Origin: Planctomycetota bacterium
GTDB taxonomy: Bacteria; Planctomycetota; UBA1135; JACQFD01
DNA length: 64,000 nucleotides
Assembly: GCA_016792805.1 (NCBI GenBank)
Contig: JAEUHX010000029.1
Coordinates: 1 to 64,000, forward strand
Direction: 5' to 3'
Position numbers and translations under genes: made by a program
Shown: positions 1-64,000 of the stretch, piece after piece
Layout: each line of letters opens with the position of its first letter
How positions within the stretch are numbered: position 1 is the stretch's first letter
Notes under the pieces: model-generated
Databases searched by the model: none
What the model saw: the letters and a program-made list of their open reading frames with translations, nothing else
What the model was told of the DNA's origin: nothing

Positions 1-8
1 CGCGCCGC

Positions 9-77
9 GGTTCTCGAGCGGCCCTGGCGAGCGGGCTGCGCGTCGAATGCGCCGCTCGCCAGGGCCGCTCGAGAACC
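9..77. repeat. Perfect 25-bp inverted repeat (hairpin)
   Basis: Bases 9-33 are the exact reverse complement of bases 53-77, with a 19-base spacer between them. The stem is very GC-rich. No T-run follows on either strand, so it is not a classical intrinsic terminator. It lies just beyond the 3' end of the broken ATPase gene on the minus strand and may be a genome-specific intergenic palindrome or the end of a mobile fragment. Confidence 0.85.
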
Positions 78-118
78 CCACGGAACCCAAGGAATATTGG
101 GTTCTGGGAGGTCGAGCC

Positions 119-1074
119 CTAACGGCTATTTACAGAAAGAACGGTACACTGGCGCCACAGTGCCCCGAGGCGTCGGTGCAGCTCATAGGCAATGATGTGT
201 TCCAGCAGCAGCCCGCGTTCGTCGTCTAGGGGACGGTCCAATGGGCGACGCAGAAGGGCGTTTCGGACCCCGAGATCGAACATGAATACTTTTGGGTGCG
301 CGATGAGGCTCCCTCGGTCACTTCCGCTCCATGCCGGAACGCGGAACGTGAGGAACGTGTCTTCGAGCACTTCCAGATAGCGTCTCGCGGTCTCATAACT
401 AATTCCCGCGTCCCGACAGAGCGAGTTGACGTTTAGGACGCGCCCAGAGGAGGCCGCGACAAGATCAAGGAGTCGGGCGTATCCGCCAAGATCTCGCACG
501 AGCGCCTCCGCTTGCACTTCTTCACGAAGATAGGCATCTGCATAGCTGCGGAGATCGGCTGCGCGGGAGACCGCGTCCGTTTCGGAATAGATGCCGGGCA
601 GCGTCCCGTGCGCCATCGCCCTGTCGAGGTTGAATCCAGCGCCGATCTCACAGGCGAGTAGAGGATGCAAGTTGTAGAGGTGAACCCGTCCGGGCAACAG
701 GTTTGCGTGGCCGCGTCGGAGCTTCCTTTCACTCGATCCGGAGAGCAGGAACCGAAACCGCTTGGGCTGCTAGTCGAGAACATGCTGCACGCTGTCCAGC
801 AGCGCAGGGATCTTCTGCACTTCATCGATCAGAACTGTGCGGACATTCGTCGGAGCTGCCGCCAGTTCACTCTCGAGTCGCGCAGGATCTCGCATGTAGT
901 CCCCGTGGATTGGCACACTGGCGAGGTCAATGGACCAATCCGGCTGCAGCGTCTGGAGGAGCGTTGATTTGCCCACCTGACGCGGGCCGAGCAACAGCAC
1001 GCTCCGAGGCTCTCTGCCAGGAGCCGTTGGATCGCGCGCGGATAGACTCCTTGTGTCATGACGAGATCCGGCAA
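119..1074 (-). pseudogene. Broken AAA ATPase of the DUF4143 family
   Basis: The reading frame, followed on the minus strand, shows the hallmarks of the AAA_14/DUF4143 family: an N-terminal stretch MPDLVMTQGVYPRAIQRLL, a Walker A segment LLLGPRQVGKST, a Walker B-like LIDEVQKIP, then FLLSGSS-x-RKLRRG and the DUF4143 part with LLEHIIAYELHRRL near the end. Three lesions are visible. The N-terminal segment is one frame away from the Walker A segment, with a probable one-base deletion near 1005-1015. An in-frame TAG at 770-772 lies just before QPKRFRFLLSGSS. The C-terminus stops shortly after IAYELHRRLGALW, before the usual end of the domain. Such ATPases are often mobile and without clear function; this copy should not make a working protein. 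Confidence 0.8.
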
Positions 1075-1316
1075 TTCATGATCGTGGGCAAAATGGCGTG
1101 CATTTTACCTACGAGCAAGAGGCGTGAAGCCTACTCGTCGAGTCCGTGAGAACCCGCACGACTCTCTGCGTCGCGTTAGCATTTCCGTGAGAGCAAGCCA
1201 CGAGGCCGGCCAGCTCTTTCGGAATCTCATGGAGGGCTCGCAGCGAACCAACGCGGCCGATTCCACCGAAGAGATCTGTGGCATAATTCCACGGAGTTCC
1301 CTCAGTTCCGGCTCTC

Positions 1317-1934
1317 CTACGGGCGCGCCGCCGCCGTCGTCGAGAAGAAGCGCCAGGCGCGCAAGAAGTAGCCAGCGCCCGAGGTGACTGTGATCAGTAA
1401 GGTGAGTCCCAGCAACGCGCGCGTCAGCCAGGGAAGGAACTCAAAAAACGCCCCCGGCTGTGCGCCGAGCGACGGAATCACCAAGATCAAAATAGCGCCG
1501 CCCACCGTGAGGCATTGCAGGACCATCTTTGTCTTTCCCCAGGAATCGGCGGGGAACGCGAGCCCCTTCGATTCCGCATAGCCGCGAACTCCCGTCACGA
1601 GGAATTCCCGCGCCACGATCACCACAACTGCCCATGGCGGCACGCAGGTCGCCGATTCTTTCACGGCCGCCAGGAAGACGAGCGCCCCCACGACTAACAC
1701 CTTGTCGACGAAGGGATCGGCCACGCGGCCGAAGTCACTCATCCCCGTACGGCGCGCGACGGCGCCGTCGATGGTGTCGGTCAACGCGGCCACCACAAAT
1801 ACCCAGAATGCGAGCCACGCGGGCATCGCTCGCTCCGTGGGCGGCAGCTCTGCGGCCCACTCTAGAATTCCAAATAATGCGAGCGCCAGCAGGAAGCGGG
1901 CCGCCGTGATCCAGTCGGCCGCCGTCTTCAGCAT
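1317..1934 (-). CDS. pgsA: CDP-diacylglycerol-glycerol-3-phosphate 3-phosphatidyltransferase
   Basis: Joins CDP-diacylglycerol and glycerol-3-phosphate to make phosphatidylglycerol phosphate, the committed step to phosphatidylglycerol, in the inner membrane. The 205-residue protein is of normal size and strongly hydrophobic with several membrane segments. The CDP-alcohol phosphatidyltransferase signature is complete: DGAVARRTGMSDFGRVADPF is followed by VDK, fitting D-G-x2-A-R-x8-G-x3-D-x3-D. The ATG overlaps the last bases of rimO by 7 nt, so the two are probably translationally coupled. The order ftsK-like, rimO, pgsA is common in bacteria, which supports the assignment. Confidence 0.92.
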   Translation of the reverse strand: MLKTAADWITAARFLLALALFGILEWAAELPPTERAMPAWLAFWVFVVAALTDTIDGAVARRTGMSDFGRVADPFVDKVLVVGALVFLAAVKESATCVPPWAVVVIVAREFLVTGVRGYAESKGLAFPADSWGKTKMVLQCLTVGGAILILVIPSLGAQPGAFFEFLPWLTRALLGLTLLITVTSGAGYFLRAWRFFSTTAAARP

Positions 1935-3325
1935 GCGCCGTCCCCGGACGCGCGCACGCCAGCCCGCGGCTTCTCGAAGCGCGGATTCACCGGCTTCACC
2001 ACGAGGTCATAGCCATCGGCTTCAATGCTCAACACTTTCGCCTCAAAGATCTGACCAGGCGCAGCTTTCCCCACGACGCGCACGCCGCAATCGATCTCCG
2101 GCGCGTCGGCGCGCGTGCGGCCGACGGCATCGCCGCGCTCATTGGTGCCATCGACGAGCACCTCCACCGTGCTCCCGACGAGCGATCGATTGCGCTCCGC
2201 CACCACCGCCTGCTGCGCGCGCATCACGGCGTCGAAGCGACGATCGATCTCGGCCTGCGGCACGGAGCCTTCTAGTCCGAAGGCAGCCGTCCCCTTCTCC
2301 GGCGAATAGCGGAACGCGCCGAGCCGCTCGAAGCGGAACGACTTCACAAATTCCAGCAGCTCCTCGAAATCGCGCTCCGTCTCGCCCGGAAAACCAACAA
2401 TCACCGTCGTGCGCAGCGCGATGCCGGGCACCTCGGAGCGCAGCCGCTCCAGCGTCTCGCGCACTTTTTGCCCCGACGACGCGCGCCGCATCGCCTTCAG
2501 CACCGGCCCAGCGATATGTTGAACCGGGATATCCAAATATTCGACGACGTTGCGGTGGTCGCGGAGCACGGCCGTGAGCCCCTTCGGAAGGCCGTTCGGA
2601 TATGCGTACATCGTGCGCACCCAGCGAACGCCAGGCGTATCCGCCACCGTCGCAATCGCTTCCGGCAGCCGCTCGACGCCTTCCGTGTCACGGCCGTACC
2701 ACGTCGAGTCTTCCGCAACGAGCACGATCTCGCGCGCGCCCTGCGCCGCGAGCCCGGCAGCCTCGCGCGCGAGCTGCTCAAGCGGCTTGCTGCGGTGCTT
2801 GCCGCGGATTTTTGGAATGATACAGAAGGCGCAATCGTGGTCGCACCCTTCCGAGATCCTCAAATAGGCGTAGGACCGCGGCCCGGTCAGCAGGCGCACC
2901 GAATCGTCGGGAATACCGCGGATGCCTCCTCCCGTGAGCGCGCGCGCCGCGCGCCCGTCGGTGATCGCGCGAACGACCTCCGAGATGCCGGAGTAATCGC
3001 TGAGCCCGAGGAACGCGTCGACCTGCTGGAGCGCCGGATCGGCGTCGAGCTCCGGGCGGTAGAGCTGCGGCAAACAGCCCGCAACAATCACACCTTGTAG
3101 CTCTCCGCGCTTTTTCCGGTCGAGAAGTTCACGAATCGCGCGCATCGACTCTTCACGCGCCGGACCGATGAATGCGCACGTATTCAAAATGGCGACGTCG
3201 GCCTGCTCGGGCGAACCGCTCAACGCGAGCCCGTCGGCGGCGAGGCGGCCGAGCAGCACCTCCGAATCGACCTGGTTTTTCGAGCAGCCCAGGTGGACGA
3301 GGCTGACGCGGGGAGCGGGTTTCAC
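1928..3325 (-). CDS. rimO: Ribosomal protein S12 methylthiotransferase RimO
   Basis: Radical-SAM enzyme that adds a methylthio group to an aspartate of ribosomal protein S12. Domains in order: an N-terminal UPF0004 domain with cluster cysteines in LGCSKN, LNTCAF and GCLPQ; a radical-SAM core with CDHDCAFC (CxxxCxxC); and a C-terminal TRAM domain with VEVLVDG. The stretch IPKIRGKHRSKPLEQL and the VLVAEDSTWYG segment resemble RimO more than the related tRNA enzyme MiaB. I chose the GTG at 3323-3325, giving a start like M-KPAPRVSLVHLGCSKN, 465 residues. An in-frame TTG at 3355 would add ten residues; neither has a good ribosome binding site. It lies between the ftsK-like gene and pgsA on the same strand. 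Confidence 0.93.
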   Translation of the reverse strand: MKPAPRVSLVHLGCSKNQVDSEVLLGRLAADGLALSGSPEQADVAILNTCAFIGPAREESMRAIRELLDRKKRGELQGVIVAGCLPQLYRPELDADPALQQVDAFLGLSDYSGISEVVRAITDGRAARALTGGGIRGIPDDSVRLLTGPRSYAYLRISEGCDHDCAFCIIPKIRGKHRSKPLEQLAREAAGLAAQGAREIVLVAEDSTWYGRDTEGVERLPEAIATVADTPGVRWVRTMYAYPNGLPKGLTAVLRDHRNVVEYLDIPVQHIAGPVLKAMRRASSGQKVRETLERLRSEVPGIALRTTVIVGFPGETERDFEELLEFVKSFRFERLGAFRYSPEKGTAAFGLEGSVPQAEIDRRFDAVMRAQQAVVAERNRSLVGSTVEVLVDGTNERGDAVGRTRADAPEIDCGVRVVGKAAPGQIFEAKVLSIEADGYDLVVKPVNPRFEKPRAGVRASGDGAC

Positions 3326-3409
3326 AGGCGCAAGAGTATGCGCCCATCTCCCCAAAACGACCGCGGGCGCGGAGTTGGCGTCCGCGCCCGCAGTGGGAGG
3401 TCGGGCCCG

Positions 3410-5521
3410 TTAGCTGCCCGCGGCTTCCCCAGCGCTGCGCGCGTTCCAGTCGTCGAGCGTCATCCGAATTTCCCGGGATGGGTGCCCGAGGTACGGCCCC
3501 ACGACCCCGATGCGCTCCAGCTCCGACAGCAGGCGCTGCGCCTCGTTGAAGCTCACCTCCAGCTTGCGCTGGAGATAGGACATCGACGCGCGGCGGTCTT
3601 GAATCACAAGTCGCGCCGCCCGATCGAGGCGAATGGCGTCCGACGCGGGCGCTTCGAAGGTGAATGTTCCCTGCGCCGAGGCGGCGGCCGGTGGATCTGT
3701 GGGCTCTGCCTCCACGGCCTTCGGCGCCACGGCCTCCGCGGAAGCCGGCGCGGGGGTCGCAACGGGTGGGGCCGCCGGTTCAGGTGCCGCCGGTTCCGTC
3801 GGCGGCTCGGCGACGTTCTGAACCGCAACGTCCTCCGCGACGGGCTCGGAGGCGATCGTCCGGGGAAGCTCGACGCTCCAATCGGGCTCCGCCCAGGCGG
3901 GTGCTGGCGGAACGCTCAGTTGAACCGGCGCGACCGCAGCTTCGGTGTGAGCTTCGGCGCCGGCCTCTAGCGGCCGCTGCGGCCCCGCATGCTCATCGAG
4001 CGCGGCATCCGGGGCGGCACCACCAGCATTCCGGAGCCCATGCTCCAGATCTCCATCATCGACTCCGCGTCGGTCGCCATCACGCTCGAGATCGATGTGG
4101 ACGGACCGTTGCCCGGAGACGAACTCGGCAAGGGGCTCCGCGTTGGGAGCTTCGCCGGCGATTTCGATTCCGTCGAGGCACCCTCCACGCGTCGGAGCGG
4201 AAGTACCGTGGCCGTGCTGCGTTTCTTCGGCGCCCCCTTGGGGCGCGAGGAGTTCGGGCGAGCTTTCGTCATGGCTTGGGACCTGGCTGGCGGTTTCAGA
4301 GAGAGCGGGCGAGGTGAACTCCTCAGTCGCCGTAGCAACGGCTTCCTGGGGCTCCACCTCGGGGACGAATTCGAAAGAGGACCGCATCGCCATCGAGAGA
4401 TCGGCGGCTTCGACCGAAGCGGGAGCTTCAAAGACGGCAACCGCAGGGGGCACCTCTCGACGGGGTGCGTACTCAAGGAGTTCTCGCGCGGAGGCCTCAG
4501 ATTCCTCGCCCTCGGCGCGCGCGGCGCCGTCGTCGAGGAGCTCTTCAGCCATCCCGCGAGCTTGTGGATCGGCCGATGCCGAAGGCGCATCGCCGTCCAA
4601 GCCATGGGTGCTTTCCGAGGGAGTGAACCGGAGATTAACCGTCTCATCGTCGGGGTTCGACTCCTCCTCCATGGAGACGGTCTCGGCTTCGACCGGTTCC
4701 ACGTCGGAGGGAGAGGGCTGAGCCTCTCTCGAGGAGGACGGCTCGTCGGAGTTCGGCTCCAGGGCCGGGCGATGTCGAGGAACGAGGCGCACCGAGCCGG
4801 TCGTGACGCGGTCGTCGAGGACGGCGGCGGAGGGCGTGCCCGCGAGCGCGAGCGGGTCGGACCCCTGGTGCCGCTGGATCACTTCACGAATCCAGCCGCG
4901 CGGAATTTCGGCGGAGGATCCAGGCCTCGGCGCCGCTGTGGGAGTACTCGCGGCAGTGGCCTGGCTGGGTGCGGCCGATCCCCGCGACAACGCCTCGGAG
5001 CCGGCGGCGCCGGCCAACGCGAGCTCGGGATGGAGCACGGCCTCGCGCTCGCCGAGGAGCGCGCGGCTCGCGCCATCGACGACGAGCCAGATGGCAAGAA
5101 TCGCCGACACGCAGGCGAGCGCAGCTGCGATGGGAACCGTCATCGTGGCGGCAAGGCGACCGCCGAGGAGCGTGCCGAGTGTGCCGGCGTCCTGGGACCA
5201 GCCGAGGGCGCCGAACGCGACTCCGACGAAGAATCCGGCCGCGATCGCTTCCGCAATTCCGAGCAGCACCGATCGCGTCGAGGCGGCCATCGTGAGAACC
5301 GCCGCCGATGTCAACAAAACGAGAACTGCCGCCACGAACCCCGGCACGAGGCCGAAGCCATAGTGGAGAAATGCCACAAATTGCTCGATGGCGGCAACGG
5401 AGGGCCGCATGCCGAGCGTGTGGCATGTAAGCGCCGTCGCAAGAACGACGGCCACAAAAGCCGCGACGAAAGCAACAATTCGAGCACGGAGCTCGTCGAC
5501 GCGCCCGCGCGCGCGCGTCAT
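3410..5521 (-). CDS. FtsK-like membrane protein with gamma domain but no ATPase motor
   Basis: The N-terminal part, roughly residues 10-180 of 703, holds about four hydrophobic segments like the membrane domain of FtsK/SpoIIIE translocases. A long acidic, Pro/Ala/Glu-rich, probably disordered linker follows. The last 75 residues form a winged-helix domain (ARLVIQDRRASMSYLQRKLE, then ERIGVVGP) that matches the FtsK gamma domain, which in true FtsK reads KOPS sequences and contacts XerD. No Walker A or B motif or RecA-like core is visible, so the DNA pump appears to be missing. The start at 5519-5521 is an ATG preceded by GGAG. The downstream order rimO, pgsA matches the usual ftsK neighbourhood. 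A role in chromosome or septum organisation is inference. Confidence 0.72.
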   Translation of the reverse strand: MTRARGRVDELRARIVAFVAAFVAVVLATALTCHTLGMRPSVAAIEQFVAFLHYGFGLVPGFVAAVLVLLTSAAVLTMAASTRSVLLGIAEAIAAGFFVGVAFGALGWSQDAGTLGTLLGGRLAATMTVPIAAALACVSAILAIWLVVDGASRALLGEREAVLHPELALAGAAGSEALSRGSAAPSQATAASTPTAAPRPGSSAEIPRGWIREVIQRHQGSDPLALAGTPSAAVLDDRVTTGSVRLVPRHRPALEPNSDEPSSSREAQPSPSDVEPVEAETVSMEEESNPDDETVNLRFTPSESTHGLDGDAPSASADPQARGMAEELLDDGAARAEGEESEASARELLEYAPRREVPPAVAVFEAPASVEAADLSMAMRSSFEFVPEVEPQEAVATATEEFTSPALSETASQVPSHDESSPELLAPQGGAEETQHGHGTSAPTRGGCLDGIEIAGEAPNAEPLAEFVSGQRSVHIDLERDGDRRGVDDGDLEHGLRNAGGAAPDAALDEHAGPQRPLEAGAEAHTEAAVAPVQLSVPPAPAWAEPDWSVELPRTIASEPVAEDVAVQNVAEPPTEPAAPEPAAPPVATPAPASAEAVAPKAVEAEPTDPPAAASAQGTFTFEAPASDAIRLDRAARLVIQDRRASMSYLQRKLEVSFNEAQRLLSELERIGVVGPYLGHPSREIRMTLDDWNARSAGEAAGS

Positions 5522-5689
5522 CTCCAGCAGGTCCACGGGATCACCTCGAGCCTGAGCGCGCCTTCGGGGCTCGCGAAGAACACGCGCTCGCGAGGGAATG
5601 TGTGAAACGCCAAGGGCGGTTTCAAGGAGCGCGTTTCCGCCGGCGGGCGGAGTGCTGCCCTCCGCGATCGGTTGTGGGAAACTCGAACG
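5522..5689. promoter_or_regulatory. Divergent intergenic region between ftsK-like and HEAT genes
   Basis: This 168-bp stretch separates two genes read away from each other, so it should hold promoters for both. I do not see a confident -35/-10 pair or operator in it. Confidence 0.4.
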
Positions 5690-6892
5690 ATGCTCTCGGC
5701 GCTCTTCTTTGCTCAAGCTGCGGCGGTGGGCGGAGCGTGCGCCGCCGCTTGGATGCTTGCCAAGAGACCGTCGAACCGCGCAAAGGCGCTGGGGGCAGAT
5801 CTTGGAATCCGGCCGCGTATTCGGTGGCTTCCGACCAGTCCACAGCTGGTCGGAACTGTGAATGGCATCGAGGTCGAGATCTTCGGCGACCGAGAGCTTC
5901 GGCTCCCGTCGATGCGCATCGAAATTCGCCCGCCCGCCAGCGATGCGTGGAGCATTCGCGGTGTTACCGCGCGCCGGTCCTCGCTCGCCCAGCCGCTTGT
6001 GCTCGCCGCGGGATCGCGACCCCACAATACGGGCGATGCGCGATTCGACGCTCTGTTCGCAATCCACGGCGACGAGCTGCGTGCGATTGCAGCCTTCGCC
6101 CCGAACGCGCGCCAGCTCGTGGTCGAGATTCTTGAGCTTGGTTGGGAGCTCCAGCTCCAGGAGGCGGTACTGACGCTCACGACGAAGTCGACCGCCGAAG
6201 AATTCGGAGGCGTTGCAGAAGCCGTGCGCCGAGGAGCGGTGCTTGCGCAGTCGGCTGCGAGCGAAGCGCGAGATTGTCGCGCGCGCTTCGAACGCGGCGC
6301 GATCGACGACCCGGAGGCGCTCGCCCGAGCTCGGTGCCTGCGGCTGCTCCTCGCCCACTATTCGGGGCCGAGTGCCGAGGTCGTTCGAGCGAGGGCACTC
6401 GGCGACACCTCGGAGGAAGTGCGACTCGAAGCCACCTTGTGGACCGCGGCTGCGGGATTGCCTTGTGAGCTTTCGGACCGGGCGCTCCCCACGTTCGAAG
6501 ATTTGTTAACTCATCCGCTGTACGCGGTACGGCTCGCCGCCGTGCGCGCGCTCGGAGCGGCCGGCACGCTTGCGAGCATCGAGAAGCTGCGGGCGTGCGC
6601 CTCGGCGCCCGACGCGGGGCGCGAGCTCCGGGGCGCGGTCGACACGGCCATTGTGGGTATTCGCGCGCGCGCTGGCGGAGGGACGCCCGGAGGGCTGAGC
6701 GTCGCGCCTCCGGAGGCGGAGCGCGGAAAACTCACACAATTCTCAGCGGTCGGCGGCGCGGCGGTCCTCGAGCTCGCGACGCAGCCCGAGGCGTCCGGCC
6801 AGGTGATACAGATTGCTCCGGTCGATCCCGAGGAGCCGACCGGCAGCCGCCCAGCTACCGCCGCTCCGGGCAAGGGCGTCGAGAATGAGTGA
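5690..6892 (+). CDS. Membrane-anchored HEAT-repeat protein, lone paralogue of the 26.5-37.9 kb family
   Basis: A 400-residue protein. Residues 1-20 form a hydrophobic anchor (MLSALFFAQAAAVGGACAAA). A middle domain of about 110 residues follows, with GTVNGIEVEIFG and the D-A-R-F-D segment that also marks the family members at 26.5-37.9 kb. The rest is alpha-helical HEAT-like repeats (AVRLAAVRALGAAGTLASIE) and a tail with GGLSVAPPEAERGKL, the family's G-x-L-S motif. After this motif about 50 more codons run antisense to the end of norR, giving a 150-nt convergent overlap; the original stop may have been lost. The ATG at 5690 is the first one that gives a complete anchor. Function unknown. Confidence 0.75.
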   Translation: MLSALFFAQAAAVGGACAAAWMLAKRPSNRAKALGADLGIRPRIRWLPTSPQLVGTVNGIEVEIFGDRELRLPSMRIEIRPPASDAWSIRGVTARRSSLAQPLVLAAGSRPHNTGDARFDALFAIHGDELRAIAAFAPNARQLVVEILELGWELQLQEAVLTLTTKSTAEEFGGVAEAVRRGAVLAQSAASEARDCRARFERGAIDDPEALARARCLRLLLAHYSGPSAEVVRARALGDTSEEVRLEATLWTAAAGLPCELSDRALPTFEDLLTHPLYAVRLAAVRALGAAGTLASIEKLRACASAPDAGRELRGAVDTAIVGIRARAGGGTPGGLSVAPPEAERGKLTQFSAVGGAAVLELATQPEASGQVIQIAPVDPEEPTGSRPATAAPGKGVENE

Positions 6893-8329
6893 TCGTTCAT
6901 AATCCTGAACGGCCTCGCGAAGCGGCTTCACGGGAGCAGGGCGAGCCTCCGAATGTGGAGCACTCGCGGGCGGCGCCGGCCTTGGCTCCTCGCGGGCATC
7001 GAGATCGTGCAACTCGACGATCACACGGCCCCCCGCCGACGTGCGCGCGAGAGCGCGCAGGATGGCGCGCGAGATAGCGTTCTCAAGCTCGCGCACATTT
7101 CCGGGCCAGGATCCTCGGGCCAGCGCCGCGATGGCGGCGGGCTCGAATCGGATAGGGCCCGTTCCGAGGCGGCGTCGGGCGCGGTCGGCGAAATGTCCCG
7201 CGAGCATCGGCACGTCCTCGAGGTGCTCGCGGAGCGGCGGGACGCGAATGCGGCAGACGTCGAGCCGGTGCAACAGATCGGAGCGAAAGCGGCCCGCGCG
7301 AACTTCGGCGTCGAGGTCCCGATTGGTGGCGGCGAAGAGGCGGACGTCCACATGGATCGGCTTGTCGGTGCCAACCGGCTGGATCTCCCCTTCCTGCAGG
7401 GCGCGCAGCAGCTTCGGCTGCACGTGCAGCGGCAGCTCACCAATCTCATCGAGGAAGAGGCTCGCGCCGTCGGCGACGCGGAACTTGCCGAGCCGCGCCT
7501 CGTGGGCGCCGGTAAAAGCGCCGCGCGCGTGGCCGAAGAGTTCACTCTCCACAACGGACTCGGGCAGCGCGGCGCAGTTTACATAAACGAGCGGTTCCTC
7601 GGCGCGCGGTGATTGTGAATGTAACGTTCGAACCACGAGTTCCTTGCCGACCCCGGTCTCCCCGGTGACGAGCACCGGGAAGAGCGACGGGGCGACGAGT
7701 TCGATCTCGCGCCGAAGCCTGGCCATCGCAGCTCCCGCTCCGATGAGCAGCCCTCCGCGGCGCTCAAGCACGTCGCGAACGAGTTCACGGGCGACCTGCC
7801 CCTTGCGCTGGGCGCTGCCTTCGAGCGCCTCGATCAGATCGCCGGTGCGCAGCGCCGCGGCGGAGAGGGCTGCGAGATAAGTAAGGAACCGTCGGTCAAT
7901 CCCGTCGAAGGCGCCGGGAGCCAGGGCGTCGGCAGCGAGAATTCCCACAAGTCGTCCTTCGATTCGAAGTGCACAGCCGAGGCATGAGTGCACATCGAGG
8001 TGGGGCGAGCTGCCGATGAGCCCATCGAACGGATCGGGAAGTGTGCTCTCGGCAGGAAAGATCGTCGGCTCGCTGGCGCGGCAGAGAATGTCGAGGCGCG
8101 GATGCTCTGAGCGCCGGAATCGGCGCCCGAGAACCTCCTGCGGCAGGCCGTGGGCGGCGACAGGGACGAGCTCCTCGCCCTCGGCGCGCAGCAGCGCCAC
8201 GGAATCGCACGGAAGCGCCCGCGCCAAGGTCGCGACGAGCCGCTTCGAGCGATCCTCCGCGGTGAGGGCAGCGGTCATGTCGAGGGCGATCGGAAGGAGA
8301 TCCTCGAGTTTCGGCTTGGTTGTACTCAT
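6743..8329 (-). CDS. norR: Nitric-oxide-responsive sigma-54 activator NorR
   Basis: A 528-residue enhancer-binding protein with GAF, AAA+ and Fis-type HTH domains. Residues that in E. coli NorR surround the NO-sensing iron are kept with a constant +3 offset: R78, R84, D99, D102, H114, C116 and D134 (E. coli R75, R81, D96, D99, H111, C113, D131). The AAA+ part has Walker A GETGVGKE (223-230), the sigma-54 contact loop GAFTGA (270-275) and Walker B LFLDEIGE (291-298). The HTH is GGSWAAAGRLLGIDRSNLYH near the C-terminus. It is divergent from ytfE/ric and norB, with a sigma-54 promoter between them. NO is the expected signal. The 3' end overlaps the HEAT gene on the other strand. Confidence 0.93.
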   Translation of the reverse strand: MSTTKPKLEDLLPIALDMTAALTAEDRSKRLVATLARALPCDSVALLRAEGEELVPVAAHGLPQEVLGRRFRRSEHPRLDILCRASEPTIFPAESTLPDPFDGLIGSSPHLDVHSCLGCALRIEGRLVGILAADALAPGAFDGIDRRFLTYLAALSAAALRTGDLIEALEGSAQRKGQVARELVRDVLERRGGLLIGAGAAMARLRREIELVAPSLFPVLVTGETGVGKELVVRTLHSQSPRAEEPLVYVNCAALPESVVESELFGHARGAFTGAHEARLGKFRVADGASLFLDEIGELPLHVQPKLLRALQEGEIQPVGTDKPIHVDVRLFAATNRDLDAEVRAGRFRSDLLHRLDVCRIRVPPLREHLEDVPMLAGHFADRARRRLGTGPIRFEPAAIAALARGSWPGNVRELENAISRAILRALARTSAGGRVIVELHDLDAREEPRPAPPASAPHSEARPAPVKPLREAVQDYERSLILDALARSGGSWAAAGRLLGIDRSNLYHLAGRLGLRRELEDRRAADR

Positions 8330-8341
8330 AGCAACAGCGGG

Positions 8342-8377
8342 GTCAAAATCACACTAGCCGGAGAATGTGCTTCTCAC
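8342..8377. promoter_or_regulatory. Putative NorR binding sites upstream of ytfE-norB
   Basis: Two copies of the NorR half-site pattern GT-N7-AC occur: GTCAAAATCAC at 8342-8352 and GTGCTTCTCAC at 8367-8377, 25 bp apart. A third, degenerate copy starts at 8389 (GTAAACCCGTA). They sit upstream of the sigma-54 promoter, where enhancer sites would be expected. The pattern is short and permissive, so position is the main support. Confidence 0.55.
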
Positions 8378-8418
8378 AACATGCGAGCGTAAACCCGTAT
8401 TTGACAGCGCTTGGAAAC

Positions 8419-8434
8419 CGGCACAGAGGCTGCT
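8419..8434 (+). promoter_or_regulatory. Sigma-54 promoter for ytfE-norB
   Basis: The sequence cGGCAC-N5-cTGC at 8419-8433 matches the -24/-12 consensus TGGCAC-N5-TTGC with two outer mismatches and the exact GG-N10-GC spacing. It lies about 30 bp before the ytfE/ric ATG and is paired with a sigma-54 activator gene on the other strand. A GAGG ribosome binding site is seen at about 8455. Confidence 0.7.
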
Positions 8435-8464
8435 TCAGGGAAGCCATCCCACTACGAGGCAACC

Positions 8465-9148
8465 ATGGAACTTTCCTTCGATCCCAACGCGCTGCGCTCT
8501 CCTCTCGGGCGGCTCGCCACCGAGCGACCCGGCGCGTCGCGAGTTTTCCACCGCCACCACCTCGACTTCTGCTGCGGCGGGCACGTCACGCTGGAGCAGG
8601 CCTGCGAGCGCGTGGGGCTGAGCCCCACGACGATCCTCGAGGAAATCCAATCCGAGGAAGCGCGGCCGCAGTCGTTCCAGCGCTGGGATCAGAAGCCGCT
8701 CTCCGAGCTCGTGGATCATCTCCTCGTCCATTTCCATGAGCCCCATCGGCGCGAGCTTCCCCGGCTCGTGGAGATGGCACAGAAGGTCGAGTCGGTGCAT
8801 GCGCTGAAGCCCGATTGCCCTCGAGGGCTCGCAGAGCATCTGCAACAGATGCACTTCGAGCTCGAGCAGCACATGCTGAAAGAGGAGAACATCCTGTTCC
8901 CGATGATTCGCCACGGGCACGGCGCGATGGCCGCGATGCCGATTCAGGTGATGGAGGAGGAGCACCGCGACCATGCGAAGAATCTCGAGCGGCTTCGCGC
9001 GTTGGCCGGCGGGTTTGCGCCGCCTGAGGCTGCTTGCAACACATGGCGCGCCCTCTATCTCGGCCTCGCGGAGCTTGAAGCGATGCTGATGGAACATATT
9101 CATCTCGAGAACCACGTTCTCTTCCCCCGAGCGCTGGCAGGCCGCTGA
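8465..9148 (+). CDS. ytfE: Iron-sulfur cluster repair di-iron protein (RIC/YtfE/ScdA family)
   Basis: Repairs iron-sulfur clusters damaged by nitric oxide and may itself handle NO. The 227-residue protein has the N-terminal ScdA_N (DUF542) domain with the double cysteine FCCGG (C36-C37), then a hemerythrin-like four-helix bundle rich in His and Glu (HLLVHFHEPH, LKEENILFP, EEEHRDH, MEHIHLENHVLFP) that would hold the di-iron site. The ATG at 8465 is preceded by GAGG and by the sigma-54 promoter. It is followed after 7 nt by norB, so both should be made as one NO-induced transcript under NorR. Confidence 0.93.
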   Translation: MELSFDPNALRSPLGRLATERPGASRVFHRHHLDFCCGGHVTLEQACERVGLSPTTILEEIQSEEARPQSFQRWDQKPLSELVDHLLVHFHEPHRRELPRLVEMAQKVESVHALKPDCPRGLAEHLQQMHFELEQHMLKEENILFPMIRHGHGAMAAMPIQVMEEEHRDHAKNLERLRALAGGFAPPEAACNTWRALYLGLAELEAMLMEHIHLENHVLFPRALAGR

Positions 9149-9155
9149 ATCGATC

Positions 9156-11465
9156 ATGGAGAAACATCACAAGCTTTGGGCTGCGCTCGCTGCCGTGGTG
9201 CTCGGCGCATTCTTCATTCTCGGATTTGTAGGGAGAGAGGTGTATCGCCAGGCGCCGCCGATCCCCGAGCGCGTCGTGACGGCCTCCGGCAAGGAGATCC
9301 TTACTTCCAAGGACATCCTCGACGGGCAACAACTGTGGCAAAGCATCGGAGGCCAACAGATCGGGTCGATCTGGGGCCACGGCGCCTATCAGGCGCCCGA
9401 CTGGTCGGCAGACTGGCTGCACCGAGAGGCGCTGGCTCTGCTCGATGTCTGGAGCACGGCACAGCATGGGAAGGGTGCCGTCGACATCGGCAGCGCCGAT
9501 CGAGCGGCCCTCGAGCAACGGCTCGTCTCCGAGATGCGAACGAACCGCTACGACGCGGCGAGCGGCACGCTCGAAGTGAGCGACGAGCGAGCCGAGGCGA
9601 TGCGCCGCGTCGGAGCTCACTATTCAAAGCTCTTCGGCGGCGCCCCGGAGATGGCGGAGCTGCGTACTCAATACGCGATGCAGGTGAAGATCCTGGATCA
9701 GCCCGAAGAGCTCCGACTGCTGAATGCATTCTTCTTCTGGACATCGTGGGCCTGCGCCACGAACCGTCCGGGCGAATCGTACACATATACCAATAATTGG
9801 CCCCACGAGCCGCTGATCGGCAACCGGCCGACGTCAGCCAATGTGATGTGGTCGCTCCTCAGCATCGTGTTGCTCCTCGGCGGAGTGGGCGCGCTCGTTT
9901 GGATGCATTCGGCAAAGCGGGAGGAGCATCCGCCTGCGGCGCCGAGCAGCGATCCGCTGCGCGGGCTCGTCCTTACGCCCTCGATGCGCGCCATTGGAAA
10001 ATATGTGGCTGTTGTAATCGGGCTCTTCGCGGTGCAGGTCCTGCTCGGCGCGCTGACAGCTCACTACACCGTGGAAGGCGACTCCTTCTTCGGGATACCG
10101 ATTTTTGAGGTTCTCCCCTACGCAGTCACCCGCACCTGGCATCTCCAAACGGCGGTCTTCTGGATCGCGACAGCGTTCCTCGCCGCAGGACTGTTCCTCG
10201 CGCCGCTCATCGGCGGGCGAGAGCCCAAATATCAGCGGCTCGGCGTGAACGTACTCTTCGGCGCGCTGCTGCTGGTCGTCGTGGGCTCCCTCACCGGCGA
10301 GTGGCTTTCGGTGCAGCGCGTGCTCCGTGGAGACGCGGCCTTCTGGCTCGGACACCAGGGATACGAATATGTGGAGCTCGGCCGAGTGTGGCAGATCGCG
10401 CTCTATGGCGGTCTCTTCCTCTGGCTCTTCCTCATGCTGCGCGGCATCTGGCCGGCGCTGCGCCCCGGCGCGCCCCATCGCGGGCTCGTCGGATTATTGG
10501 CAGGTTCAGTCGGAGCCATCGGACTGCTCTTCGGTGCCGGATTCTTCTATGGCGCCCGAACCCATCTCTCCGTGGCCGAATATTGGCGTTGGTGGATTGT
10601 TCATCTGTGGGTTGAAGGTTTCTTTGAGGTCTTCGCGACCGCGGTCCTCGGGTTCCTTTTTGTCCGTCTCGGGCTCGTCGCTTCCGCGAGCGCCACACGC
10701 GCGCTCCTGACCTCGACAGCCATCTTCCTGCTGGGCGGCATCCCCGGAACGTTTCATCACCTCTACTTCAGTGGAACCCCCGTGGCCGTCACGGCCGTTG
10801 GTTCCGTCTTCAGCGCCCTCGAGGTCGTCCCGCTCGTACTCCTCGGCCGCGAGGCCATGGACACGCTTCGCATGGAGCGGCGGGCTCGCTGGATGGAGCG
10901 ATATCGCTGGCCGATCCGGTTCTTTGTGGGCGTAGCGTTTTGGAATCTCGTCGGCGCAGGATTGTTTGGATTCCTCATCAATCCGCCGATCGCCCTCTAT
11001 TACATGCAAGGGCTGAACACGACTCCGGTCCACGGTCACACTGCACTCTTCGGAGTGTATGGTCTCCTCTCCCTCGGCCTCATGCTGCTTGTGCTCCGAT
11101 CGCTCGGCGGCGCGCGTCCTTGGCGCGAGGGTGCCATTCGAACCGCCTTCTGGGGCATGAACGGCGGACTCGTGCTGATGGTGGCCTTGAGCCTGCTGCC
11201 GATTGGGCTTGCGCAAACCAGCGCGAGCATCGACCAGGGGCTCTGGTTCGCCCGCAGTGCGGAGTTCTTACAGATGCCCGCCATGCAGGCCCTGCGGTGG
11301 CTGCGCATCGTGGGCGACTCCGTCTTCCTCGTCGGAGTCGGATCTCTCGTTTGGTTCGCGCTCGGCCTCTGGCGCGGCTGGTCGTGGCTTCCGGCGACGC
11401 CCGCTCCAGCGCCGGTTCCTCAGCCGAAAGCGACGCTGCGGCCCGCCCTCGCGGAAGCGCCGTAG
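9156..11465 (+). CDS. norB: Quinol-dependent nitric oxide reductase (qNor)
   Basis: Single-subunit NO reductase that takes electrons from quinol and reduces two NO to N2O in the cytoplasmic membrane. At 769 residues it has the size of qNor, with the N-terminal extension that carries the periplasmic domain (HGAYQAPDW, LNAFFFWTSWAC). The NorB core has about a dozen membrane helices and the conserved histidines in RTWHLQTAVFW, WWIVHLWVEGFFEVF, FHHLYFSGTP and PVHGHTALFG, which bind haem and non-haem iron. No separate cytochrome c subunit gene is next to it, as expected for qNor. The operon suggests NO detoxification; denitrification in full is not shown here. Confidence 0.95.
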   Translation: MEKHHKLWAALAAVVLGAFFILGFVGREVYRQAPPIPERVVTASGKEILTSKDILDGQQLWQSIGGQQIGSIWGHGAYQAPDWSADWLHREALALLDVWSTAQHGKGAVDIGSADRAALEQRLVSEMRTNRYDAASGTLEVSDERAEAMRRVGAHYSKLFGGAPEMAELRTQYAMQVKILDQPEELRLLNAFFFWTSWACATNRPGESYTYTNNWPHEPLIGNRPTSANVMWSLLSIVLLLGGVGALVWMHSAKREEHPPAAPSSDPLRGLVLTPSMRAIGKYVAVVIGLFAVQVLLGALTAHYTVEGDSFFGIPIFEVLPYAVTRTWHLQTAVFWIATAFLAAGLFLAPLIGGREPKYQRLGVNVLFGALLLVVVGSLTGEWLSVQRVLRGDAAFWLGHQGYEYVELGRVWQIALYGGLFLWLFLMLRGIWPALRPGAPHRGLVGLLAGSVGAIGLLFGAGFFYGARTHLSVAEYWRWWIVHLWVEGFFEVFATAVLGFLFVRLGLVASASATRALLTSTAIFLLGGIPGTFHHLYFSGTPVAVTAVGSVFSALEVVPLVLLGREAMDTLRMERRARWMERYRWPIRFFVGVAFWNLVGAGLFGFLINPPIALYYMQGLNTTPVHGHTALFGVYGLLSLGLMLLVLRSLGGARPWREGAIRTAFWGMNGGLVLMVALSLLPIGLAQTSASIDQGLWFARSAEFLQMPAMQALRWLRIVGDSVFLVGVGSLVWFALGLWRGWSWLPATPAPAPVPQPKATLRPALAEAP

Positions 11466-11548
11466 GAGTGCGTTTCAGAAATCATCCGAGCTGCGCGCGG
11501 GCCTCGTCGCGCTCGCATTGCGGCACACTTTTGAAACGTCCTCGTAGC

Positions 11549-12526
11549 TCAGAGCCAGGGCTCGGGCTTCTCGAGATAGCTGCGCACATAGTCGGTGACG
11601 CCCTCTTCCAGGGGCGTCATCGGCTCGGCAAAGCCGGCATCGCGAAGCTTGGACAGGTCGGCCTCGGTGAAATATTGATACTTTCCTTTCAGATCGGCAG
11701 GCATCGGGAAGTAACGGATCCCGTCGGGCGACTTTTCGCACGCGGAGAGCAGCGCCCTGGCTAGATCGTTGAACGTGCGCGCGCGCCCGCTCCCGAGGTT
11801 ATAGATCCCATGGGCATGGGGGTGCCGAAGGAAGTGCAGCACTACTCGCGAGATGTCCTTCACATAGACGAAGTCGCGCCTCTGGTCGCCGTGGGCGATG
11901 CCTGGCCGGTCCGACTCGAAGAGCTTCACGAGCCCTTCGCGCTTCGCAGTCGGATAGGCGTGATAGATCACGCTCGCCATGCGCGCTTTGTGGTATTCGT
12001 TGGGACCGTACACATTGAAGAACCGAAGCCCCACGACGGCGTTCTGGAGTTTCTGCTCGAGAACCCAATGATCGAAAAGCCACTTCGTGAATGCGTATCC
12101 ATTCAGCGGACGCAGGCGCGGAGTCAGGAAGTCGTCGTCGGCGAACCCCTGGGCGCCGTCGCCGTAAACCGATGCGGAGCTGGCGTAGATGAACGGCACG
12201 CCGCGCTTGTGCGCCCAAAGGCAAAGCCGCCGCGTGAAATCAAAATTGAGCCGCATCAGCAGATCGAGGTCGCGCTCGGTCGTATCGGTGCGCGCCCCGA
12301 TGTGCACGATCGCCTGCACGCGCTCGCGGTCGTACGCGCCGTGCTCGATGCGGTCGAGGAAGGTCGCGTGGTCGACGTAGTCGACAATCCGCTTCCCGAT
12401 GAGGTTTCGCCACTTCTCGGTGGACCCGAGCCGATCGACCGCGATGAGATCAGGGAAGCCCGCGTCCGACAGCGAACGCAGAACGACGCTGCCGATGAAG
12501 CCCGCCGCACCGGTCACGAAAATCAT
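11549..12526 (-). CDS. hldD: ADP-L-glycero-D-manno-heptose 6-epimerase
   Basis: Makes ADP-L-glycero-beta-D-manno-heptose for the LPS inner core. The 325-residue SDR protein begins with the Rossmann motif VTGAAGFIGS and keeps the family segments YASSASVYGDG and YAFTKWLFD (catalytic Tyr and Lys), FFNVYGPNEYHK and QRRDFVYVKD. The ATG at 12524-12526 gives the normal start just before the nucleotide-binding loop; the frame continues upstream without family similarity. It points to a heptose-containing LPS and thus a diderm envelope. It is convergent with norB, 83 bp apart, and divergent from the next gene. Confidence 0.92.
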   Translation of the reverse strand: MIFVTGAAGFIGSVVLRSLSDAGFPDLIAVDRLGSTEKWRNLIGKRIVDYVDHATFLDRIEHGAYDRERVQAIVHIGARTDTTERDLDLLMRLNFDFTRRLCLWAHKRGVPFIYASSASVYGDGAQGFADDDFLTPRLRPLNGYAFTKWLFDHWVLEQKLQNAVVGLRFFNVYGPNEYHKARMASVIYHAYPTAKREGLVKLFESDRPGIAHGDQRRDFVYVKDISRVVLHFLRHPHAHGIYNLGSGRARTFNDLARALLSACEKSPDGIRYFPMPADLKGKYQYFTEADLSKLRDAGFAEPMTPLEEGVTDYVRSYLEKPEPWL

Positions 12527-12654
12527 GGGCGCACGATGCGCGCCCGAATGTCTCAGCGCAAGTTCGCGCCGGGCCGACGGAGGCGGGGAAGATCGGGTCA
12601 CGTCGGCGAGTCGGACCCGTACACCTGGCGCACCATCCGGCCGAGACCCTCCCG

Positions 12655-14364
12655 ATGCTCTCCGCGATCCTTCCTCTTGGGATTCTGCTCTCCGTACTTT
12701 CTGTAGCTTTGCCGCAGGCGAGCGCTCCCGCGTCGAGGCCGTCCCCGCAGGCTCCGCCCGTGGCCGACGCCCACGCCAAGCTCCGGGCTGGCGATTACGC
12801 CGGGGCCGCCGCCGGCTTTCGGGCGATCCTCGAAACAAAGCCGGAGCACCCCGATGCGAACTACCTCCTGGGGTATGCGCTGCACGCCCAGGGGAAGTAC
12901 GCCGAGGCGCTCGCACTGCACGAAAAGGCCGCGCGCTTTCCCGCCACGGCCGCGATGGCCAGCTACAACGCGGCCTGCGCCCATGCGCTGCTTGGGCACG
13001 CCGACGCGGCGTTTCACTGGCTGGAGAAGGCGCGCGCCGCCGGGTTCAACGATTTCTTTCTCCTTACACATGACACAGATTTGAACTCGCTCGCGGACGA
13101 CCCGCGCTGGAAGGCCTACAAACCCGGCGGCCTCGACCTGGCGCGTCCTTTCGCCGAGGAGCGGACGATTCTGTACGATTTCGTCGGTGAGACGCCGGGC
13201 GATCAGTTCGGTTGGATCGCGCGCGCGATCGGCGACTTCGACCGAGATGGCGTCGTCGACTTTGCCTCGACGGCGCCGTTCCACAACGGCGGGCAGGGCG
13301 CTGTTTATGTGTATTCCGGAAGGACCGGCGCTCTTCGAATCAAACACATGGGAAAGTCCGGCGAGCAGCTCGGATGGACGGTCGCCGGCGCGCAGGATAT
13401 CGACGGCGATGGGCGCGCCGAATATGTGATCGGAGCGCCCGGAGGTCCGACGCAGACGGGCCGAGCCGTCGTCATTCGAGGGAGAGACCACGAATCGCTG
13501 TTCGAGCTGTCCGGCACCGAGCCCGGGGAGCGATTCGGCGAGGACGTGGCGGGCGTCGGCGATCAAGACGGCGACGGCGTTCCCGATCTGCTCATCGGTG
13601 CACCCAAGCATGACGGCACGGGTGCCGACACCGGAAGAGTTGCATTGGTCTCGGGGAAGTCGGGCACGATCCTCAAAGACTGGCCGGGCTCCGCCGCGGG
13701 CGCCGGTTACGGTGACGCCGTCGCCGGGTGCGGCGGTCCTGGAGGGCTGCTCGCCGTGTCGGCCACTTCCGACGGCGGAAAAGGAAAAGTGCATGTCGTC
13801 GGATCCGATGGCTTGGAGCGATTTACGATCGAGCTCGTCGCTGGCTCGCGAAAGCTCGGCTGGTTCGTTTCTGTAATTCCCGACATCGACGGCGACGGCG
13901 CCCCCGACATCTATGCCACTGACTGGCAGGACTGCTCGCGCACGCTCGGCGCAGGGCGCATCGTGGTGGCCTCCGGGAAGGACGGGAGAACGAAGCTGGA
14001 GCTCTTCGGGCGCAGCGAACGAGAGGGTTTCGGAATCGGAGTTGCCGGTCGAGACGACCTCGACGGCGACGGCGCCCCCGACCTCGTGGTCGGCGCTTGG
14101 CAGAACTGTGATCGCGGCGCCGGCTGCGGAAGAGTTGCAGTGCATTCGGGACGCGGGGGGGCGGTGATCGGTGAGATCACCGGCGTTATTCCAGGAGATG
14201 CGCTCGGATTCGATGCCGACACCGTCGGCGACGTGAACGGCGACGGCATCGCCGACCTCCTGATCACCTCCGCGTATAGTTATCGGGGCGCGACGACGGG
14301 CGGCCGTGCCTATGTGGTCTCTGGAGCGTTCTGTCGCAAAGCTCGCTCAAGCGTGGCCAAATAG
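12655..14364 (+). CDS. Secreted TPR plus FG-GAP (integrin-alpha-like) repeat protein
   Basis: A 569-residue exported protein. Residues 1-20 form a signal peptide (MLSAILPLGILLSVLSVAL). Residues about 40-165 hold two or three TPR-like repeats (AKLRAGDYAGAAAGFRAIL, YALHAQGKYAEALALHEKA). The rest is a series of FG-GAP repeats with calcium-binding D-x-D-x-D-G loops (DFDRDGVVDF, DIDGDGRAEY, DQDGDGVPDL, DIDGDGAPDI, DVNGDGIADL), which fold as a beta-propeller. Joining TPR to an FG-GAP propeller in one protein is less common than FG-GAP alone. Function unknown; such proteins usually sit outside the membrane and bind proteins or sugars. Confidence 0.85.
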   Translation: MLSAILPLGILLSVLSVALPQASAPASRPSPQAPPVADAHAKLRAGDYAGAAAGFRAILETKPEHPDANYLLGYALHAQGKYAEALALHEKAARFPATAAMASYNAACAHALLGHADAAFHWLEKARAAGFNDFFLLTHDTDLNSLADDPRWKAYKPGGLDLARPFAEERTILYDFVGETPGDQFGWIARAIGDFDRDGVVDFASTAPFHNGGQGAVYVYSGRTGALRIKHMGKSGEQLGWTVAGAQDIDGDGRAEYVIGAPGGPTQTGRAVVIRGRDHESLFELSGTEPGERFGEDVAGVGDQDGDGVPDLLIGAPKHDGTGADTGRVALVSGKSGTILKDWPGSAAGAGYGDAVAGCGGPGGLLAVSATSDGGKGKVHVVGSDGLERFTIELVAGSRKLGWFVSVIPDIDGDGAPDIYATDWQDCSRTLGAGRIVVASGKDGRTKLELFGRSEREGFGIGVAGRDDLDGDGAPDLVVGAWQNCDRGAGCGRVAVHSGRGGAVIGEITGVIPGDALGFDADTVGDVNGDGIADLLITSAYSYRGATTGGRAYVVSGAFCRKARSSVAK

Positions 14365-14505
14365 CAGACCGCTTCATTGCGCCTGCGCATTGCGCTCGCC
14401 GCGGTTTCGGATGGGAGATCCGTGCGGCGTCTCCCTAGGGTGGCGCCTCGCCGGCGCGAGCCCGATGGTGGGCTGCTCCATGCAATCGCGCTGGCGGAGA
14501 CCCCC

Positions 14506-15396
14506 ATGCGCCATTGGTATCTTGTGAGCGCGCTGGCATCGCTGGCGTTCCTTACAATTGCCCCCGCACCGGAGGTCGCCGCGACGCCTGCTGCACCCGC
14601 GCGCGCGACCAATCTGCGGATCTTGAGCTGGAACACCCGCCACATGGGCTGGTCCGGCCAGCAAAACTGGGCCGGCTACGCGGCTCAAATCTGGAATCAG
14701 TTTGGATCCACTTCTTCTTCGACGAACGGCCTCGATGTCGTCTGCCTGCAGGAGGTGATGTACGACACGTCGGTGACGAGCCTGGTCAGCGCACTGAATA
14801 GCGTGAGCGGCGTCTCGTGGTCGGCCGCAACGACGGCCGCCCTCGGCCGCTCAAGCTACAAGGAGCGCTACTCGGTGCTGTATCGGACCGACCGTGTGAC
14901 GCTGCTCAGCAGCACGGTGTGGACGGACACCGGAGACAAGTTCGAGCGGGAGCCGCAGATCGTGAAGCTTCGAGTGAACGACACCAGTGCCGATGTCACA
15001 CTTCTGAACTGGCACACCATTTTTGGCACGACGGCGCAGCGCCAGGCAGAGATTCAGGAGATCGCGAATGTCTTCTCCAGCGTCCAGGCGTCGAGCTCGA
15101 CCGACCAAGACGTGATCTTGATCGGCGATCACAATGCGGGAGCCACGAGCACATGGTGGAACAATCTCAAGGGGCTCTCGCCGGCGGTGAGCACTCCGAT
15201 CGATATGGAGACTTCCATCAACTCAAGCTGTGCCTATGTGAGCAAGTATGACCACGCCTGGTACCAAGCGAGCTACGTGACCGAGTACAGCTCGAGCGGG
15301 CGTGACTACGTTTCGAATGTGTGCACTTTCTACTCCGGGCTCAGCGACCACGCTCCGGTCTGGCTGAAGCTCTACACGGTAGGCGACGACGATTGA
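14506..15396 (+). CDS. Exported endonuclease/exonuclease/phosphatase (DNase I-like) family protein
   Basis: A 296-residue protein with a signal peptide (MRHWYLVSALASLAFLTIA). The core shows the DNase I-like fold motifs: LRILSWNTR at the start, VVCLQEV with the metal-binding Glu, NWHTIFG, LIGDHNAG in place of the usual GDFN, and SDHAPVW at the end with the catalytic Asp-His. The substrate could be DNA, a phospholipid or a phosphoester; it cannot be read from the sequence. The ATG at 14506 has GGAG upstream. The longer frame from 14377 would precede the signal peptide and is less likely. Confidence 0.82.
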   Translation: MRHWYLVSALASLAFLTIAPAPEVAATPAAPARATNLRILSWNTRHMGWSGQQNWAGYAAQIWNQFGSTSSSTNGLDVVCLQEVMYDTSVTSLVSALNSVSGVSWSAATTAALGRSSYKERYSVLYRTDRVTLLSSTVWTDTGDKFEREPQIVKLRVNDTSADVTLLNWHTIFGTTAQRQAEIQEIANVFSSVQASSSTDQDVILIGDHNAGATSTWWNNLKGLSPAVSTPIDMETSINSSCAYVSKYDHAWYQASYVTEYSSSGRDYVSNVCTFYSGLSDHAPVWLKLYTVGDDD

Positions 15397-15449
15397 CCTT
15401 TGGAGCTCGTGGCCCGCGGCGCGAGGCCGCGGGCCCGGCGCGATCTGAC

Positions 15450-17138
15450 ATGTTGAACTCTCGCTGGAAACTGGCTGCCGCGGGGGCCGGCGCGTGCGCG
15501 ATCATTGCGTGGGTGGCCCGCGGTGCGCTCCAGGTAGAAGTGCCCGCAAAAGCCCAAGTCCGGCTGCCGCAGCCGGAGCGGAGTTCTGCGGCTCCTCCGG
15601 CATTTGTGGGAACGGCCGAAGAGCGCGATGGCCAAGGGGCGCCCGCGACAGCACAACAGATTCTTCGGGCGCGCCTCCCCAATGCTCCCAATGACGCGGA
15701 CCGCTGGAGAGCGTGGATCGCACCGGCCTCGATCTCCGCGGAGGATCTCGCCGATCGGGAGGACGCGCTCGCGCAAGGTAGGCCTGCGCCGGAACGGGAA
15801 GAATATTGGAACTTTCGCGGCCATCGCCCCGTGGGAGTCGGACGCGATGGACAGATCGGGCCGATTTCGGTGCCGCCTGCGGAGGCATACGAAATTGTGG
15901 CGTTCAAGCCGGGCTGGATCGCACAAATCCGCGTAAAAGCGACGCGCTCCACGGAAGGCGCTGCCTTCGCCGAGATCGACGGAGGCGAGCTGCAGGCGCG
16001 CCCGACGACGCGGCTCGCTGTGCGTCTCGTAGAGGCCGACGGCCTCCCGAGAGGCTTCTCTCTCGCACTGTCGCGCCCGAGTCCAACGCTCCAAGGTGCG
16101 CACCAAGGACATCTGTTTCATCTCCTGATGCCGGATATCGGCGGGCTGCTGTCGGGCGAGGCGCGCGCCGCGCTCACAGAGCAGGCTCCGCTTCTACTCG
16201 AGCCTCTGCCGGACGAGGCTGCGCTTCGGCTCACGCCCTTTTCGCCGCTCGGAGTCGCAGGCGGGCCGATTGACTTCGCGATGCGGCCTGGCGAGCTGAA
16301 CGAGGTGGAGATCCGTCCGCGCTCACATATGCCGGAGTGGGCCTGGACTGAAGCAACACTTCGAGGCCGGATTGTATGGACTTCGAGCCGCGATTCGATC
16401 CGCGGCGGGACGATCCGCGACGAACGGCGCGGCCGGTCGGCCGCGGTCAGTCTCGACGGCGAGTTCTCGCTCCTGGGGCTGCCGGCGCAGGGCGAGGCGG
16501 AGCTTGTGGTCAGTGGCTTCGATCCCTCCTGGCCGCAGCGGTTATGGCGATTTGTGGTGCATTGGGATCCGAGCTCTTTGGGTGCTCCCCAGATTCTTGA
16601 GATTCCCCATCTCGCGCGCATCTCCGCCCGCGGCCTCGGAAGCCCGATCGGGATGGATGGCCGTGCGCCGCTGGCGTACGCGCTGCAGCGGCAGGCCGAC
16701 GACGGTCGATTCGTGACCGTTGCCGGAGAGGAGTTCACTCCGTCTCCCGGTGGCGTCGAGGTCTCTGCGGCGCCCGAGCCCGGGATCTACCGGATTCTCG
16801 CAGCCTGGTCTCCCGTTGTCGTGGAGCTGACCGAGCCGTTCGAGGTTACCTCCGTGGATCAGGAGATCTCTGTAACTTTCACGCCAGCCATCCCCAACGC
16901 ATTTGTCTCCGGGGTCGTCGTCAACGAGCGCGGCGCTCCCCAGCCCGGAGCCCGAATCGAGGCGGTCGGCCCCGTGGGCGGGATTCCGCCGATCACGCTT
17001 TTCGCGGGCCCGCAAGGTGAATTTGTGGTCGAGCCGCTCAACACAGACACCACACTTCTCGCGTCGAGCCCCGAGGGAACCTGCGAGATGACCGTCGCGC
17101 CGGCATCCAGCACCCTGCGCCTCGTCGTAAAGCCGTGA
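15450..17138 (+). CDS. Exported carboxypeptidase-regulatory-like domain protein
   Basis: A 562-residue protein with an N-terminal membrane or signal segment (LAAAGAGACAIIAWVARGAL). No enzyme motif is visible. The last about 90 residues form a carboxypeptidase-regulatory-like beta-sandwich (FVSGVVVNERGAPQPGARIE, PQGEFVVEPL). It is one of several large proteins of this kind in the window (see 53.5 and 60.2 kb), probably exposed outside the cytoplasmic membrane. It follows the nuclease gene after 53 nt on the same strand. Confidence 0.7.
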   Translation: MLNSRWKLAAAGAGACAIIAWVARGALQVEVPAKAQVRLPQPERSSAAPPAFVGTAEERDGQGAPATAQQILRARLPNAPNDADRWRAWIAPASISAEDLADREDALAQGRPAPEREEYWNFRGHRPVGVGRDGQIGPISVPPAEAYEIVAFKPGWIAQIRVKATRSTEGAAFAEIDGGELQARPTTRLAVRLVEADGLPRGFSLALSRPSPTLQGAHQGHLFHLLMPDIGGLLSGEARAALTEQAPLLLEPLPDEAALRLTPFSPLGVAGGPIDFAMRPGELNEVEIRPRSHMPEWAWTEATLRGRIVWTSSRDSIRGGTIRDERRGRSAAVSLDGEFSLLGLPAQGEAELVVSGFDPSWPQRLWRFVVHWDPSSLGAPQILEIPHLARISARGLGSPIGMDGRAPLAYALQRQADDGRFVTVAGEEFTPSPGGVEVSAAPEPGIYRILAAWSPVVVELTEPFEVTSVDQEISVTFTPAIPNAFVSGVVVNERGAPQPGARIEAVGPVGGIPPITLFAGPQGEFVVEPLNTDTTLLASSPEGTCEMTVAPASSTLRLVVKP

Positions 17139-18121
17139 GAACAAAGCAATACTATCGCTCCCCCACCAGCTTTGGCATGATCGCAATAAGATAATGTCGA
17201 GTCTCTACACTCATGACTTATTTTTACTATATTTCTGCTTTAATTCATAAAAGGCCTCCGACATAGAAGCATAGAATTTCTTGCTGGATCGACTTCCAAC
17301 AACAGTCTCATTCATGAATCCTTCAACCAACGGAAGATGCCTGCTCTCTGGCTCCCAATGAGAGTCCTTCGATCGCTGCAACTGCAACCAACTAATCATG
17401 TCTGCGCCCTGGAGGGGCTTGCACTCTGAGGAGTCCAGATACGTCGGATCCTCGAATCCCTTGATCCTCCAATACAATGGTATCTCAGTCCTTAGAATGT
17501 TCATCGCTCCCCTGTGTTTTGATATGTAAGTATTAACACTATTCACTGGAATTCCCCATACATCACAAACAACCTGAACGTATCCATAGTACATCGGGAG
17601 AGCGATGGTCGAAACATTCGCCACCTTATAGTCGTTTTTTACTTCATTCACTCCGCGCGTCATTCTTCGCCACCTCGCATAGTCGAACGTCATAGCGATG
17701 CTCATTATCCTGTGGCGATTGACTAAGTTTGCGAACGCCTCGACGCACTCGTTTCGATCCTGGATAGCCCATCCCACAAAGCTCCCACGAAGTGCCTCCG
17801 CATCACTCATGCGGAACTTCGGCAACTTCCATTTCCGCAGAAGCCGATCCCACGCACTGCTGAATCGCCCCCATCTTTCAACGCTCGAGATACTCCCGCC
17901 GAGAACATACCGGTTGGACTCATCATGAGAGCCACTGCCATGAGCATAGAGAGCGTACATGTCTACTATCTCCTGGATCTGATCACTAAGTAAGCCCCAG
18001 CCATGAAATACTTAGACCTAACGCGCACAGTAATGATGAGATCTGAAGCATACATCCCGTGGCAATCGCCAAGGACCTTCTCAGCAGCTGGCATGGACCG
18101 AGGAACAAGAAAGCAGTAAGG
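17139..18121. other. AT-rich insert-like segment around the DUF3800 gene
   Basis: From just after the stop at 17138 to about 18060 the sequence is visibly poorer in G and C than the rest of the window, with runs such as tttttactatatttctgctt near 17220. I see no integrase, IS ends or direct repeats at its borders. The bases 17961-18121 upstream of the gene hold no other recognisable gene. Confidence 0.6.
17211..17960 (-). CDS. DUF3800-like protein in an AT-rich island
   Basis: A 249-residue protein resembling the DUF3800 family (RNase H-like fold, often carried in defence or mobile regions). The start, MYALYAHGSGSHDESNRYVL then GG, lines up with the family's usual YIxxDESG...RYxVLGG start, but the acidic DE pair in the first strand appears to be AH here. 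Later family-like features are FANLVNRHRIMSIAMTF, YYGYVQVVCD and LQGADMISWL. Codon use and base composition are clearly more AT-rich than in all neighbours, so it is probably acquired. It stands alone between opposite or unrelated genes. Function not assigned. Confidence 0.7.
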   Translation of the reverse strand: MYALYAHGSGSHDESNRYVLGGSISSVERWGRFSSAWDRLLRKWKLPKFRMSDAEALRGSFVGWAIQDRNECVEAFANLVNRHRIMSIAMTFDYARWRRMTRGVNEVKNDYKVANVSTIALPMYYGYVQVVCDVWGIPVNSVNTYISKHRGAMNILRTEIPLYWRIKGFEDPTYLDSSECKPLQGADMISWLQLQRSKDSHWEPESRHLPLVEGFMNETVVGSRSSKKFYASMSEAFYELKQKYSKNKS

Positions 18122-19381
18122 CTATCTCATCTGTTGCAGCCAGGGGCGCCAGGGCATTCCCTGGCCGCCCGCCTGCATGAGCTGTGCGATCGTCGGCGCC
18201 AGCAGCTCGACCACGGCGGCATCGATCTCGTAGGCCGTTTGCAGCGCCGTATTGTATACGGCCGCCTTCGAGCCTCCTTGATAGGAAACATACAAATCGC
18301 AGGGCTCGCCCTCCATGGGAACCAGCGAAATCTTCGCGCGCGACTTGTCGAAGCCCAGCGATTTGTGCTGCGACTCCGGAAGAATGTCCGTCATGGGGGC
18401 GCGCATGACAAACGAAGTGAACGAAAGCGACTGATGGTGCTCCGTCACGGCGTAGCCATCCTCGGCCACAGCGCCGACCACCGGTTCCGCTGGCTTCGAC
18501 TCAGGCGATGCCTTCGGATCGGGCATCGTGCGCGGAGGCGGATTCAAGAATGCGGGAGACGGGCCGGGCGGGAACTTCTTCTGATCCTTAAGCCACCACT
18601 CAAAGGGTGACTTCCCCTGCTTCATCTCGTCGGGAGAGATCTGCTTCTCGCGCAGTTCCAGCTCATACTGATCGCCGCCGTCGATCTGTACGGTTACGCG
18701 CCGAATCTGTTTCGCGCTCTGAAGCCACGCCATCGGCACGATGGCGCCGTCGAGGAGCGGCGGCAGCTTCGAGCCGGGAGCCGGGTCGAGCTCCATGTGG
18801 GAGTTCTGATCGACGTGCCAGACGGCGTTCTCGCCGCGCCGCCGAACAAAGCTCCCTTCCCGATCGATCGTCGCGTTCCCCACGTCCCAGGAGAACTCCC
18901 ACGGCTCGTCGGGACCCCATACTTTTGGCGCGCTATCTCCCATCATCCCAGCGAATGGATTGTCACTCTTCGGAGTTCTGTCTTCGCGATAAATGCCCTT
19001 CGCATCGAGCTGGAATCCCGAACCCTTGCCGAGCCCGTACTCGCTGTGGCGCGCCGGATCGAAGGTCTGGATGATCCCTTCCGCCTCGAAGGCTTTTGTG
19101 ATCACGCTCTTGATTTTCTCTTCCGACGCCGGAGCCGAGTTGTAGCTCAAGCACCGCCAGCCATCTGGCTCCTTCAAATATTCCCACTTCTGGCCTGTGC
19201 TCGCCGTCACCACGAGCCGCGTCGCAGTCTCCGCTTTGCGGTGCTCCGCCTTTCCGAGCTTTGCGAATCGGCCCACGCGCATTGTGGAGGCGCGCAGAGC
19301 GCCTTCGCTCCGGGAGAGCAACACGTCCCATGCCACGGTGCCCGCCAGCACAGCCACCACAAAAACCATCGACTTCATCAT
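18122..19381 (-). CDS. DUF4340-like membrane-anchored protein of a Gld-type ABC cluster
   Basis: A 419-residue protein with one N-terminal membrane segment (SMVFVVAVLAGTVAWDVLL). The beginning resembles DUF4340 (FAKLGKAEHRKAETATRLVV, KWEYLKEPDGWRC), a family found after GldG-like genes. The start ATG at 19379-19381 is preceded by GAGGAGG. It is the last gene after the ATPase, permease and GldG-like genes, 13 nt from the previous stop. A Pro-rich stretch lies in the C-terminal half. Its role in the ABC complex is unknown. Confidence 0.7.
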   Translation of the reverse strand: MMKSMVFVVAVLAGTVAWDVLLSRSEGALRASTMRVGRFAKLGKAEHRKAETATRLVVTASTGQKWEYLKEPDGWRCLSYNSAPASEEKIKSVITKAFEAEGIIQTFDPARHSEYGLGKGSGFQLDAKGIYREDRTPKSDNPFAGMMGDSAPKVWGPDEPWEFSWDVGNATIDREGSFVRRRGENAVWHVDQNSHMELDPAPGSKLPPLLDGAIVPMAWLQSAKQIRRVTVQIDGGDQYELELREKQISPDEMKQGKSPFEWWLKDQKKFPPGPSPAFLNPPPRTMPDPKASPESKPAEPVVGAVAEDGYAVTEHHQSLSFTSFVMRAPMTDILPESQHKSLGFDKSRAKISLVPMEGEPCDLYVSYQGGSKAAVYNTALQTAYEIDAAVVELLAPTIAQLMQAGGQGMPWRPWLQQMR

Positions 19382-19394
19382 GGTTGCCGCCTCC

Positions 19395-22300
19395 TCACAC
19401 TGCCTGCACGAACGGCGGCTGAGAGCGCCTCGAGGCCCAGAAGAGAAGTGCAAAAATCATAAGCGCCACCGGCATGCCCGCCGTCACGATCGCACGCCAG
19501 GTGACGCGCTGCGCGTCCGGGACCGGCTCGAACCCTCGCGCCACGGGGCGCCGCGCCGCGACCGCAGCAAGCTTCTCGTCGAGTGAAAAATTCGCAACGG
19601 CATTCAACAGAAGCTGATCGGCGCGGAACTCGGGCTCAAGCAGACGGTAGCTCTTGAAAGCCTCGGAGCAGGCCAGGAAGAAGAGCTTCCCATCCTTCGC
19701 CGGATTTGTGGGATCGTGCGCCGCGCGTTTCTTCTCCGGCAACACCGGCTTCCCGTCGGGCCCCTTCAGCGGCTGCCCATCGGGTCCGGTCAAGGGCTGA
19801 GGCGGAAGAATCGTGAGCTTCTCCGGGTTCAGCGGAAATGTGCCCTCCACCAGCAGGGCCATCGGAGCGCGTTCGAGGAGATTCAGCTCCTTCACCTCCT
19901 CCTCGCGCATCACCGGCACGCCGTCCTTCCAATCATTGGTCGGACGCAGAACTTTCTTGGTCTTCTCCGAAGGCGGCCGGTCGCCGAGGTACTCCTCCGG
20001 CACCCAGCCCCCCTCCCAGAAGTAACTCCATGCTCGCGCGGAAGTCGTGATCACGGGCCGCGCCCGGAGACCGAGCTCAGCGAGGCGCTTCTCATCGACC
20101 TTGAAGAATGCCGCGTTCAGAAGAGCCTGGTCGCCCAAGTTCTTGGTCAGAAGTGTATCTTTCGCGTAGTTCGAAGCCGACGCGCGGACAAAGAACGGCA
20201 GCGCCGCGTCCATCGGCTTGTACTCACGGATCGCCGACCGGTTCACCTGCGACTCCATCGCCACCTTGGTGCGCAGCTCATCCATGAGAACTTCGCGCAC
20301 CATCTTGATTCCGATGTCCGGGAAGTAGAGTTCCTCCACATCGGGCGACTGCGGCTGCGGCCAATACACAAACTTAAATGCCGTGCCGCGATATTGGCGC
20401 GACTGCATATTGAAATGCTGCGCCGCGAGCATCACGCGCCCTCCCCGATGGAGATATTGAATCATCTTCTCCATCATTTCGCACACATCGCGCCGCGGCT
20501 GGAGCCAGACGAGCATGTCGATGTCGTCGGGGATCTTCGGCTGGCGCGGATTGACATGTGTGACGCGATAATCGTGGCTGCGCACGACGTCGCGCGCCAG
20601 CGCATACACATCGGTGCCTACGGGAGCCGCGAGCCCGGCTTGCGACATATCGTAGGCCTCCGCCGAAGAGAGCCGTGGGGCGTCGGAAGCGAAGCCGATA
20701 TGGGGCTTCTTCCCCGTCTCCAGTCGCCACAGCGCGAACGCCAGGCGAAACTCAAGATTCTCAAACGATGCGGGATCTGGAAAGGCCAATACTTCGGTGC
20801 GGTCTGCGCGTTGGAGCCGCAGTGACGCATAGATGCTGCGAACGGTGGTCACCGACTCGTCGCGTGTCGTGACCTTAAATGCCTTGATCCCACGCTCCGC
20901 GAGCGCCTCGCGGGCGCCCTTGTCGAGGTCGTCAGGGTCCTCCGCTCGAATCTCGAGCGCGGCCCCCGCCCGCTTCAGCTCGCGCAGCGCGTCGCGCAGG
21001 CGGCCGACGAGCGGGCGCAGATTCGGCGGAAGGCGATCCTTCCCAGAAAAGAACAAATCCGCGCGCGTTGGCGCCCCGGCGCGCCCTGCGATCTCCCGGG
21101 TCTGCGGAGAGAGAACGTTGATCTGGTCCGCCGTGAAATCGGCGCGCCAGCCGAGCCAGCGCAGCCCGGCGACGGCCGCGGCGAGCGCAGCCGCAGCAAC
21201 GAGCCACCGGAGCGCCACGGCGCCTCCCCAACGCTGCGACTTGGGTGCACCGTCCCCAACGGCCACAGCCCGGGGAACGCCTCGGGAGAGAGCAAATAAA
21301 AGCAGCAGGAGCGGCACTGCGCCGAGGCACACCAGTCGCCACAAAAGCCTGCCGCCGGCGTCCACCTCGGGAATCGGCGTGACGCGCGCGACGTTCGCGC
21401 GGTTCTGTACGAGCCGCTCGTCGGCAACAAGCGTATCGAGAATCACCTTCAAGAGGCGCCAGTGGGCGGTCCCTTCGCGCTTGTGGAAGCCGTCGACGAA
21501 TGGACTCTCGGACGAGCTCACCAACAGCTGCCCCTTCCAAGGATCGTTGTGGCGCAACCCCACAAAAATGGGGAGCTTCGGAACCGGGTCTCCCTTCTCC
21601 CAGCTGAGCCCCTGCAGCTCGATCGGCTCATTCGGCACGTCGATCAGGCCGGTCTTGTCGGAGGTCGTGCAGAGGAGCTCTGCCTTCCAGCCGCGCTCCG
21701 AAAGCCGCTCCCCGTCAAGTGAGAAGGGAGTCGGAGTATTAAACAGAAGATTTCCGTTCGGCTGGCCGCGCATCGTCAGCCAGTTTTGATTGTAACCAAT
21801 GCACGAAAGCAGCGGCGGAATCGCAAGCTTGGCGCCGTCGAGCTGCATCTCGGCGCAGAATCCGTCGAGGGCGAGACCGCGCACCGGGTGCAGGCCAAAG
21901 TCGGAGAGCAGGGCCTCGGCGTCGTACTCCGTCCGCCTCACGGTGAACTTGCCGCCCTGCAGCACTTCACCCCACAATTCGCTCGCTGCCACCACAGCGC
22001 TCCGTCCGCGGTCGAGGAACGTGTTGAGCTCGCGCACGTGAGCGGCGTCGGCTCTCCCAGGCTCCATCCAGAGGAGCAGGTCGAGGTCTTCCGAAAGCGG
22101 CTTCACCGGGCCGGAGCTGTGGAGATCGACCTCCACCACCTGCCCGCGCTCCGCCAGCGCACTTTTGAGCTCAGAGTAGCCGTATTGTTGCTTCCGTGGC
22201 GCGGCGAGCCCGATCACCGGCTTTCGCGGACGCTCCATCTGGTCGAGGTGCGCCATCAGCAGCGACTGCAGCAGCGGCACGTGCTCCGGCCCGATCTTCG

Positions 22301-22778
22301 GAATGATGGCCGGCTTGTAGGCGCCGTACTGAATCACTATTCCCGACCAGACCACCTGCTCGCTGTAGCCGTCGCGCGAGACCGTACGCTCACGAATCGG
22401 TGCGATCTTCTTGTTCGACGCGTAGCGCTGGAGATCGGGGTCGCTGTCGGGATCGACGACCTGGAAGCCAAAGTGATCGCCCCCTTCCGCCTGCATCGAC
22501 TCAAGCAGCGAGGTGACCTGCCGCTCAAGATCGCGAAAATGCGAGGGCATCTGATCGCGCGAGCTGGCGAAATATGTAAGGAAGACCTTGTCCTTCAGGC
22601 TCCCGAGCCGTGCCTTCGTCGAGGCGTCGAGTTCGGTAACTTTGAACTTGCCGAGATCGGCGCGCGCGCCCCGGAAATGGCGCGCCACGCGCACGGCGCT
22701 CGCCGTGGCGGCGGCCCCGAGCAGGAGCAGCACAAGCCACAGAAGCCACTGCGTCGAAGCGGATCCCCTGCTGCGCAT
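19395..22778 (-). CDS. Tandem GldG-like ABC auxiliary protein (two copies fused)
   Basis: About 1127 residues, roughly twice a normal GldG. The first half starts with a membrane segment (WLLWLVLLLLGAAATASAV), then the ABC_transp_aux-type domain (VTELDASTKARLGSLKDKVF, VVDPDSDPDLQRYA, PVIGLAAPRKQQYG). Near residue 490-560 there are two more membrane segments, and a second copy begins (INVLSPQTREIAGRAGAPTR, EDPDDLDKGAREAL, KKPHIGFASD), ending in a final membrane segment. So two GldG-like units are joined head to tail. The ATG at 22776-22778 has AGAAGG upstream; another ATG at 22793 is possible. It lies in an operon with the ABC permease and ATPase. Confidence 0.8.
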   Translation of the reverse strand: MRSRGSASTQWLLWLVLLLLGAAATASAVRVARHFRGARADLGKFKVTELDASTKARLGSLKDKVFLTYFASSRDQMPSHFRDLERQVTSLLESMQAEGGDHFGFQVVDPDSDPDLQRYASNKKIAPIRERTVSRDGYSEQVVWSGIVIQYGAYKPAIIPKIGPEHVPLLQSLLMAHLDQMERPRKPVIGLAAPRKQQYGYSELKSALAERGQVVEVDLHSSGPVKPLSEDLDLLLWMEPGRADAAHVRELNTFLDRGRSAVVAASELWGEVLQGGKFTVRRTEYDAEALLSDFGLHPVRGLALDGFCAEMQLDGAKLAIPPLLSCIGYNQNWLTMRGQPNGNLLFNTPTPFSLDGERLSERGWKAELLCTTSDKTGLIDVPNEPIELQGLSWEKGDPVPKLPIFVGLRHNDPWKGQLLVSSSESPFVDGFHKREGTAHWRLLKVILDTLVADERLVQNRANVARVTPIPEVDAGGRLLWRLVCLGAVPLLLLLFALSRGVPRAVAVGDGAPKSQRWGGAVALRWLVAAAALAAAVAGLRWLGWRADFTADQINVLSPQTREIAGRAGAPTRADLFFSGKDRLPPNLRPLVGRLRDALRELKRAGAALEIRAEDPDDLDKGAREALAERGIKAFKVTTRDESVTTVRSIYASLRLQRADRTEVLAFPDPASFENLEFRLAFALWRLETGKKPHIGFASDAPRLSSAEAYDMSQAGLAAPVGTDVYALARDVVRSHDYRVTHVNPRQPKIPDDIDMLVWLQPRRDVCEMMEKMIQYLHRGGRVMLAAQHFNMQSRQYRGTAFKFVYWPQPQSPDVEELYFPDIGIKMVREVLMDELRTKVAMESQVNRSAIREYKPMDAALPFFVRASASNYAKDTLLTKNLGDQALLNAAFFKVDEKRLAELGLRARPVITTSARAWSYFWEGGWVPEEYLGDRPPSEKTKKVLRPTNDWKDGVPVMREEEVKELNLLERAPMALLVEGTFPLNPEKLTILPPQPLTGPDGQPLKGPDGKPVLPEKKRAAHDPTNPAKDGKLFFLACSEAFKSYRLLEPEFRADQLLLNAVANFSLDEKLAAVAARRPVARGFEPVPDAQRVTWRAIVTAGMPVALMIFALLFWASRRSQPPFVQAV

Positions 22779-22799
22779 CGGTTGCCTTCTCATGGAGCG

Positions 22800-23567
22800 C
22801 TACCCGCGATTGCGCTCAAGAACGATGGAGTTGAGCCAAAGGAAGACGGCGCTCATCCCCGCGAAGTACACAAGAGCGCTCAGCTCGACGGTCCCCGCAA
22901 CAAACGCCTCGAAATGCGGCATCACGGAGATCGACTCCCGCAGGAAGGTGCCCGCGGCGAGGGCGGGCGCTAGGCCGTCCACGACCGCGACGACGCGGTC
23001 GTCTCCCGTAAGCACGAGCACGAAGGAGAGCACCGTCGTGGTGACAAACGCAATGATTTGATCGCCGCTCAGCGAAGAGAGGAACATGCCGAGCGCGAGG
23101 AACACAGCGCCGAGCCCCATCACCCCCATGTAGCCGGATACGATAAGGCCGTAGTCGGGCGTGCCGAGCGTCGCAAGCATGATCACAATCGGCAGCGATG
23201 TTAGGAGAAAGAGCGTCAGAAGACCGATCGACGCCAGGTATTTCCCAAGAATCGCCTGCAGCGGGAGAATCGGTAACGTCAACAGAAGCTCGATGGTCCT
23301 CTGCTTTCGTTCCTCGGCCCAAAGCCGCATGGTGACGGCCGGCAGGAAGACCGCAAAGAGCAGCGGCATGCGGTCGAAGTAACCCCGCATCTCCACTCTT
23401 CCCGCCAGGAAGAAGTCATTCATGAAGATCGCGTTCGCAAGCACGGCGAAAGCGATCACATACACATATGCGATCGGCGAATCGAAGTAGGCTCCGAGCT
23501 CGCGGGCCGCCACGTTGCGCGTCCCGCGGATCAACTCGCCGAACGAAAGGCTGGCTTTCGCACTCAT
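22800..23567 (-). CDS. ABC-2 type transporter permease (GldF-like)
   Basis: A 255-residue membrane protein with about six hydrophobic segments, typical of ABC-2 permeases. The stretch MRLWAEERKQRTIELLLTLP is the conserved cytoplasmic coupling motif of the GldF/NosY-type family. The start codon overlaps the stop of the ATPase gene (4 nt), so the two are coupled. The expected complex is two ATPase and two permease chains with the GldG-like and DUF4340 proteins. The substrate is not known. Confidence 0.88.
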   Translation of the reverse strand: MSAKASLSFGELIRGTRNVAARELGAYFDSPIAYVYVIAFAVLANAIFMNDFFLAGRVEMRGYFDRMPLLFAVFLPAVTMRLWAEERKQRTIELLLTLPILPLQAILGKYLASIGLLTLFLLTSLPIVIMLATLGTPDYGLIVSGYMGVMGLGAVFLALGMFLSSLSGDQIIAFVTTTVLSFVLVLTGDDRVVAVVDGLAPALAAGTFLRESISVMPHFEAFVAGTVELSALVYFAGMSAVFLWLNSIVLERNRG

Positions 23568-24319
23568 GCCCTCACCTCCCGTCCCGCTTCGGAGACTCCC
23601 GCCTTGCGCACCTTGTCGAGGATAAGGGTCTCGACGTCGCTCTTGCGCTCGCGCGCCTGCTTCTCGAGCTCCGTCACCGGCCCGTCGTGAATCAGCTTTC
23701 CGTGCTGGATCACAATCACACGCTCGGAGATTCCGAGCACCTCGCTCAGGATGTGTGAGCTAAAGAAAATGGTGCGCCCCTCGCGCAGATCCATGAGGAA
23801 CTCGCGGAACTTCACGACTTGGAGCGGATCGAGGCCGTGCGTCGGCTCGTCCAAGAGAATCACCTTGGGATCATGGAGAAGCGCCGCCGCAAGTCCAACG
23901 CGCTGGCGATTGCCCTTGGAGCACTGGAAGCAGCGTTTCGTGAGTACCGGCTGAATGTTGCACGCATTCACAGCCCACTCGATGCGCTCCTTCATGCGTG
24001 CCCCCGAAAGCCCGTGGGCCCGCGCGATGAATACCAAGAATCGATCGACGCGCATTCCGTCGTAGAGCGCGTTGTGCTCCGGCAAATACCCGAGCGAGCG
24101 GCGCACTGCGAGCGGCTCCTTTTGTGTATCAAAGCCGTCGACCGTGATGCGTCCCGCCGTCGGGATCAGCCACGTGGAGATCATCTTGAGCAGCGTGCTC
24201 TTTCCGGCTCCATTGGGCCCGAGAAAGCCCGTGATCTGGCTCGTCTCCAGCTTGAATGAAACGCCGTCGACGGCCGTGACCGCCCCATACTTTTTTGTGA
24301 CGTTGTCGACTTGGATCAT
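23564..24319 (-). CDS. ABC transporter ATP-binding protein (GldA-like)
   Basis: A 251-residue ATPase with Walker A GPNGAGKST, signature segment CSKGNRQRVGLAAAL, Walker B VILLDEPTHGLD and switch His in FFSSHIL. The K-G-N-R-Q-R form of the signature is common in the CcmA/GldA branch that pairs with ABC-2 permeases. It lies 21 nt downstream of the M13 peptidase gene and overlaps the permease gene. It powers the Gld-like complex; whether that serves gliding, secretion or export cannot be told from here. Confidence 0.9.
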   Translation of the reverse strand: MIQVDNVTKKYGAVTAVDGVSFKLETSQITGFLGPNGAGKSTLLKMISTWLIPTAGRITVDGFDTQKEPLAVRRSLGYLPEHNALYDGMRVDRFLVFIARAHGLSGARMKERIEWAVNACNIQPVLTKRCFQCSKGNRQRVGLAAALLHDPKVILLDEPTHGLDPLQVVKFREFLMDLREGRTIFFSSHILSEVLGISERVIVIQHGKLIHDGPVTELEKQARERKSDVETLILDKVRKAGVSEAGREVRA

Positions 24320-24340
24320 CGGATTCCAGAGTTTCGATTC

Positions 24341-26437
24341 TTACCAAATCTCCGCGCGCTCGCTCGCGGAGCGAGCCGTCGCGCCCGTGGCCGGGCAGCC
24401 AAACGCCGCCGCGAACTCCGGGAGATTCTGCAGCGGACCGATCGCGCGGAATCGCGCCGGCGAGTGAGGATTCGTTTGCACCATGAGCCGCAGTGCCTCG
24501 GGACGCATCTGCTCGCGCCACGCGCGCGACCAGGCGATGAAGAACCGCTGCTCCGGAGTGAAGCCGTCGATCAGCGCCGGGCGCGCCCCTCCCTTCATCG
24601 ACCGCTGGAGCGCGTGGTAGGCAATCGTGAGGCCGCCGAGGTCGGCAATGTTCTCGCCGAGCGTGAGCTTGCCGTTCACGTGAAGATCGTCGATCGCAAC
24701 GAAGGCATCGAACTGCTTCACCACAATTTCCGCGCGACGGTCGAACTCCTCGCGGTCCTTTTCGGTCCACCAATTCTTAAGATTGCCATCGGCGTCGAAT
24801 TGGCTCCCCTGATCGTCGAATCCGTGGGTCAGCTCATGGCCGATGACGGCGCCCATCGCTCCATAATTGAGCGCATCGTCCTGCCGCTCGTCGAAGAACG
24901 GCGCCTGCAGGATTCCCGCCGGAAATGCAATCTCATTCATCTGCGGGTTGTAGTACGCGTTGATCGTGGGCGGCGTCATTCCCCACTCGGTGCGATCCAC
25001 GGGCTTTCCGATCTTGGCCACCTGGCGCCGCATCTCGAAGGCGTTCGCGGCCAGTAGATTCTTCACAAAAGGCGCCGACCGATCCACGCTGAGAGCCGTG
25101 TAGTCACGCCACTTATCGGGATACCCGATCTTGGGGACGATCGTGTCAAGCTTCGCAATGGCGCGCTTGCGCGTCTCGTCGCTCATCCAGGCGCGCGTCG
25201 CGAGACGGTCGCGGAATGCAGCAATAAGGTTGCGCACCATCTCGAGAGCGCGCTCCTTTGCGCGCGGCGAAAAGTGGCGTGCCACATAAGCCTCGCCGAG
25301 CGCGTCGCCGAGAGCCCGATCAGCCGCCGCCACGGCGCGCTTCCACCGCGGCTTCATCTTCTGAACGCCCTGGAGCGTGCGATTGTAGAAATCAAAATTC
25401 GCTTCGACAAACTTCGCGCTGAGCGCCGGCGACACGCCGCGCACGACGTGCCAGCGAAGGTAGGTCTTCCAGCTCTCCATCGGCGCCGAGCCGAGGAGCT
25501 CGCTCAGCCGCTCGAAGAACTTCGGCGTAGCCACGTTGAGCTCACCGACGGCCGGGGCGCCGATTTCGCGGAAGTAGCGCGGAAGGTCGACCCGCGGCGC
25601 CAGCTTCGAGGCCTCCGCGATCGTCATGAGATGATAGATCTTGTTCGGATCGCGCATCTCGACGCGGCTCATGGAGGCATCCGCGAGCTTCGTCTCGAGC
25701 TCCATCACGAGGGCCGCGTGGGCGCTCGACGCCGCGTCGTCCTCGCCGAGCAGTCCAAAGGTGCGCTTGAGGTGCGCTTGATACTTTTCCCGAAGCGTCT
25801 TCGACTTCTCATCGGTTCGGAAGTAGTAATCTCGATCGGGCAGCCCGAGTCCGCCTTGATACACATTGGCGATGACGCGCGTGGCGTCCTTCGCGTCCTG
25901 GTCGATGTCGAGCATGAACCCGAGCCGAACGCCTTGGGCTTGCATCTGTGCAAAGTACGGCACCACATCTTCAGGAGATCGCAGCGCCGCCACTTTTCCG
26001 AGAAGCTCCTCGAGGGCGCCCGCTGCGTCGCGCTCGATCCGCGCCTCGTCCATGGCGCTCGCATAGTAATCGCCGAGCTTGCGCCAGGGGCTCCCCGGCT
26101 TTGCCGCCGTGTCGCGCGCAGCCTCGTCACACAAATCGCGCATCGCGGCTTCGGCGCGCTCGTGGAGCTCTTCGAAGACGCCCCAGCGCGACTCCTCTTC
26201 GGGAATTGCGGTCGAGTTCGCCCAGCCGCCATTCACAAATCGGTAGAAGTCTTCGCACGGCTTGGCCGCGCGGTCCATGTCCTCGAGACGAAGTCCAACC
26301 ATAGCGGGGTGATCCGTGACGGCGTGCGAAGACGAGTCGTGGTTGCGGGTTCCTCCCTGGCATGCCGGAACGGCCATGGCCAAAACAACGAGGGAACCAA
26401 CCGAACGGGAAGCTCCGGGTGCGGAAAGTCGGGGCAT
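24341..26437 (-). CDS. M13 family (neprilysin/PepO-type) zinc metallopeptidase, exported
   Basis: A 698-residue endopeptidase of full family length. The N-terminus is a signal sequence ending in AMAVPACQGG, a possible but not ideal lipobox, so it may be a lipoprotein. The catalytic domain is complete: NAYYNPQMNEIAFPAGILQ for substrate binding, VIGHELTHGFDD (HExxH zinc ligands and catalytic Glu) and GENIADLGG with the third ligand. It should cut short peptides in the periplasm or outside. It is followed by the ABC genes at close distance and preceded after 92 nt by the last HEAT gene, all on the minus strand. Confidence 0.93.
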   Translation of the reverse strand: MPRLSAPGASRSVGSLVVLAMAVPACQGGTRNHDSSSHAVTDHPAMVGLRLEDMDRAAKPCEDFYRFVNGGWANSTAIPEEESRWGVFEELHERAEAAMRDLCDEAARDTAAKPGSPWRKLGDYYASAMDEARIERDAAGALEELLGKVAALRSPEDVVPYFAQMQAQGVRLGFMLDIDQDAKDATRVIANVYQGGLGLPDRDYYFRTDEKSKTLREKYQAHLKRTFGLLGEDDAASSAHAALVMELETKLADASMSRVEMRDPNKIYHLMTIAEASKLAPRVDLPRYFREIGAPAVGELNVATPKFFERLSELLGSAPMESWKTYLRWHVVRGVSPALSAKFVEANFDFYNRTLQGVQKMKPRWKRAVAAADRALGDALGEAYVARHFSPRAKERALEMVRNLIAAFRDRLATRAWMSDETRKRAIAKLDTIVPKIGYPDKWRDYTALSVDRSAPFVKNLLAANAFEMRRQVAKIGKPVDRTEWGMTPPTINAYYNPQMNEIAFPAGILQAPFFDERQDDALNYGAMGAVIGHELTHGFDDQGSQFDADGNLKNWWTEKDREEFDRRAEIVVKQFDAFVAIDDLHVNGKLTLGENIADLGGLTIAYHALQRSMKGGARPALIDGFTPEQRFFIAWSRAWREQMRPEALRLMVQTNPHSPARFRAIGPLQNLPEFAAAFGCPATGATARSASERAEIW

Positions 26438-26529
26438 ATGGGGCTCGGGTGGAACGAAACGGCGCCCTTGTACCCCGAAACGGGCTCCGCTGTCGCACGC
26501 GCGTTTGCGGAGCGCCGAGGCCTACGAGA

Positions 26530-27702
26530 TCAGCGGTCGGGGCGCCGGATCGGGGAAGGGTGCGTGGGAGGCAGGGCAGAGAGCGCTCCTGATGCTGCGT
26601 CGCCGGGCGAGAGCGCTCCCGCGTCGAGCAGCGCATCGGGGAGAGAAACGGCTCCGGAGCTCCTCGACTCCGACTGCGAAAGATGGGCGGCGGCGCGCTC
26701 GGCGGCTTGACGCGCGGAGTCCGACGCGGATCGGGCTGCTGCAAGAAGCGTCTCGAGGACGCGCGCTCGCTCCGATGCGCTCGGGGCACACCGATAGGCG
26801 CGCTCGGCCAGATCGACGCAGGCTTCAAGGGGAGCGGTCGTAAGCAGCTGCTCCCAAGCGGCGAGCTGGGCCGGACTTGCCTCGGTCGCGAGGGATTCGA
26901 GGACCGGCCGGCCAGCTTCGCCGCACAGCACGGCAGCGGCGAAGCGCACCCAAGGCGACGCGTCTCCCTCCGCGCAGCGGAGCGTCGGCTCGAACACCGG
27001 GTCGTTTCGAAAATCCGACGCCAGGGTCTCGAGGGCTTGCGCGCGGACGCGATCGACGGGATCACGCATCGCCACCTCGGCGAGCGACTGCGGCGACGCC
27101 GCCGGCTGCTGCCCAAGGAGCCGCGCCGTGCTTGTTATTTTTCGCAGAAGATCACTCATCTCTTCGAGCGATGTAGGAACCCGCGGGATCGAAAGCCTCA
27201 ATTGCGCGCCACGGATGGATACGCGCCCGACACCGCCAAGTTCGATGAGCGCATCGCGGGCTTCGCCGCGCAGCAAGGAGAGAGTAGCTGCTGAGCCGCC
27301 TCTTGCAACATATCGAGATTGAAACTGCGGATCATGGATCGGCGCGACGATTCGGCCATCGGGGTCGAACTGCGGCGAATGCTGTCCCACAGGCTCGAGC
27401 CCAATTTCCGTGTCGAGATTCGGGACACGAACGCGGATCTCGACGCCATATCCGAATTGATGAGATTCGCCGAGAGTGACCCTTGCCTCGACGTCGAAGC
27501 GGTCGAATCGCCCCGCCATGGTCATGCCAAGAATGCCGTCAGAGCGCATGAGCGTGAGCCGCAGCGCGCGGGCAATTCGCGCCCATGCAGATATCACTAA
27601 TGCCGACTCAGCGTGCTTGGCTGCGGCGATCAGGATTCCCAGAGTCGCGAGAATCGCTACGATGATGATGATTCCAAGCATAGCTAGCTTCAGAGCTCCC
27701 AT
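26530..27702 (-). CDS. Membrane-anchored HEAT-repeat family protein, array member 8
   Basis: A 390-residue protein with a strong N-terminal membrane helix (AMLGIIIIVAILATLGILIA). The middle domain is family-like in position but divergent (RFDRFDVEARVTLGESHQFG, HDPQFQSRYV). Helical repeats follow (VDRVRAQALETLASDF, WVRFAAAVLCGEAG). The tail is long and rich in Ser, Ala and Pro, with GAVSLPDALLDAGALSPG, the G-x-L-S motif. It lies 7 nt after the previous array gene. The start could also be the internal ATG at about 27681. It is the last of the array and among the more diverged members. Function unknown. Confidence 0.72.
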   Translation of the reverse strand: MGALKLAMLGIIIIVAILATLGILIAAAKHAESALVISAWARIARALRLTLMRSDGILGMTMAGRFDRFDVEARVTLGESHQFGYGVEIRVRVPNLDTEIGLEPVGQHSPQFDPDGRIVAPIHDPQFQSRYVARGGSAATLSLLRGEARDALIELGGVGRVSIRGAQLRLSIPRVPTSLEEMSDLLRKITSTARLLGQQPAASPQSLAEVAMRDPVDRVRAQALETLASDFRNDPVFEPTLRCAEGDASPWVRFAAAVLCGEAGRPVLESLATEASPAQLAAWEQLLTTAPLEACVDLAERAYRCAPSASERARVLETLLAAARSASDSARQAAERAAAHLSQSESRSSGAVSLPDALLDAGALSPGDAASGALSALPPTHPSPIRRPDR

Positions 27703-27709
27703 GGGAAAA

Positions 27710-29878
27710 TCAGCTCAGCTTCGACGCCTCGTCGCTCCGCCGCCGAATTCCACCGTCTTGAGCTGGAGGCGCCTTCACACCTGAGAGCTGACCAGCCTCC
27801 GAAGGCGATGACACACTCAATCCACCCTGAGGACTTGACTTGACGAGGTCGAGCATTCTCACCGCCGCCTGGATGCAACGCTGCTGCTCTTCAGTTGCAT
27901 CCGAAGCCCTGAGGCTGAGTCTCTCCCGTGCCAGCCTCATGAAATCCTCTGTTGGGTGCTGCTGGCAAGCGCGATGGACAATCTGTAGCAAGTCGCTCAA
28001 CGACACGTCTCGGTCGAGACGAAGCAGCGCGCGAGCCTGCACATCACTTCGAACGCATGCGATCTCGCGTAAGGCCCCGCGACCTTCCATTCCAAGCGCG
28101 CTTGCCGCAACAAATCTCACAGCAGGCGAGGGGTCGTCCAGGTAGTCTCTAGCTCGGAGTGTGGCATCTCCATGCTCGGCGATCGCACCAAGTGCGGTCT
28201 CCAGCATTCGGGCCCGAACGCCATCGACCGAATCGAGCCGCGACAGCTCCCACAGCTTCTCCAGGTTGCCATCTCGTTCATTCAGAGACTGGCACGCTTC
28301 GATTAGTAATTGTAACGTGCGATCCCAGTCATCGGACTGCAGAGAGCGCGTGGAGAATCGCAGCTGAGCTGCTCCAGCCTCGAGGCTCAACTCTCCGAGC
28401 TCCTCCAGCGCCAAAAGGCGCGCGCGACATGGAGAGTCGAATCGCGCGATTGCGGTAGGATCGAAGCACGAGACGGCGACCCGTGACTCGAATGCGTCGT
28501 CCCCAACATGGATTCGGGGCGCTGCATCGTCGCTCGACTTCGCCGGCATCACTCGCCAGCCTCGAATGTTGAGATCTCGCGGGATCGTCTCCCCGCGCAA
28601 GCGAATCGTCGCGAAGGAGCCAAGATCTCCGAGTCCAAGCTTTGATACCAATAACTCAACCTGGACGCACGACACTCTACCGAGAAAGCGGTGCTCACCG
28701 GCGGCAGTGAGCTGGCAGCGGCTAAAACCATGTCTCTTGGCGAACTGCTCCCACTCCGTCGCTATGGGCCCAGCGGGAGTGCAGCCCCGCAGCCGCCGAC
28801 GAACGACCCAGCCCGCAAGCAGACAGAGCCCTATGAACATGGTGCCTCCAAGCACCTCCAACGGACTCAGACTCGATACTAATGGAATCGTGGTGCTGGA
28901 CACATCAATCATTGCTGGCAGCGTGGTTAACTCTCCACCACCCGTATCGCCTGTCGGCTTCGAGAGCGCCCCGGAGAGGTTGGGGCCGAGGGAAGCGCGA
29001 AGCTCCTCGGCGTAGGCTGCGAGTTTTTGTTGCACTCCGCGCGCGAGATCCGTTCGCTTGGCCGCGGCGGCGAGGTGAGGCAGGTCGTCCGCACTCGGAT
29101 TTCTTCGCAGAAAAGTAAGAGCGGAAAGAACGATCCGGCTCTCGCCCGACTCGAGCACCGCCAGCAGGTCGGGTCGGGCCCTCTCCCCGTCGAGCGCTGC
29201 GAGCTGGCGCAGCGAAGCTGTCCGCACATGGGGGTCGCGGGCGCCGCGCACCCAGCGACGCAACAGTTCCCGCTGAGAATCCGGGGGAATGTGGGCGGCG
29301 ATCCACTCGAGGGCGGGCTTGAGAAGGTCGTGGTGGATCTCGAACGGCTCAAGGATTTCTTGGATCCGATCGACGCCATCAGCGCCGTCATGGATCGCCG
29401 CGCGAAGGCGAATCATCGCGTTCGCGTCGGAGCGCGCCTTTTGTACGGTCTCCCTCGTCGCGGACGAATCGGGGTATCGCGACACGAGAAGATCGAACGA
29501 GCGCAGGCGCGCTCCCGTATCGCTCGGCTGAAGCACGAGACGGGAAAGATACCGATCGAACTGTTGAGCTTCTCTTGCGATCTCCAGAGCCTTCCTCGCC
29601 ACGCGCCGAACGAGCCCATCGATCTCGCGATCCGTCAGCGCAGGCCCCGTCCGCTCAAGAATGACTGCGCCCTCCTCGGTTCGCAGATGAGTGCGCGGAA
29701 GATGAGGGGAGACGATCGGATCGCGCTCCACAAGCCGAAGCTCTGCTGGAATCTTGAACTGTGCGTTCGCCCGCAGCCGGCCGACGACGCGCACTCGACC
29801 ATCGGCCCGCTTCTCCACGGCAATTCGCACTCCATCCATCGCTGAATGCCACATTTCAATCCGCCTCTTCGAGCTCAC
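27710..29878 (-). CDS. Double-length HEAT-repeat family protein (fusion of two units), array member 7
   Basis: A 722-residue protein made of two family units in one frame. Unit 1, about residues 1-325, has a middle domain without a membrane anchor (AMDGVRIAVEKRADGRVRVV), then HEAT-like repeats (HVRTASLRQLAALDGERARP) and a tail with GALSKP. Unit 2 starts about residue 355 with a membrane helix (GTMFIGLCLLAGWVVRRRL), then the middle domain, repeats (AVRFVAASALGMEGRGALRE) and a GGLSVSSPSEAGQLS tail. A lost stop between two former genes would explain this. The GTG start overlaps the previous stop by 4 nt. Its first unit may depend on the preceding short gene for its anchor. Confidence 0.72.
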   Translation of the reverse strand: MSSKRRIEMWHSAMDGVRIAVEKRADGRVRVVGRLRANAQFKIPAELRLVERDPIVSPHLPRTHLRTEEGAVILERTGPALTDREIDGLVRRVARKALEIAREAQQFDRYLSRLVLQPSDTGARLRSFDLLVSRYPDSSATRETVQKARSDANAMIRLRAAIHDGADGVDRIQEILEPFEIHHDLLKPALEWIAAHIPPDSQRELLRRWVRGARDPHVRTASLRQLAALDGERARPDLLAVLESGESRIVLSALTFLRRNPSADDLPHLAAAAKRTDLARGVQQKLAAYAEELRASLGPNLSGALSKPTGDTGGGELTTLPAMIDVSSTTIPLVSSLSPLEVLGGTMFIGLCLLAGWVVRRRLRGCTPAGPIATEWEQFAKRHGFSRCQLTAAGEHRFLGRVSCVQVELLVSKLGLGDLGSFATIRLRGETIPRDLNIRGWRVMPAKSSDDAAPRIHVGDDAFESRVAVSCFDPTAIARFDSPCRARLLALEELGELSLEAGAAQLRFSTRSLQSDDWDRTLQLLIEACQSLNERDGNLEKLWELSRLDSVDGVRARMLETALGAIAEHGDATLRARDYLDDPSPAVRFVAASALGMEGRGALREIACVRSDVQARALLRLDRDVSLSDLLQIVHRACQQHPTEDFMRLARERLSLRASDATEEQQRCIQAAVRMLDLVKSSPQGGLSVSSPSEAGQLSGVKAPPAQDGGIRRRSDEASKLS

Positions 29879-30396
29879 CGACGAGATGGGATGCGTCCGG
29901 AGCGGCCAGCGTTTCCGCGGCGCGGTACCGACTGGAGAAGCCGAATTGTTCGATTCACCGCATCGACCACAAATACAACGATCTTTTCTGAATCGAGAGT
30001 CCTGCCCACCTCCCTCTCTCCGAGCAAGAACTGCCCTCGCCTGCTGAACTCAATCGGACGGTCCATACCCTCTGCCCCCGAGTGCTCCTCGGTGGGAACC
30101 GCGGTTGGGTCTGGGTGAGCAGCGAGGTTTGCTTGTACTCTCATTGAATATCGGAGCGTGGGAGACCTCTCGATCCAAATCCAGAAATCTACACCCTCCA
30201 CTGTTCCCTTCAAGCGAACCAATGGGGTCTCGACAAAATCGAACGCAGGCGAGAGCCGCTTCTGCGCCTCGCGGAGACGATACCAAGCCGTGTTGTGCCG
30301 ATTGGATTCCCGAAACAGAACTTCAAGCAACACGCTGAAGAGAGCTTCCCCAACGACTCCGATGGCCTCGAGCGCTCCGAAAATATCAACGCTCAT
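29875..30396 (-). CDS. HEAT-less N-terminal module of the array family, member 6
   Basis: A 173-residue protein with a hydrophobic start (FGALEAIGVVGEALFSVLLE) and the family middle domain (GTVEGVDFWIWIERSP), but no HEAT repeats. It ends in a basic Arg/Gly-rich tail. It overlaps the genes on both sides by 4 nt, so it is tightly coupled. It may be a true short member, or the severed front of the next gene, whose first unit lacks an anchor. The middle domain ends soon after FVVDAVNRTIRLL, which favours a truncation that has become stable. Confidence 0.62.
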   Translation of the reverse strand: MSVDIFGALEAIGVVGEALFSVLLEVLFRESNRHNTAWYRLREAQKRLSPAFDFVETPLVRLKGTVEGVDFWIWIERSPTLRYSMRVQANLAAHPDPTAVPTEEHSGAEGMDRPIEFSRRGQFLLGEREVGRTLDSEKIVVFVVDAVNRTIRLLQSVPRRGNAGRSGRIPSRR

Positions 30397-31751
30397 TGGC
30401 CCTCTCCTGGACTCAGGCCACCCTCGGAAGAACGCGGCCGAGAGAGCGCTCCGGACGGCGCCGCCGCATCCGTGATCGAAAGTCCGCCCGCGGTCGAGAG
30501 GCCGAGCCGCTCCTGGATGAGTGAGATCGCCGCCCGCGCCTCGCGTCGAAGCTCGCTCACCGGCATCGCCTCTTCAGCGGCGCGGTGAAGGGCAGAAATC
30601 GATTCGACTCCGCCAAGCTTCCCGAGCTGGCGTGCCGCCGGCAAGCGCACGTCGTCGATCGGCCGCTCGAGAAGTGAATGCCACACATCCGAGGGAGCGC
30701 CGATCGCCTCGAGTGCCGCCGCTGCGCGGGCGGCCGTCGCGGGACCCGCATGCAGTGCGAGCTCCATCATCGGCTGCCGCAGCTCCTCCCATCGGTGTTG
30801 GCGTGCATGCTCGAGAGCCATCGAACGCGCCTGGCTCGTCTCGGGAGAACTCAATAATTCACCCAGCACCGATACAGTTCGCTCGCGCGGAAACCGTGCG
30901 AGCAGGTGGGAAAGCGCCTCCACGCGCGCCTTCGGCTCGAGCCGGGCATCGAGCGCGGCGGAGCGCAACCCCTCAAATCCGCTTTCGCCGAGCGCGCGCC
31001 CCGCAGCGAGTCGCACCTGCGGGTCGGCATCGGCCATGGCGCGCTCGAGCACTGAACGATGGGTCTCCCCTCGATCCGCCCTCGAGACGAGCAGGCGGAG
31101 GCATCGAAGCCTCATTTCCGGATGCGGGTCCTCCAAGACGATTGCGGCCGTCGAACCCTCCCGATCGGCCGCCGCTTGTGTGAGCGCCTTCGCGAGAAGC
31201 GCCGTATCGGTGACGAGGCGCTGGCACTTTTCCGCGTCGGCGCTGCGCTCATACAGACTCACATGAAGGCCCGATTTGTCCGCCCGAATGCGGGCACATT
31301 GGCCAAGCCGCACGAGCAGCCGGCGCACGGGCGCGCTCAGCAGAGGTAACACAAACTCAGCGGCTCCGAATGCAAAGAAACCCTGCGCCCCGACCTCACT
31401 CAGCTCATGAGCCGGTCCAGTCTGAACTGCTCCCATGCCTTCGTAGAAATCGAACAACGCCACTTTTTCCGGGAATCCAGGGAGCGAGACGGATACGGTG
31501 CCAATGGAGCTGCTGCGAGAATCCTCCGTCGAGGGAAGGCGTGTCACCGTCACGTCGACTCCTTCAACGCGCCCCGCCGCCGAGCGTCCACCAATCGGCC
31601 CCTTCGGCTTCTCCACGAGCTGGAGCGCGCGAAGCACAGCGCTCCAAGCATCGACGGGGTCTCCTCGCTGCTCGCGGGGACGTTGGACAGCCCAGGCGAT
31701 CCAGGTCGCGAGAAGCAAGGCTCCTCCGAGCGCGGGAAGCAGGACCTCCAT
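30393..31751 (-). CDS. Membrane-anchored HEAT-repeat family protein, array member 5
   Basis: A 452-residue full-length member. An N-terminal helix (MEVLLPALGGALLLATWIAW) is followed by the middle domain (GRVEGVDVTVTRLPSTEDSR), then HEAT repeats such as MRLRCLRLLVSRADRGETHR, VRLAAGRALGESGFEGLRSA and LGKLGGVESISALHRA, then a tail STAGGLSITD... with SGALSRP and GGLSPGEG. I chose the ATG at 31749-31751, with GGGGA upstream; a TTG at 31760 directly abuts the previous stop. The repeats probably form a cytoplasmic solenoid that binds other proteins; this is inference. Confidence 0.8.
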   Translation of the reverse strand: MEVLLPALGGALLLATWIAWAVQRPREQRGDPVDAWSAVLRALQLVEKPKGPIGGRSAAGRVEGVDVTVTRLPSTEDSRSSSIGTVSVSLPGFPEKVALFDFYEGMGAVQTGPAHELSEVGAQGFFAFGAAEFVLPLLSAPVRRLLVRLGQCARIRADKSGLHVSLYERSADAEKCQRLVTDTALLAKALTQAAADREGSTAAIVLEDPHPEMRLRCLRLLVSRADRGETHRSVLERAMADADPQVRLAAGRALGESGFEGLRSAALDARLEPKARVEALSHLLARFPRERTVSVLGELLSSPETSQARSMALEHARQHRWEELRQPMMELALHAGPATAARAAAALEAIGAPSDVWHSLLERPIDDVRLPAARQLGKLGGVESISALHRAAEEAMPVSELRREARAAISLIQERLGLSTAGGLSITDAAAPSGALSRPRSSEGGLSPGEGQ

Positions 31752-31760
31752 GTTCCCCAA

Positions 31761-33092
31761 TTATCCTTTTGTGGGGATCTTCGGGGCCTCCGAGAGCATC
31801 CCGTGATCGTCCGCAGAGCTCAACTTTCCTGCATCGGACACATCGACACCCAGAGCAAGCCCTCCGCGCTCCACGTTGGGAAGCCGCGATTGGATCTGTG
31901 CTACGGCGCGCCGCGCTACTTCCGCGAGGGCACGCGAGCTCGATGCCGCCGACAGCAACGGCTCCACGTCCTCGACAGTCCCGATCAGACCAAGGGCTTC
32001 CGCCGCCTTGGAAGCGAGTTCGGGGTCCTCTCGAGTCAGCAGATTTCGAAGGGTGGAGCGGCTTTCGTCGCCGCCGAACATGGAGAGCGCATCGATGCAT
32101 GCCGTCGCCGTCTCAACGTCTGCGCGTTGGGACAGTCCCACAATTTCTTGCTGCAGTCCGATTAACTTTCGAGATCCAACAATACGAACGGCTGCGATGC
32201 GGCCAGGAGACGGCTGGCGCTCCTCGAGAATCGGCCGCAGCAGATCGAGCAGCTCCTTCTCTTGATTGACCTCTGCCAGGAGCTCGACTATTTGTGCTCT
32301 CTGCTCGTGCTCCATCACACCGGGCCTTAGCGCAGCGCGGAGCAGGGGGCCGCCGTGTCGGCGAAAAGCCAGTGCGCTCGCAAATCGGATCGCAAAGTCA
32401 GGGTCCTCGAGCCCCTTCAAGACCGCCTCCTCCGCGCTCTCCTCAAGATTCGGGACGTGAGAGATTCTTGAGAAGCCGCGAACGCGCTGTGCATGATCTG
32501 TAGACCGCAGGAGCCGCGTCTCATAGCTCTGGTCGCCGCGCGCCAAATCCCGATCGAGCTCCTCAGCCGCCATGGCCGACTCGCGCATGAGATACAACAC
32601 ATCGTCGGCAGAGAGCGACGTGTTCTTGCGCGCTGCGACCAGCTCACCGCTCTCCAGGCGAAGATCACAGTGTCGAGCCAGCTGCACGAGCCGCGCGCAC
32701 ACCTCGCTGCTCAGCAACGCGTCGACCCGCGGCTCGCCCTCCACCATCCAGAAACGATCATTGAAGTCACGGCGGATAGCCTCGGGCATCCGTTGCCCAT
32801 CGCCTGCGGGCTCCCCAGCACGCCGCGAGTAGATCTGTAAGGCCTTTGGAATCGCCAGCGGAACACGAATCTCCAAGTTGCTTTGATCATCCGAGAGGAG
32901 CAGCTTGACGAGCCGCCCATGAATGAGCCCTTCGCCGTGTAGCTTCCCCGATGCTTGGTTCGCGAACAGCGTGAGGCCGCTGGCTTCCGCAATGGACACG
33001 AGGAGAGAGGGTCGACGTTCAGTCAGATATACCAGCAGAGAAGCTGCTGCCACGGCGAAGCCGACGATGAGGAAGATGGCGGTCACTTCCAT
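31761..33092 (-). CDS. Membrane-anchored HEAT-repeat family protein, array member 4
   Basis: A 443-residue member. The start MEVTAIFLIVGFAVAAASLL is a membrane anchor. The middle domain (GEGLIHGRLVKLLLSDDQSN) includes IRRDFNDRFWMVEGEPRVD, and the HEAT part has FAIRFASALAFRRHGGPLLR and AEALGLIGTVEDVEPLLSAA. The tail ends GGLALGVD, GKLSSAD and GMLSEAP, three G-x-L motifs. The ATG at 33090-33092 is 5 nt after the previous stop; the open frame extends further upstream but overlaps the previous gene. Function unknown. Confidence 0.8.
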   Translation of the reverse strand: MEVTAIFLIVGFAVAAASLLVYLTERRPSLLVSIAEASGLTLFANQASGKLHGEGLIHGRLVKLLLSDDQSNLEIRVPLAIPKALQIYSRRAGEPAGDGQRMPEAIRRDFNDRFWMVEGEPRVDALLSSEVCARLVQLARHCDLRLESGELVAARKNTSLSADDVLYLMRESAMAAEELDRDLARGDQSYETRLLRSTDHAQRVRGFSRISHVPNLEESAEEAVLKGLEDPDFAIRFASALAFRRHGGPLLRAALRPGVMEHEQRAQIVELLAEVNQEKELLDLLRPILEERQPSPGRIAAVRIVGSRKLIGLQQEIVGLSQRADVETATACIDALSMFGGDESRSTLRNLLTREDPELASKAAEALGLIGTVEDVEPLLSAASSSRALAEVARRAVAQIQSRLPNVERGGLALGVDVSDAGKLSSADDHGMLSEAPKIPTKG

Positions 33093-33097
33093 GTGCG

Positions 33098-33703
33098 CTA
33101 TTTCCTCGGCGAGCTGCGGCACGCGGAGGAGACCGCGGCCGCACAGAAGACCAATTGTCGAACTCGTTCGATGAAGGGATGGGAGCGAAGCACCGAGCCT
33201 TGGAGCTGTACGAGCACTTTTCCCTCCGCGATCCAAGCCGTGCCTCCCCTCGCGAGGTCGTCGATCGAGCGGCGCGCGTCCGCGTCGAGCACTGCGCGCG
33301 CGACGTCCTCGCGCCCCAGGATCCGAAACCTCTTGTCGAATTCCGGATCTCCGACCTCGACCTCGCGAATCCCGAGCGCATCCTGCACGAGCTGAGTCCA
33401 GTCGGAGCGGGCGACGCGCAGATCGGCCGGCAGGCCGGGAACTAACACTTCCGCGCGGGTCACAATGGATCGGCTTTTTTGAGTTCTTACTTCCAGCTCG
33501 TAAGCCGAAACGCTGAGCCCGTTCAGCTCTCCGCGCAACCGCGGCTTCGCGCCTCCCTCCTCGCATTCGAACTGGAGCCCGAGTTCCGCCGCAGCCTCCT
33601 CCCATGCGCGCCTCGAACGCCTGCGGAGCCGCGACTGCACAAAAAGGCCCACCGCGATGAAGCCAATCAGGAGCCCAAACGGGAGAAAGTCGTCGAGACT
33701 CAT
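33098..33703 (-). CDS. HEAT-less module of the array family, member 3
   Basis: A 201-residue protein with the family's membrane anchor (LPFGLLIGFIAVGLFVQSRL) and a well-kept middle domain: GELNGLSVSAYELEVRTQKS, VPGLPADLRV, DPEFDKRFRILGREDVARAV. It stops where the HEAT repeats would begin. The good preservation of the middle domain and the tight spacing (4 and 5 nt to the neighbours) argue that it is a real short member and not debris. It shows that the anchor plus middle domain can stand alone. Confidence 0.72.
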   Translation of the reverse strand: MSLDDFLPFGLLIGFIAVGLFVQSRLRRRSRRAWEEAAAELGLQFECEEGGAKPRLRGELNGLSVSAYELEVRTQKSRSIVTRAEVLVPGLPADLRVARSDWTQLVQDALGIREVEVGDPEFDKRFRILGREDVARAVLDADARRSIDDLARGGTAWIAEGKVLVQLQGSVLRSHPFIERVRQLVFCAAAVSSACRSSPRK

Positions 33704-33707
33704 CGCC

Positions 33708-35165
33708 TCAGGTCTCGCGCTCGCGATTCGATTCGGAAATATTCGTGCGAACGACGACTGATTCGGAGTCCACGCGAGGCGCCTCCCGCGCCGTCTCTGC
33801 AGCGGTTCGGCGGACTCCGTCGGCCTCCGGCATGCTCAACGATCCGCCGTCGGCGGAGGGTTCGGCAACTGTGAGACCTCCCGCGCCCGCTTCGGCTCGG
33901 CGTGCGCGAATCCGATCGACCGCAGAACGGGCCGCGGTCTTCACCACACTGGATCCCAAGAATCCCTGAGTGAGAGGCAGCAGCTTCTCGACAGCGTGCG
34001 CCGTTCCCACATCTGCGAGCGCACGAGCTGCGGCCGCCCGGACCTCGGAATCGTCGCGCTCGAGCATCCTCAATAAATGAGCCTCCGCGTGCTCCTCGCC
34101 GCATCGGCCGAGGCTCATCGCAGCGACACATGCCGTTGCCGGCTCGGCCTCGAGCCCGAGCTTCAATAACAAGCCCCCGACACCCTTCATCCGCAGCTTC
34201 CCAGCGAGCTCGGCCGCAAGCGCCCGCATTTGTGGTGACTCGCGGTCCGCAAGCCCGGCGCGGATCGCCGCTTCACACAATGCCGGTTCGAAGCGCTCAA
34301 CCAGCGCGCGCAACGCTCGGACGCGCAGGTCGGGCTCGACGGCCGCGCTCTGCACCCCGGCGGCAAGGGTCTCCCGCGCATGCTCGCCGCCATAAATCGC
34401 GGCAAGCGTCGCCACGCGCGAGTCGGTGTCACGGAGCGCCCTCTCCTTGGCTCGCAGTGCCGCGGGATGCTGACCATACCGGCTGAGAGCGAGATCGAGC
34501 GATTTATAACGAACCCCAGCATCGGGATCGGAAGTAGCATTGCGAGCAAGCGACTCCACGACGTCGCTTGGAATTGTAGCGAATGGGCGAAGGATGGCGA
34601 CCGCGGCGTCGAGCATCTCGCCGAGTTGGCTGCCCTCGGTTAAGAGCCCGCCTCGCACGAGCGTGAGTTGCCCCTTCTCAAGTTTCGTGGTGTATTTCTG
34701 AGCTGAGGTGAGGAACGCCGCCCGGGCTTCGGGGACCAGCCTCGAGAGGCACACATCTTCAGGACCTTGCACACGAAAAGCCTTGTCGAAGGCCGTGTCG
34801 CCCGAGTCGACGTCCAGTCCTCCAAAGGCCTTTGCGATCCTTGCGCCGAGCCCTTCTTGTGCTACCAACAAATCCGCCGGCACTCTGCTCGCAGTCGCAG
34901 TAACGCGAGTGAACGTCTGAGACGACTTCCCGGTGCTGACTGTATAAGTGTCGAGCTTGAGCCGGATTCCGTGCTCCTCGCCCGCCATGTAAGTAGACTG
35001 TTTCCAAGTGCCCTTGACCCATCGAAGGCCGCGGCGACTCGCGAAGCCACGCCACTCCGACTCGACCTTCTTACTCCAGCGCGCGCCCGCCCAGATGATG
35101 ACAACGATCACCGCAGCGATGGCGGCCATGGCCGGAACGGCGAGAAACGGAAGGGCAGCGAGCAT
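33708..35165 (-). CDS. Membrane-anchored HEAT-repeat family protein, array member 2
   Basis: A 485-residue member with a typical anchor (MAAIAAVIVVIIWAGARWSK). The middle domain is the clearest of the family: GLGARIAKAFGGLDVDSGDT is followed by AFDKAFRVQGPEDV, and near-identical wording occurs in the next upstream gene. HEAT repeats follow (EVRAAAARALADVGTAHAVE, EPATACVAAMSLGRCGEEHA). The tail has GGLTVAEPSADGGSLSMPE. The ATG at 35163-35165 is the start that gives the anchor; the longer frame to 35255 would overlap the upstream gene. Confidence 0.82.
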   Translation of the reverse strand: MLAALPFLAVPAMAAIAAVIVVIIWAGARWSKKVESEWRGFASRRGLRWVKGTWKQSTYMAGEEHGIRLKLDTYTVSTGKSSQTFTRVTATASRVPADLLVAQEGLGARIAKAFGGLDVDSGDTAFDKAFRVQGPEDVCLSRLVPEARAAFLTSAQKYTTKLEKGQLTLVRGGLLTEGSQLGEMLDAAVAILRPFATIPSDVVESLARNATSDPDAGVRYKSLDLALSRYGQHPAALRAKERALRDTDSRVATLAAIYGGEHARETLAAGVQSAAVEPDLRVRALRALVERFEPALCEAAIRAGLADRESPQMRALAAELAGKLRMKGVGGLLLKLGLEAEPATACVAAMSLGRCGEEHAEAHLLRMLERDDSEVRAAAARALADVGTAHAVEKLLPLTQGFLGSSVVKTAARSAVDRIRARRAEAGAGGLTVAEPSADGGSLSMPEADGVRRTAAETAREAPRVDSESVVVRTNISESNRERET

Positions 35166-35211
35166 GGCTTGATTCTGAACCAGGGCGGCTTCGGCGGCTA
35201 TCCCGGGGGCG

Positions 35212-36540
35212 CTACGAGGGCAGCTTCCCGCGAGTCGCCGAGTTGTGGCGTACATTCCCAGCGTCGGACGGTTCCGTAAGGGGAAGCGCCGCCGCGGAGA
35301 GGCCGCCAGCCGGCTCCGCGGCGCTCAGCCCGCCGCCGGTAGCCTCGGCCCCCGACGAGAGGGAAAGCTGGCCCGCGTCGGCACCGACTGCGCGCGACTG
35401 GATTTGTTGGATTGAAGATCTCGCGACTGCCCCCAATTCTCCCAGAATCATGCGATTCGAAAGCGACAAGAGCTTCTCTACGGAGCCTACAGTTCCGACG
35501 AAGCCGAGGGCGTGCACCGCCGCGAGCTGTAAAGACTCCTCCTCTCGGCTGAGAATCTTGAGGAGCATGGGCTCAGCCGCTTGCCCAAGCAGAGTCTCGG
35601 CGAGCCCGCACGCCGCAGCGGCGAGCTCCGAGGGCGCCTGCAGCCACTCTGCAGATCCGAGCCACCGGGAAGCGGCTTCAGGATCCCTTCTCGACCAGGC
35701 GCGCAGCGCACGCGCGCGGAGGGCGGCGTCGAGATTCGCCGATTCCACGGCGCGCGACAGCACGCGTTCGCCGCCGGAAGGAAGTGCCATTGCGCTCAGG
35801 ATGGCGAGATGAAATTCGCTTCCTTCGACAAGCTCCGAAAGGAGCTGCTGGACGCGCGGCTCCTGACTGTAATGTGTAATGAGCGTCTCGAGCGCGACGC
35901 GCCGCACACTCTCGTCGGGATCCTCTTGAATGCGCATCACGAGACCCGTCAGAGGTTCGGGCGGCGCAGCCGCGAGCGCCCGTGCCAAAGTCAGCGTGAG
36001 CGAGAGAAGTCCGTCGAGCGCAACGCCATCGGTAATGATTCCCCGATAAGCCACAGAAACGGCGCCGTCGGAAACCTCAAATCGAGCCGCGGACGCCGCC
36101 GCGACGGCGGCATCGCGAGCCTCACCGCTGAGGGCCGCGCGGCACAAGGCCTCGCCGCCCTGCACGCGAATGCGCGAATCGAATCGGGCGTCGCCCGTTG
36201 TAACGTCCTGGCCGCCGAACGCCTTCGCGATCGAGGTACCAATTCCTTCGGCACTCAGCTTGAGCGAAGCGGGAATTGTTGCGCCTCGCACCACGGCGCG
36301 CGTGAAGGTCCGCCGGTTCTTGCCGCCTCCGGTCGAGAAGGTCTGAATGGTTACAAAGAGGTCGTCGATGGAGCCTTCGATTCGAGCGGGAGTCGGCCAG
36401 CTTGCCGCGACGAACCGAAGCCTTCGCTGCTCCGCGACCTTCGCCCAGGACGCTTGCTGCGCTGCACGCCTGGATAAGGCAGCAATCCAAGCGAAACCCA
36501 CGAAGACGACAAACATTGCGATCAGCAAGCTCGGACTCAC
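35212..36540 (-). CDS. Membrane-anchored HEAT-repeat family protein, array member 1b
   Basis: A 442-residue member, closest to the gene downstream of it. Anchor: LLIAMFVVFVGFAWIAALSR. Middle domain: GIGTSIAKAFGGQDVTTGDA then RFDSRIRVQGGEAL, matching the equivalent part of member 2. HEAT part: SVRRVALETLITHYSQEPRV and AVHALGFVGTVGSVEKLLSL. The tail has GQLSLSSG, GGLSAAEP and GGLSAAALP. The GTG start at 36538-36540 overlaps the previous stop by 4 nt. Recent duplication within the array is likely. Confidence 0.82.
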   Translation of the reverse strand: MSPSLLIAMFVVFVGFAWIAALSRRAAQQASWAKVAEQRRLRFVAASWPTPARIEGSIDDLFVTIQTFSTGGGKNRRTFTRAVVRGATIPASLKLSAEGIGTSIAKAFGGQDVTTGDARFDSRIRVQGGEALCRAALSGEARDAAVAAASAARFEVSDGAVSVAYRGIITDGVALDGLLSLTLTLARALAAAPPEPLTGLVMRIQEDPDESVRRVALETLITHYSQEPRVQQLLSELVEGSEFHLAILSAMALPSGGERVLSRAVESANLDAALRARALRAWSRRDPEAASRWLGSAEWLQAPSELAAAACGLAETLLGQAAEPMLLKILSREEESLQLAAVHALGFVGTVGSVEKLLSLSNRMILGELGAVARSSIQQIQSRAVGADAGQLSLSSGAEATGGGLSAAEPAGGLSAAALPLTEPSDAGNVRHNSATRGKLPS

Positions 36541-37859
36541 AGGACTTCCTCCGCCCCATCGTCCCGAGGCTCGGCCGGCGGAAACTGAAGCGCGCCGAGG
36601 TGCTCCGGCTCCGAGAGGGCTCCCGACTGCGACAGCTCGCCGGCAAGGCTCACCCATCCCGCCTCGGCGCCCACCAATCGATTTCGGATCCGCTGCAGCG
36701 CCATCTCGGCGGCGCCACGAAGCTCCTTGCCGCGATCCTTCGAACGTTCGATTTGTTGCAGAGGCTCCACGGCCGCCGCGGTGCCGCACCGCGCCAAAGC
36801 AGATACCGCCGCCCGCTGCACGGCCTCGCTGCTCTCATCAAGCATCGCGAGCGCGTAGGGTTCCATGAACTCCCCAAGAATGCGTGCGAGGGTCTTGAGG
36901 TCTGAGGCCGAGAATCGCCGTTGGCGAACCCATTCCTCCATCACGGTCCGAACGTCCCTTCGATCTGTAAGTTCCTGAACTTCCAGCGCTCTCGCCCGGT
37001 ACTCAGGCTCAAGCTCAAGAATCTCGGCCGTCAGCTCGGCCCAGCCGTCGAAGGGGTGCGAGAGAAGCATGCGCAATGCGCGAAGCCGCGGCTCCATGGC
37101 GAGGTCGCGATCCACAGCGAGAGATCGCAATAGATGCAACCCCCCATCGCCTGCCAGGGCGGCGCCCTCGAGCCGAACAGCCGGATGCGGATCAGCCATG
37201 GCAGCCTCGATCGCCTCCTGCGCGGTCGCGGTGCCCGCTGCGTACGAGTGAAGACATAGAAGGCTGCTGACTCTCACTCGAGGATCCGAATCCGTGCGCA
37301 CGCTGTCGAGGAGAGACTCGGCCGCATGCGCCGCACGAGCGGAAAGCTGATCATAACACTTCGCCATCGACCGCGCGGCGCCGCCGATGCGCTCGGCATT
37401 CATCGGCCTCGTAACCGGAACGATCAGCTCGCCCCCGCGCACCGCGGCGGCCGCCTGGAGCATCCAAGCACGCTGCTCCGCTCCCAGCATGCCCAAGCAC
37501 TGCGCCTGCGGCCCTACAACCCGAAACGCATGATCGAAGGGCCCATCTCCTGTGAGATGGTCTCTCAGGGCCTCCTCCTCGTCGGCAGGTCGGATCACAA
37601 CATCTCTTGGAATCGACGGAGAGTCTGCACTCATTGCGATCGCACGGAGCGAGCAGACGGCGGCGCTTCCTGAATTCTTGAAGGCTCCGGCTTGAATCTT
37701 GATTCTCACTTCTCCAACGGAGCCCACGATTTCGTTCGTCCTTCGTACGACCCTCGGGTTCACTTTCCAGCCGAGAGATTCGGCCGCCTCCAGCAAAGGA
37801 TGCGCCGAAGCTCGCCGCAGGCGCCATGCCGAGATGAGTTGCAACAATCGGCTCAGCAT
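36537..37859 (-). CDS. HEAT-repeat family protein, array member 1a, next to Hsp70
   Basis: A 440-residue member. The N-terminus (MLSRLLQLISAWRLRRAS) is only weakly hydrophobic, so this one may be peripheral and not membrane-spanning. The middle domain has GSVGEVRIKIQAGAFKNSGS and GPFDHAFRVVGPQAQCLGML. The repeats include PAVRLEGAALAGDGGLHLLR and VQRAAVSALARCGTAAAVEP. The tail has GWVSLAGELSQSGALSEPE. I chose the ATG at 37857-37859, preceded by GAGGGA; a TTG at 37880 would add seven residues. It lies 37 nt downstream of the Hsp70 gene and probably shares its transcript. Confidence 0.8.
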   Translation of the reverse strand: MLSRLLQLISAWRLRRASAHPLLEAAESLGWKVNPRVVRRTNEIVGSVGEVRIKIQAGAFKNSGSAAVCSLRAIAMSADSPSIPRDVVIRPADEEEALRDHLTGDGPFDHAFRVVGPQAQCLGMLGAEQRAWMLQAAAAVRGGELIVPVTRPMNAERIGGAARSMAKCYDQLSARAAHAAESLLDSVRTDSDPRVRVSSLLCLHSYAAGTATAQEAIEAAMADPHPAVRLEGAALAGDGGLHLLRSLAVDRDLAMEPRLRALRMLLSHPFDGWAELTAEILELEPEYRARALEVQELTDRRDVRTVMEEWVRQRRFSASDLKTLARILGEFMEPYALAMLDESSEAVQRAAVSALARCGTAAAVEPLQQIERSKDRGKELRGAAEMALQRIRNRLVGAEAGWVSLAGELSQSGALSEPEHLGALQFPPAEPRDDGAEEVL

Positions 37860-37896
37860 CTTCGATCCCTCAACCGACAATCCCCAATGCCTATTC

Positions 37897-39603
37897 TCAT
37901 AAGAGCCTCACCACGGGGTGCCCGTCCAATAGCAATTTTCGGCTCAGCAGATCCCGCACCGTCGCGATCAGCCAGCGGTCGTCGTTCACGCCGAAGGCGA
38001 TCTCGAGCCTCGGGCGTCGGTCGCTCGGAGGATGGGGCGGATCGAGATATCCGAGCGTCGGGTCCGATTCATTGAGCGGAACGATGACCTTGGACTCGAC
38101 CTGGGGGCCCGTCGGCGACTCCGCTCCGACGCGGTGCACGTGCCCCTGCGCATCCCACACAAATTCGGTAGCGCCGTGGGACTGACCAACTTCACAAATT
38201 ATCAGCTTGAACATGGTCTCGGGCTCGCCGAGAGCACACGTCGGCACGAGCTGGCGCTTCCAGTGCTCGCGCGACGTGGGGAAGCGCGTCCCGCGCGGCA
38301 CGATCACGGTGTATTGAGGCTCCCGCGTTTTTGCGTCGTAGGTCACAAAAGCGTAGTCGTGCACGATGTGATCGCTCAGATTCGCCCGCCCCGCCGCAAA
38401 CACGCAGGCGCCAAAGGCCACCGCCTCGAACGGCTGCCAGGAACGAACACGATCACGGCCGAAGCGCGACTCGATACGCGGAAAAATTCCGGGGAGAAGC
38501 GTTGAGCCGCCGACCATCAGCACATCCTGAATCGCATTCTGCGTGATCCCCATTTGTGAAGCCTGCTGCAGCACGCTCTCTACGCAGTCATCAAGTAATC
38601 CGTACACGCCGCGCACTCGCAACACTTCCACCAGATCGTCGCGTGTGAAATCGAGCTTCGACAGCAGCTCGCGCGAGGCGCTTCCGAGCGAAGCCAGCTC
38701 CTCGGGAAGCACAGTGAAAGAAGCGGTCGGCGCGAAGAAGAGCGCCTCCTTCACGCGACGAGACTCCTGCAGCATCAGCTTGTAGCGCGCCCGACGCGCC
38801 GGATCATCGGGCTCCCGCTCCAGCGGCACGCCTAATCGGCGCCCGAGCTCAGCGAGAAGCCACCGATCGACAAAAGTGCCTCCCACGGGGCGCCCCGATT
38901 TGGCGATCACCCGTGAATGCCCCGCATCCAACGACTCCCGCGACATCTGTGCGAGCGCCACATGGAGCGTGCCGCCGCCGAAATCCACCAAAAGAACGAG
39001 GCGGTCGGAGGTGAGGCTCAGCCCGTAGCCTGTCGCCGCGGCAATCGGCTCGTCGACAAACTTGACTTTTTGGATGCCGAGCAGCTTGGCTATCTGTTGC
39101 AATTCCGCCCGATAGGTCTCGAACGCCTCCACGGGCGCCGTCAATGCAACATCACGAATCCGCTCCCCGGTCACATGCTGCACTTCCGCCAGCAACTCGC
39201 GAGTGAACATCCGGGCGACGTCGCGCGCCGTGTAGCTTTGCGAGCCGGCGCGCACGAGCGGCCGCAGCGCCTCCCGCTCGAGGAACAGCTTGAAACTCGG
39301 CGCGAAGGCCGGGCTCACAAAGCTCTCGTTCTCCTCGAGCGCCGGCCGGCCGATGATCGCTTGCTTTCCCCAGAAGAAGCGCCGCGAGACCGCGGGCCAC
39401 GCCCCGATGCGCGTCCACAGATCGCGAGCGCCGAGCACCTGGGTGGCCGACGGAATGAGGCGCGAACCCTCGAGCGGATCGCCGCTCCCGCCAGGCTTGC
39501 GACAGATGCGCGGCATCTCGAGCAGCCGCGGCTGCCCGGTGGCGTCGTCCCAACGCGCGACACGGGTATGCGTGGTCCCGAGATCGATCGACCAACCGGA
39601 CAT
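37897..39603 (-). CDS. Hsp70-family chaperone-like ATPase heading the HEAT array
   Basis: A 568-residue protein with the Hsp70 nucleotide-binding domain: phosphate-1 SIDLGTTHTRVARW, phosphate-2 VLLVDFGGGTLHVALAQ, the FVDEPIAAATGYG segment and adenosine motif VLMVGGSTLLPGIFPRIESR. After about residue 395 a short beta-rich segment like the substrate-binding domain follows (YTVIVPRGTRFPTSREHWKR), but there is no full helical lid or DnaK-type C-terminal tail. It differs from housekeeping DnaK, and no dnaJ or grpE gene is near. It is the first gene of the co-directional HEAT array, which suggests a functional link. The ATG at 39601-39603 precedes the phosphate loop at once. Confidence 0.88.
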   Translation of the reverse strand: MSGWSIDLGTTHTRVARWDDATGQPRLLEMPRICRKPGGSGDPLEGSRLIPSATQVLGARDLWTRIGAWPAVSRRFFWGKQAIIGRPALEENESFVSPAFAPSFKLFLEREALRPLVRAGSQSYTARDVARMFTRELLAEVQHVTGERIRDVALTAPVEAFETYRAELQQIAKLLGIQKVKFVDEPIAAATGYGLSLTSDRLVLLVDFGGGTLHVALAQMSRESLDAGHSRVIAKSGRPVGGTFVDRWLLAELGRRLGVPLEREPDDPARRARYKLMLQESRRVKEALFFAPTASFTVLPEELASLGSASRELLSKLDFTRDDLVEVLRVRGVYGLLDDCVESVLQQASQMGITQNAIQDVLMVGGSTLLPGIFPRIESRFGRDRVRSWQPFEAVAFGACVFAAGRANLSDHIVHDYAFVTYDAKTREPQYTVIVPRGTRFPTSREHWKRQLVPTCALGEPETMFKLIICEVGQSHGATEFVWDAQGHVHRVGAESPTGPQVESKVIVPLNESDPTLGYLDPPHPPSDRRPRLEIAFGVNDDRWLIATVRDLLSRKLLLDGHPVVRLL

Positions 39604-39712
39604 GGGCCCCGCAGTGTAGCAGAGAGAAACCACGCCCCCGCGGTGCGCTGCCGGCTCTCGAACCCGCGCTCCACGGAGTTCAGCAACCCCCCGCATCCCG
39701 AGCGAGCCCCCA

Positions 39713-42339
39713 ATTGCCGCGCTGAGCTACTTCCGTGGCGCGTTCTCACTCTTTGGGTTCCTCTCTCTTTGCCTCAGCGCCCTCGGCGGCATCGGCGCGG
39801 CGTTCCTCGCGCAGCAGTTCCCGCTTGAGACCTGTCCCACGCTCCAGGCTCCAGTTCAGTCGATCGCTGGCGATGTGAACGGCGATGGACGGCCCGATGT
39901 CGTCGTCCGCAACGTCACGACGCTGCAGACGCTGCTTGGCGGCGCGAACGGGCCGCTGCAGTCCGGGATCTCAGGCGGCTCGCAGTTCGCAACTCTCGAC
40001 TTCAGGTTCGAAGATGTGAATCTCGACGGAAAGTCGACCTTATTGCAACACAATCGTCGCCGTAGCGCATTCTGGTGCTCACGGGCAACGGCGCGGGCAC
40101 CTTTGCGGCACCGACAGTGTCGCAGATGACCACGACCCCCGGAATCGCCGTGCGCATCGAAGAGGCCCATCTCCAGGGCATCGGACGGCCAGATACTGTA
40201 GCAGTCCAGCAATCGCGACTCTCCGTTCTGCTCCATCAGCCCGACTTCACCTATCAGCTGACATAGAACAGCCCGCATACCTATGTCGGGCTGAGCGATG
40301 TCGCCATCGGCGACATGGATGGAGACATTACTCCGCATCTTGTGGCGATTGCCGATGGCATCGTCGCTACGCACTTGAACGATGGGACGGGCTCGCTCCC
40401 GAATACGGCGCTCTCCTGACTGCCGTTGCTTGGGATCCTCCCGGTGCACCGCGGCGTGCTCTCGGACGTCACCGATGACGGGAACCTCGATCTGTGCATT
40501 ATCTTCGTCGACACAGAAGGCGTAGCTTCCTTGAATGTTCATGCACACAACGGAGGCTACTCCCTCCTGCCGCCGTCGCTCAGCATTCCGACCGTCGTGC
40601 CGAATGCGCTCGCGAGGCGCGATCTGAATGGGGACGGACGGATCGACTTCGTCATGACAAGCGACGCCGCACAACAATTAATCACCTATCTCTCTACTGC
40701 TGACCAAGGGATTGCCGAGTCGACTCCCGTCCGCATTCCGATCTCCGGCAATGCGGGAAGGCTACTATTGGGAGGGCTCGAAGATCTCGATCTCGACGGT
40801 GGCGCCGATGCCGTGATGACGGTCCAAGGCCAGAACTCCTTGCTGGTCGTTCGGCGCGAGCCGAAAGGCGACTGGGTTCGACCGATCGACCTTCCATTCG
40901 CCGACGCCGGGCCAGAGATCTCGCTCGGAAACCTCGATCGCGACGGCGCGGTGGAAGCGTCCGCGATCAACCCCAGTGGCAGCGAGCTGCCGCTCCTGTG
41001 GGGATTTGGGGCCGGCAACTTTGCGCTCGCTTCGACTGTGGCTCTCCCGAGCCCTGGCACAGAAGCGCTCATGGCCGACCTCAATCAAGATGACCAGCTC
41101 GATGTCGTCGTGAACTCGATGCAGGGCGGTTGTGGCCTTTTATTACTCATGGGCGACGGCGCTAGTGGGGCGTAGCTCGATCAGAAACTCTCGTATTTTG
41201 AAAACGACGGTGTGCTGACAAGCACGGCCATCGCGGATCCCGGCGGAGATGGGTGCTTGGATCTCGCTCCGGGGTTATCACTGAAGCCGATCGGCATCGG
41301 CGGTCGGATTGTGGTATCTCGCGGCACATCGAAGGGCTTCAAGCCTCCATCAATCGCAACCGCTCCTGCTTCTGTGAGAAAGCTGCCCGCGGGAGACATC
41401 GACGGCGACGGATCCGAGGATGTGCTCGACGTCGTGGCGGGTTCCTCACAGATTCACATCTGGTAGCCGGAAGGCGGAGGGCTGGCCTCCATGGCGCCGT
41501 GCGTGTAGAACCTGATGCACTTGAGCAGCGGCGCCCTCGGCGATCTCAATGGAGTCGGCCGCGATGATCTACTCGTGTCTGATCCACAGAAAGATTGCGA
41601 GTGGGTCGCGCGGGGTGCAGCCAACGGATTCCTCGGGGCGCAGCAGCGAAGCACCGGATTTGTATTTGGCGGCGGCGCGCGTATCGCCTGTGCGGATGTC
41701 GACGCCGATGGCTTCCGCGACACGCTCGTCGCGTTGAAGACGGGCGCCGTGATGCGGGGCGACGGCGCGGGCAGCCTCTCGAAGGCGATTGGTGCATTCG
41801 GCTCCAGTATTGGTGATGACCACTTGGTCGATTTCGCTGCGGGCGGCGCGCTTGATCTCGTCGGCATCGATTCCGAAGGACGGCTCGCAACATACCTCAA
41901 TTTGCGCGTGGCTCCTTCGAGCACCGCCGCCGTCGGATACGGGAGCTACGGCTGCTGGAGCCAGCTCGGTGTGACGGCGAATCAGCCGCCAAAAGTCGGC
42001 AGCTCAGCGTCTCGGATCACTGCAACCAGCGCTCCTCGCAAGAGTGCGGGAATGTTGATCTTGTCCGACGCCGGGTCTGAGATCGCCCTCGACCCCTTCT
42101 TCCTCGCCGTAGCACTTCACGTTGATTGGATGCAAGCGCACCAAGTCGCAGCAGCAGCCCTCTTCACGGACCATGTGGGGACCGTCTCAGCACACCTGCC
42201 GATTCCCAATGCGCCTTCGCTCGTGAATGCTCACATCTGGGCTCAGCCGCTCTTTGCCGAGTCGGTCGGCTATCGGTGCGGCAGCTCGCCGTACTACCTG
42301 ACGACGGGTAGAGCTGTGAAATTCACGATTTTCCCGTAG
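39713..42339 (+). pseudogene. Decayed secreted FG-GAP/VCBS repeat protein
   Basis: A signal-peptide-like stretch (FSLFGFLSLCLSALGGIGA) and FG-GAP loops (DVNGDGRPDV, DLNGDGRIDF, DIDGDGSEDV) run through the region. No good start codon precedes it; an ATT stands where a start might have been. One frameshift lies near 40040, and after it a single frame is broken by six stops: TAG at 40063, 40264, 41173, 41464 and 41506, and TGA at 40417. Similarity and codon pattern continue across each. The C-terminal 140 residues match the domain that ends the intact protein at 49.3-52.0 kb (PNAPSLVNAHIWAQPLF here, PDAPALSGLTLVAQAF there). Confidence 0.8.
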
Positions 42340-42490
42340 CCGTTCGTTGGAAGGCCAATTCCGGCGCTTCTCGTCCTCTTTGCGCGATCTCGTGGTCGGA
42401 CCGCATCGACGTAGCTCCTTGGCTACGCCCGCGACGGTCCTCCTCGATCGCGCCCAAAGCCCTAGCGCTCGCCTTTCGGAACTCTCTTGC

Positions 42491-42535
42491 CACTGGCTAT
42501 GCGCAGAGTCGAGATGGCATATCCTATTGCCAGTG
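42491..42535 (+). promoter_or_regulatory. Inverted repeat covering the ECF sigma start codon
   Basis: CACTGGCTAT at 42491-42500 and ATTGCCAGTG at 42526-42535 are complementary with one mismatch and are 25 nt apart. The right arm contains the GTG start codon of the sigma factor. A hairpin in the mRNA could hide the start; a protein operator is the alternative. No good ribosome binding site is seen before the GTG. Confidence 0.5.
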
Positions 42536-43108
42536 AGCGAACGCAGCGTCCAGGCAACGACGATCCTTCTGCGCCGAATGCGCGCAGGAGACTCTGCTGC
42601 ATCGGCAGAGTTCTTGGCCCACGTTCTCGGGGAGCTGAAGGAGCTGGCTCGGAGCAAGCTCGCACGGGAACGCGCGGGACATACTCTCCAGCCGACGGCC
42701 CTCATCAACGAGGCCTGGCTGCGGCTCGGCGCTGGCACCAGCCTCGATGTGCACGACCGCGCCGAATTTCTTGGAATCGCGGCCCACGCCATGCGGGAGG
42801 TGCTCGTCGATCACGCGCGTTCCAAGCGCGCAGGAAAGAGAGGTGGCGGGCGAAAGAGGGTGACCCTCGATGTCTCGAGCATGGAGATGGCCCCCGCCGA
42901 CTCCAGCCTCGATGTCCTCGATTTGCACGAAGCTCTCGAGAAGCTCTCAGACGAAGACGCCGAGCTTGCACGTATTGTTGAACTTCGATATTTCGGTGGT
43001 CTCACATTGGAAGAAACAAGCCAACTGCTCGGAAAGTCGCTGAGTCAAGTCCACCGCGCATGGCTCGTGGCTCGCGGTTGGCTACACCGAAGGCTTGCGG
43101 GAATCTAA
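42533..43108 (+). CDS. ECF-type RNA polymerase sigma factor
   Basis: A 191-residue sigma factor of the planctomycete-type ECF group. Region 2 holds AEFLAHVLGELKELARSKLA and the family stretch LQPTALINEAWLRLG; region 4 holds VELRYFGGLTLEETSQLLGK then SLSQVHRAWLVARGWLHRRL, a helix-turn-helix for -35 recognition. The GTG at 42533 begins right before the family's usual start (SERSVQATTILLRRM). The kinase gene follows after 16 nt. In this group the sigma factor is usually controlled by its partner kinase in place of an anti-sigma factor; that is general knowledge and not shown here. Confidence 0.88.
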   Translation: MSERSVQATTILLRRMRAGDSAASAEFLAHVLGELKELARSKLARERAGHTLQPTALINEAWLRLGAGTSLDVHDRAEFLGIAAHAMREVLVDHARSKRAGKRGGGRKRVTLDVSSMEMAPADSSLDVLDLHEALEKLSDEDAELARIVELRYFGGLTLEETSQLLGKSLSQVHRAWLVARGWLHRRLAGI

Positions 43109-43124
43109 GGAGTCCGGGTCCACC

Positions 43125-45467
43125 ATGCCACACTTCGCGAGAGTGCGTGAGCTATTGGAGGCAGCACTCCAGCGGCCGGAGAATGAGCGGGATGCGTTTC
43201 TGGCTGCAGCAGCGCGAGGCGACGACGCATTGCTGAACGAAATGCGCTCACTTCTAGAACATGTGAACTTGAGCGGCGGCTTCCTGGAGCAAACGGAGCC
43301 ATGTGATCCGCTTAATGAGTTCGTGCCCGGTACGATGGTCGGAGGCTTTCGAGTGGTCCGATTGCTAGGCCGGGGAGGCGCTTCGGAAGTATATGAAGCG
43401 GAGCAGAGAGAGCCGAAACGTGCGGTCGCGCTCAAAGTGAGTTCGAGAGTCCTCTCCGGATCAGAGCTGCACCGCTTTCGACGCGAGAGCGAATTATTGG
43501 CTAGGCTTCGCCACCCCAATGTCGCATCGGTGTACGCAGCCGGAATTGAGGAATCCCCCACGGCCGGTCGCGCTGCCGCATTCCCATGGATCGCCATCGA
43601 ACTCGTGGAGCGGCCGCGCACGATCCTGGAGTACTCGCAGGGCGAGAAGCTTGAGATACGGCAGCGTTTATTCCTCTTTCTTCAAGCATGCGACGCCGTT
43701 GCCCATGCTCACGCAAAGAGCATTATTCACCGCGATCTCAAGCCAGGGAATCTGCTCGTCGATCCAACGGGCCGCCTCCGCGTGATCGACTTCGGCATCG
43801 CGCGTGAGGTGGCAGCACCGCGCACTGACTACAAAGGGACACTTCCGAGCCAGGTCTTAGGAACTCTCGGATATATGAGCCCAGAACAGTGGAGAGGCGA
43901 CGCAGATGCAATCGACGCGCGTACAGACGTGTATTCTCTCGGGGTCGTGCTTTTCGAAATCTTGACGGGCGAACTCCCGATCGCCGTTGACAAACGATCG
44001 TGGACTCAGATTGCGATCGATGCGGAGACCACGCCGCCAAGGCGGCTGCGTGATTTGCAATCGAATGCACCTGCCGATCTGGAAGCCATCATACAAAAAT
44101 CGCTACGCAAAGCCCCCGCCGACCGCTACGAGACGGTGTCCGCACTTGCGGCCGATATTCGACGCTACCTTGAGAACCGCCCGATCGAGGCACGTGACGC
44201 AGGCGCCGTCTACACTCTGAGATTGCTTGCGCGCAGGCACCGGTGGGCCTTCACCGGCTTCTCCGTTGCGGGAGCTTCGCTTGCAGTAGGAACTATTGTC
44301 AGCTCCACCTTCGGATTCCGTGCTGCGCGAGAGAATCGGAGAAGTGCACAGCTCTTCACGACTCTTCTCGAGCGCAGTATGGAGTCGACTTTTGATCTCG
44401 CGCCGCGGATCCAAAACCTCTCTGGAGGAACCGCGATTGCAAGAGTTCAAATCGAGCGCGCTACAGCGGATTTGGAAAAGCTCGAAATTCTCGCGGAGGG
44501 AAGCGCCGACGTCGTGGCGCATCTCGCCCGCGCTCGCATTCGATTAGGAGATATCCTGGGCAATTCAACTTTTGCAAATCTCGGCGACGCAAGTGGCGCG
44601 GATGTTCAGTATCGAAAAGCAATGGCTGGGCTCGAAGCGGCAGGAGGAGGAAGTTCGGTGAATCCAGAGGTTCGCATTGCATCCGGAATCGTTGAGCGAC
44701 GCCTCTCCAACGCAGCCCTGCAGAGGGCGGATCTCGAGGCCGCGATCCGCCACGCAGCTCGCGCTCTCGAGATTCTCTCGGAGTTCGAACATAGCCAGCA
44801 GCCCGATCTCTTGTCGCTCATCGAAGTCGCCTTTGCCCATGACGCACTTGCGGTCGTACTGGCAAAGAATGGGAATGCGGCCGAATCACTTCGCCACGCG
44901 TCCGAGTACTACCGGCGCATCGAGAACTTGGCTTCAAAGCACCCCTACCACGCAGGGCTGAGGCACCAGCTCGCCCATGTGTACGATCGAAAGGCGGCGC
45001 TCGCTTTCTCGGGAAAGAAATATGGCGAGGCTGTGATTTTGTATGAGAAGGTGCGCGACGTCTATTCGCAGCTTTCGCAGGATCAGCCTGAGTCGGGCTT
45101 CTATCGGCTCCGCGCCGCGCAAGCACAGATGTGGGTGGGCAGTTCGAAGTTGCTGGACGGCCAAGCGGAGCAGGCGGCGAAAACACTCGACTCCGCCCGG
45201 CTGGAGCTGATCGGTGCAGCCGACCGCGATCCCCTCAATTCGCAAGTACCACCGCTTCTGATCAATACTCTCTATATGTTGGGCAACGCGCTTCGTAGTA
45301 CTCCAGAGACACGGCATGACGAGCTGGCCCTCACCTACTATCGCGAAGCACTCGCTCGCGTCGCGGCCTTGGAAGTGGCCGGCAAGCTCACCAAGGCCCA
45401 GGAATCGTTTCGAGCCCAGATCCAACAAAAGATCGCTGAATGCGAGTCAAATCTCGAGGGTCGATAG
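43125..45467 (+). CDS. Membrane Ser/Thr protein kinase with TPR-like C-terminal region
   Basis: A 780-residue kinase. Residues about 70-350 form the kinase domain: glycine loop LGRGGASEVYEA (81-92), catalytic Lys in VALKV (104), HRDLKPGNLL (202-211), DFG (222-224) and MSPEQW in the activation segment. One membrane helix lies at about 374-397 (WAFTGFSVAGASLAVGTIVS). The rest is alpha-helical with TPR-like repeats and would face the outside. All catalytic residues are present. It directly follows the ECF sigma gene, an arrangement typical of signal pathways in Planctomycetota. AAGGAG lies upstream of the ATG at 43125. Confidence 0.9.
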   Translation: MPHFARVRELLEAALQRPENERDAFLAAAARGDDALLNEMRSLLEHVNLSGGFLEQTEPCDPLNEFVPGTMVGGFRVVRLLGRGGASEVYEAEQREPKRAVALKVSSRVLSGSELHRFRRESELLARLRHPNVASVYAAGIEESPTAGRAAAFPWIAIELVERPRTILEYSQGEKLEIRQRLFLFLQACDAVAHAHAKSIIHRDLKPGNLLVDPTGRLRVIDFGIAREVAAPRTDYKGTLPSQVLGTLGYMSPEQWRGDADAIDARTDVYSLGVVLFEILTGELPIAVDKRSWTQIAIDAETTPPRRLRDLQSNAPADLEAIIQKSLRKAPADRYETVSALAADIRRYLENRPIEARDAGAVYTLRLLARRHRWAFTGFSVAGASLAVGTIVSSTFGFRAARENRRSAQLFTTLLERSMESTFDLAPRIQNLSGGTAIARVQIERATADLEKLEILAEGSADVVAHLARARIRLGDILGNSTFANLGDASGADVQYRKAMAGLEAAGGGSSVNPEVRIASGIVERRLSNAALQRADLEAAIRHAARALEILSEFEHSQQPDLLSLIEVAFAHDALAVVLAKNGNAAESLRHASEYYRRIENLASKHPYHAGLRHQLAHVYDRKAALAFSGKKYGEAVILYEKVRDVYSQLSQDQPESGFYRLRAAQAQMWVGSSKLLDGQAEQAAKTLDSARLELIGAADRDPLNSQVPPLLINTLYMLGNALRSTPETRHDELALTYYREALARVAALEVAGKLTKAQESFRAQIQQKIAECESNLEGR

Positions 45468-45496
45468 CAGGCGATTGCCACCGGAGTTGCGGTATA

Positions 45497-45520
45497 GGAG
45501 GCGGAGACGTTTCCGCCTCC
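45497..45520. terminator. Possible terminator hairpin after the kinase gene
   Basis: GGAGGCGGA at 45497-45505 pairs exactly with TCCGCCTCC at 45512-45520 around a 6-base loop, 30 nt after the kinase stop. No T-run follows on either strand, so the call as a terminator is tentative. Confidence 0.5.
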
Positions 45521-45636
45521 ACCTACTTCTAGATCCGAGCCATGAGGGCTCGCACGCGCGATTCATGAAACGGACGCGTTGGGAGGCGCGCAGTCGCTCT
45601 TGAACCACACAGCGATTCGTGCAGCTCTCCGAGGGG

Positions 45637-47604
45637 CTAGCGACTCGGCGTCGCTCCGAAAGCTCCGGTCGCGCCAGAATACACAAACCAAGCGCCAAAG
45701 ACCCCGGATGAGAGCGGGTCGCCCACGATCACCGGATTCGACTCCCCAGTGCCGACCGTGGCGCCCGCACTAGCAATTCCCGCCGCCACCACATTGCCAG
45801 TGGCAGTACCCACGATTGCAGAGACGTTAAGAACAGAATCGAATCCTCCGTCTCGCCGAGCCCAACGGATCGCACCATTCGGCTCGAAAGCACACAACGC
45901 GAGAGAGCCGGTGCCTACGGTTGTAGCAACGAGGCTCGGACCGAAGGCATTAAATAGCGCAATTGCGCCGTTGTCGAATCCAGCCCAAACCACAGCTCCA
46001 TCGGGTAGTGCGGCCAGGCCCTGAGAAAGGGCGTTACCTGCGGAGAGACCGAGAGCCCACGCGAAGTCGCCAGTTGGCGCAAACCGGGCGAGATAAGAAA
46101 CGAGTCCAATCTGCTCCAACTCCGGGCCGCCTTTATCCTGAGGTACTTCCAAGGTCACAAACTCGGGAATCTCAATGTACTGCAATTCATCGATACCGAA
46201 TCGTCCAACAGACCCGTGGTCTAGGTCGAGATCTCCGTAAACGGTGACTGACCCATCCCCATGAAGAGCAAGGCCATGCGGCGCGAGCTCGGCGCCTAGG
46301 CCGCCGGCTCTTTGGATCCAGCTTACGCTGCCAGTCGCCGTCAAGCTCGCGACAAAAAGGTCGTCGTCATCATCGTCGGCAATGGCTAGGACGGGCGAGA
46401 GTCCGGAACTCGAAGGCGGAAAGAGCCCTTTCGAAAACTCGCCAGCAATCGCAACATTTCCGTTGGCATCCGTGGCGACTTGGTCGATTGAGAAAGACGA
46501 GTTAGGAAATGAAACAAAATGGGCGCCCCATTGAGCAGTGCCATCGGAGGCGAGCCTGACAATGAGCCCAGCGCCTTCAAAGCCGCTCGAGAATAGCCCG
46601 AGATTTCCGATCTGGAACGTCCCCCAGCAGGAGATGGCGAGCACGGCACCGCCGTCAGTAGCTGCTGCCATTCGAAGATTATAGATACCACTTTCACCCT
46701 GCAGCGCGCCTTGGGGAATGATCGAGGTTACAAGCTGGGCCCCGCCGTCTGTGGAGAGACGAACAAGATAGAGTCGCTGCGCTCCGGCTGGATCAAGTAA
46801 GAGGTCATTCGAACTCGTCGGCGCGAGAACCACAGGTTGCGCAACAATGATGGCGAGGAGCGTCGTTCCATCGGCCATCCCAACTACATCCGGGAGCGAG
46901 AAGAAGCTGCCTGTCGCCCCTTCAATATGCTGCGCCCAAGCGAGACGCCCATCAGAATAGTGGCGAGCGATGAAGACACCGCTCGCGCCTCCGTCAGCAG
47001 TTGGAGATATCGACTCTGGAGGCGGGAGCTGAGTCTGGTTGGATTCTCCAGCTCCAAAAATTGGCGACCCCACATAGATCCCCACGGAGACCCAGGAGCC
47101 ATCGGGGTGAGCCGAGAGGCGCCAAGGCCATAGATAGTCACTCGGTTGTCCGCCAGCGAGCGCGAGAACTCCGGGGCCCGACTCTTGCTGAATCGTGACA
47201 TTCCCAGGCGCCGAGCTTGTTACACTATTCTTGCCGTCAGAGCACCGCACGTCGATGCGCCAGGTGCCCGTGCTGGCGTAGGTCGGAGTCCAAAGGACTG
47301 TCTGCTCCGCTCCATCGAGCTCAGCGATGTTTCCCGCGATAAGCACCGAAGCGCCCCCGCCGAGCGGCACTGCGAATACGGAGCAAAGGGCATTGCTGTC
47401 GGGATCGTCAGCCTGAAACTTCACTTCTACGCCCGTGCCGGCTGTAACGCTCAAGTTCGTCGCAGGTGAGGAGACGACAACTATTGGCGCAGCGTTCGCC
47501 GTTACAACAGCGTTGCCTCCACCGGTTCTGCTTCTCGAGCAGGCAGGCAGGAAAGCGGAGAGGGTGAGACAGATCGTAATGATCGAGTGCCAGGAGTGCC
47601 GCAT
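45637..47604 (-). CDS. Exported lipoprotein with beta-propeller-like repeats
   Basis: A 655-residue protein. The N-terminus is a lipoprotein-like signal (SIITICLTLSAFLPACSRS) with the probable lipidated Cys at residue 22. An Ig-like or cadherin-like domain follows (IVVVSSPATNLSVTAGTGVE; ADDPDSNALCSVFAVPLGGG). The rest consists of repeats of about 60-80 residues of the type VASLTATGSVSWIQRAGG and ARFAPTGDFAWALGLSAG, as in SBBP-type beta-propellers. A run of six Asp (IADDDDDDLF) sits in the middle. No enzyme motif is seen; it is probably an outer-surface protein. It is convergent with the kinase gene. Confidence 0.75.
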   Translation of the reverse strand: MRHSWHSIITICLTLSAFLPACSRSRTGGGNAVVTANAAPIVVVSSPATNLSVTAGTGVEVKFQADDPDSNALCSVFAVPLGGGASVLIAGNIAELDGAEQTVLWTPTYASTGTWRIDVRCSDGKNSVTSSAPGNVTIQQESGPGVLALAGGQPSDYLWPWRLSAHPDGSWVSVGIYVGSPIFGAGESNQTQLPPPESISPTADGGASGVFIARHYSDGRLAWAQHIEGATGSFFSLPDVVGMADGTTLLAIIVAQPVVLAPTSSNDLLLDPAGAQRLYLVRLSTDGGAQLVTSIIPQGALQGESGIYNLRMAAATDGGAVLAISCWGTFQIGNLGLFSSGFEGAGLIVRLASDGTAQWGAHFVSFPNSSFSIDQVATDANGNVAIAGEFSKGLFPPSSSGLSPVLAIADDDDDDLFVASLTATGSVSWIQRAGGLGAELAPHGLALHGDGSVTVYGDLDLDHGSVGRFGIDELQYIEIPEFVTLEVPQDKGGPELEQIGLVSYLARFAPTGDFAWALGLSAGNALSQGLAALPDGAVVWAGFDNGAIALFNAFGPSLVATTVGTGSLALCAFEPNGAIRWARRDGGFDSVLNVSAIVGTATGNVVAAGIASAGATVGTGESNPVIVGDPLSSGVFGAWFVYSGATGAFGATPSR

Positions 47605-47821
47605 GAGCTGGGGCGCTTGAGGCCCTATGCCTCGCGACTGCGCGCCGCCCCCACTGCGTCAAACGCCCTCGCGCTTTCCGCTGATTCTCCGGTGTACTCG
47701 ACCAGTCTCCCCCGCGCGGTCCCCCGCGAGAGAACACTGCAGGCACTTCGGGGTGCTCAACCAAACGGTGGGAACGTGTCCGGCCTCTGTACCGCTTTCA
47801 GCGGCACACCAGGCTCGAGCT

Positions 47822-49130
47822 TCATGCTGAGCCCGCTGAAATCGAAACGACCATGCACGAAACCCCGTGGGGTTCTGTGGGATCCCAGAAGGGAGACCCC
47901 GGAATCAGGCGGAACCCCGGGAGGTTCACAGAAATTGCGACTGGCTCGCTCGGCATGCCTGCGATCTCGGAGGCGGCCTCGGGTGCAACAGCCACGGCGA
48001 GCCGTTCCGCCCCAAGAAGTCGCTCGAACGTCAATGCGAATCCCGACGTAAGAGAAACGCCGGTGGGAATCGAGAGGCGCCCGCGAAGTGTAAACACGGG
48101 CTCAGGCGCAAGCGTGCCGGGATCGAGCAGCTTTCCGTCCTTTGGAGATCGTACTTTTCGAGGAGCTAGCCCGCAGCCGCAATCGGCCATGGCGGAGATC
48201 GGACAGAGCAAGTACAAATCCCGCTCCGGCGGCACTCCAGAGAGATCAAATTCTCGAGAGCAACAGATGGTCGCGTCCAGGACGCCGACATTGCGCTCCG
48301 GTTACGGATCGACAGGGACGAGCCACGCGCTCGTCTCGGAGAGCCCATGCTTCGAGCCCTGGAAGTTCCCCGTGATGCGCGCACCAACGCGGACTCGGAA
48401 GTTACCGCCGTCGCCAGCCGGGAGCTCAAAAATCGAAGGCGTCGCGCCAAGGCCCCTCACGCGGACGATCAGATGGCGGGTTGAGGCGTCGGGGTATAAT
48501 ATAACTTCTCCGTCGGAGTCTGTGATCGCTATCGGTTCCACGCGCGTCGCCAACAGGAAGTGCTTCATCGGTGCCGCGTAATCCGAGAACCGTCACGGTT
48601 GCTCCCACGAGCGACTTCCCATCTGCGCCGAGAATGCGGGCAGAATGCAAAGTTAGAGCTCCGCGGCGCGACGGCCAGCGGAGCACGACACGCGCGAGGC
48701 CGTCGATGGAGACGATCGCCGTTCGGCACGCGGTCCCATCCCTCCCGATCACGGTCACGACAGAGATGCAACTCCTCGAAAGATCATGAATATCAAATCG
48801 CCCCTTGGTGTCGGTGACTACATGATTGGCAGCGTCGCTGAGACATCCATCGCAAAACCTGCCCTTCATGCCTACAGCTGAATCATAACAGGTGCCCGTG
48901 AGCCCTACGGAGCGCGGGTGGCTCGACTCACCGAACACCAACACACTGGCAACCGGCTCTCGGGCCTCGTCGACGACGACTCCCCCGAGTATCCCCAAAG
49001 GACCCGGGCCACGGAGTTGCTGGCCCCATGCATCGGCCGCGCGAAACTTACTAAAACACGACGAGCTGTATAGAAAGTGCAGGACTACGCGCACCCCCGC
49101 CCTACGGTTCCCGAAGGATTCGTCGTCGAG
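47822..49130 (-). pseudogene. Decayed carboxypeptidase-regulatory-like protein gene
   Basis: Minus-strand pieces with family wording follow each other: GILGGVVVDEAREPVASVLV and VVTDTKGRFDIHDLSRSCIS at 48.7-49.1 kb, then after a frameshift near 48560 IFELPAGDGGNFRVRVGARI, then after an in-frame TAA at 48302-48304 the frame goes on with PISAMADCGCGLAPRKVRSP and ISVNLPGFRLIPGSPF. The 5' end is also broken, since a TAA lies upstream of TFEGTLDDESFG. It resembles the intact proteins at 53.6 and 60.2 kb in type. At least two lesions make it non-functional. Confidence 0.65.
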
Positions 49131-49283
49131 AGTTCCCTCGAATGTCCCAACAAATGCCGTTTACTCTGCGTGCGCTGAACCGCACCGGGTGAGCGAGACC
49201 GCCCGGCACGCTCGTTCACGGCGCAGGGGCGCGGGCAACTGAGCTGCGCCGCGATGGGCACGGTTCGTGCAACTCGGATCTGC

Positions 49284-52019
49284 ATGGCTGCACCCTCACT
49301 CTGCCCCATCGCGCACGCATTCGTTCTGAGCTTGCTCTCGGCGCCGATTCACTCATTCGCTCAAGGTCCCGTCCACCAGTCCCAGATCCTTCCGGCACCG
49401 AGCAGTGGAGTGCCTTTGAATGCGCCGCCAATTGTTCAGATCGCGGACTTCGATCAGGACGGCCGAACCGACCTCTTGGCCGCGACGCATAGCCATCTTC
49501 TCATCTACCGCCATGATGCAGACGGTGAGCTCTCCCGATCTCCCGCCTCCCAAAGCTTTCCGTTCTCCACACAACTTCCGACGATTCGTCCCGCCGTTGC
49601 CGCCGACTTCACGGGCGACGGGAGGAGCGACGCGGCCGTGAGCGTTCGAAAGACCACCGTCGAGATGGATGAAATCTGGGTCTTTCCGGTCGACGCGAAC
49701 GGCACGCCTGGCCTTGGATCGAGCGCTGGGTTCACACTTCAAGCCAACGCCCTTTCAGCGGGAGATTTCAATCTCGACGGCTTCGTCGATCTGACGGCGT
49801 CCATCGGATTTAGCTCTGGAACGGCATCGACGCGCGTCCTGTTGAACTCCCCGACGGCTCCAGGCCAATTGTTGCTTGGCGCAGCGATCCCAAGCGGGGG
49901 AAATGAAATAATTGCGGCGGACCTCGACGCCGACGGGAAGCTCGACCTCGTCGCTTCTCGACCTGTGAGCCCCTTCTCGGCTGCACTCGTTACGCTCCAA
50001 GGCAACGGCGGCGGGTCACTCACTCCAAGCTTCCAAACACCTTCCTTCACAACGCCCTTCTCGGCGCAGGCGGCGGCGATCCCGATCGCTGCCGGCGATT
50101 TCACCGGAGACGGAAAAGTGGATCTTGTCCGAGGCTGTGCGTTTGGGCTGCTTGGGAACACGGGGACGATTGGACTCTACGCGGGGACGGGGACCTCGAC
50201 GATCTCTCTTCTCGGCGAAGCCACGATTCCGGCCCCCTACACGGCTGCCGCGCCGACGCTTGCCGATCTCGATGGAGATCTCGACCTCGATGCGGTCATC
50301 GCGCTGCGATGCAATGGCCTGGAGCATGCTCTCGGGATCTCGCTCTATCGGGGCGGAAGTCAATTTTCATCGCTCTCGCTTCTGCACGCGCCCCATCATC
50401 CGGGAACGCCTCGAGTCGCCGATTATGACGGCGACGGGCTGGTCGAAGCCGCCGCAGGATTCAATACAAGTGGGCCGGACCTCACTCGAGTCGGGGTGCT
50501 GATCGGTTATCAAGAAAACGGAACCTGGCGCCCGGGACTCACTCCGGTTGCCGGGTTTGGGCTCGAATCTGTGATGAATGTGAGTGCGGGCGACCTGGAC
50601 AACGATGGATACAGCGACGCGCTCATCGCAAGCCACACTGCGAACTCGTTCTCGGAACTCACTCAGCTGCGGATCGGGTCTGGAAATGGGCTTGGAGCCT
50701 TTGCGCTCGGGGCGCCGATTCCGAACTCTCAAGTCAATGCATACGGAACGGATCTCGCAGATATCGATCTCGATGGCTCGCTCGACATCCTGCTGAGCGG
50801 CGGCTCGCAGTACGACGGGTTCCTGGTCGTGAAGCGGTCCGGGCTGACCTGGGCGGAGACTCCGATTCCGGGACCGAGCACCCCCAAGAACGCGCGGGCC
50901 GTCGACATCAATCATGACGGATGGATCGACATTGTGTCCAGCCGCGCAGACATGGGATCCAGTGAGCTTCAGTTTCTTGTTGCAACGGGCCCTGGCTCGT
51001 TCTCTGTCCCGGCCGCGATCGCCGTCGCGAGCGGGGTCGACACCATGAGCATCGGCGATTTGAACCATGATGCGCTCCAGGATGTGGTGGTCGGAACGAG
51101 AGCTGGGGAGGTGGCAGTTGTCTACGGAACACCGACGGGTCTCCCGAGCGGGCTGACGACGGTGCACACGCTCTCTCCTGTGAGCCCAGGATGCCTCGTC
51201 GCGACGGGCGATGCGGACGGCGATCTCAACTTGGATATTGTGGCACTCGGAAGAACAATCTTCGCCGGTGTCGCGCAGACACTTTTCGGCAGCGGCTCGG
51301 GCAGCTTCCTGCCCTCCTCCCCGAGCACGCTGCCGGTCGGCGGTGGTGCCGCGCTGCCTCGGCTCACAGAGGTCAACGGAGACGGCCGAGGGGAATTTGT
51401 GTTCTCAGGTGGATTCGGCGGCATCGGCCTGCTCGACGCGTCCGGGAGTTCGCCAGCCCTGACAAGCCTCTCCATGTCGTTCGGGAGCAGCTTTGTGGCC
51501 TCGGCTGCTGACTTCGACGCGGATGGAAAAGTGGACCTTCACCTAGGTGTGTCCACAATTTGGGCTACGCTGCGCACTCTCGCTCCCCAGGCTGCTTCGA
51601 CCGCGTCCTTCGGGGTCGGTAGTCCAAGCTGCTATGGCATGATCGGCTTGGGAGCGAACTCCAAGCCCGCCATCGGAAACGGCGACTTCGGATTTGTGAT
51701 CACACAAGCTCCAAAAGGCGGGATCGGCGCCGTCCTCCTGGGCGATGCTGCAGACTTCGCGGGGACGGAGCTCTTCGGCACAGGCGCACAATTCCATGTC
51801 GATGTCGCACATTCGATCCTGCTCTTGGGAGCCGCAGCCACGATCGACGAGAGCGGCTTGGGATTCGCTCCCTTCGGAATTCCAGATGCGCCAGCGCTGT
51901 CTGGGCTCACGCTCGTCGCCCAAGCGTTCGCCGTGGAGCTAGGAATTCCTTACCCCTGCCAGGCGTCGCCGCTCGGGCTCGTCAGCTCGAGGGGGCTTCA
52001 AGTCCAGATCACACAATAG
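49284..52019 (+). CDS. Large secreted FG-GAP/VCBS repeat protein
   Basis: A 911-residue exported protein. Signal peptide: MAAPSLCPIAHAFVLSLLSA. From about residue 45 to 770 it has many FG-GAP/VCBS repeats with calcium loops (DFDQDGRTDL, DFTGDGRSDA, DLDADGKLDL, DIDLDGSLDI, DINHDGWIDI, DADGDLNLDI, DFDADGKVDL). The last 140 residues form a separate beta-rich domain with SFGVGSPSCYG, GFVITQAPKGG and GIPDAPALSGLTLVAQAFAV; the same domain ends the pseudogene at 41.9-42.3 kb. Such C-terminal domains recur on surface proteins in Planctomycetota and may serve attachment or display. I chose the ATG at 49284 because it starts the signal peptide. Confidence 0.85.
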   Translation: MAAPSLCPIAHAFVLSLLSAPIHSFAQGPVHQSQILPAPSSGVPLNAPPIVQIADFDQDGRTDLLAATHSHLLIYRHDADGELSRSPASQSFPFSTQLPTIRPAVAADFTGDGRSDAAVSVRKTTVEMDEIWVFPVDANGTPGLGSSAGFTLQANALSAGDFNLDGFVDLTASIGFSSGTASTRVLLNSPTAPGQLLLGAAIPSGGNEIIAADLDADGKLDLVASRPVSPFSAALVTLQGNGGGSLTPSFQTPSFTTPFSAQAAAIPIAAGDFTGDGKVDLVRGCAFGLLGNTGTIGLYAGTGTSTISLLGEATIPAPYTAAAPTLADLDGDLDLDAVIALRCNGLEHALGISLYRGGSQFSSLSLLHAPHHPGTPRVADYDGDGLVEAAAGFNTSGPDLTRVGVLIGYQENGTWRPGLTPVAGFGLESVMNVSAGDLDNDGYSDALIASHTANSFSELTQLRIGSGNGLGAFALGAPIPNSQVNAYGTDLADIDLDGSLDILLSGGSQYDGFLVVKRSGLTWAETPIPGPSTPKNARAVDINHDGWIDIVSSRADMGSSELQFLVATGPGSFSVPAAIAVASGVDTMSIGDLNHDALQDVVVGTRAGEVAVVYGTPTGLPSGLTTVHTLSPVSPGCLVATGDADGDLNLDIVALGRTIFAGVAQTLFGSGSGSFLPSSPSTLPVGGGAALPRLTEVNGDGRGEFVFSGGFGGIGLLDASGSSPALTSLSMSFGSSFVASAADFDADGKVDLHLGVSTIWATLRTLAPQAASTASFGVGSPSCYGMIGLGANSKPAIGNGDFGFVITQAPKGGIGAVLLGDAADFAGTELFGTGAQFHVDVAHSILLLGAAATIDESGLGFAPFGIPDAPALSGLTLVAQAFAVELGIPYPCQASPLGLVSSRGLQVQITQ

Positions 52020-52407
52020 CATCCAGCGTGGAGATCCGGTGTGCAGCATCCCCGGGCGCAAGGTCACCGTCTTCCCAGCTCGCGTGCGCTGCGGGAAGCA
52101 CATCATGGCTTCCGGAGTGAGGCGCTTTAGGTCCGATACAGATCGAGAGGATCGAGTGAGTGAAGTCGAAGCTGAGCTTCCAGTCGTAGACCGTGTAACT
52201 CGCCTGGTTCGGGGGAGCGCTCTCTCCTTCAAACCCCGTCGACTAGGTCGCCGTGGCTTGGAATGTCACAAGAAGGGTCTCTGTCGCTGGCGCGACGGAT
52301 CGCTTGAGCACGAGGGCGGCGAGAAGCGCGAAGGGGTGCTTGGGCCGATCGACGCTCGGCCGCGCACGGGGAGTTCCCTGCGCGCCGCGATGCACTCCAC
52401 AAATGAA
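52020..52407. other. Intergenic stretch without recognisable gene
   Basis: Between the FG-GAP gene and the terminator of the DUF4394 gene there are nearly 390 bases in which no frame shows a recognisable domain, RNA or repeat. It lies between convergent genes. Confidence 0.5.
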
Positions 52408-52433
52408 ACCGGGGCGGATCGCTCCGCCCCGGT
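52408..52433 (-). terminator. Rho-independent-type terminator of the DUF4394 gene
   Basis: ACCGGGGCGGA at 52408-52418 pairs perfectly with TCCGCCCCGGT at 52423-52433 around a 4-base loop. Read on the minus strand the hairpin is followed by TTCATTT. It lies 19 nt after the DUF4394 stop codon. Confidence 0.75.
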
Positions 52434-52452
52434 ATCGCGCTGCGATCGAACC

Positions 52453-53310
52453 TTACTGCGACTGGCTGACCTCGAGGTCGACGGCGATGTCCGCGACGCG
52501 GACGCCCGCCGGGAACGCACCGCGCAGCGTGGGCGTGCCCGTGGCGAGGTCCATCGTGTAGAGCATCGCGCCGAACGTGTCGTTGCGGTCGTCGAGCGAG
52601 GCGTAGGCCGTGTTGTCCGCCGCGATATCGAGCGCCGCGCTGCGCGCGAACGCGACGCCGACGGAGCCCACCGTGTTGAGGATGCCGTCGTTCGGCGGAA
52701 TCTGCTTCACGAGGAAGCCGGCGGCGAACGTGTCGGGGGTGCCGAGATCAAGATCGTATAGAACCGTCGTTGTCGCACCGGTGAAATTATTGGTGTAGCC
52801 TGCGGCCACCACCATCGCCTGCTTCGTCTGGTTCACGTCGCCGGTCGTCGTGGAGTACTTGAGAGGCATATCCACAAAAGCAACCGCGCCCGTGTCGGGA
52901 TGAATGCGAAGATTCTGTCCGTCGCGGCTCACGAGACGGATGCGGTCGACGGTCGGATTGAAGTCCATACCGAAGTGGATGCCGCTCAGCGCAGTTGCGA
53001 ACGGGGCTGCGCCGACGGCGGTGGCCGCACCGGTGTCCGCATTCAGCCGATACACGCGATTCGACGATCCGATGCCGTAGAGATCGCCCGTGGCGGGACG
53101 CTCATCGATTCCCACAAGAATCTCACCGGCCTGAAGACCGGTAATGTTCACACTCGAGAGCGCAACCGACGGATTCGACGTGTGGATCCGAACGAGCTTC
53201 ATGTCGTTCGTCAGGAGGATCATCGGATGACCCGACGTGGCCTGAGCCGTGGTGTACGAAGCGAAGGCGAGCACGGAAGCGCCGAGAAGGCAGAGGGACA
53301 AGTTGCGCAT
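52453..53310 (-). CDS. Exported DUF4394 domain protein
   Basis: A 285-residue protein with a signal peptide (MRNLSLCLLGASVLAFASYT, cleavage probably near AQA). The rest is DUF4394: LTNDMKLVRIHTSNP, GEILVGIDERPATGDLYGIG, HFGMDFNPTVDRIRLVSRDG and GQNLRIHPDTGAVAFVD. The repeats of this domain fold as a propeller-like structure; no enzyme activity is known for it. The ATG at 53308-53310 starts the signal peptide; two upstream ATGs are less likely. It stands alone and ends at a strong hairpin. Confidence 0.9.
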   Translation of the reverse strand: MRNLSLCLLGASVLAFASYTTAQATSGHPMILLTNDMKLVRIHTSNPSVALSSVNITGLQAGEILVGIDERPATGDLYGIGSSNRVYRLNADTGAATAVGAAPFATALSGIHFGMDFNPTVDRIRLVSRDGQNLRIHPDTGAVAFVDMPLKYSTTTGDVNQTKQAMVVAAGYTNNFTGATTTVLYDLDLGTPDTFAAGFLVKQIPPNDGILNTVGSVGVAFARSAALDIAADNTAYASLDDRNDTFGAMLYTMDLATGTPTLRGAFPAGVRVADIAVDLEVSQSQ

Positions 53311-53553
53311 GGGGACACCCATCTGTGTGAAATGGGACGTGTATGTTTGGCGAAGCGGACTCACGTCGGCGCGATGCGTGTGCGTCGACGACGGGCTAAG
53401 AATCGAGACCCGCAGAAAGCCGGATCACCGGGGCCGCGCGGGGAAGGGTCGAGCGCGGAGGGGCAGCGCCGGGGCAAGCTGCATCCGGCTGCGGCTGGGG
53501 TGTGCCGGGGGTAGACTCGATGCCGACCCGGGCGCACCTTCCGGCGCCATCCC

Positions 53554-56241
53554 ATGGACATGAGAGCAGCAGCAGTCGTGCTTCTTCTCGCTTCGACAGC
53601 CATCGCCCAGGTGGCGCCTGGTGCTCTCACCGGCACGGCGGTCGATGAGCGTGCGGCTCCCGTTATCGGCGCGCAGGTGGAACTGTCGGTTTTTGGTGAT
53701 TTCGGGCGGCGCGTCGCGGCCGTGTCGACGACCGACGCCCATGGCCGATTCGCGCTGCCGCTTTCGCGGGAGGAGTTCGCCCTGGAGAAGGATCGCTTCT
53801 GCGCGACGCTCTCCATTGCCGCCGCCGGAAAGGCCACCACCTGGTGGGCCAACATTCCGGCGCCGCTTGGTGGTGCCGAGCAGGGCTGGGTAACGGTTCG
53901 CCCCGAAGTGGTGGTCTCCGGTCTCGTGAAGTCCGCAGACGGGAAGCCCATTCCAGCCGCCGAGCTGCGCGTGGCGCCGAGCTCGAGCGAGTGGCAGCCC
54001 ATATATGACTTCTCACATGTTACGGCCATTTCTAATGAGCGGGGAGAATTCACTCTTCGCGGGCTCGGCAGCGGCACGTATGGAGTGCTTGCGACGGCAA
54101 CAGGCCACCAGCGATCGCTTTTGTGGACGCGTCCTCTGGTTGGAGCTCAGCCGCCCGCGCTCGACTTCGAACTCATACCGAGCACACCCGTGGAGATCTC
54201 CGTCATCGACGAGAACGGCGCCCCCGTCGCCGGAGCGGATCTTCGCGTCAGCTATGAGCTGAGGCCCCCGCCGCACTACGGCGTTTGGAGCTTCGTGCAA
54301 CCCCACTTTTTCGGCTCGCCCGCCGTCTCCGATGAGAGAGGCCGCGTCGTGCGGCATGACCTGAAGAGTGGCGACCTCATCGCGGTACAGGCGCCCGGGC
54401 GAGAGATGGCGAAAGCCTCGATTTCGGCCGAGAGAATTGTGAAGGTCACAGCGAAGAAGCGTGAGCCGCTGCGTCGGAAGCTCGAACGCTTCGCCAAGGC
54501 TGTTCCCGCGCCTCGAGCTCGCTCACTGCGCAGCTATTTCTATGGTCCCCGCTGGCAGCCTGAGGCGCGGGATCTTCGCCCGGAGGAGTGGTCGCAAAAT
54601 GGGGCCGAGCTGACCGTCGAACAGACCGACGGAGTGGTGGAGTACCTTCTTGTGTCTTTCGCAGACGGAAGCTACTCACTTCAGTACCTGCAGTGGAGCC
54701 AAACGGAAGCGGCCGACTGGACCTGCTGGATCACGGAGGATCCCGGTCGCACACCCACAACCCTCGAGATCCTCTCTCCGGACGCGTCGCCTCAGATCCC
54801 CTTCGAGGCGGCTGCGTTCCTTCATTTTCCAAGCATCTGTGGCCTTGCGCCGGGACCGCCTCCATTCGAGCGCAGCATCGATACAATTGCTCTCCCCGTC
54901 GTTCTGGAAGGGCGCCGCTTGTCCAGCCCGACGGCGAGCCTCGAGCAAGCGCGCGTCCTCCTGCGCGCGCGCGATGGGCGATTTCAGATCGCCCCTCCAG
55001 CCAAAGTGGAGTCCGCGGGCGCACCTCTGCGACGTTCTATTTCTTCATACTCTTCGCCCGCGAAGTGGGTCATCGAACCTCCACCCGTTCCATTCGATGG
55101 AGTGTTACCTGTCCTAATCAAAGATGAGATCGCATCCCTCGAGCCCCGATGGGCGGCACGAGGTGCCTCGGGATGGTTGCTGGAGAGTGCGAGCCCGGGC
55201 CGGTACAGCATCCTTGCGATGCCGAACCGCGATTCCGTCGTCAATCCGCTATCGTTTCGCAGCCTCACCGACGACGACATCGAATATTACGTGCACGCGG
55301 AGGCGAATCTCGTTGCCAACACGACAACAATCACGAAGCTTCCCTGGAGGCCCATTGAGTGGACTCGATTCGAGGCCTTCGTTGAGCGCGACGGCGCGAG
55401 CGTCGCGGGCGCCGGAGTGTGGATCACAGCGCCGGGAGTGCGCGTGCAGAGCATCACGGATACTGCAGGACGATTTGTGCTCGAAGTTCCCAAATCGGGG
55501 CAGTTCGATCTCCAGGTGAGTACCAGTCCTTATGTGCGAGCGCGGTGGCGCGTCGATATTCCCGCGGCCCACTCGAGCCCGCAGGTTCTTCATATCGATC
55601 CCATCAACATTCGTGGGCGCGTTGTCGACGAGCGCGGCGGACCATTGCGCGCAGTGATCACTTATGAGGATTACGAGAACCCAACGGATAGCCCCATTGT
55701 GGTCAAGACCGATGAGACTGGAACCTTCAAGCTCACTTCCGTCCCGATGCATGTTCAGAGCTTTTCCATTCAGGAGTCGGGCAGAGAGTCACAAAACCCG
55801 CGGCATCGTCGATACGAGCAGCGACACATTCCCATCGTTCGCGGCTCCGGCTGGACCCTCGACTATCAAGATGTCGTGCTTCGAGATGCGCCGATGGTGC
55901 ACGTCGTTGCCGAGGAGGCCACGTTGCGACTGTTGGAGGGTTCGGAAGTCACCGCATGCAACGGAAGTGATGAACCTCTCCCCGCGCTTCCGCCGTCGCG
56001 CCCCGGTGATTGGGTCTTCCGCCTCATCCCTGGTGAATCACAACAAATCATGGTGACCGCGCCACGAGGGAAGCTGCCCGAGCTGTCCGCCACCATATCG
56101 ATCGATGGAAGGGATCCCGAGCCGGGGAGATTCGCCCCATATGATGAGCGAGTAGATGGCAGGCCTGTGAGCCGTTTTTATGTGTGGATCGACTTCGACG
56201 CCAAGGCTCGCAACGCTCGAGTCGTGCTGCGTGCCCCATAG
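53554..56241 (+). CDS. Large exported carboxypeptidase-regulatory-like protein
   Basis: An 895-residue protein with a signal peptide (AAAVVLLLASTAIAQVAPGA). Several carboxypeptidase-regulatory-like beta-sandwich units are visible: GALTGTAVDERAAPVIGAQV near the start; VVVSGLVKSADGKPIPAAEL with NERGEFTLRGLGSG; PVEISVIDENGAPVAGADL; and INIRGRVVDERGGPLRAVI with TDETGTFKLTSVP near the end. The centre, about residues 290-560, has no family signature. No catalytic motif is seen. It probably acts outside the cytoplasmic membrane. It is followed by the 198-bp tandem repeats. Confidence 0.8.
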   Translation: MDMRAAAVVLLLASTAIAQVAPGALTGTAVDERAAPVIGAQVELSVFGDFGRRVAAVSTTDAHGRFALPLSREEFALEKDRFCATLSIAAAGKATTWWANIPAPLGGAEQGWVTVRPEVVVSGLVKSADGKPIPAAELRVAPSSSEWQPIYDFSHVTAISNERGEFTLRGLGSGTYGVLATATGHQRSLLWTRPLVGAQPPALDFELIPSTPVEISVIDENGAPVAGADLRVSYELRPPPHYGVWSFVQPHFFGSPAVSDERGRVVRHDLKSGDLIAVQAPGREMAKASISAERIVKVTAKKREPLRRKLERFAKAVPAPRARSLRSYFYGPRWQPEARDLRPEEWSQNGAELTVEQTDGVVEYLLVSFADGSYSLQYLQWSQTEAADWTCWITEDPGRTPTTLEILSPDASPQIPFEAAAFLHFPSICGLAPGPPPFERSIDTIALPVVLEGRRLSSPTASLEQARVLLRARDGRFQIAPPAKVESAGAPLRRSISSYSSPAKWVIEPPPVPFDGVLPVLIKDEIASLEPRWAARGASGWLLESASPGRYSILAMPNRDSVVNPLSFRSLTDDDIEYYVHAEANLVANTTTITKLPWRPIEWTRFEAFVERDGASVAGAGVWITAPGVRVQSITDTAGRFVLEVPKSGQFDLQVSTSPYVRARWRVDIPAAHSSPQVLHIDPINIRGRVVDERGGPLRAVITYEDYENPTDSPIVVKTDETGTFKLTSVPMHVQSFSIQESGRESQNPRHRRYEQRHIPIVRGSGWTLDYQDVVLRDAPMVHVVAEEATLRLLEGSEVTACNGSDEPLPALPPSRPGDWVFRLIPGESQQIMVTAPRGKLPELSATISIDGRDPEPGRFAPYDERVDGRPVSRFYVWIDFDAKARNARVVLRAP

Positions 56242-56330
56242 CCTCCCGCATCATGGTGGAATGTTCACACAGCCAATAGGAGCTGGCGACGTGGGCGAGC
56301 CTCGGCCTTGGCGTGCACAAATTTCGATCC

Positions 56331-57000
56331 GTAGGTTTGGCGCACGCGCCGAACAATTGCGCGGGGCTTGCCCCGCGCGATGAGGAACTATCGAAGGCAG
56401 GGTTCGTCATCCGCGCGCGCAAGCGCGCGCGAATCGTCGCGGGCGATGCCCGCGCCCTACGGCAGAGCTTGCACTTTCGAATTCACAGATGCGCGACGGC
56501 TTCGAATGGCGTTCACAGATTTCGCCCCGTAGGGTCGGCGCACGCGCCGAACCATGGCGCGGGGCTTGCCCCGCGCGATGAGGAACCGTCGAAGGCAGGG
56601 TTCGTCATCCGCGCGCGCAAGCGCGCGCGAATCGTCGCGGGCGATGCCCGCGCCCTACGGCAGAGCTTGCACCTTCGAATTCACAGATGCGCGACGGCTT
56701 CGAATGGCGTTCACAGATTTCGCCCCGTAGGGTCGGCGCACGCGCCGAACCATTGCGCGGGGCTTGCCCTGCGCGATGAGGAACTATCGAAGGCAGGGTT
56801 CGTCATCCGCGCGCGCAAGCGCGCGCGAATCGTCGCGGGCGATGCCCGCGCCCTACGGCAGAGCTTGCACCTTTGAATTCACAGATGCGCGACGGCTTCG
56901 AATGACGTTCACAGATTTCGCCCCGTAGGGTCGGCGCACGCGCCGAACAATTGCGCGGGGCTTGCCCCGCGCCATGAGCCACAGGCAGCAGGATTCTCCC
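56331..57000. repeat. 198-bp tandem repeat array with several hairpins per unit
   Basis: A unit of exactly 198 bp recurs: its GTAGG mark is at 56331, 56529, 56727 and 56925, and its GATGAGGAAC mark at 56379, 56577 and 56775, with a changed fourth copy at 56973. Each unit holds palindromes: TCGGCGC-AC-GCGCCGA, GCGCGGGGC-TT-GCCCCGCGC, GCGCGCGC-AA-GCGCGCGC and CGGGCGATGCCCG. Copies 2 and 3 are nearly identical; copy 1 is changed at its start, and copy 4 fades after about 50 bases. A plus-strand frame runs through the units only because 198 is a multiple of three; it is not a gene. Confidence 0.92.
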
Positions 57001-57105
57001 CCCGACAGCGCATGCGCCGCCGAATCGTCGGGGGCGGAACCCGCGCCCAATGGCAGAAACTCCACTTTCGCGAGCACTTGCGACGCTGATCGACCGGAGC
57101 AGCTC

Positions 57106-57813
57106 TCAGCACTTCGCCGACTTGCGCTTCATCCCGATGCGTCCCATCGACTCCAGCTTTGTGATGTACTCCGTCGCGAGCGGAACCTTACAGTCGGTGT
57201 CGCCCATGTCGACTTCCACGGTTCCGATTTTCTTCGCCGTGGCTTTCGCCTTCGCCGTCAGAGGCTTCACCGCCCAAGCGACCGAGATCACGAATCCATT
57301 CATACAGTAAGGAACCCGCTCGGGTGCTTTCTTGATCTCCTTCTCGACACGTCCGAGCAGCCCTTCGATCTCCTTCAGATCGAGCTCCGAATCGGGGCGC
57401 GTCGCCATGACGCTGCCGTAAGCGTTCCACCCCGAGCATTGGATGTGTGGCACTTTGGAGCCGATCCACTCGAGAGCGATCTCACGTCCTTCCGGATGCT
57501 CGGAGGCGACCCACGGCACAGTGTATTCGCTGATCATGTACCAGCGCGCCGCCTTCGCCCAAGCATCGAGCTGCTTGCGCGTCATCTTCGCGCCGTCGGC
57601 AAGGAGCCCCGCGAAGTACATCGCGTCCAAGTTCCCGGTTGCATACAGGTCCATCGCAAGCTGCTGCTCCCCTTTCACTTTCTTGAGCAAAGTCTTCATA
57701 TCGCCGACCTTCACACCGAACAGCTCTCCCGTGGCGCCATGGCGAAGCCAAGTCTTCTTGGTCTGCTCGTTGCCGAGCTTCGCGAGCGCGGCCATCGCAT
57801 CTTTGAGTTCCAT
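57106..57813 (-). CDS. DNA alkylation repair protein (AlkD-like HEAT fold)
   Basis: A 235-residue protein of the PF08713 family, whose AlkD members excise N3- and N7-alkylated bases by wrapping DNA in HEAT-like helices. Family wording: EQTKKTWLRHGATGELFGVK, then GVKVGDMKTLLKKVKG, QLAMDLYATGNLDAMYFAGL, SEYTVPWVASEHPEGREIAL and WIGSKVPHIQCSGWNAYGSV. The C-terminus is basic and ends KRKSAKC. Some members of this family have lost glycosylase activity, so the exact function is not certain. The ATG at 57811-57813 was chosen because the family similarity starts there. Its HEAT fold is not related to the array above. Confidence 0.85.
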   Translation of the reverse strand: MELKDAMAALAKLGNEQTKKTWLRHGATGELFGVKVGDMKTLLKKVKGEQQLAMDLYATGNLDAMYFAGLLADGAKMTRKQLDAWAKAARWYMISEYTVPWVASEHPEGREIALEWIGSKVPHIQCSGWNAYGSVMATRPDSELDLKEIEGLLGRVEKEIKKAPERVPYCMNGFVISVAWAVKPLTAKAKATAKKIGTVEVDMGDTDCKVPLATEYITKLESMGRIGMKRKSAKC

Positions 57814-57890
57814 GGCCGAAAAGCTACCGGCCAGCGCCGCCGGCGCCAAGCCCGCCCGCTCGGCGCCGTCCGAGCGTCGCCGCTCGCCGG

Positions 57891-59039
57891 CTAGATTCCC
57901 TTCTTCAGCACGTCGCGGGCGATCACGAGCCGCTGGATCTCGTTCGTGCCCTCGTAGATCCGGTTGACGCGTGAATCGCGATAGATGCGCTCGACAGCGT
58001 ACTCGCGCGAGTAACCCATGCCGCCGTGGATCTGCACCGCAAGGTCCGCCGCGCGATCGAGCGCCTCCGATGCCAGCAGCTTCACGATGGCGCTCTCGCG
58101 CGAGAACGGAAGACCCTGATCACACATCCACGCAGCGCGGTAGACGGCAGACTCCACAGAAAAGATCTCGGCGGCCATGTCGGCGAGATAGAACTGTATT
58201 GCCTGCTGCTCTGCGATCGGCTTTCCAAATTGTACTCTCTCCTGCGCATACTTGGTCGACAGCGAAAGCGCCTCCTTCATGGAGCCGAGGCAATTCGCGC
58301 CAAGGCCGAGCCGCCCCCGGTCGAGCGTGCGCATCGCAAGCTTGAAGCCGTCGCCGAGCGGCCCGAGGCGGTTCGCGTCGGGAATCCGCACATCCTCAAA
58401 ATAGAGCGAGCAGGTCGACGAACCGCACTGCCCCATCTTCTTCTCACGAGGCCCAACTCGCAGACCATTGCGATCGCGCTCCACAACAAATGCGGAGACG
58501 CCGCGGGCGCCGGCGGCGCGGTCGGTCGAGCAGAATAGTGTAATCACATCGGCGACATCACCGTTCGTGATCCAAATCTTGCTTCCGTTGATCACCCACT
58601 CATCGCCGTCGCGAACAGCCACGGTCTTCATCGAGGCGGGATCGCTTCCGCTCTCGGCCTCCGTGAGCGCATAGCAGCCCATCCACTCGCCGCTCGCGAG
58701 CTTGGGAAGAAACTGTTGCTTCTGCTGCTCAGTCCCGCCGAGGTAGATCGCCATGCCGCCGATCGACGCAGTCGCGCCGAGCGTGACCGCCGTCGAGAAG
58801 CAGCCGCGAGTGATCTCCTCTGCCACGACGCAGTAGCCAAGCTCGCCGAGCCCCGCGCCGCCGTACTCCGCCGGGAACGGCACGCCGAAAAGCCCGAGCT
58901 CCGCCATTTTTGTAAGAAGAGCCCGCGGCACCTCATGCTCCTCGTCGATCTTGGCTGCGATCGGGCGCACCTCGGCGTCCACAAAGTCGCGAACCATCTG
59001 GCGAAGAAGATTGAGCTCGTCGGATAAGTTGAAATCCAT
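57891..59039 (-). CDS. Acyl-CoA dehydrogenase
   Basis: A 382-residue FAD enzyme that oxidises acyl-CoA to enoyl-CoA. The family segments are complete: FGVPFPAEYGGAGLGELGYC, the signature ALTEAESGSDPASMKT, WVINGSKIWITNG, QFGKPIAEQQAIQFYLADMA, the flavin-binding IHGGMGYSREY and the catalytic Glu in IYEGTNEIQR. The placing of this Glu near the C-terminus is that of short- and medium-chain enzymes. No electron-transfer flavoprotein gene is near. It lies 117 nt after the epimerase gene, so it may or may not share its transcript. Confidence 0.94.
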   Translation of the reverse strand: MDFNLSDELNLLRQMVRDFVDAEVRPIAAKIDEEHEVPRALLTKMAELGLFGVPFPAEYGGAGLGELGYCVVAEEITRGCFSTAVTLGATASIGGMAIYLGGTEQQKQQFLPKLASGEWMGCYALTEAESGSDPASMKTVAVRDGDEWVINGSKIWITNGDVADVITLFCSTDRAAGARGVSAFVVERDRNGLRVGPREKKMGQCGSSTCSLYFEDVRIPDANRLGPLGDGFKLAMRTLDRGRLGLGANCLGSMKEALSLSTKYAQERVQFGKPIAEQQAIQFYLADMAAEIFSVESAVYRAAWMCDQGLPFSRESAIVKLLASEALDRAADLAVQIHGGMGYSREYAVERIYRDSRVNRIYEGTNEIQRLVIARDVLKKGI

Positions 59040-59156
59040 AGGAAGTCGATTGTGGCAAGGAGAAGCGCCGCGCGAGCGAGTCTCGGCATTCCGGGGCCCG
59101 CCGCCCCGAGGGGATCGGCGCAGCTGGGCTGCTTTTCGGCAATTTCGCGCCGCCGC

Positions 59157-60176
59157 CTACATGGCCCCCGCCAGAGCGAGCTCCCGAGGACGGTGCCCGT
59201 AACCGGGGGGCGGCTCGGTCCCAGGGTGCGCCAAAAGCGCCGTCGCGACCCTCTCCAGCGTTTTTGTCCACGGGGTAGGGTGAAATCCGAGGAGCGTCTT
59301 GGCGTCGGTGGCGTCGAGAAACGAGGTCCACCGCGTAGAAAGAAGTGAGATCTGCTGCGGCGGCAAACCAGCAGCGAGAAGCCTCTCGCTGGCGGTGCAC
59401 ACAATTCTCGCCGGGACGCCGACGGCGGCGGCGAGCCCCTCGACGATCTCCCGCAAGGTAGGAGTCTCGTCCTGTGCAAGATTCCAGGCGCGCCCATAGG
59501 TGCGCGCATCGAGAAGCCACGACGCGAGCGCGGCCGCGACGTCGAAGCTCGCGATGGGCCGCATGGGCTTCTCTCCGCCGTCCGGCAGAATCACAGGGCC
59601 GCCGTCCAGAAGACGCCACAGATAGCTCTCAAGCCTGCGGTGATTGTCGCGGGGACCGTGCACGACGGGAATCCGCACGCGTGTCACCGCGAGGCCGTCC
59701 TTTCCGTGCGCAGCCGCGAGAGCCTCCTCCATCTCTCGCTTGGCAACTCCATAGGACCAATTTTCCAAGTCATGGGGATCAGAGGGCGCCGGGATCTGTG
59801 AACCTTCGTAGTCCTTCTCCCGTGCAGGCCTAGGGCAGCCTTCGCGCACGAGGTAGACCTGACCCGTGCTGATGGTGATGAGGTGCCGCGCGCGCCCTCC
59901 GAGAGCGGCGAGGAGCCCGCGCGCATCCGCGGCGGTGAAGCAACAAAAATCCACGACGGCGTCGAACTCTCGTCCCGCGAGCGCCTGAGCGAGCTGCGCG
60001 GTCGTGCGGTCCGCCAAGAGTTCTTCGACGCGCGGCGCGGTGGGCGCCGGCAGCGCATTCGGAAGGCTCCCGCGGTGGAGCGTCGTCACCTTGTCGCCAC
60101 GCGCCGCGAGCGCAATCACCAGCTCACGGCCCATGAACCGATTGCCGCCCAGCACAAGAACTCTCACTCTTGCCAC
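59157..60176 (-). CDS. NAD-dependent epimerase/dehydratase family (extended SDR) protein
   Basis: A 339-residue Rossmann protein. The nucleotide loop is VLVLGGNRFMGRELV, with R rather than the more usual G-x-x-G-x-x-G form. Further SDR marks are FDAVVDFCCFTAADARGLL, ISTGQVYLV, WSYGVAKREMEEAL (Tyr and Lys of the active site) and VRIPVVHGPRD. It resembles the isoflavone-reductase/epimerase-like group often called NAD-dependent epimerase; the substrate is not known. It starts one base after the stop of the carboxypeptidase-regulatory gene, so both are in one operon. Confidence 0.85.
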   Translation of the reverse strand: MARVRVLVLGGNRFMGRELVIALAARGDKVTTLHRGSLPNALPAPTAPRVEELLADRTTAQLAQALAGREFDAVVDFCCFTAADARGLLAALGGRARHLITISTGQVYLVREGCPRPAREKDYEGSQIPAPSDPHDLENWSYGVAKREMEEALAAAHGKDGLAVTRVRIPVVHGPRDNHRRLESYLWRLLDGGPVILPDGGEKPMRPIASFDVAAALASWLLDARTYGRAWNLAQDETPTLREIVEGLAAAVGVPARIVCTASERLLAAGLPPQQISLLSTRWTSFLDATDAKTLLGFHPTPWTKTLERVATALLAHPGTEPPPGYGHRPRELALAGAM

Positions 60177-60177
60177 C

Positions 60178-61353
60178 TCATCTTAGAGTGAAGATCACTT
60201 CTTCTGGAGAACCTTCGGAGGCGTCGACGAAGCGCGTCGGAAGCACCTCGAGGACGCGGCCCGGATCCGACAGGTCGATCCGACGCGCGCGAACGTGGAT
60301 GCGCTCCTTGGGGACCAGCACCTCTTTCGAGTCGCCAGGACGAATTGTGAAGCGCGCGATCACACCCGCGCTTGCTTGAAGCGCCACTTGCACAGATCCT
60401 GGCATGTCGGAATCGACAGCGAGCGAAAGCTTCTCCGCCGGCCGCACGACGACGCGAAGGTCCTCTAGACTCGAACCGCCTCGGAGCTCAAGGGGGCCCG
60501 CGAGGCCGAGTTCGTCGCGAAGCGACTCCGCGCGAAGCAGGTAAGTCCCAGGCTGAACTCCCCAGAACTCGGCTCCGAAGGATGCTCCTCCCATCTCGAG
60601 GCAGAGGGGTCGGTCAACGGACCACTCCTGGTCGACGAGAGTTGCACTCCCTGCCGCACGATTGCCCTGCTCGTCTTGGAAATGAGCCCTGAGCTTTGCA
60701 CCGGCAGGCGCGACCACGAGGGCAGAGGATTCTCCCGCGATCACATAAGTTCGAATCGGCACGGGTGGCGTCACCTCCTGGGGATGAATCCATAAGTAGT
60801 AGATCCCGAGCGGCAGAGGTCCGAAGGCGAAGCGTCCACCTCGCTCCACGCTCCCGAATGCTCTCCAATCTCCGCCCGTCGACACACAACTGATGTATCC
60901 CCCATAAAACGGTTCTCCCTTCTCATTCACGACTCTACCACAGATCTGCATGCCGCGCCCCATTGCGAGTTCGACACAATTTCGGCCTGCCGCCACGGTG
61001 ACGAGCTGGCGCAGAGGGCCGCTATCAAGCACAGAGTCCGAGCTGATGCATCGGTGACGGGCCTCAACGAGATACTCCCCACGGTCCAGAGCCTTGAACC
61101 GGAATCGGCCACGACGGTTGATCTCAGTTTCACGCACCCACCGATACCCGCCCGGCATGATTCCATCGAGTTCCGCCCACCCTTCGCCGTGCATGGGGAC
61201 CTTCGAGTAGAGCGATATGTGCGCCGAGGAGAAGGTCATCGGATTGCCCACCGGATCGAGCACGACGCCCTCGAGTTCCACCTTCTCCGTGGGACGCGAA
61301 GCGGCTTGAAAGAAACCACAGAGCAGACCGCATAAAAGCGAAGCGCGCATCAT
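60178..61353 (-). CDS. Exported carboxypeptidase-regulatory-like protein
   Basis: A 391-residue protein with a signal peptide (MMRASLLCGLLCGFFQAAS). It has two visible regulatory-like units: KVELEGVVLDPVGNPMTFSS with RRGRFRFKALDRGEYLVEA, and MQICGRVVNEKGEPFYGGYI with ERGGRFAFGPLPLGIYYLW. The rest is beta-rich without known motif. Its ATG overlaps the stop of the ACT-domain gene by 4 nt, so it is coupled to it. Similar in type to the proteins at 15.4 and 53.6 kb. Confidence 0.78.
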   Translation of the reverse strand: MMRASLLCGLLCGFFQAASRPTEKVELEGVVLDPVGNPMTFSSAHISLYSKVPMHGEGWAELDGIMPGGYRWVRETEINRRGRFRFKALDRGEYLVEARHRCISSDSVLDSGPLRQLVTVAAGRNCVELAMGRGMQICGRVVNEKGEPFYGGYISCVSTGGDWRAFGSVERGGRFAFGPLPLGIYYLWIHPQEVTPPVPIRTYVIAGESSALVVAPAGAKLRAHFQDEQGNRAAGSATLVDQEWSVDRPLCLEMGGASFGAEFWGVQPGTYLLRAESLRDELGLAGPLELRGGSSLEDLRVVVRPAEKLSLAVDSDMPGSVQVALQASAGVIARFTIRPGDSKEVLVPKERIHVRARRIDLSDPGRVLEVLPTRFVDASEGSPEEVIFTLR

Positions 61354-61847
61354 CGATCAACCTCCTCCTTGGATCCCGAAAGCCCTGCGGGATCCGTGAC
61401 TTCTTCACACACGCGGCCCCGCAGCGCCGCACGCGCGGCGTCGAGGTAGGTCTCGCGCACAAAAAGGTGGTCGCGGTCGAAGCTACAGATCGCGCCGAGC
61501 GGAACTCCCGCTTCGGCCAACGCCCGCGTCGCGAGAGCGAGAAAGCCCACCACATCCCAGCCCATCGGCGTCTCGAAGGTGATCACGCGGTACGGCCCAT
61601 CGGAGCGCGCACCCTCGATTTTTGATATCCCCTGCGCATCCGAGAACGGCGCAAACCAAGTCACGCTCTCGGGCTCCAACACGATGCTTCCGACGGCGCT
61701 CGCGCCCGCCATCGAGGCCGCAGCCCGCAGCACGGCGTCGGCCCGCGCTCTCGGCGCGCCCACCAACAGATAGCGCTCGCCGCGCACGCGAAAGCGCATC
61801 GTGGCGAGCGCCTGCTCCAGCGAGTCGGCCCGCTCCTTCGGCGCCAC
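61350..61847 (-). CDS. ACT-domain (CASTOR/DUF2241-like) protein
   Basis: A 165-residue protein. The C-terminal half has the ACT-type stretch VVGFLALATRALAEAGVPLG followed by ICSFDRDHLFVRE and YLDAARAAL, as in small ligand-binding ACT proteins; the first half has MRFRVRGERYLLVGAPRARA. Such domains bind amino acids or other small ligands. The GTG at 61845-61847 has GGAG upstream and lies just inside the end of the zincin gene; a longer frame upstream overlaps that gene and has no similarity. Ligand and role are unknown. Confidence 0.75.
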   Translation of the reverse strand: MAPKERADSLEQALATMRFRVRGERYLLVGAPRARADAVLRAAASMAGASAVGSIVLEPESVTWFAPFSDAQGISKIEGARSDGPYRVITFETPMGWDVVGFLALATRALAEAGVPLGAICSFDRDHLFVRETYLDAARAALRGRVCEEVTDPAGLSGSKEEVDR

Positions 61848-61849
61848 GA

Positions 61850-63286
61850 CTACTTCTCCACAGCCGGAGCCGAGGCCGCCTTCTTCTTCCGCCTCTGCTC
61901 GAACCACTGGTCCTCGATGAACTTCTCCCACTCTTTGTTGAGCGCCTGAAAGTCGGCGACCCCCATCACCTCGACAAACGTGCGCGATGTGTACTTTCGC
62001 GACGCCGCCCGATCGAGGAGCGTCAGCAGCCGCTCGCGGTACTTGCCGCTCTGCGCATCGGCCAGAAACCAAAAAACGCCCCAGGAGGCCAAGTAGATCT
62101 GATCGACCTCCTTCCCAAATACCTCCCCGTACTGCACGGAAGTCACCAATCGCTCGAGCGTGATCTTGTGAGCCAGCGAGACGCCGACGGCCAAATTGTA
62201 GAGGTCACCGAGCAGCCTCGGGTTGCCGTACTCTTTGTCTCCGATCTGAAACGTCTCGAAATACTCAGCCGCCCCCTCGACAAGCCACGTCGTCGGCCCG
62301 GCACCCGAGCCAAGCCCCATCGAGTCGTGGAGCGTCGCGTGCGCCGCCTCATGCAACAGAACGTGCATGTCGAGCTCCCAGCCGTCGTGACTGCCGAGGT
62401 AGAAGCGCCCGTCGGCGGAATCACAAAAGCCGGCGAAGCTCCCGAGCTCGCGACGCCCCGTCGCATCGGCGAACTTCTTGTATGCATCGCGGTCGGCGAA
62501 CGCGATCCCGAGGATCGGGCGTGTCAACGGCTTCGCCCGCGCCCCAAGGAAGCTCTTCACGCGCTCCACCATGGCGTCGAGCTGCGGCTGCGCCTGCGAG
62601 AGGAAGGCGTCGTCGGTTCGATCTGTAGCAATCGTGAAACGCGCACCGCGCAGCACACGAAAGCTCTTGGGATCAACTCCCGCGCGCACGATGTCGGGGC
62701 GGACGGGAGCCAGCGCGCGCTCCTCCGCCGCCTCTCTCGCGCGCGCCGACATCGCGGCGAGCTCGGGCACGGCTCCGAGCGCCCGCTCGCACCGCTCGAG
62801 CCAGGACGTCAGCTCTGCGAGCGGGTCGGCGCCTGCGACCGGAGCGGATAGTTGAACACTCTTCTCGAGCGCGAGCGCCCGCGCAATGGCGGCCGCCTTC
62901 GCCTTCCTCTCGATCTCCGACACCTGCGTCGCAAGCTCGGCCCGGGCGCGCTGTCGAGCCGACTCCGCCGCGTCGCGCGTGGCGGGCGCAAGCGCGGCGA
63001 GCTTCCGCTCATCGGCCGCGCGCTCGCGCTCCACGGCCGCCAGAATGGCGTCGAAGCTGCCCGACTCCTGCGGCGGCACCCATCGCCCCGCGCGTGTCAA
63101 CGCCTCGGCGGCGAGGTCGTAACAAAAACGGCCGCGCGCCTGGTCGGCCAAGCTCCGAAGCTGCGTCGCGCCCACGGCGAGCGGATCGCCGGCGCGCACC
63201 GCCCCCTGCGGGACGGCCGCCGGCGCCGCAGCCAGCAGGAACACCCCGGCCAGCCGACTTCCCGGGCTGAGCCGCCGAAAGTTCAA
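61850..63286 (-). CDS. Exported gluzincin-like (peptidase MA/DUF1570-type) protein
   Basis: A 478-residue protein with a signal peptide (LAGVFLLAAAPAAVPQGAVR). Residues about 80-200 are Ala/Glu/Arg-rich and probably coiled coil. The C-terminal half holds a zincin core: MHVLLHEAAHATLH (HExxH) and WLVEGAAEYFE, where the Glu would be the third zinc ligand as in gluzincins. An upstream RFTIATDRTDD segment is like that in DUF1570 proteins. The C-terminus is Lys/Arg-rich. It begins directly after the cupin gene stop. Substrate unknown. Confidence 0.82.
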   Translation of the reverse strand: MNFRRLSPGSRLAGVFLLAAAPAAVPQGAVRAGDPLAVGATQLRSLADQARGRFCYDLAAEALTRAGRWVPPQESGSFDAILAAVERERAADERKLAALAPATRDAAESARQRARAELATQVSEIERKAKAAAIARALALEKSVQLSAPVAGADPLAELTSWLERCERALGAVPELAAMSARAREAAEERALAPVRPDIVRAGVDPKSFRVLRGARFTIATDRTDDAFLSQAQPQLDAMVERVKSFLGARAKPLTRPILGIAFADRDAYKKFADATGRRELGSFAGFCDSADGRFYLGSHDGWELDMHVLLHEAAHATLHDSMGLGSGAGPTTWLVEGAAEYFETFQIGDKEYGNPRLLGDLYNLAVGVSLAHKITLERLVTSVQYGEVFGKEVDQIYLASWGVFWFLADAQSGKYRERLLTLLDRAASRKYTSRTFVEVMGVADFQALNKEWEKFIEDQWFEQRRKKKAASAPAVEK

Positions 63287-63643
63287 CTAATCTCCCTTCT
63301 CGATGCGATAGGAATCGTCCTCGAAATGTTGCGTCGAGAACTCAAAAATCTCCGCATCCTCAATTCCCGTGAATCGGTGACGAAGCAACGGATAGATCTC
63401 GCACGAATCCCCGGGCTCCATCACAAACGTCTCGGTCTCCTTCGACGGGTGATGGATCAGTTCCATCTGCACTTTTCCTTTCGAGACATAGAACGTCTCG
63501 GTCTTCTTGACGTGAAAGTGCATCGAGCAACGCTTGCCTTTCTTGAGGATCAGCAGCTTGCCGCAATACTTGTCGTCGTTGTGGATCCAGTGCTCCGCAC
63601 CCCAGCCTTTGGGCTGGATGTGGATCGGCTTTTGAGCGGGCAT
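63287..63643 (-). CDS. Small cupin protein (mannose-6-phosphate isomerase type II-like)
   Basis: A 118-residue single-domain cupin. The metal motif is present: GKRCSMHFHVKKTETFYVSK (H-x-H-x5-E with G) and PGDSCEIYPLLRHRFTGIED (G-D-x5-P-x3-H). The order of motifs and W-GAEHWIHND start recall the C-terminal domain of mannose-6-phosphate isomerase/GDP-mannose pyrophosphorylase, so sugar-phosphate binding is likely. The ATG at 63641-63643 begins just before the conserved part. It is the first gene of a packed minus-strand run down to about 59.2 kb. Confidence 0.85.
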   Translation of the reverse strand: MPAQKPIHIQPKGWGAEHWIHNDDKYCGKLLILKKGKRCSMHFHVKKTETFYVSKGKVQMELIHHPSKETETFVMEPGDSCEIYPLLRHRFTGIEDAEIFEFSTQHFEDDSYRIEKGD

Positions 63644-63848
63644 GCTCGGAGGTTCCCATCGGCCTCCGCTGCGCGCAACCGCGGCCTCGGTTTCGCGACG
63701 CCGGCCTCCCACCGCTCGCGCGCGGCGCGCCCGAGCGGAGCGGGAAACCGGCGGAACCGCCTATCCGGGCCCCGGTTTTCAGCCCGGTCAAGTCGCCGCG
63801 GGGGCCGTACCCCGAGCACCCGCCCTTCGGGCCACTAAGGAACGCCGC

Positions 63849-64000
63849 ATGTCGAAGCCTCTTCTCATCACTGCCGCACTTCTGGCCGCCGGAGTCTCCG
63901 TCGGCTACGTGGTGTTCACCAACTCGGGCTCGGGCGATGGCGGCCATGCCGGCGATGCCGTCGAAGTGGCCGCCCTGCGTCGGCAGGTCGAGAGCCTGAG
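63849..64000 (+). CDS. Partial gene, N-terminally anchored protein with probable coiled coil
   Basis: Only the first 50 codons are in the window. They give a membrane or signal segment (LLITAALLAAGVSVGYVVFT), a Gly/Ser-rich linker (NSGSGDGGHAGDA) and the start of a likely coiled coil (VAALRRQVESL). The ATG at 63849 has AAGGA upstream. It is divergent from the cupin gene, with about 205 bases between, which hold no gene I can recognise. Function cannot be told. Confidence 0.65.
   Translation, partial: MSKPLLITAALLAAGVSVGYVVFTNSGSGDGGHAGDAVEVAALRRQVESL

Follow-up and report, generated by a model that had tools for sequence, protein, structure and literature searches.

A lidless Hsp70 co-inherited with membrane-anchored HEAT-repeat proteins that share a C-terminal tail motif

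A rare Hsp70 without the alpha-helical lid and a fast-evolving family of membrane-anchored HEAT-repeat proteins with a shared tail motif occur together in several bacterial phyla. We first met the pair in a stretch of 64,000 nucleotides from a Planctomycetota bacterium (the window), where one Hsp70 gene is followed by nine genes of the HEAT family. In even samples of 392 Planctomycetota, 193 Myxococcota and 247 Acidobacteriota genomes (832 in total, among them incomplete MAGs, and related by shared ancestry rather than independent lineages), all 13 genomes with this Hsp70 also carry the HEAT family, usually next door. A functional pairing of the two is well supported by this pattern. The literature on Hsp70 and HEAT repeats that we searched (Planctomycetes, Myxococcus and gene-neighbourhood papers) gave no description of the pair, a real association that recurs and has apparently not been described before. 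Within the libraries searched, the partner family with HEAT repeats and tail is new; the Hsp70 is a variant of known Hsp70s.

The gene array and its Hsp70

The array covers positions 26530-39603 on the minus strand, starting with the Hsp70 gene (37897..39603) and continuing with tightly packed ORFs of one divergent family, as the first-pass annotation had described. That annotation counted eight ORFs; there are nine (g1 to g9), or about ten units, as one gene is a fusion. From the Hsp70 onward the gaps are 16, -4, 46, 4, 5, 0, -4, -4 and 7 nt. A middle domain, HEAT repeats and a tail with G-x-L-S motifs (GxLS tail) are combined in seven of the ORFs (g1, g2, g3, g5, g6, g8 and g9). The first of these, g1 (36537..37880, minus strand as all ORFs of the array, 447 aa, profile E 5.9e-112), has HEAT repeats and the tail and no clear membrane helix; it starts with TTG, and an alternative ATG at 37859 is possible. 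Membrane helix, middle domain, HEAT repeats and GxLS tail are all present in g2 (35212..36540, 442 aa) and g3 (33708..35165, 485 aa, profile E 2.6e-138). Full members are also g5 (31761..33092, 443 aa, profile E 2.4e-109), g6 (30393..31760, 455 aa, TTG start, profile E 1.0e-118) and g9 (26530..27702, 390 aa, profile E 1.0e-38), the last with a shortened HEAT part and a tail array of GAVS, GALS and GALS at 26578..26655.

Two short members consist of a membrane helix and the middle domain only, g4 (33098..33703, 201 aa, profile E 1.4e-35 over positions 7-193) and g7 (29875..30396, 173 aa), where the middle domain is degenerate. The remaining gene, g8 (27710..29878, 722 aa), joins two units head to tail, with profile matches at 27884-28840 and 29105-29692. 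Unit 8a has HEAT repeats and an internal GALS/GELT tail at 28925-28972 and lacks a membrane helix; unit 8b has the second membrane helix (28814-28870), HEAT repeats and a tail. The plan of anchor, middle domain, HEAT repeats and tail that was originally proposed for all ORFs describes the full members, but not g4 and g7, which lack HEAT repeats and tail, g1 with its missing clear membrane helix, or the fused g8. Likewise, the string FGG-D..[ST]GD..FD....V.G, proposed for the middle domain, is clear in g2 and g3 only and is eroded in the others.

The Pfam HEAT_2 model is matched above the cut-off by g1, g2, g3, g5, g6 and g8, and g9 falls just below. HEAT repeats are common in this genome (113 HEAT_2 matches), so that HEAT alone is not diagnostic. 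A tenth family ORF lies in the window unlinked to the array (5672..6892, plus strand, 406 aa), with a membrane helix, a middle domain containing TGDARFD, HEAT repeats and a GGLS/GKLT tail; it has profile matches at G000:C23:5696-6463 (1.6e-29) and 6479-6745 and a Pfam HEAT_2 match. This ORF is antisense to an FtsK-gamma-domain ORF called at 3410-6358 on the minus strand, and one call overlaps the other's start. Another contig of the same genome carries a further member (G000:C29:107889-108842). The genome also encodes DnaK and a second Hsp70, and the window's contig has no J-domain gene. Elsewhere in the window we observed a nitric oxide reductase subunit B-like protein with a fused cytochrome c-like domain (9156-11465, plus strand), with a sigma-54 activator gene nearby (6743-8329, minus strand).

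The Hsp70-family protein has 568 residues (Pfam HSP70, 7.5e-28), comprising a nucleotide-binding domain (NBD) and a beta substrate-binding domain (SBD). Unlike canonical DnaK, it has neither an alpha-helical lid nor a disordered C-terminus. The alignment with DnaK spans the whole NBD and beta SBD and ends where the DnaK lid begins. In the AlphaFold2 model (pLDDT 87.9) a beta-sandwich SBD follows the linker, with strands within residues 416-566, and the final element is a beta strand, residues 556-566. The C-terminus, PVVRLL, is located at the DnaK lid start, and the same end is kept in 31 aligned sequences of the close clade (defined below). Fold matches of the model include DnaK, lid-truncated Hsp70s and Ssz1 (6sr6, 5mb9).

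Residues D7, K105, E185, D207 and T212, corresponding to the DnaK catalytic set, are invariant or nearly so in the clade (the equivalence of K105 with DnaK K70 was judged by eye), and the linker motif D-x-I-V-H-D-Y-A is conserved. The conserved catalytic residues suggest that the lidless protein probably retains ATP hydrolysis. Conservation in the close clade is higher in the SBD than in the NBD (mean pairwise identity 0.60 vs 0.50), whereas the two domains are about equal in the sister clade (0.60/0.60) and in a DnaK control (0.58/0.56). This difference suggests that the SBD of the close clade may read a constant ligand. We also considered whether Phe465, which does not vary within the clade, fills the pocket that corresponds to DnaK Val436; as MAFFT aligns the stretch differently, this is not claimed.

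Domains and tail of the HEAT family

Full members of the family begin with a membrane helix and continue with an alpha/beta domain, about seven HEAT repeats and a tail predicted to be disordered. The AlphaFold2 model of g3 (pLDDT 89.5) has an N-terminal helix at residues 5-44, the alpha/beta middle domain at 45-198, the HEAT solenoid at 202-426 and a predicted disordered tail at 427-485 (33711..33887, minus strand; pLDDT about 40-50), which contains GGLT and GSLS. Lysine or arginine follows the membrane helix in 38 of 39 members. From these positive charges we infer inner-membrane proteins whose N-terminus faces outward and whose large domains lie in the cytoplasm.

The predicted disordered tail is the most conserved region of the family. 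Among about 40 full-length members the mean pairwise identity is 39% in the tail, 27% in the HEAT part, 21% in the middle domain and 20% in the membrane part. The tail motif is [AG]-G-x-L-S-[LVI]-[AVS]-[ED], with G-x-L-S-[LVI]-A as the repeated core. The repetition of G-x-L-S seen at the first reading holds across the family, with 92 copies in 42 tails; when each tail is shuffled, the mean is 6.6. Apart from the family, the loci examined contain no convincing ORF with a motif array of the GxLS type. The absent lid, the probable cytoplasmic orientation and the tail, not the middle domain, as the most conserved part had all been missed by the first-pass annotation.

The middle domain, which had been said to fit no family that could be named, has no significant Pfam or NCBIfam match in the window proteins (residues 45-198). 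When 42 family members were compared with Pfam and NCBIfam, matches were restricted to HEAT/ARM models plus one weak DUF3592 and one weak DUF4042 match, and no member matched a J-domain profile. A fold search with the HEAT model is dominated by solenoids and does not identify the middle domain; the top 50 PDB matches are alphaRep designs, importins and other solenoids. The diagnostic role first given to the middle domain is not supported. It also occurs without HEAT repeats or tail, and with a different C-terminus, in seven Planctomycetota genomes in which no Hsp70 ortholog was found; the middle domain is therefore a general domain, more widespread than the Hsp70 system, and not the hallmark of the family. 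The proteins observed at loci L141-L147 are membrane-anchored and join the same middle domain (AFGGxDIxVGDxxFD) to another C-terminal domain.

Co-inheritance and gene neighbourhoods

In the sampled Planctomycetota three of 392 genomes have the Hsp70, and these are also the ones with the full-length family. Five of the 193 Myxococcota have the Hsp70 and four of them score for the family; in the fifth (G475) a family member lies directly downstream of the Hsp70 with a 4-nt overlap. The Acidobacteriota give the same picture, with the Hsp70 in five of 247 genomes and the family scoring in four, always adjacent. The fifth (G868) has the most divergent pair, with an Hsp70 40% identical and a divergent member directly upstream, whose tail reads GMIS..GMIS..GEIS. 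With strict thresholds and the best few candidates scored per genome, a strong full-length family match was found in none of the other 819 genomes. The co-occurrence with this Hsp70 subfamily, raised at the first reading, is thus borne out.

A scan of about 85,000 species genomes gave 46 loci, of which 33 form a close clade (42-56% identity) in Planctomycetota, Myxococcota, Acidobacteriota, Spirochaetota and Armatimonadota. A family gene is beside the Hsp70 at 17 of the 33 loci, mostly with gaps of -4 to +47 nt. At 15 of these it is directly downstream, usually as a single gene; one locus is convergent (L073) and one has three genes upstream (L078). An Hsp70 without HEAT genes next to it, which the first-pass annotation took to speak against the link, is found at the other 16 loci, but 14 of these 16 genomes encode the family elsewhere and the pairing is not refuted. 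No convincing family member was found in two Hsp70-bearing genomes, G466 (L084) and G461 (L071).

The usual state is one Hsp70 with one HEAT gene, and the large array of the window is an expansion of this normally one-to-one pair. Several of the nine window copies have very long branches in the HEAT-family tree, whose support is too weak to tell whether they are one recent expansion. More than ten unlinked paralogues are present in one genome, G178; unlinked paralogues mostly keep the tail. In a Myxococcota genome (G453) we observed four family members in one stretch (L132, 5391-13304), an independent local expansion, and noticed no Hsp70 on that contig.

Among 100 near relatives of the window genome, searches for this Hsp70 gave only weaker, DnaK-like matches, and a genome of the same taxonomic family (G001) has neither this Hsp70 nor a strong HEAT-family member. 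As close relatives lack it, the system is patchy and has probably been gained or lost often. An origin from mobile elements was considered and rejected: no relative was found in viral contigs, and the one plasmid match is a 29%-identical Hsp70 from a cyanobacterium. A reading as a defence system was also considered, for which the PADLOC models gave only weak partial matches (PDC-M61B at 3.7e-5 for the Hsp70, HEAT-ARM_XIII at about 4e-4 to 6e-4 for g1 and g3). In the neighbourhoods examined we noticed no third constant gene, and the Hsp70 is the only constant companion of the family. At one locus of G178 (L055, 6305-8785) genes for PspA/IM30 and an AAA ATPase adjoin the Hsp70 pair on the same strand, an arrangement not noticed in the other loci examined; these neighbours are a hint of membrane stress, another pointer in that direction.

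Proposed mechanism and comparison with known systems

A membrane-tethered chaperone system, as the first-pass annotation suggested, is the best reading of these data; the quality-control role named alongside it is a guess. We propose, with confidence that is evenly balanced, a two-part system in which a cytosolic lidless Hsp70 works with membrane HEAT adaptors whose tails dock in its SBD. The tails, with two to four copies of G-x-L-S-[LVI]-A, would bind the beta SBD, recruit the Hsp70 to the cytoplasmic face of the membrane and compete with client peptides. The HEAT solenoid and the middle domain would read a client or a membrane-side partner, and additional adaptors, such as the nine encoded next to the Hsp70 in the window, would allow more kinds of partner. 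As the Hsp70 has no lid, its binding should be weak and fast, and several motifs per tail together with several adaptors per cell could hold it by avidity. Tail-to-SBD docking, avidity and the identity of the clients are all hypotheses here.

A sharper version is more tentative. The lidless Hsp70 might be a membrane-recruited motor for paralogous adaptors, its SBD reading the new motif G-x-L-S-[LVI]-A as a fixed ligand and the fast-changing HEAT and middle domains choosing the target. Some points argue against the two-part proposal: the motif adjoins acidic residues, which canonical Hsp70 sites disfavour, many genomes have members unlinked to the Hsp70, G461 and G466 gave no convincing member, HEAT proteins are common in these genomes, and the tail could bind another partner.

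The main rival to tail docking, in our judgement unlikely, is that the HEAT solenoid and not the tail contacts the Hsp70, the family being membrane-tethered ARM/HEAT nucleotide exchange factors like Fes1, HspBP1 and Sil1. Exchange factors of this kind are known for eukaryotic Hsp70s (PMC6615629, PMC4753570), we noticed no GrpE gene next to this Hsp70 at the loci examined, and identity is higher in the HEAT part than in the middle domain (27% vs 21%). However, none of the 50 best PDB fold matches of the HEAT model is Fes1, HspBP1 or Sil1. The HEAT repeats also vary far more than the Hsp70 does, and a role in nucleotide exchange would leave the conservation of the tail array unexplained. In addition, a related operon in Anaerolineae has both GrpE-like and HEAT/WD40 genes, which argues against HEAT proteins simply replacing GrpE.

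A similarly low probability goes to the adaptors being clients, i.e. aggregation-prone membrane HEAT proteins that the Hsp70 keeps soluble or inserted, with the tails as recognition tags. Co-inheritance and a repeated short motif fit such tags equally well, but a maintenance client needs no dedicated lidless Hsp70 when DnaK and a second Hsp70 are also encoded. A little less probable again is an indirect role of the Hsp70 in the system, with the tail attaching to some unrelated partner that the members have in common, be it a protease, a beta-rich scaffold or another protein of the family. The tie between tail and SBD is itself a proposal, and any beta-sheet might take up the motif as an extra strand; against this stands the lack of any third constant gene beside the pair in the neighbourhoods examined. 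Finally, chance neighbourhood without a functional link, which the many HEAT_2 matches of the window genome could favour, is very improbable, as it is contradicted by the recurrence of the pairing beside the Hsp70 in Planctomycetota, Myxococcota, Acidobacteriota and Spirochaetota.

With DnaK, the Hsp70 shares the catalytic residues and an NBD and beta SBD that can be aligned over their full length, at about 18-19% identity in the fold alignment; the differences are the absent lid, a D-F-I-V-H-D-Y-A linker in place of VLLLD and an insertion in the N-terminal lobe. The Anaerolineae operon (L088-L099) encodes an AAA ATPase, a HEAT/WD40 protein, a GrpE-like protein, a lidless Hsp70, DUF1257 (ycf35-like) and a radical-SAM-like protein. 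Its Hsp70 belongs to a lidless sister clade (28-32% identical) with an HDYA linker and is also beside a HEAT-repeat gene, but the partner has a WD40 propeller and lacks the GxLS tail, and the operon includes a GrpE-like gene. The Anaerolineae HEAT/WD40 protein was seen to end in GEFDI-type residues. The family shares with Fes1, HspBP1 and Sil1 a helical-repeat partner dedicated to an Hsp70; it differs in having no sequence or top-50 fold match to them, a membrane anchor, an extra domain and the conserved tail array. Known Hsp70-containing conflict systems were set aside, as the partners of Hsp70 there are GTPases, tubulin and GrpE rather than HEAT adaptors (PMC7159879).

The pair offers a lead on the function of many HEAT-repeat hypothetical proteins in Planctomycetota, Myxococcota and Acidobacteriota, and adds an unclassified membrane-proximal domain that is found more widely. 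Hsp70 targeting is generally thought to run via J-domain proteins and promiscuous SBD binding. If the sharper proposal is true, bacteria would have an adaptor code for an Hsp70 that differs from the J-domain-based targeting described to date.

The closest parallel is with the lidless yeast Hsp70 Ssz1 of the ribosome-associated complex, whose SBD binds the LP-motif of Zuo1 as a pseudo-substrate (PMC7083937). DnaK without its lid exchanges peptides 10-100 times faster (PMC7083937), so repeated tail motifs would be useful. Both Hsp70s lack the alpha lid, and the two Ssz1 structures are among the fold matches given above. Ssz1 does not hydrolyse ATP, whereas the Hsp70 described here has the catalytic residues and would be expected to do so; Zuo1 is a J-domain protein at the ribosome, whereas the partner here is a membrane HEAT protein with no J-domain match. 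Unlike in Ssz1-Zuo1, the motif is repeated in a C-terminal tail, and its docking in the SBD is a hypothesis. A widespread lidless bacterial Hsp70 with motif-sharing membrane adaptors would give Hsp70 place and specificity by a different route, in parallel to the eukaryotic Ssz1-Zuo1.
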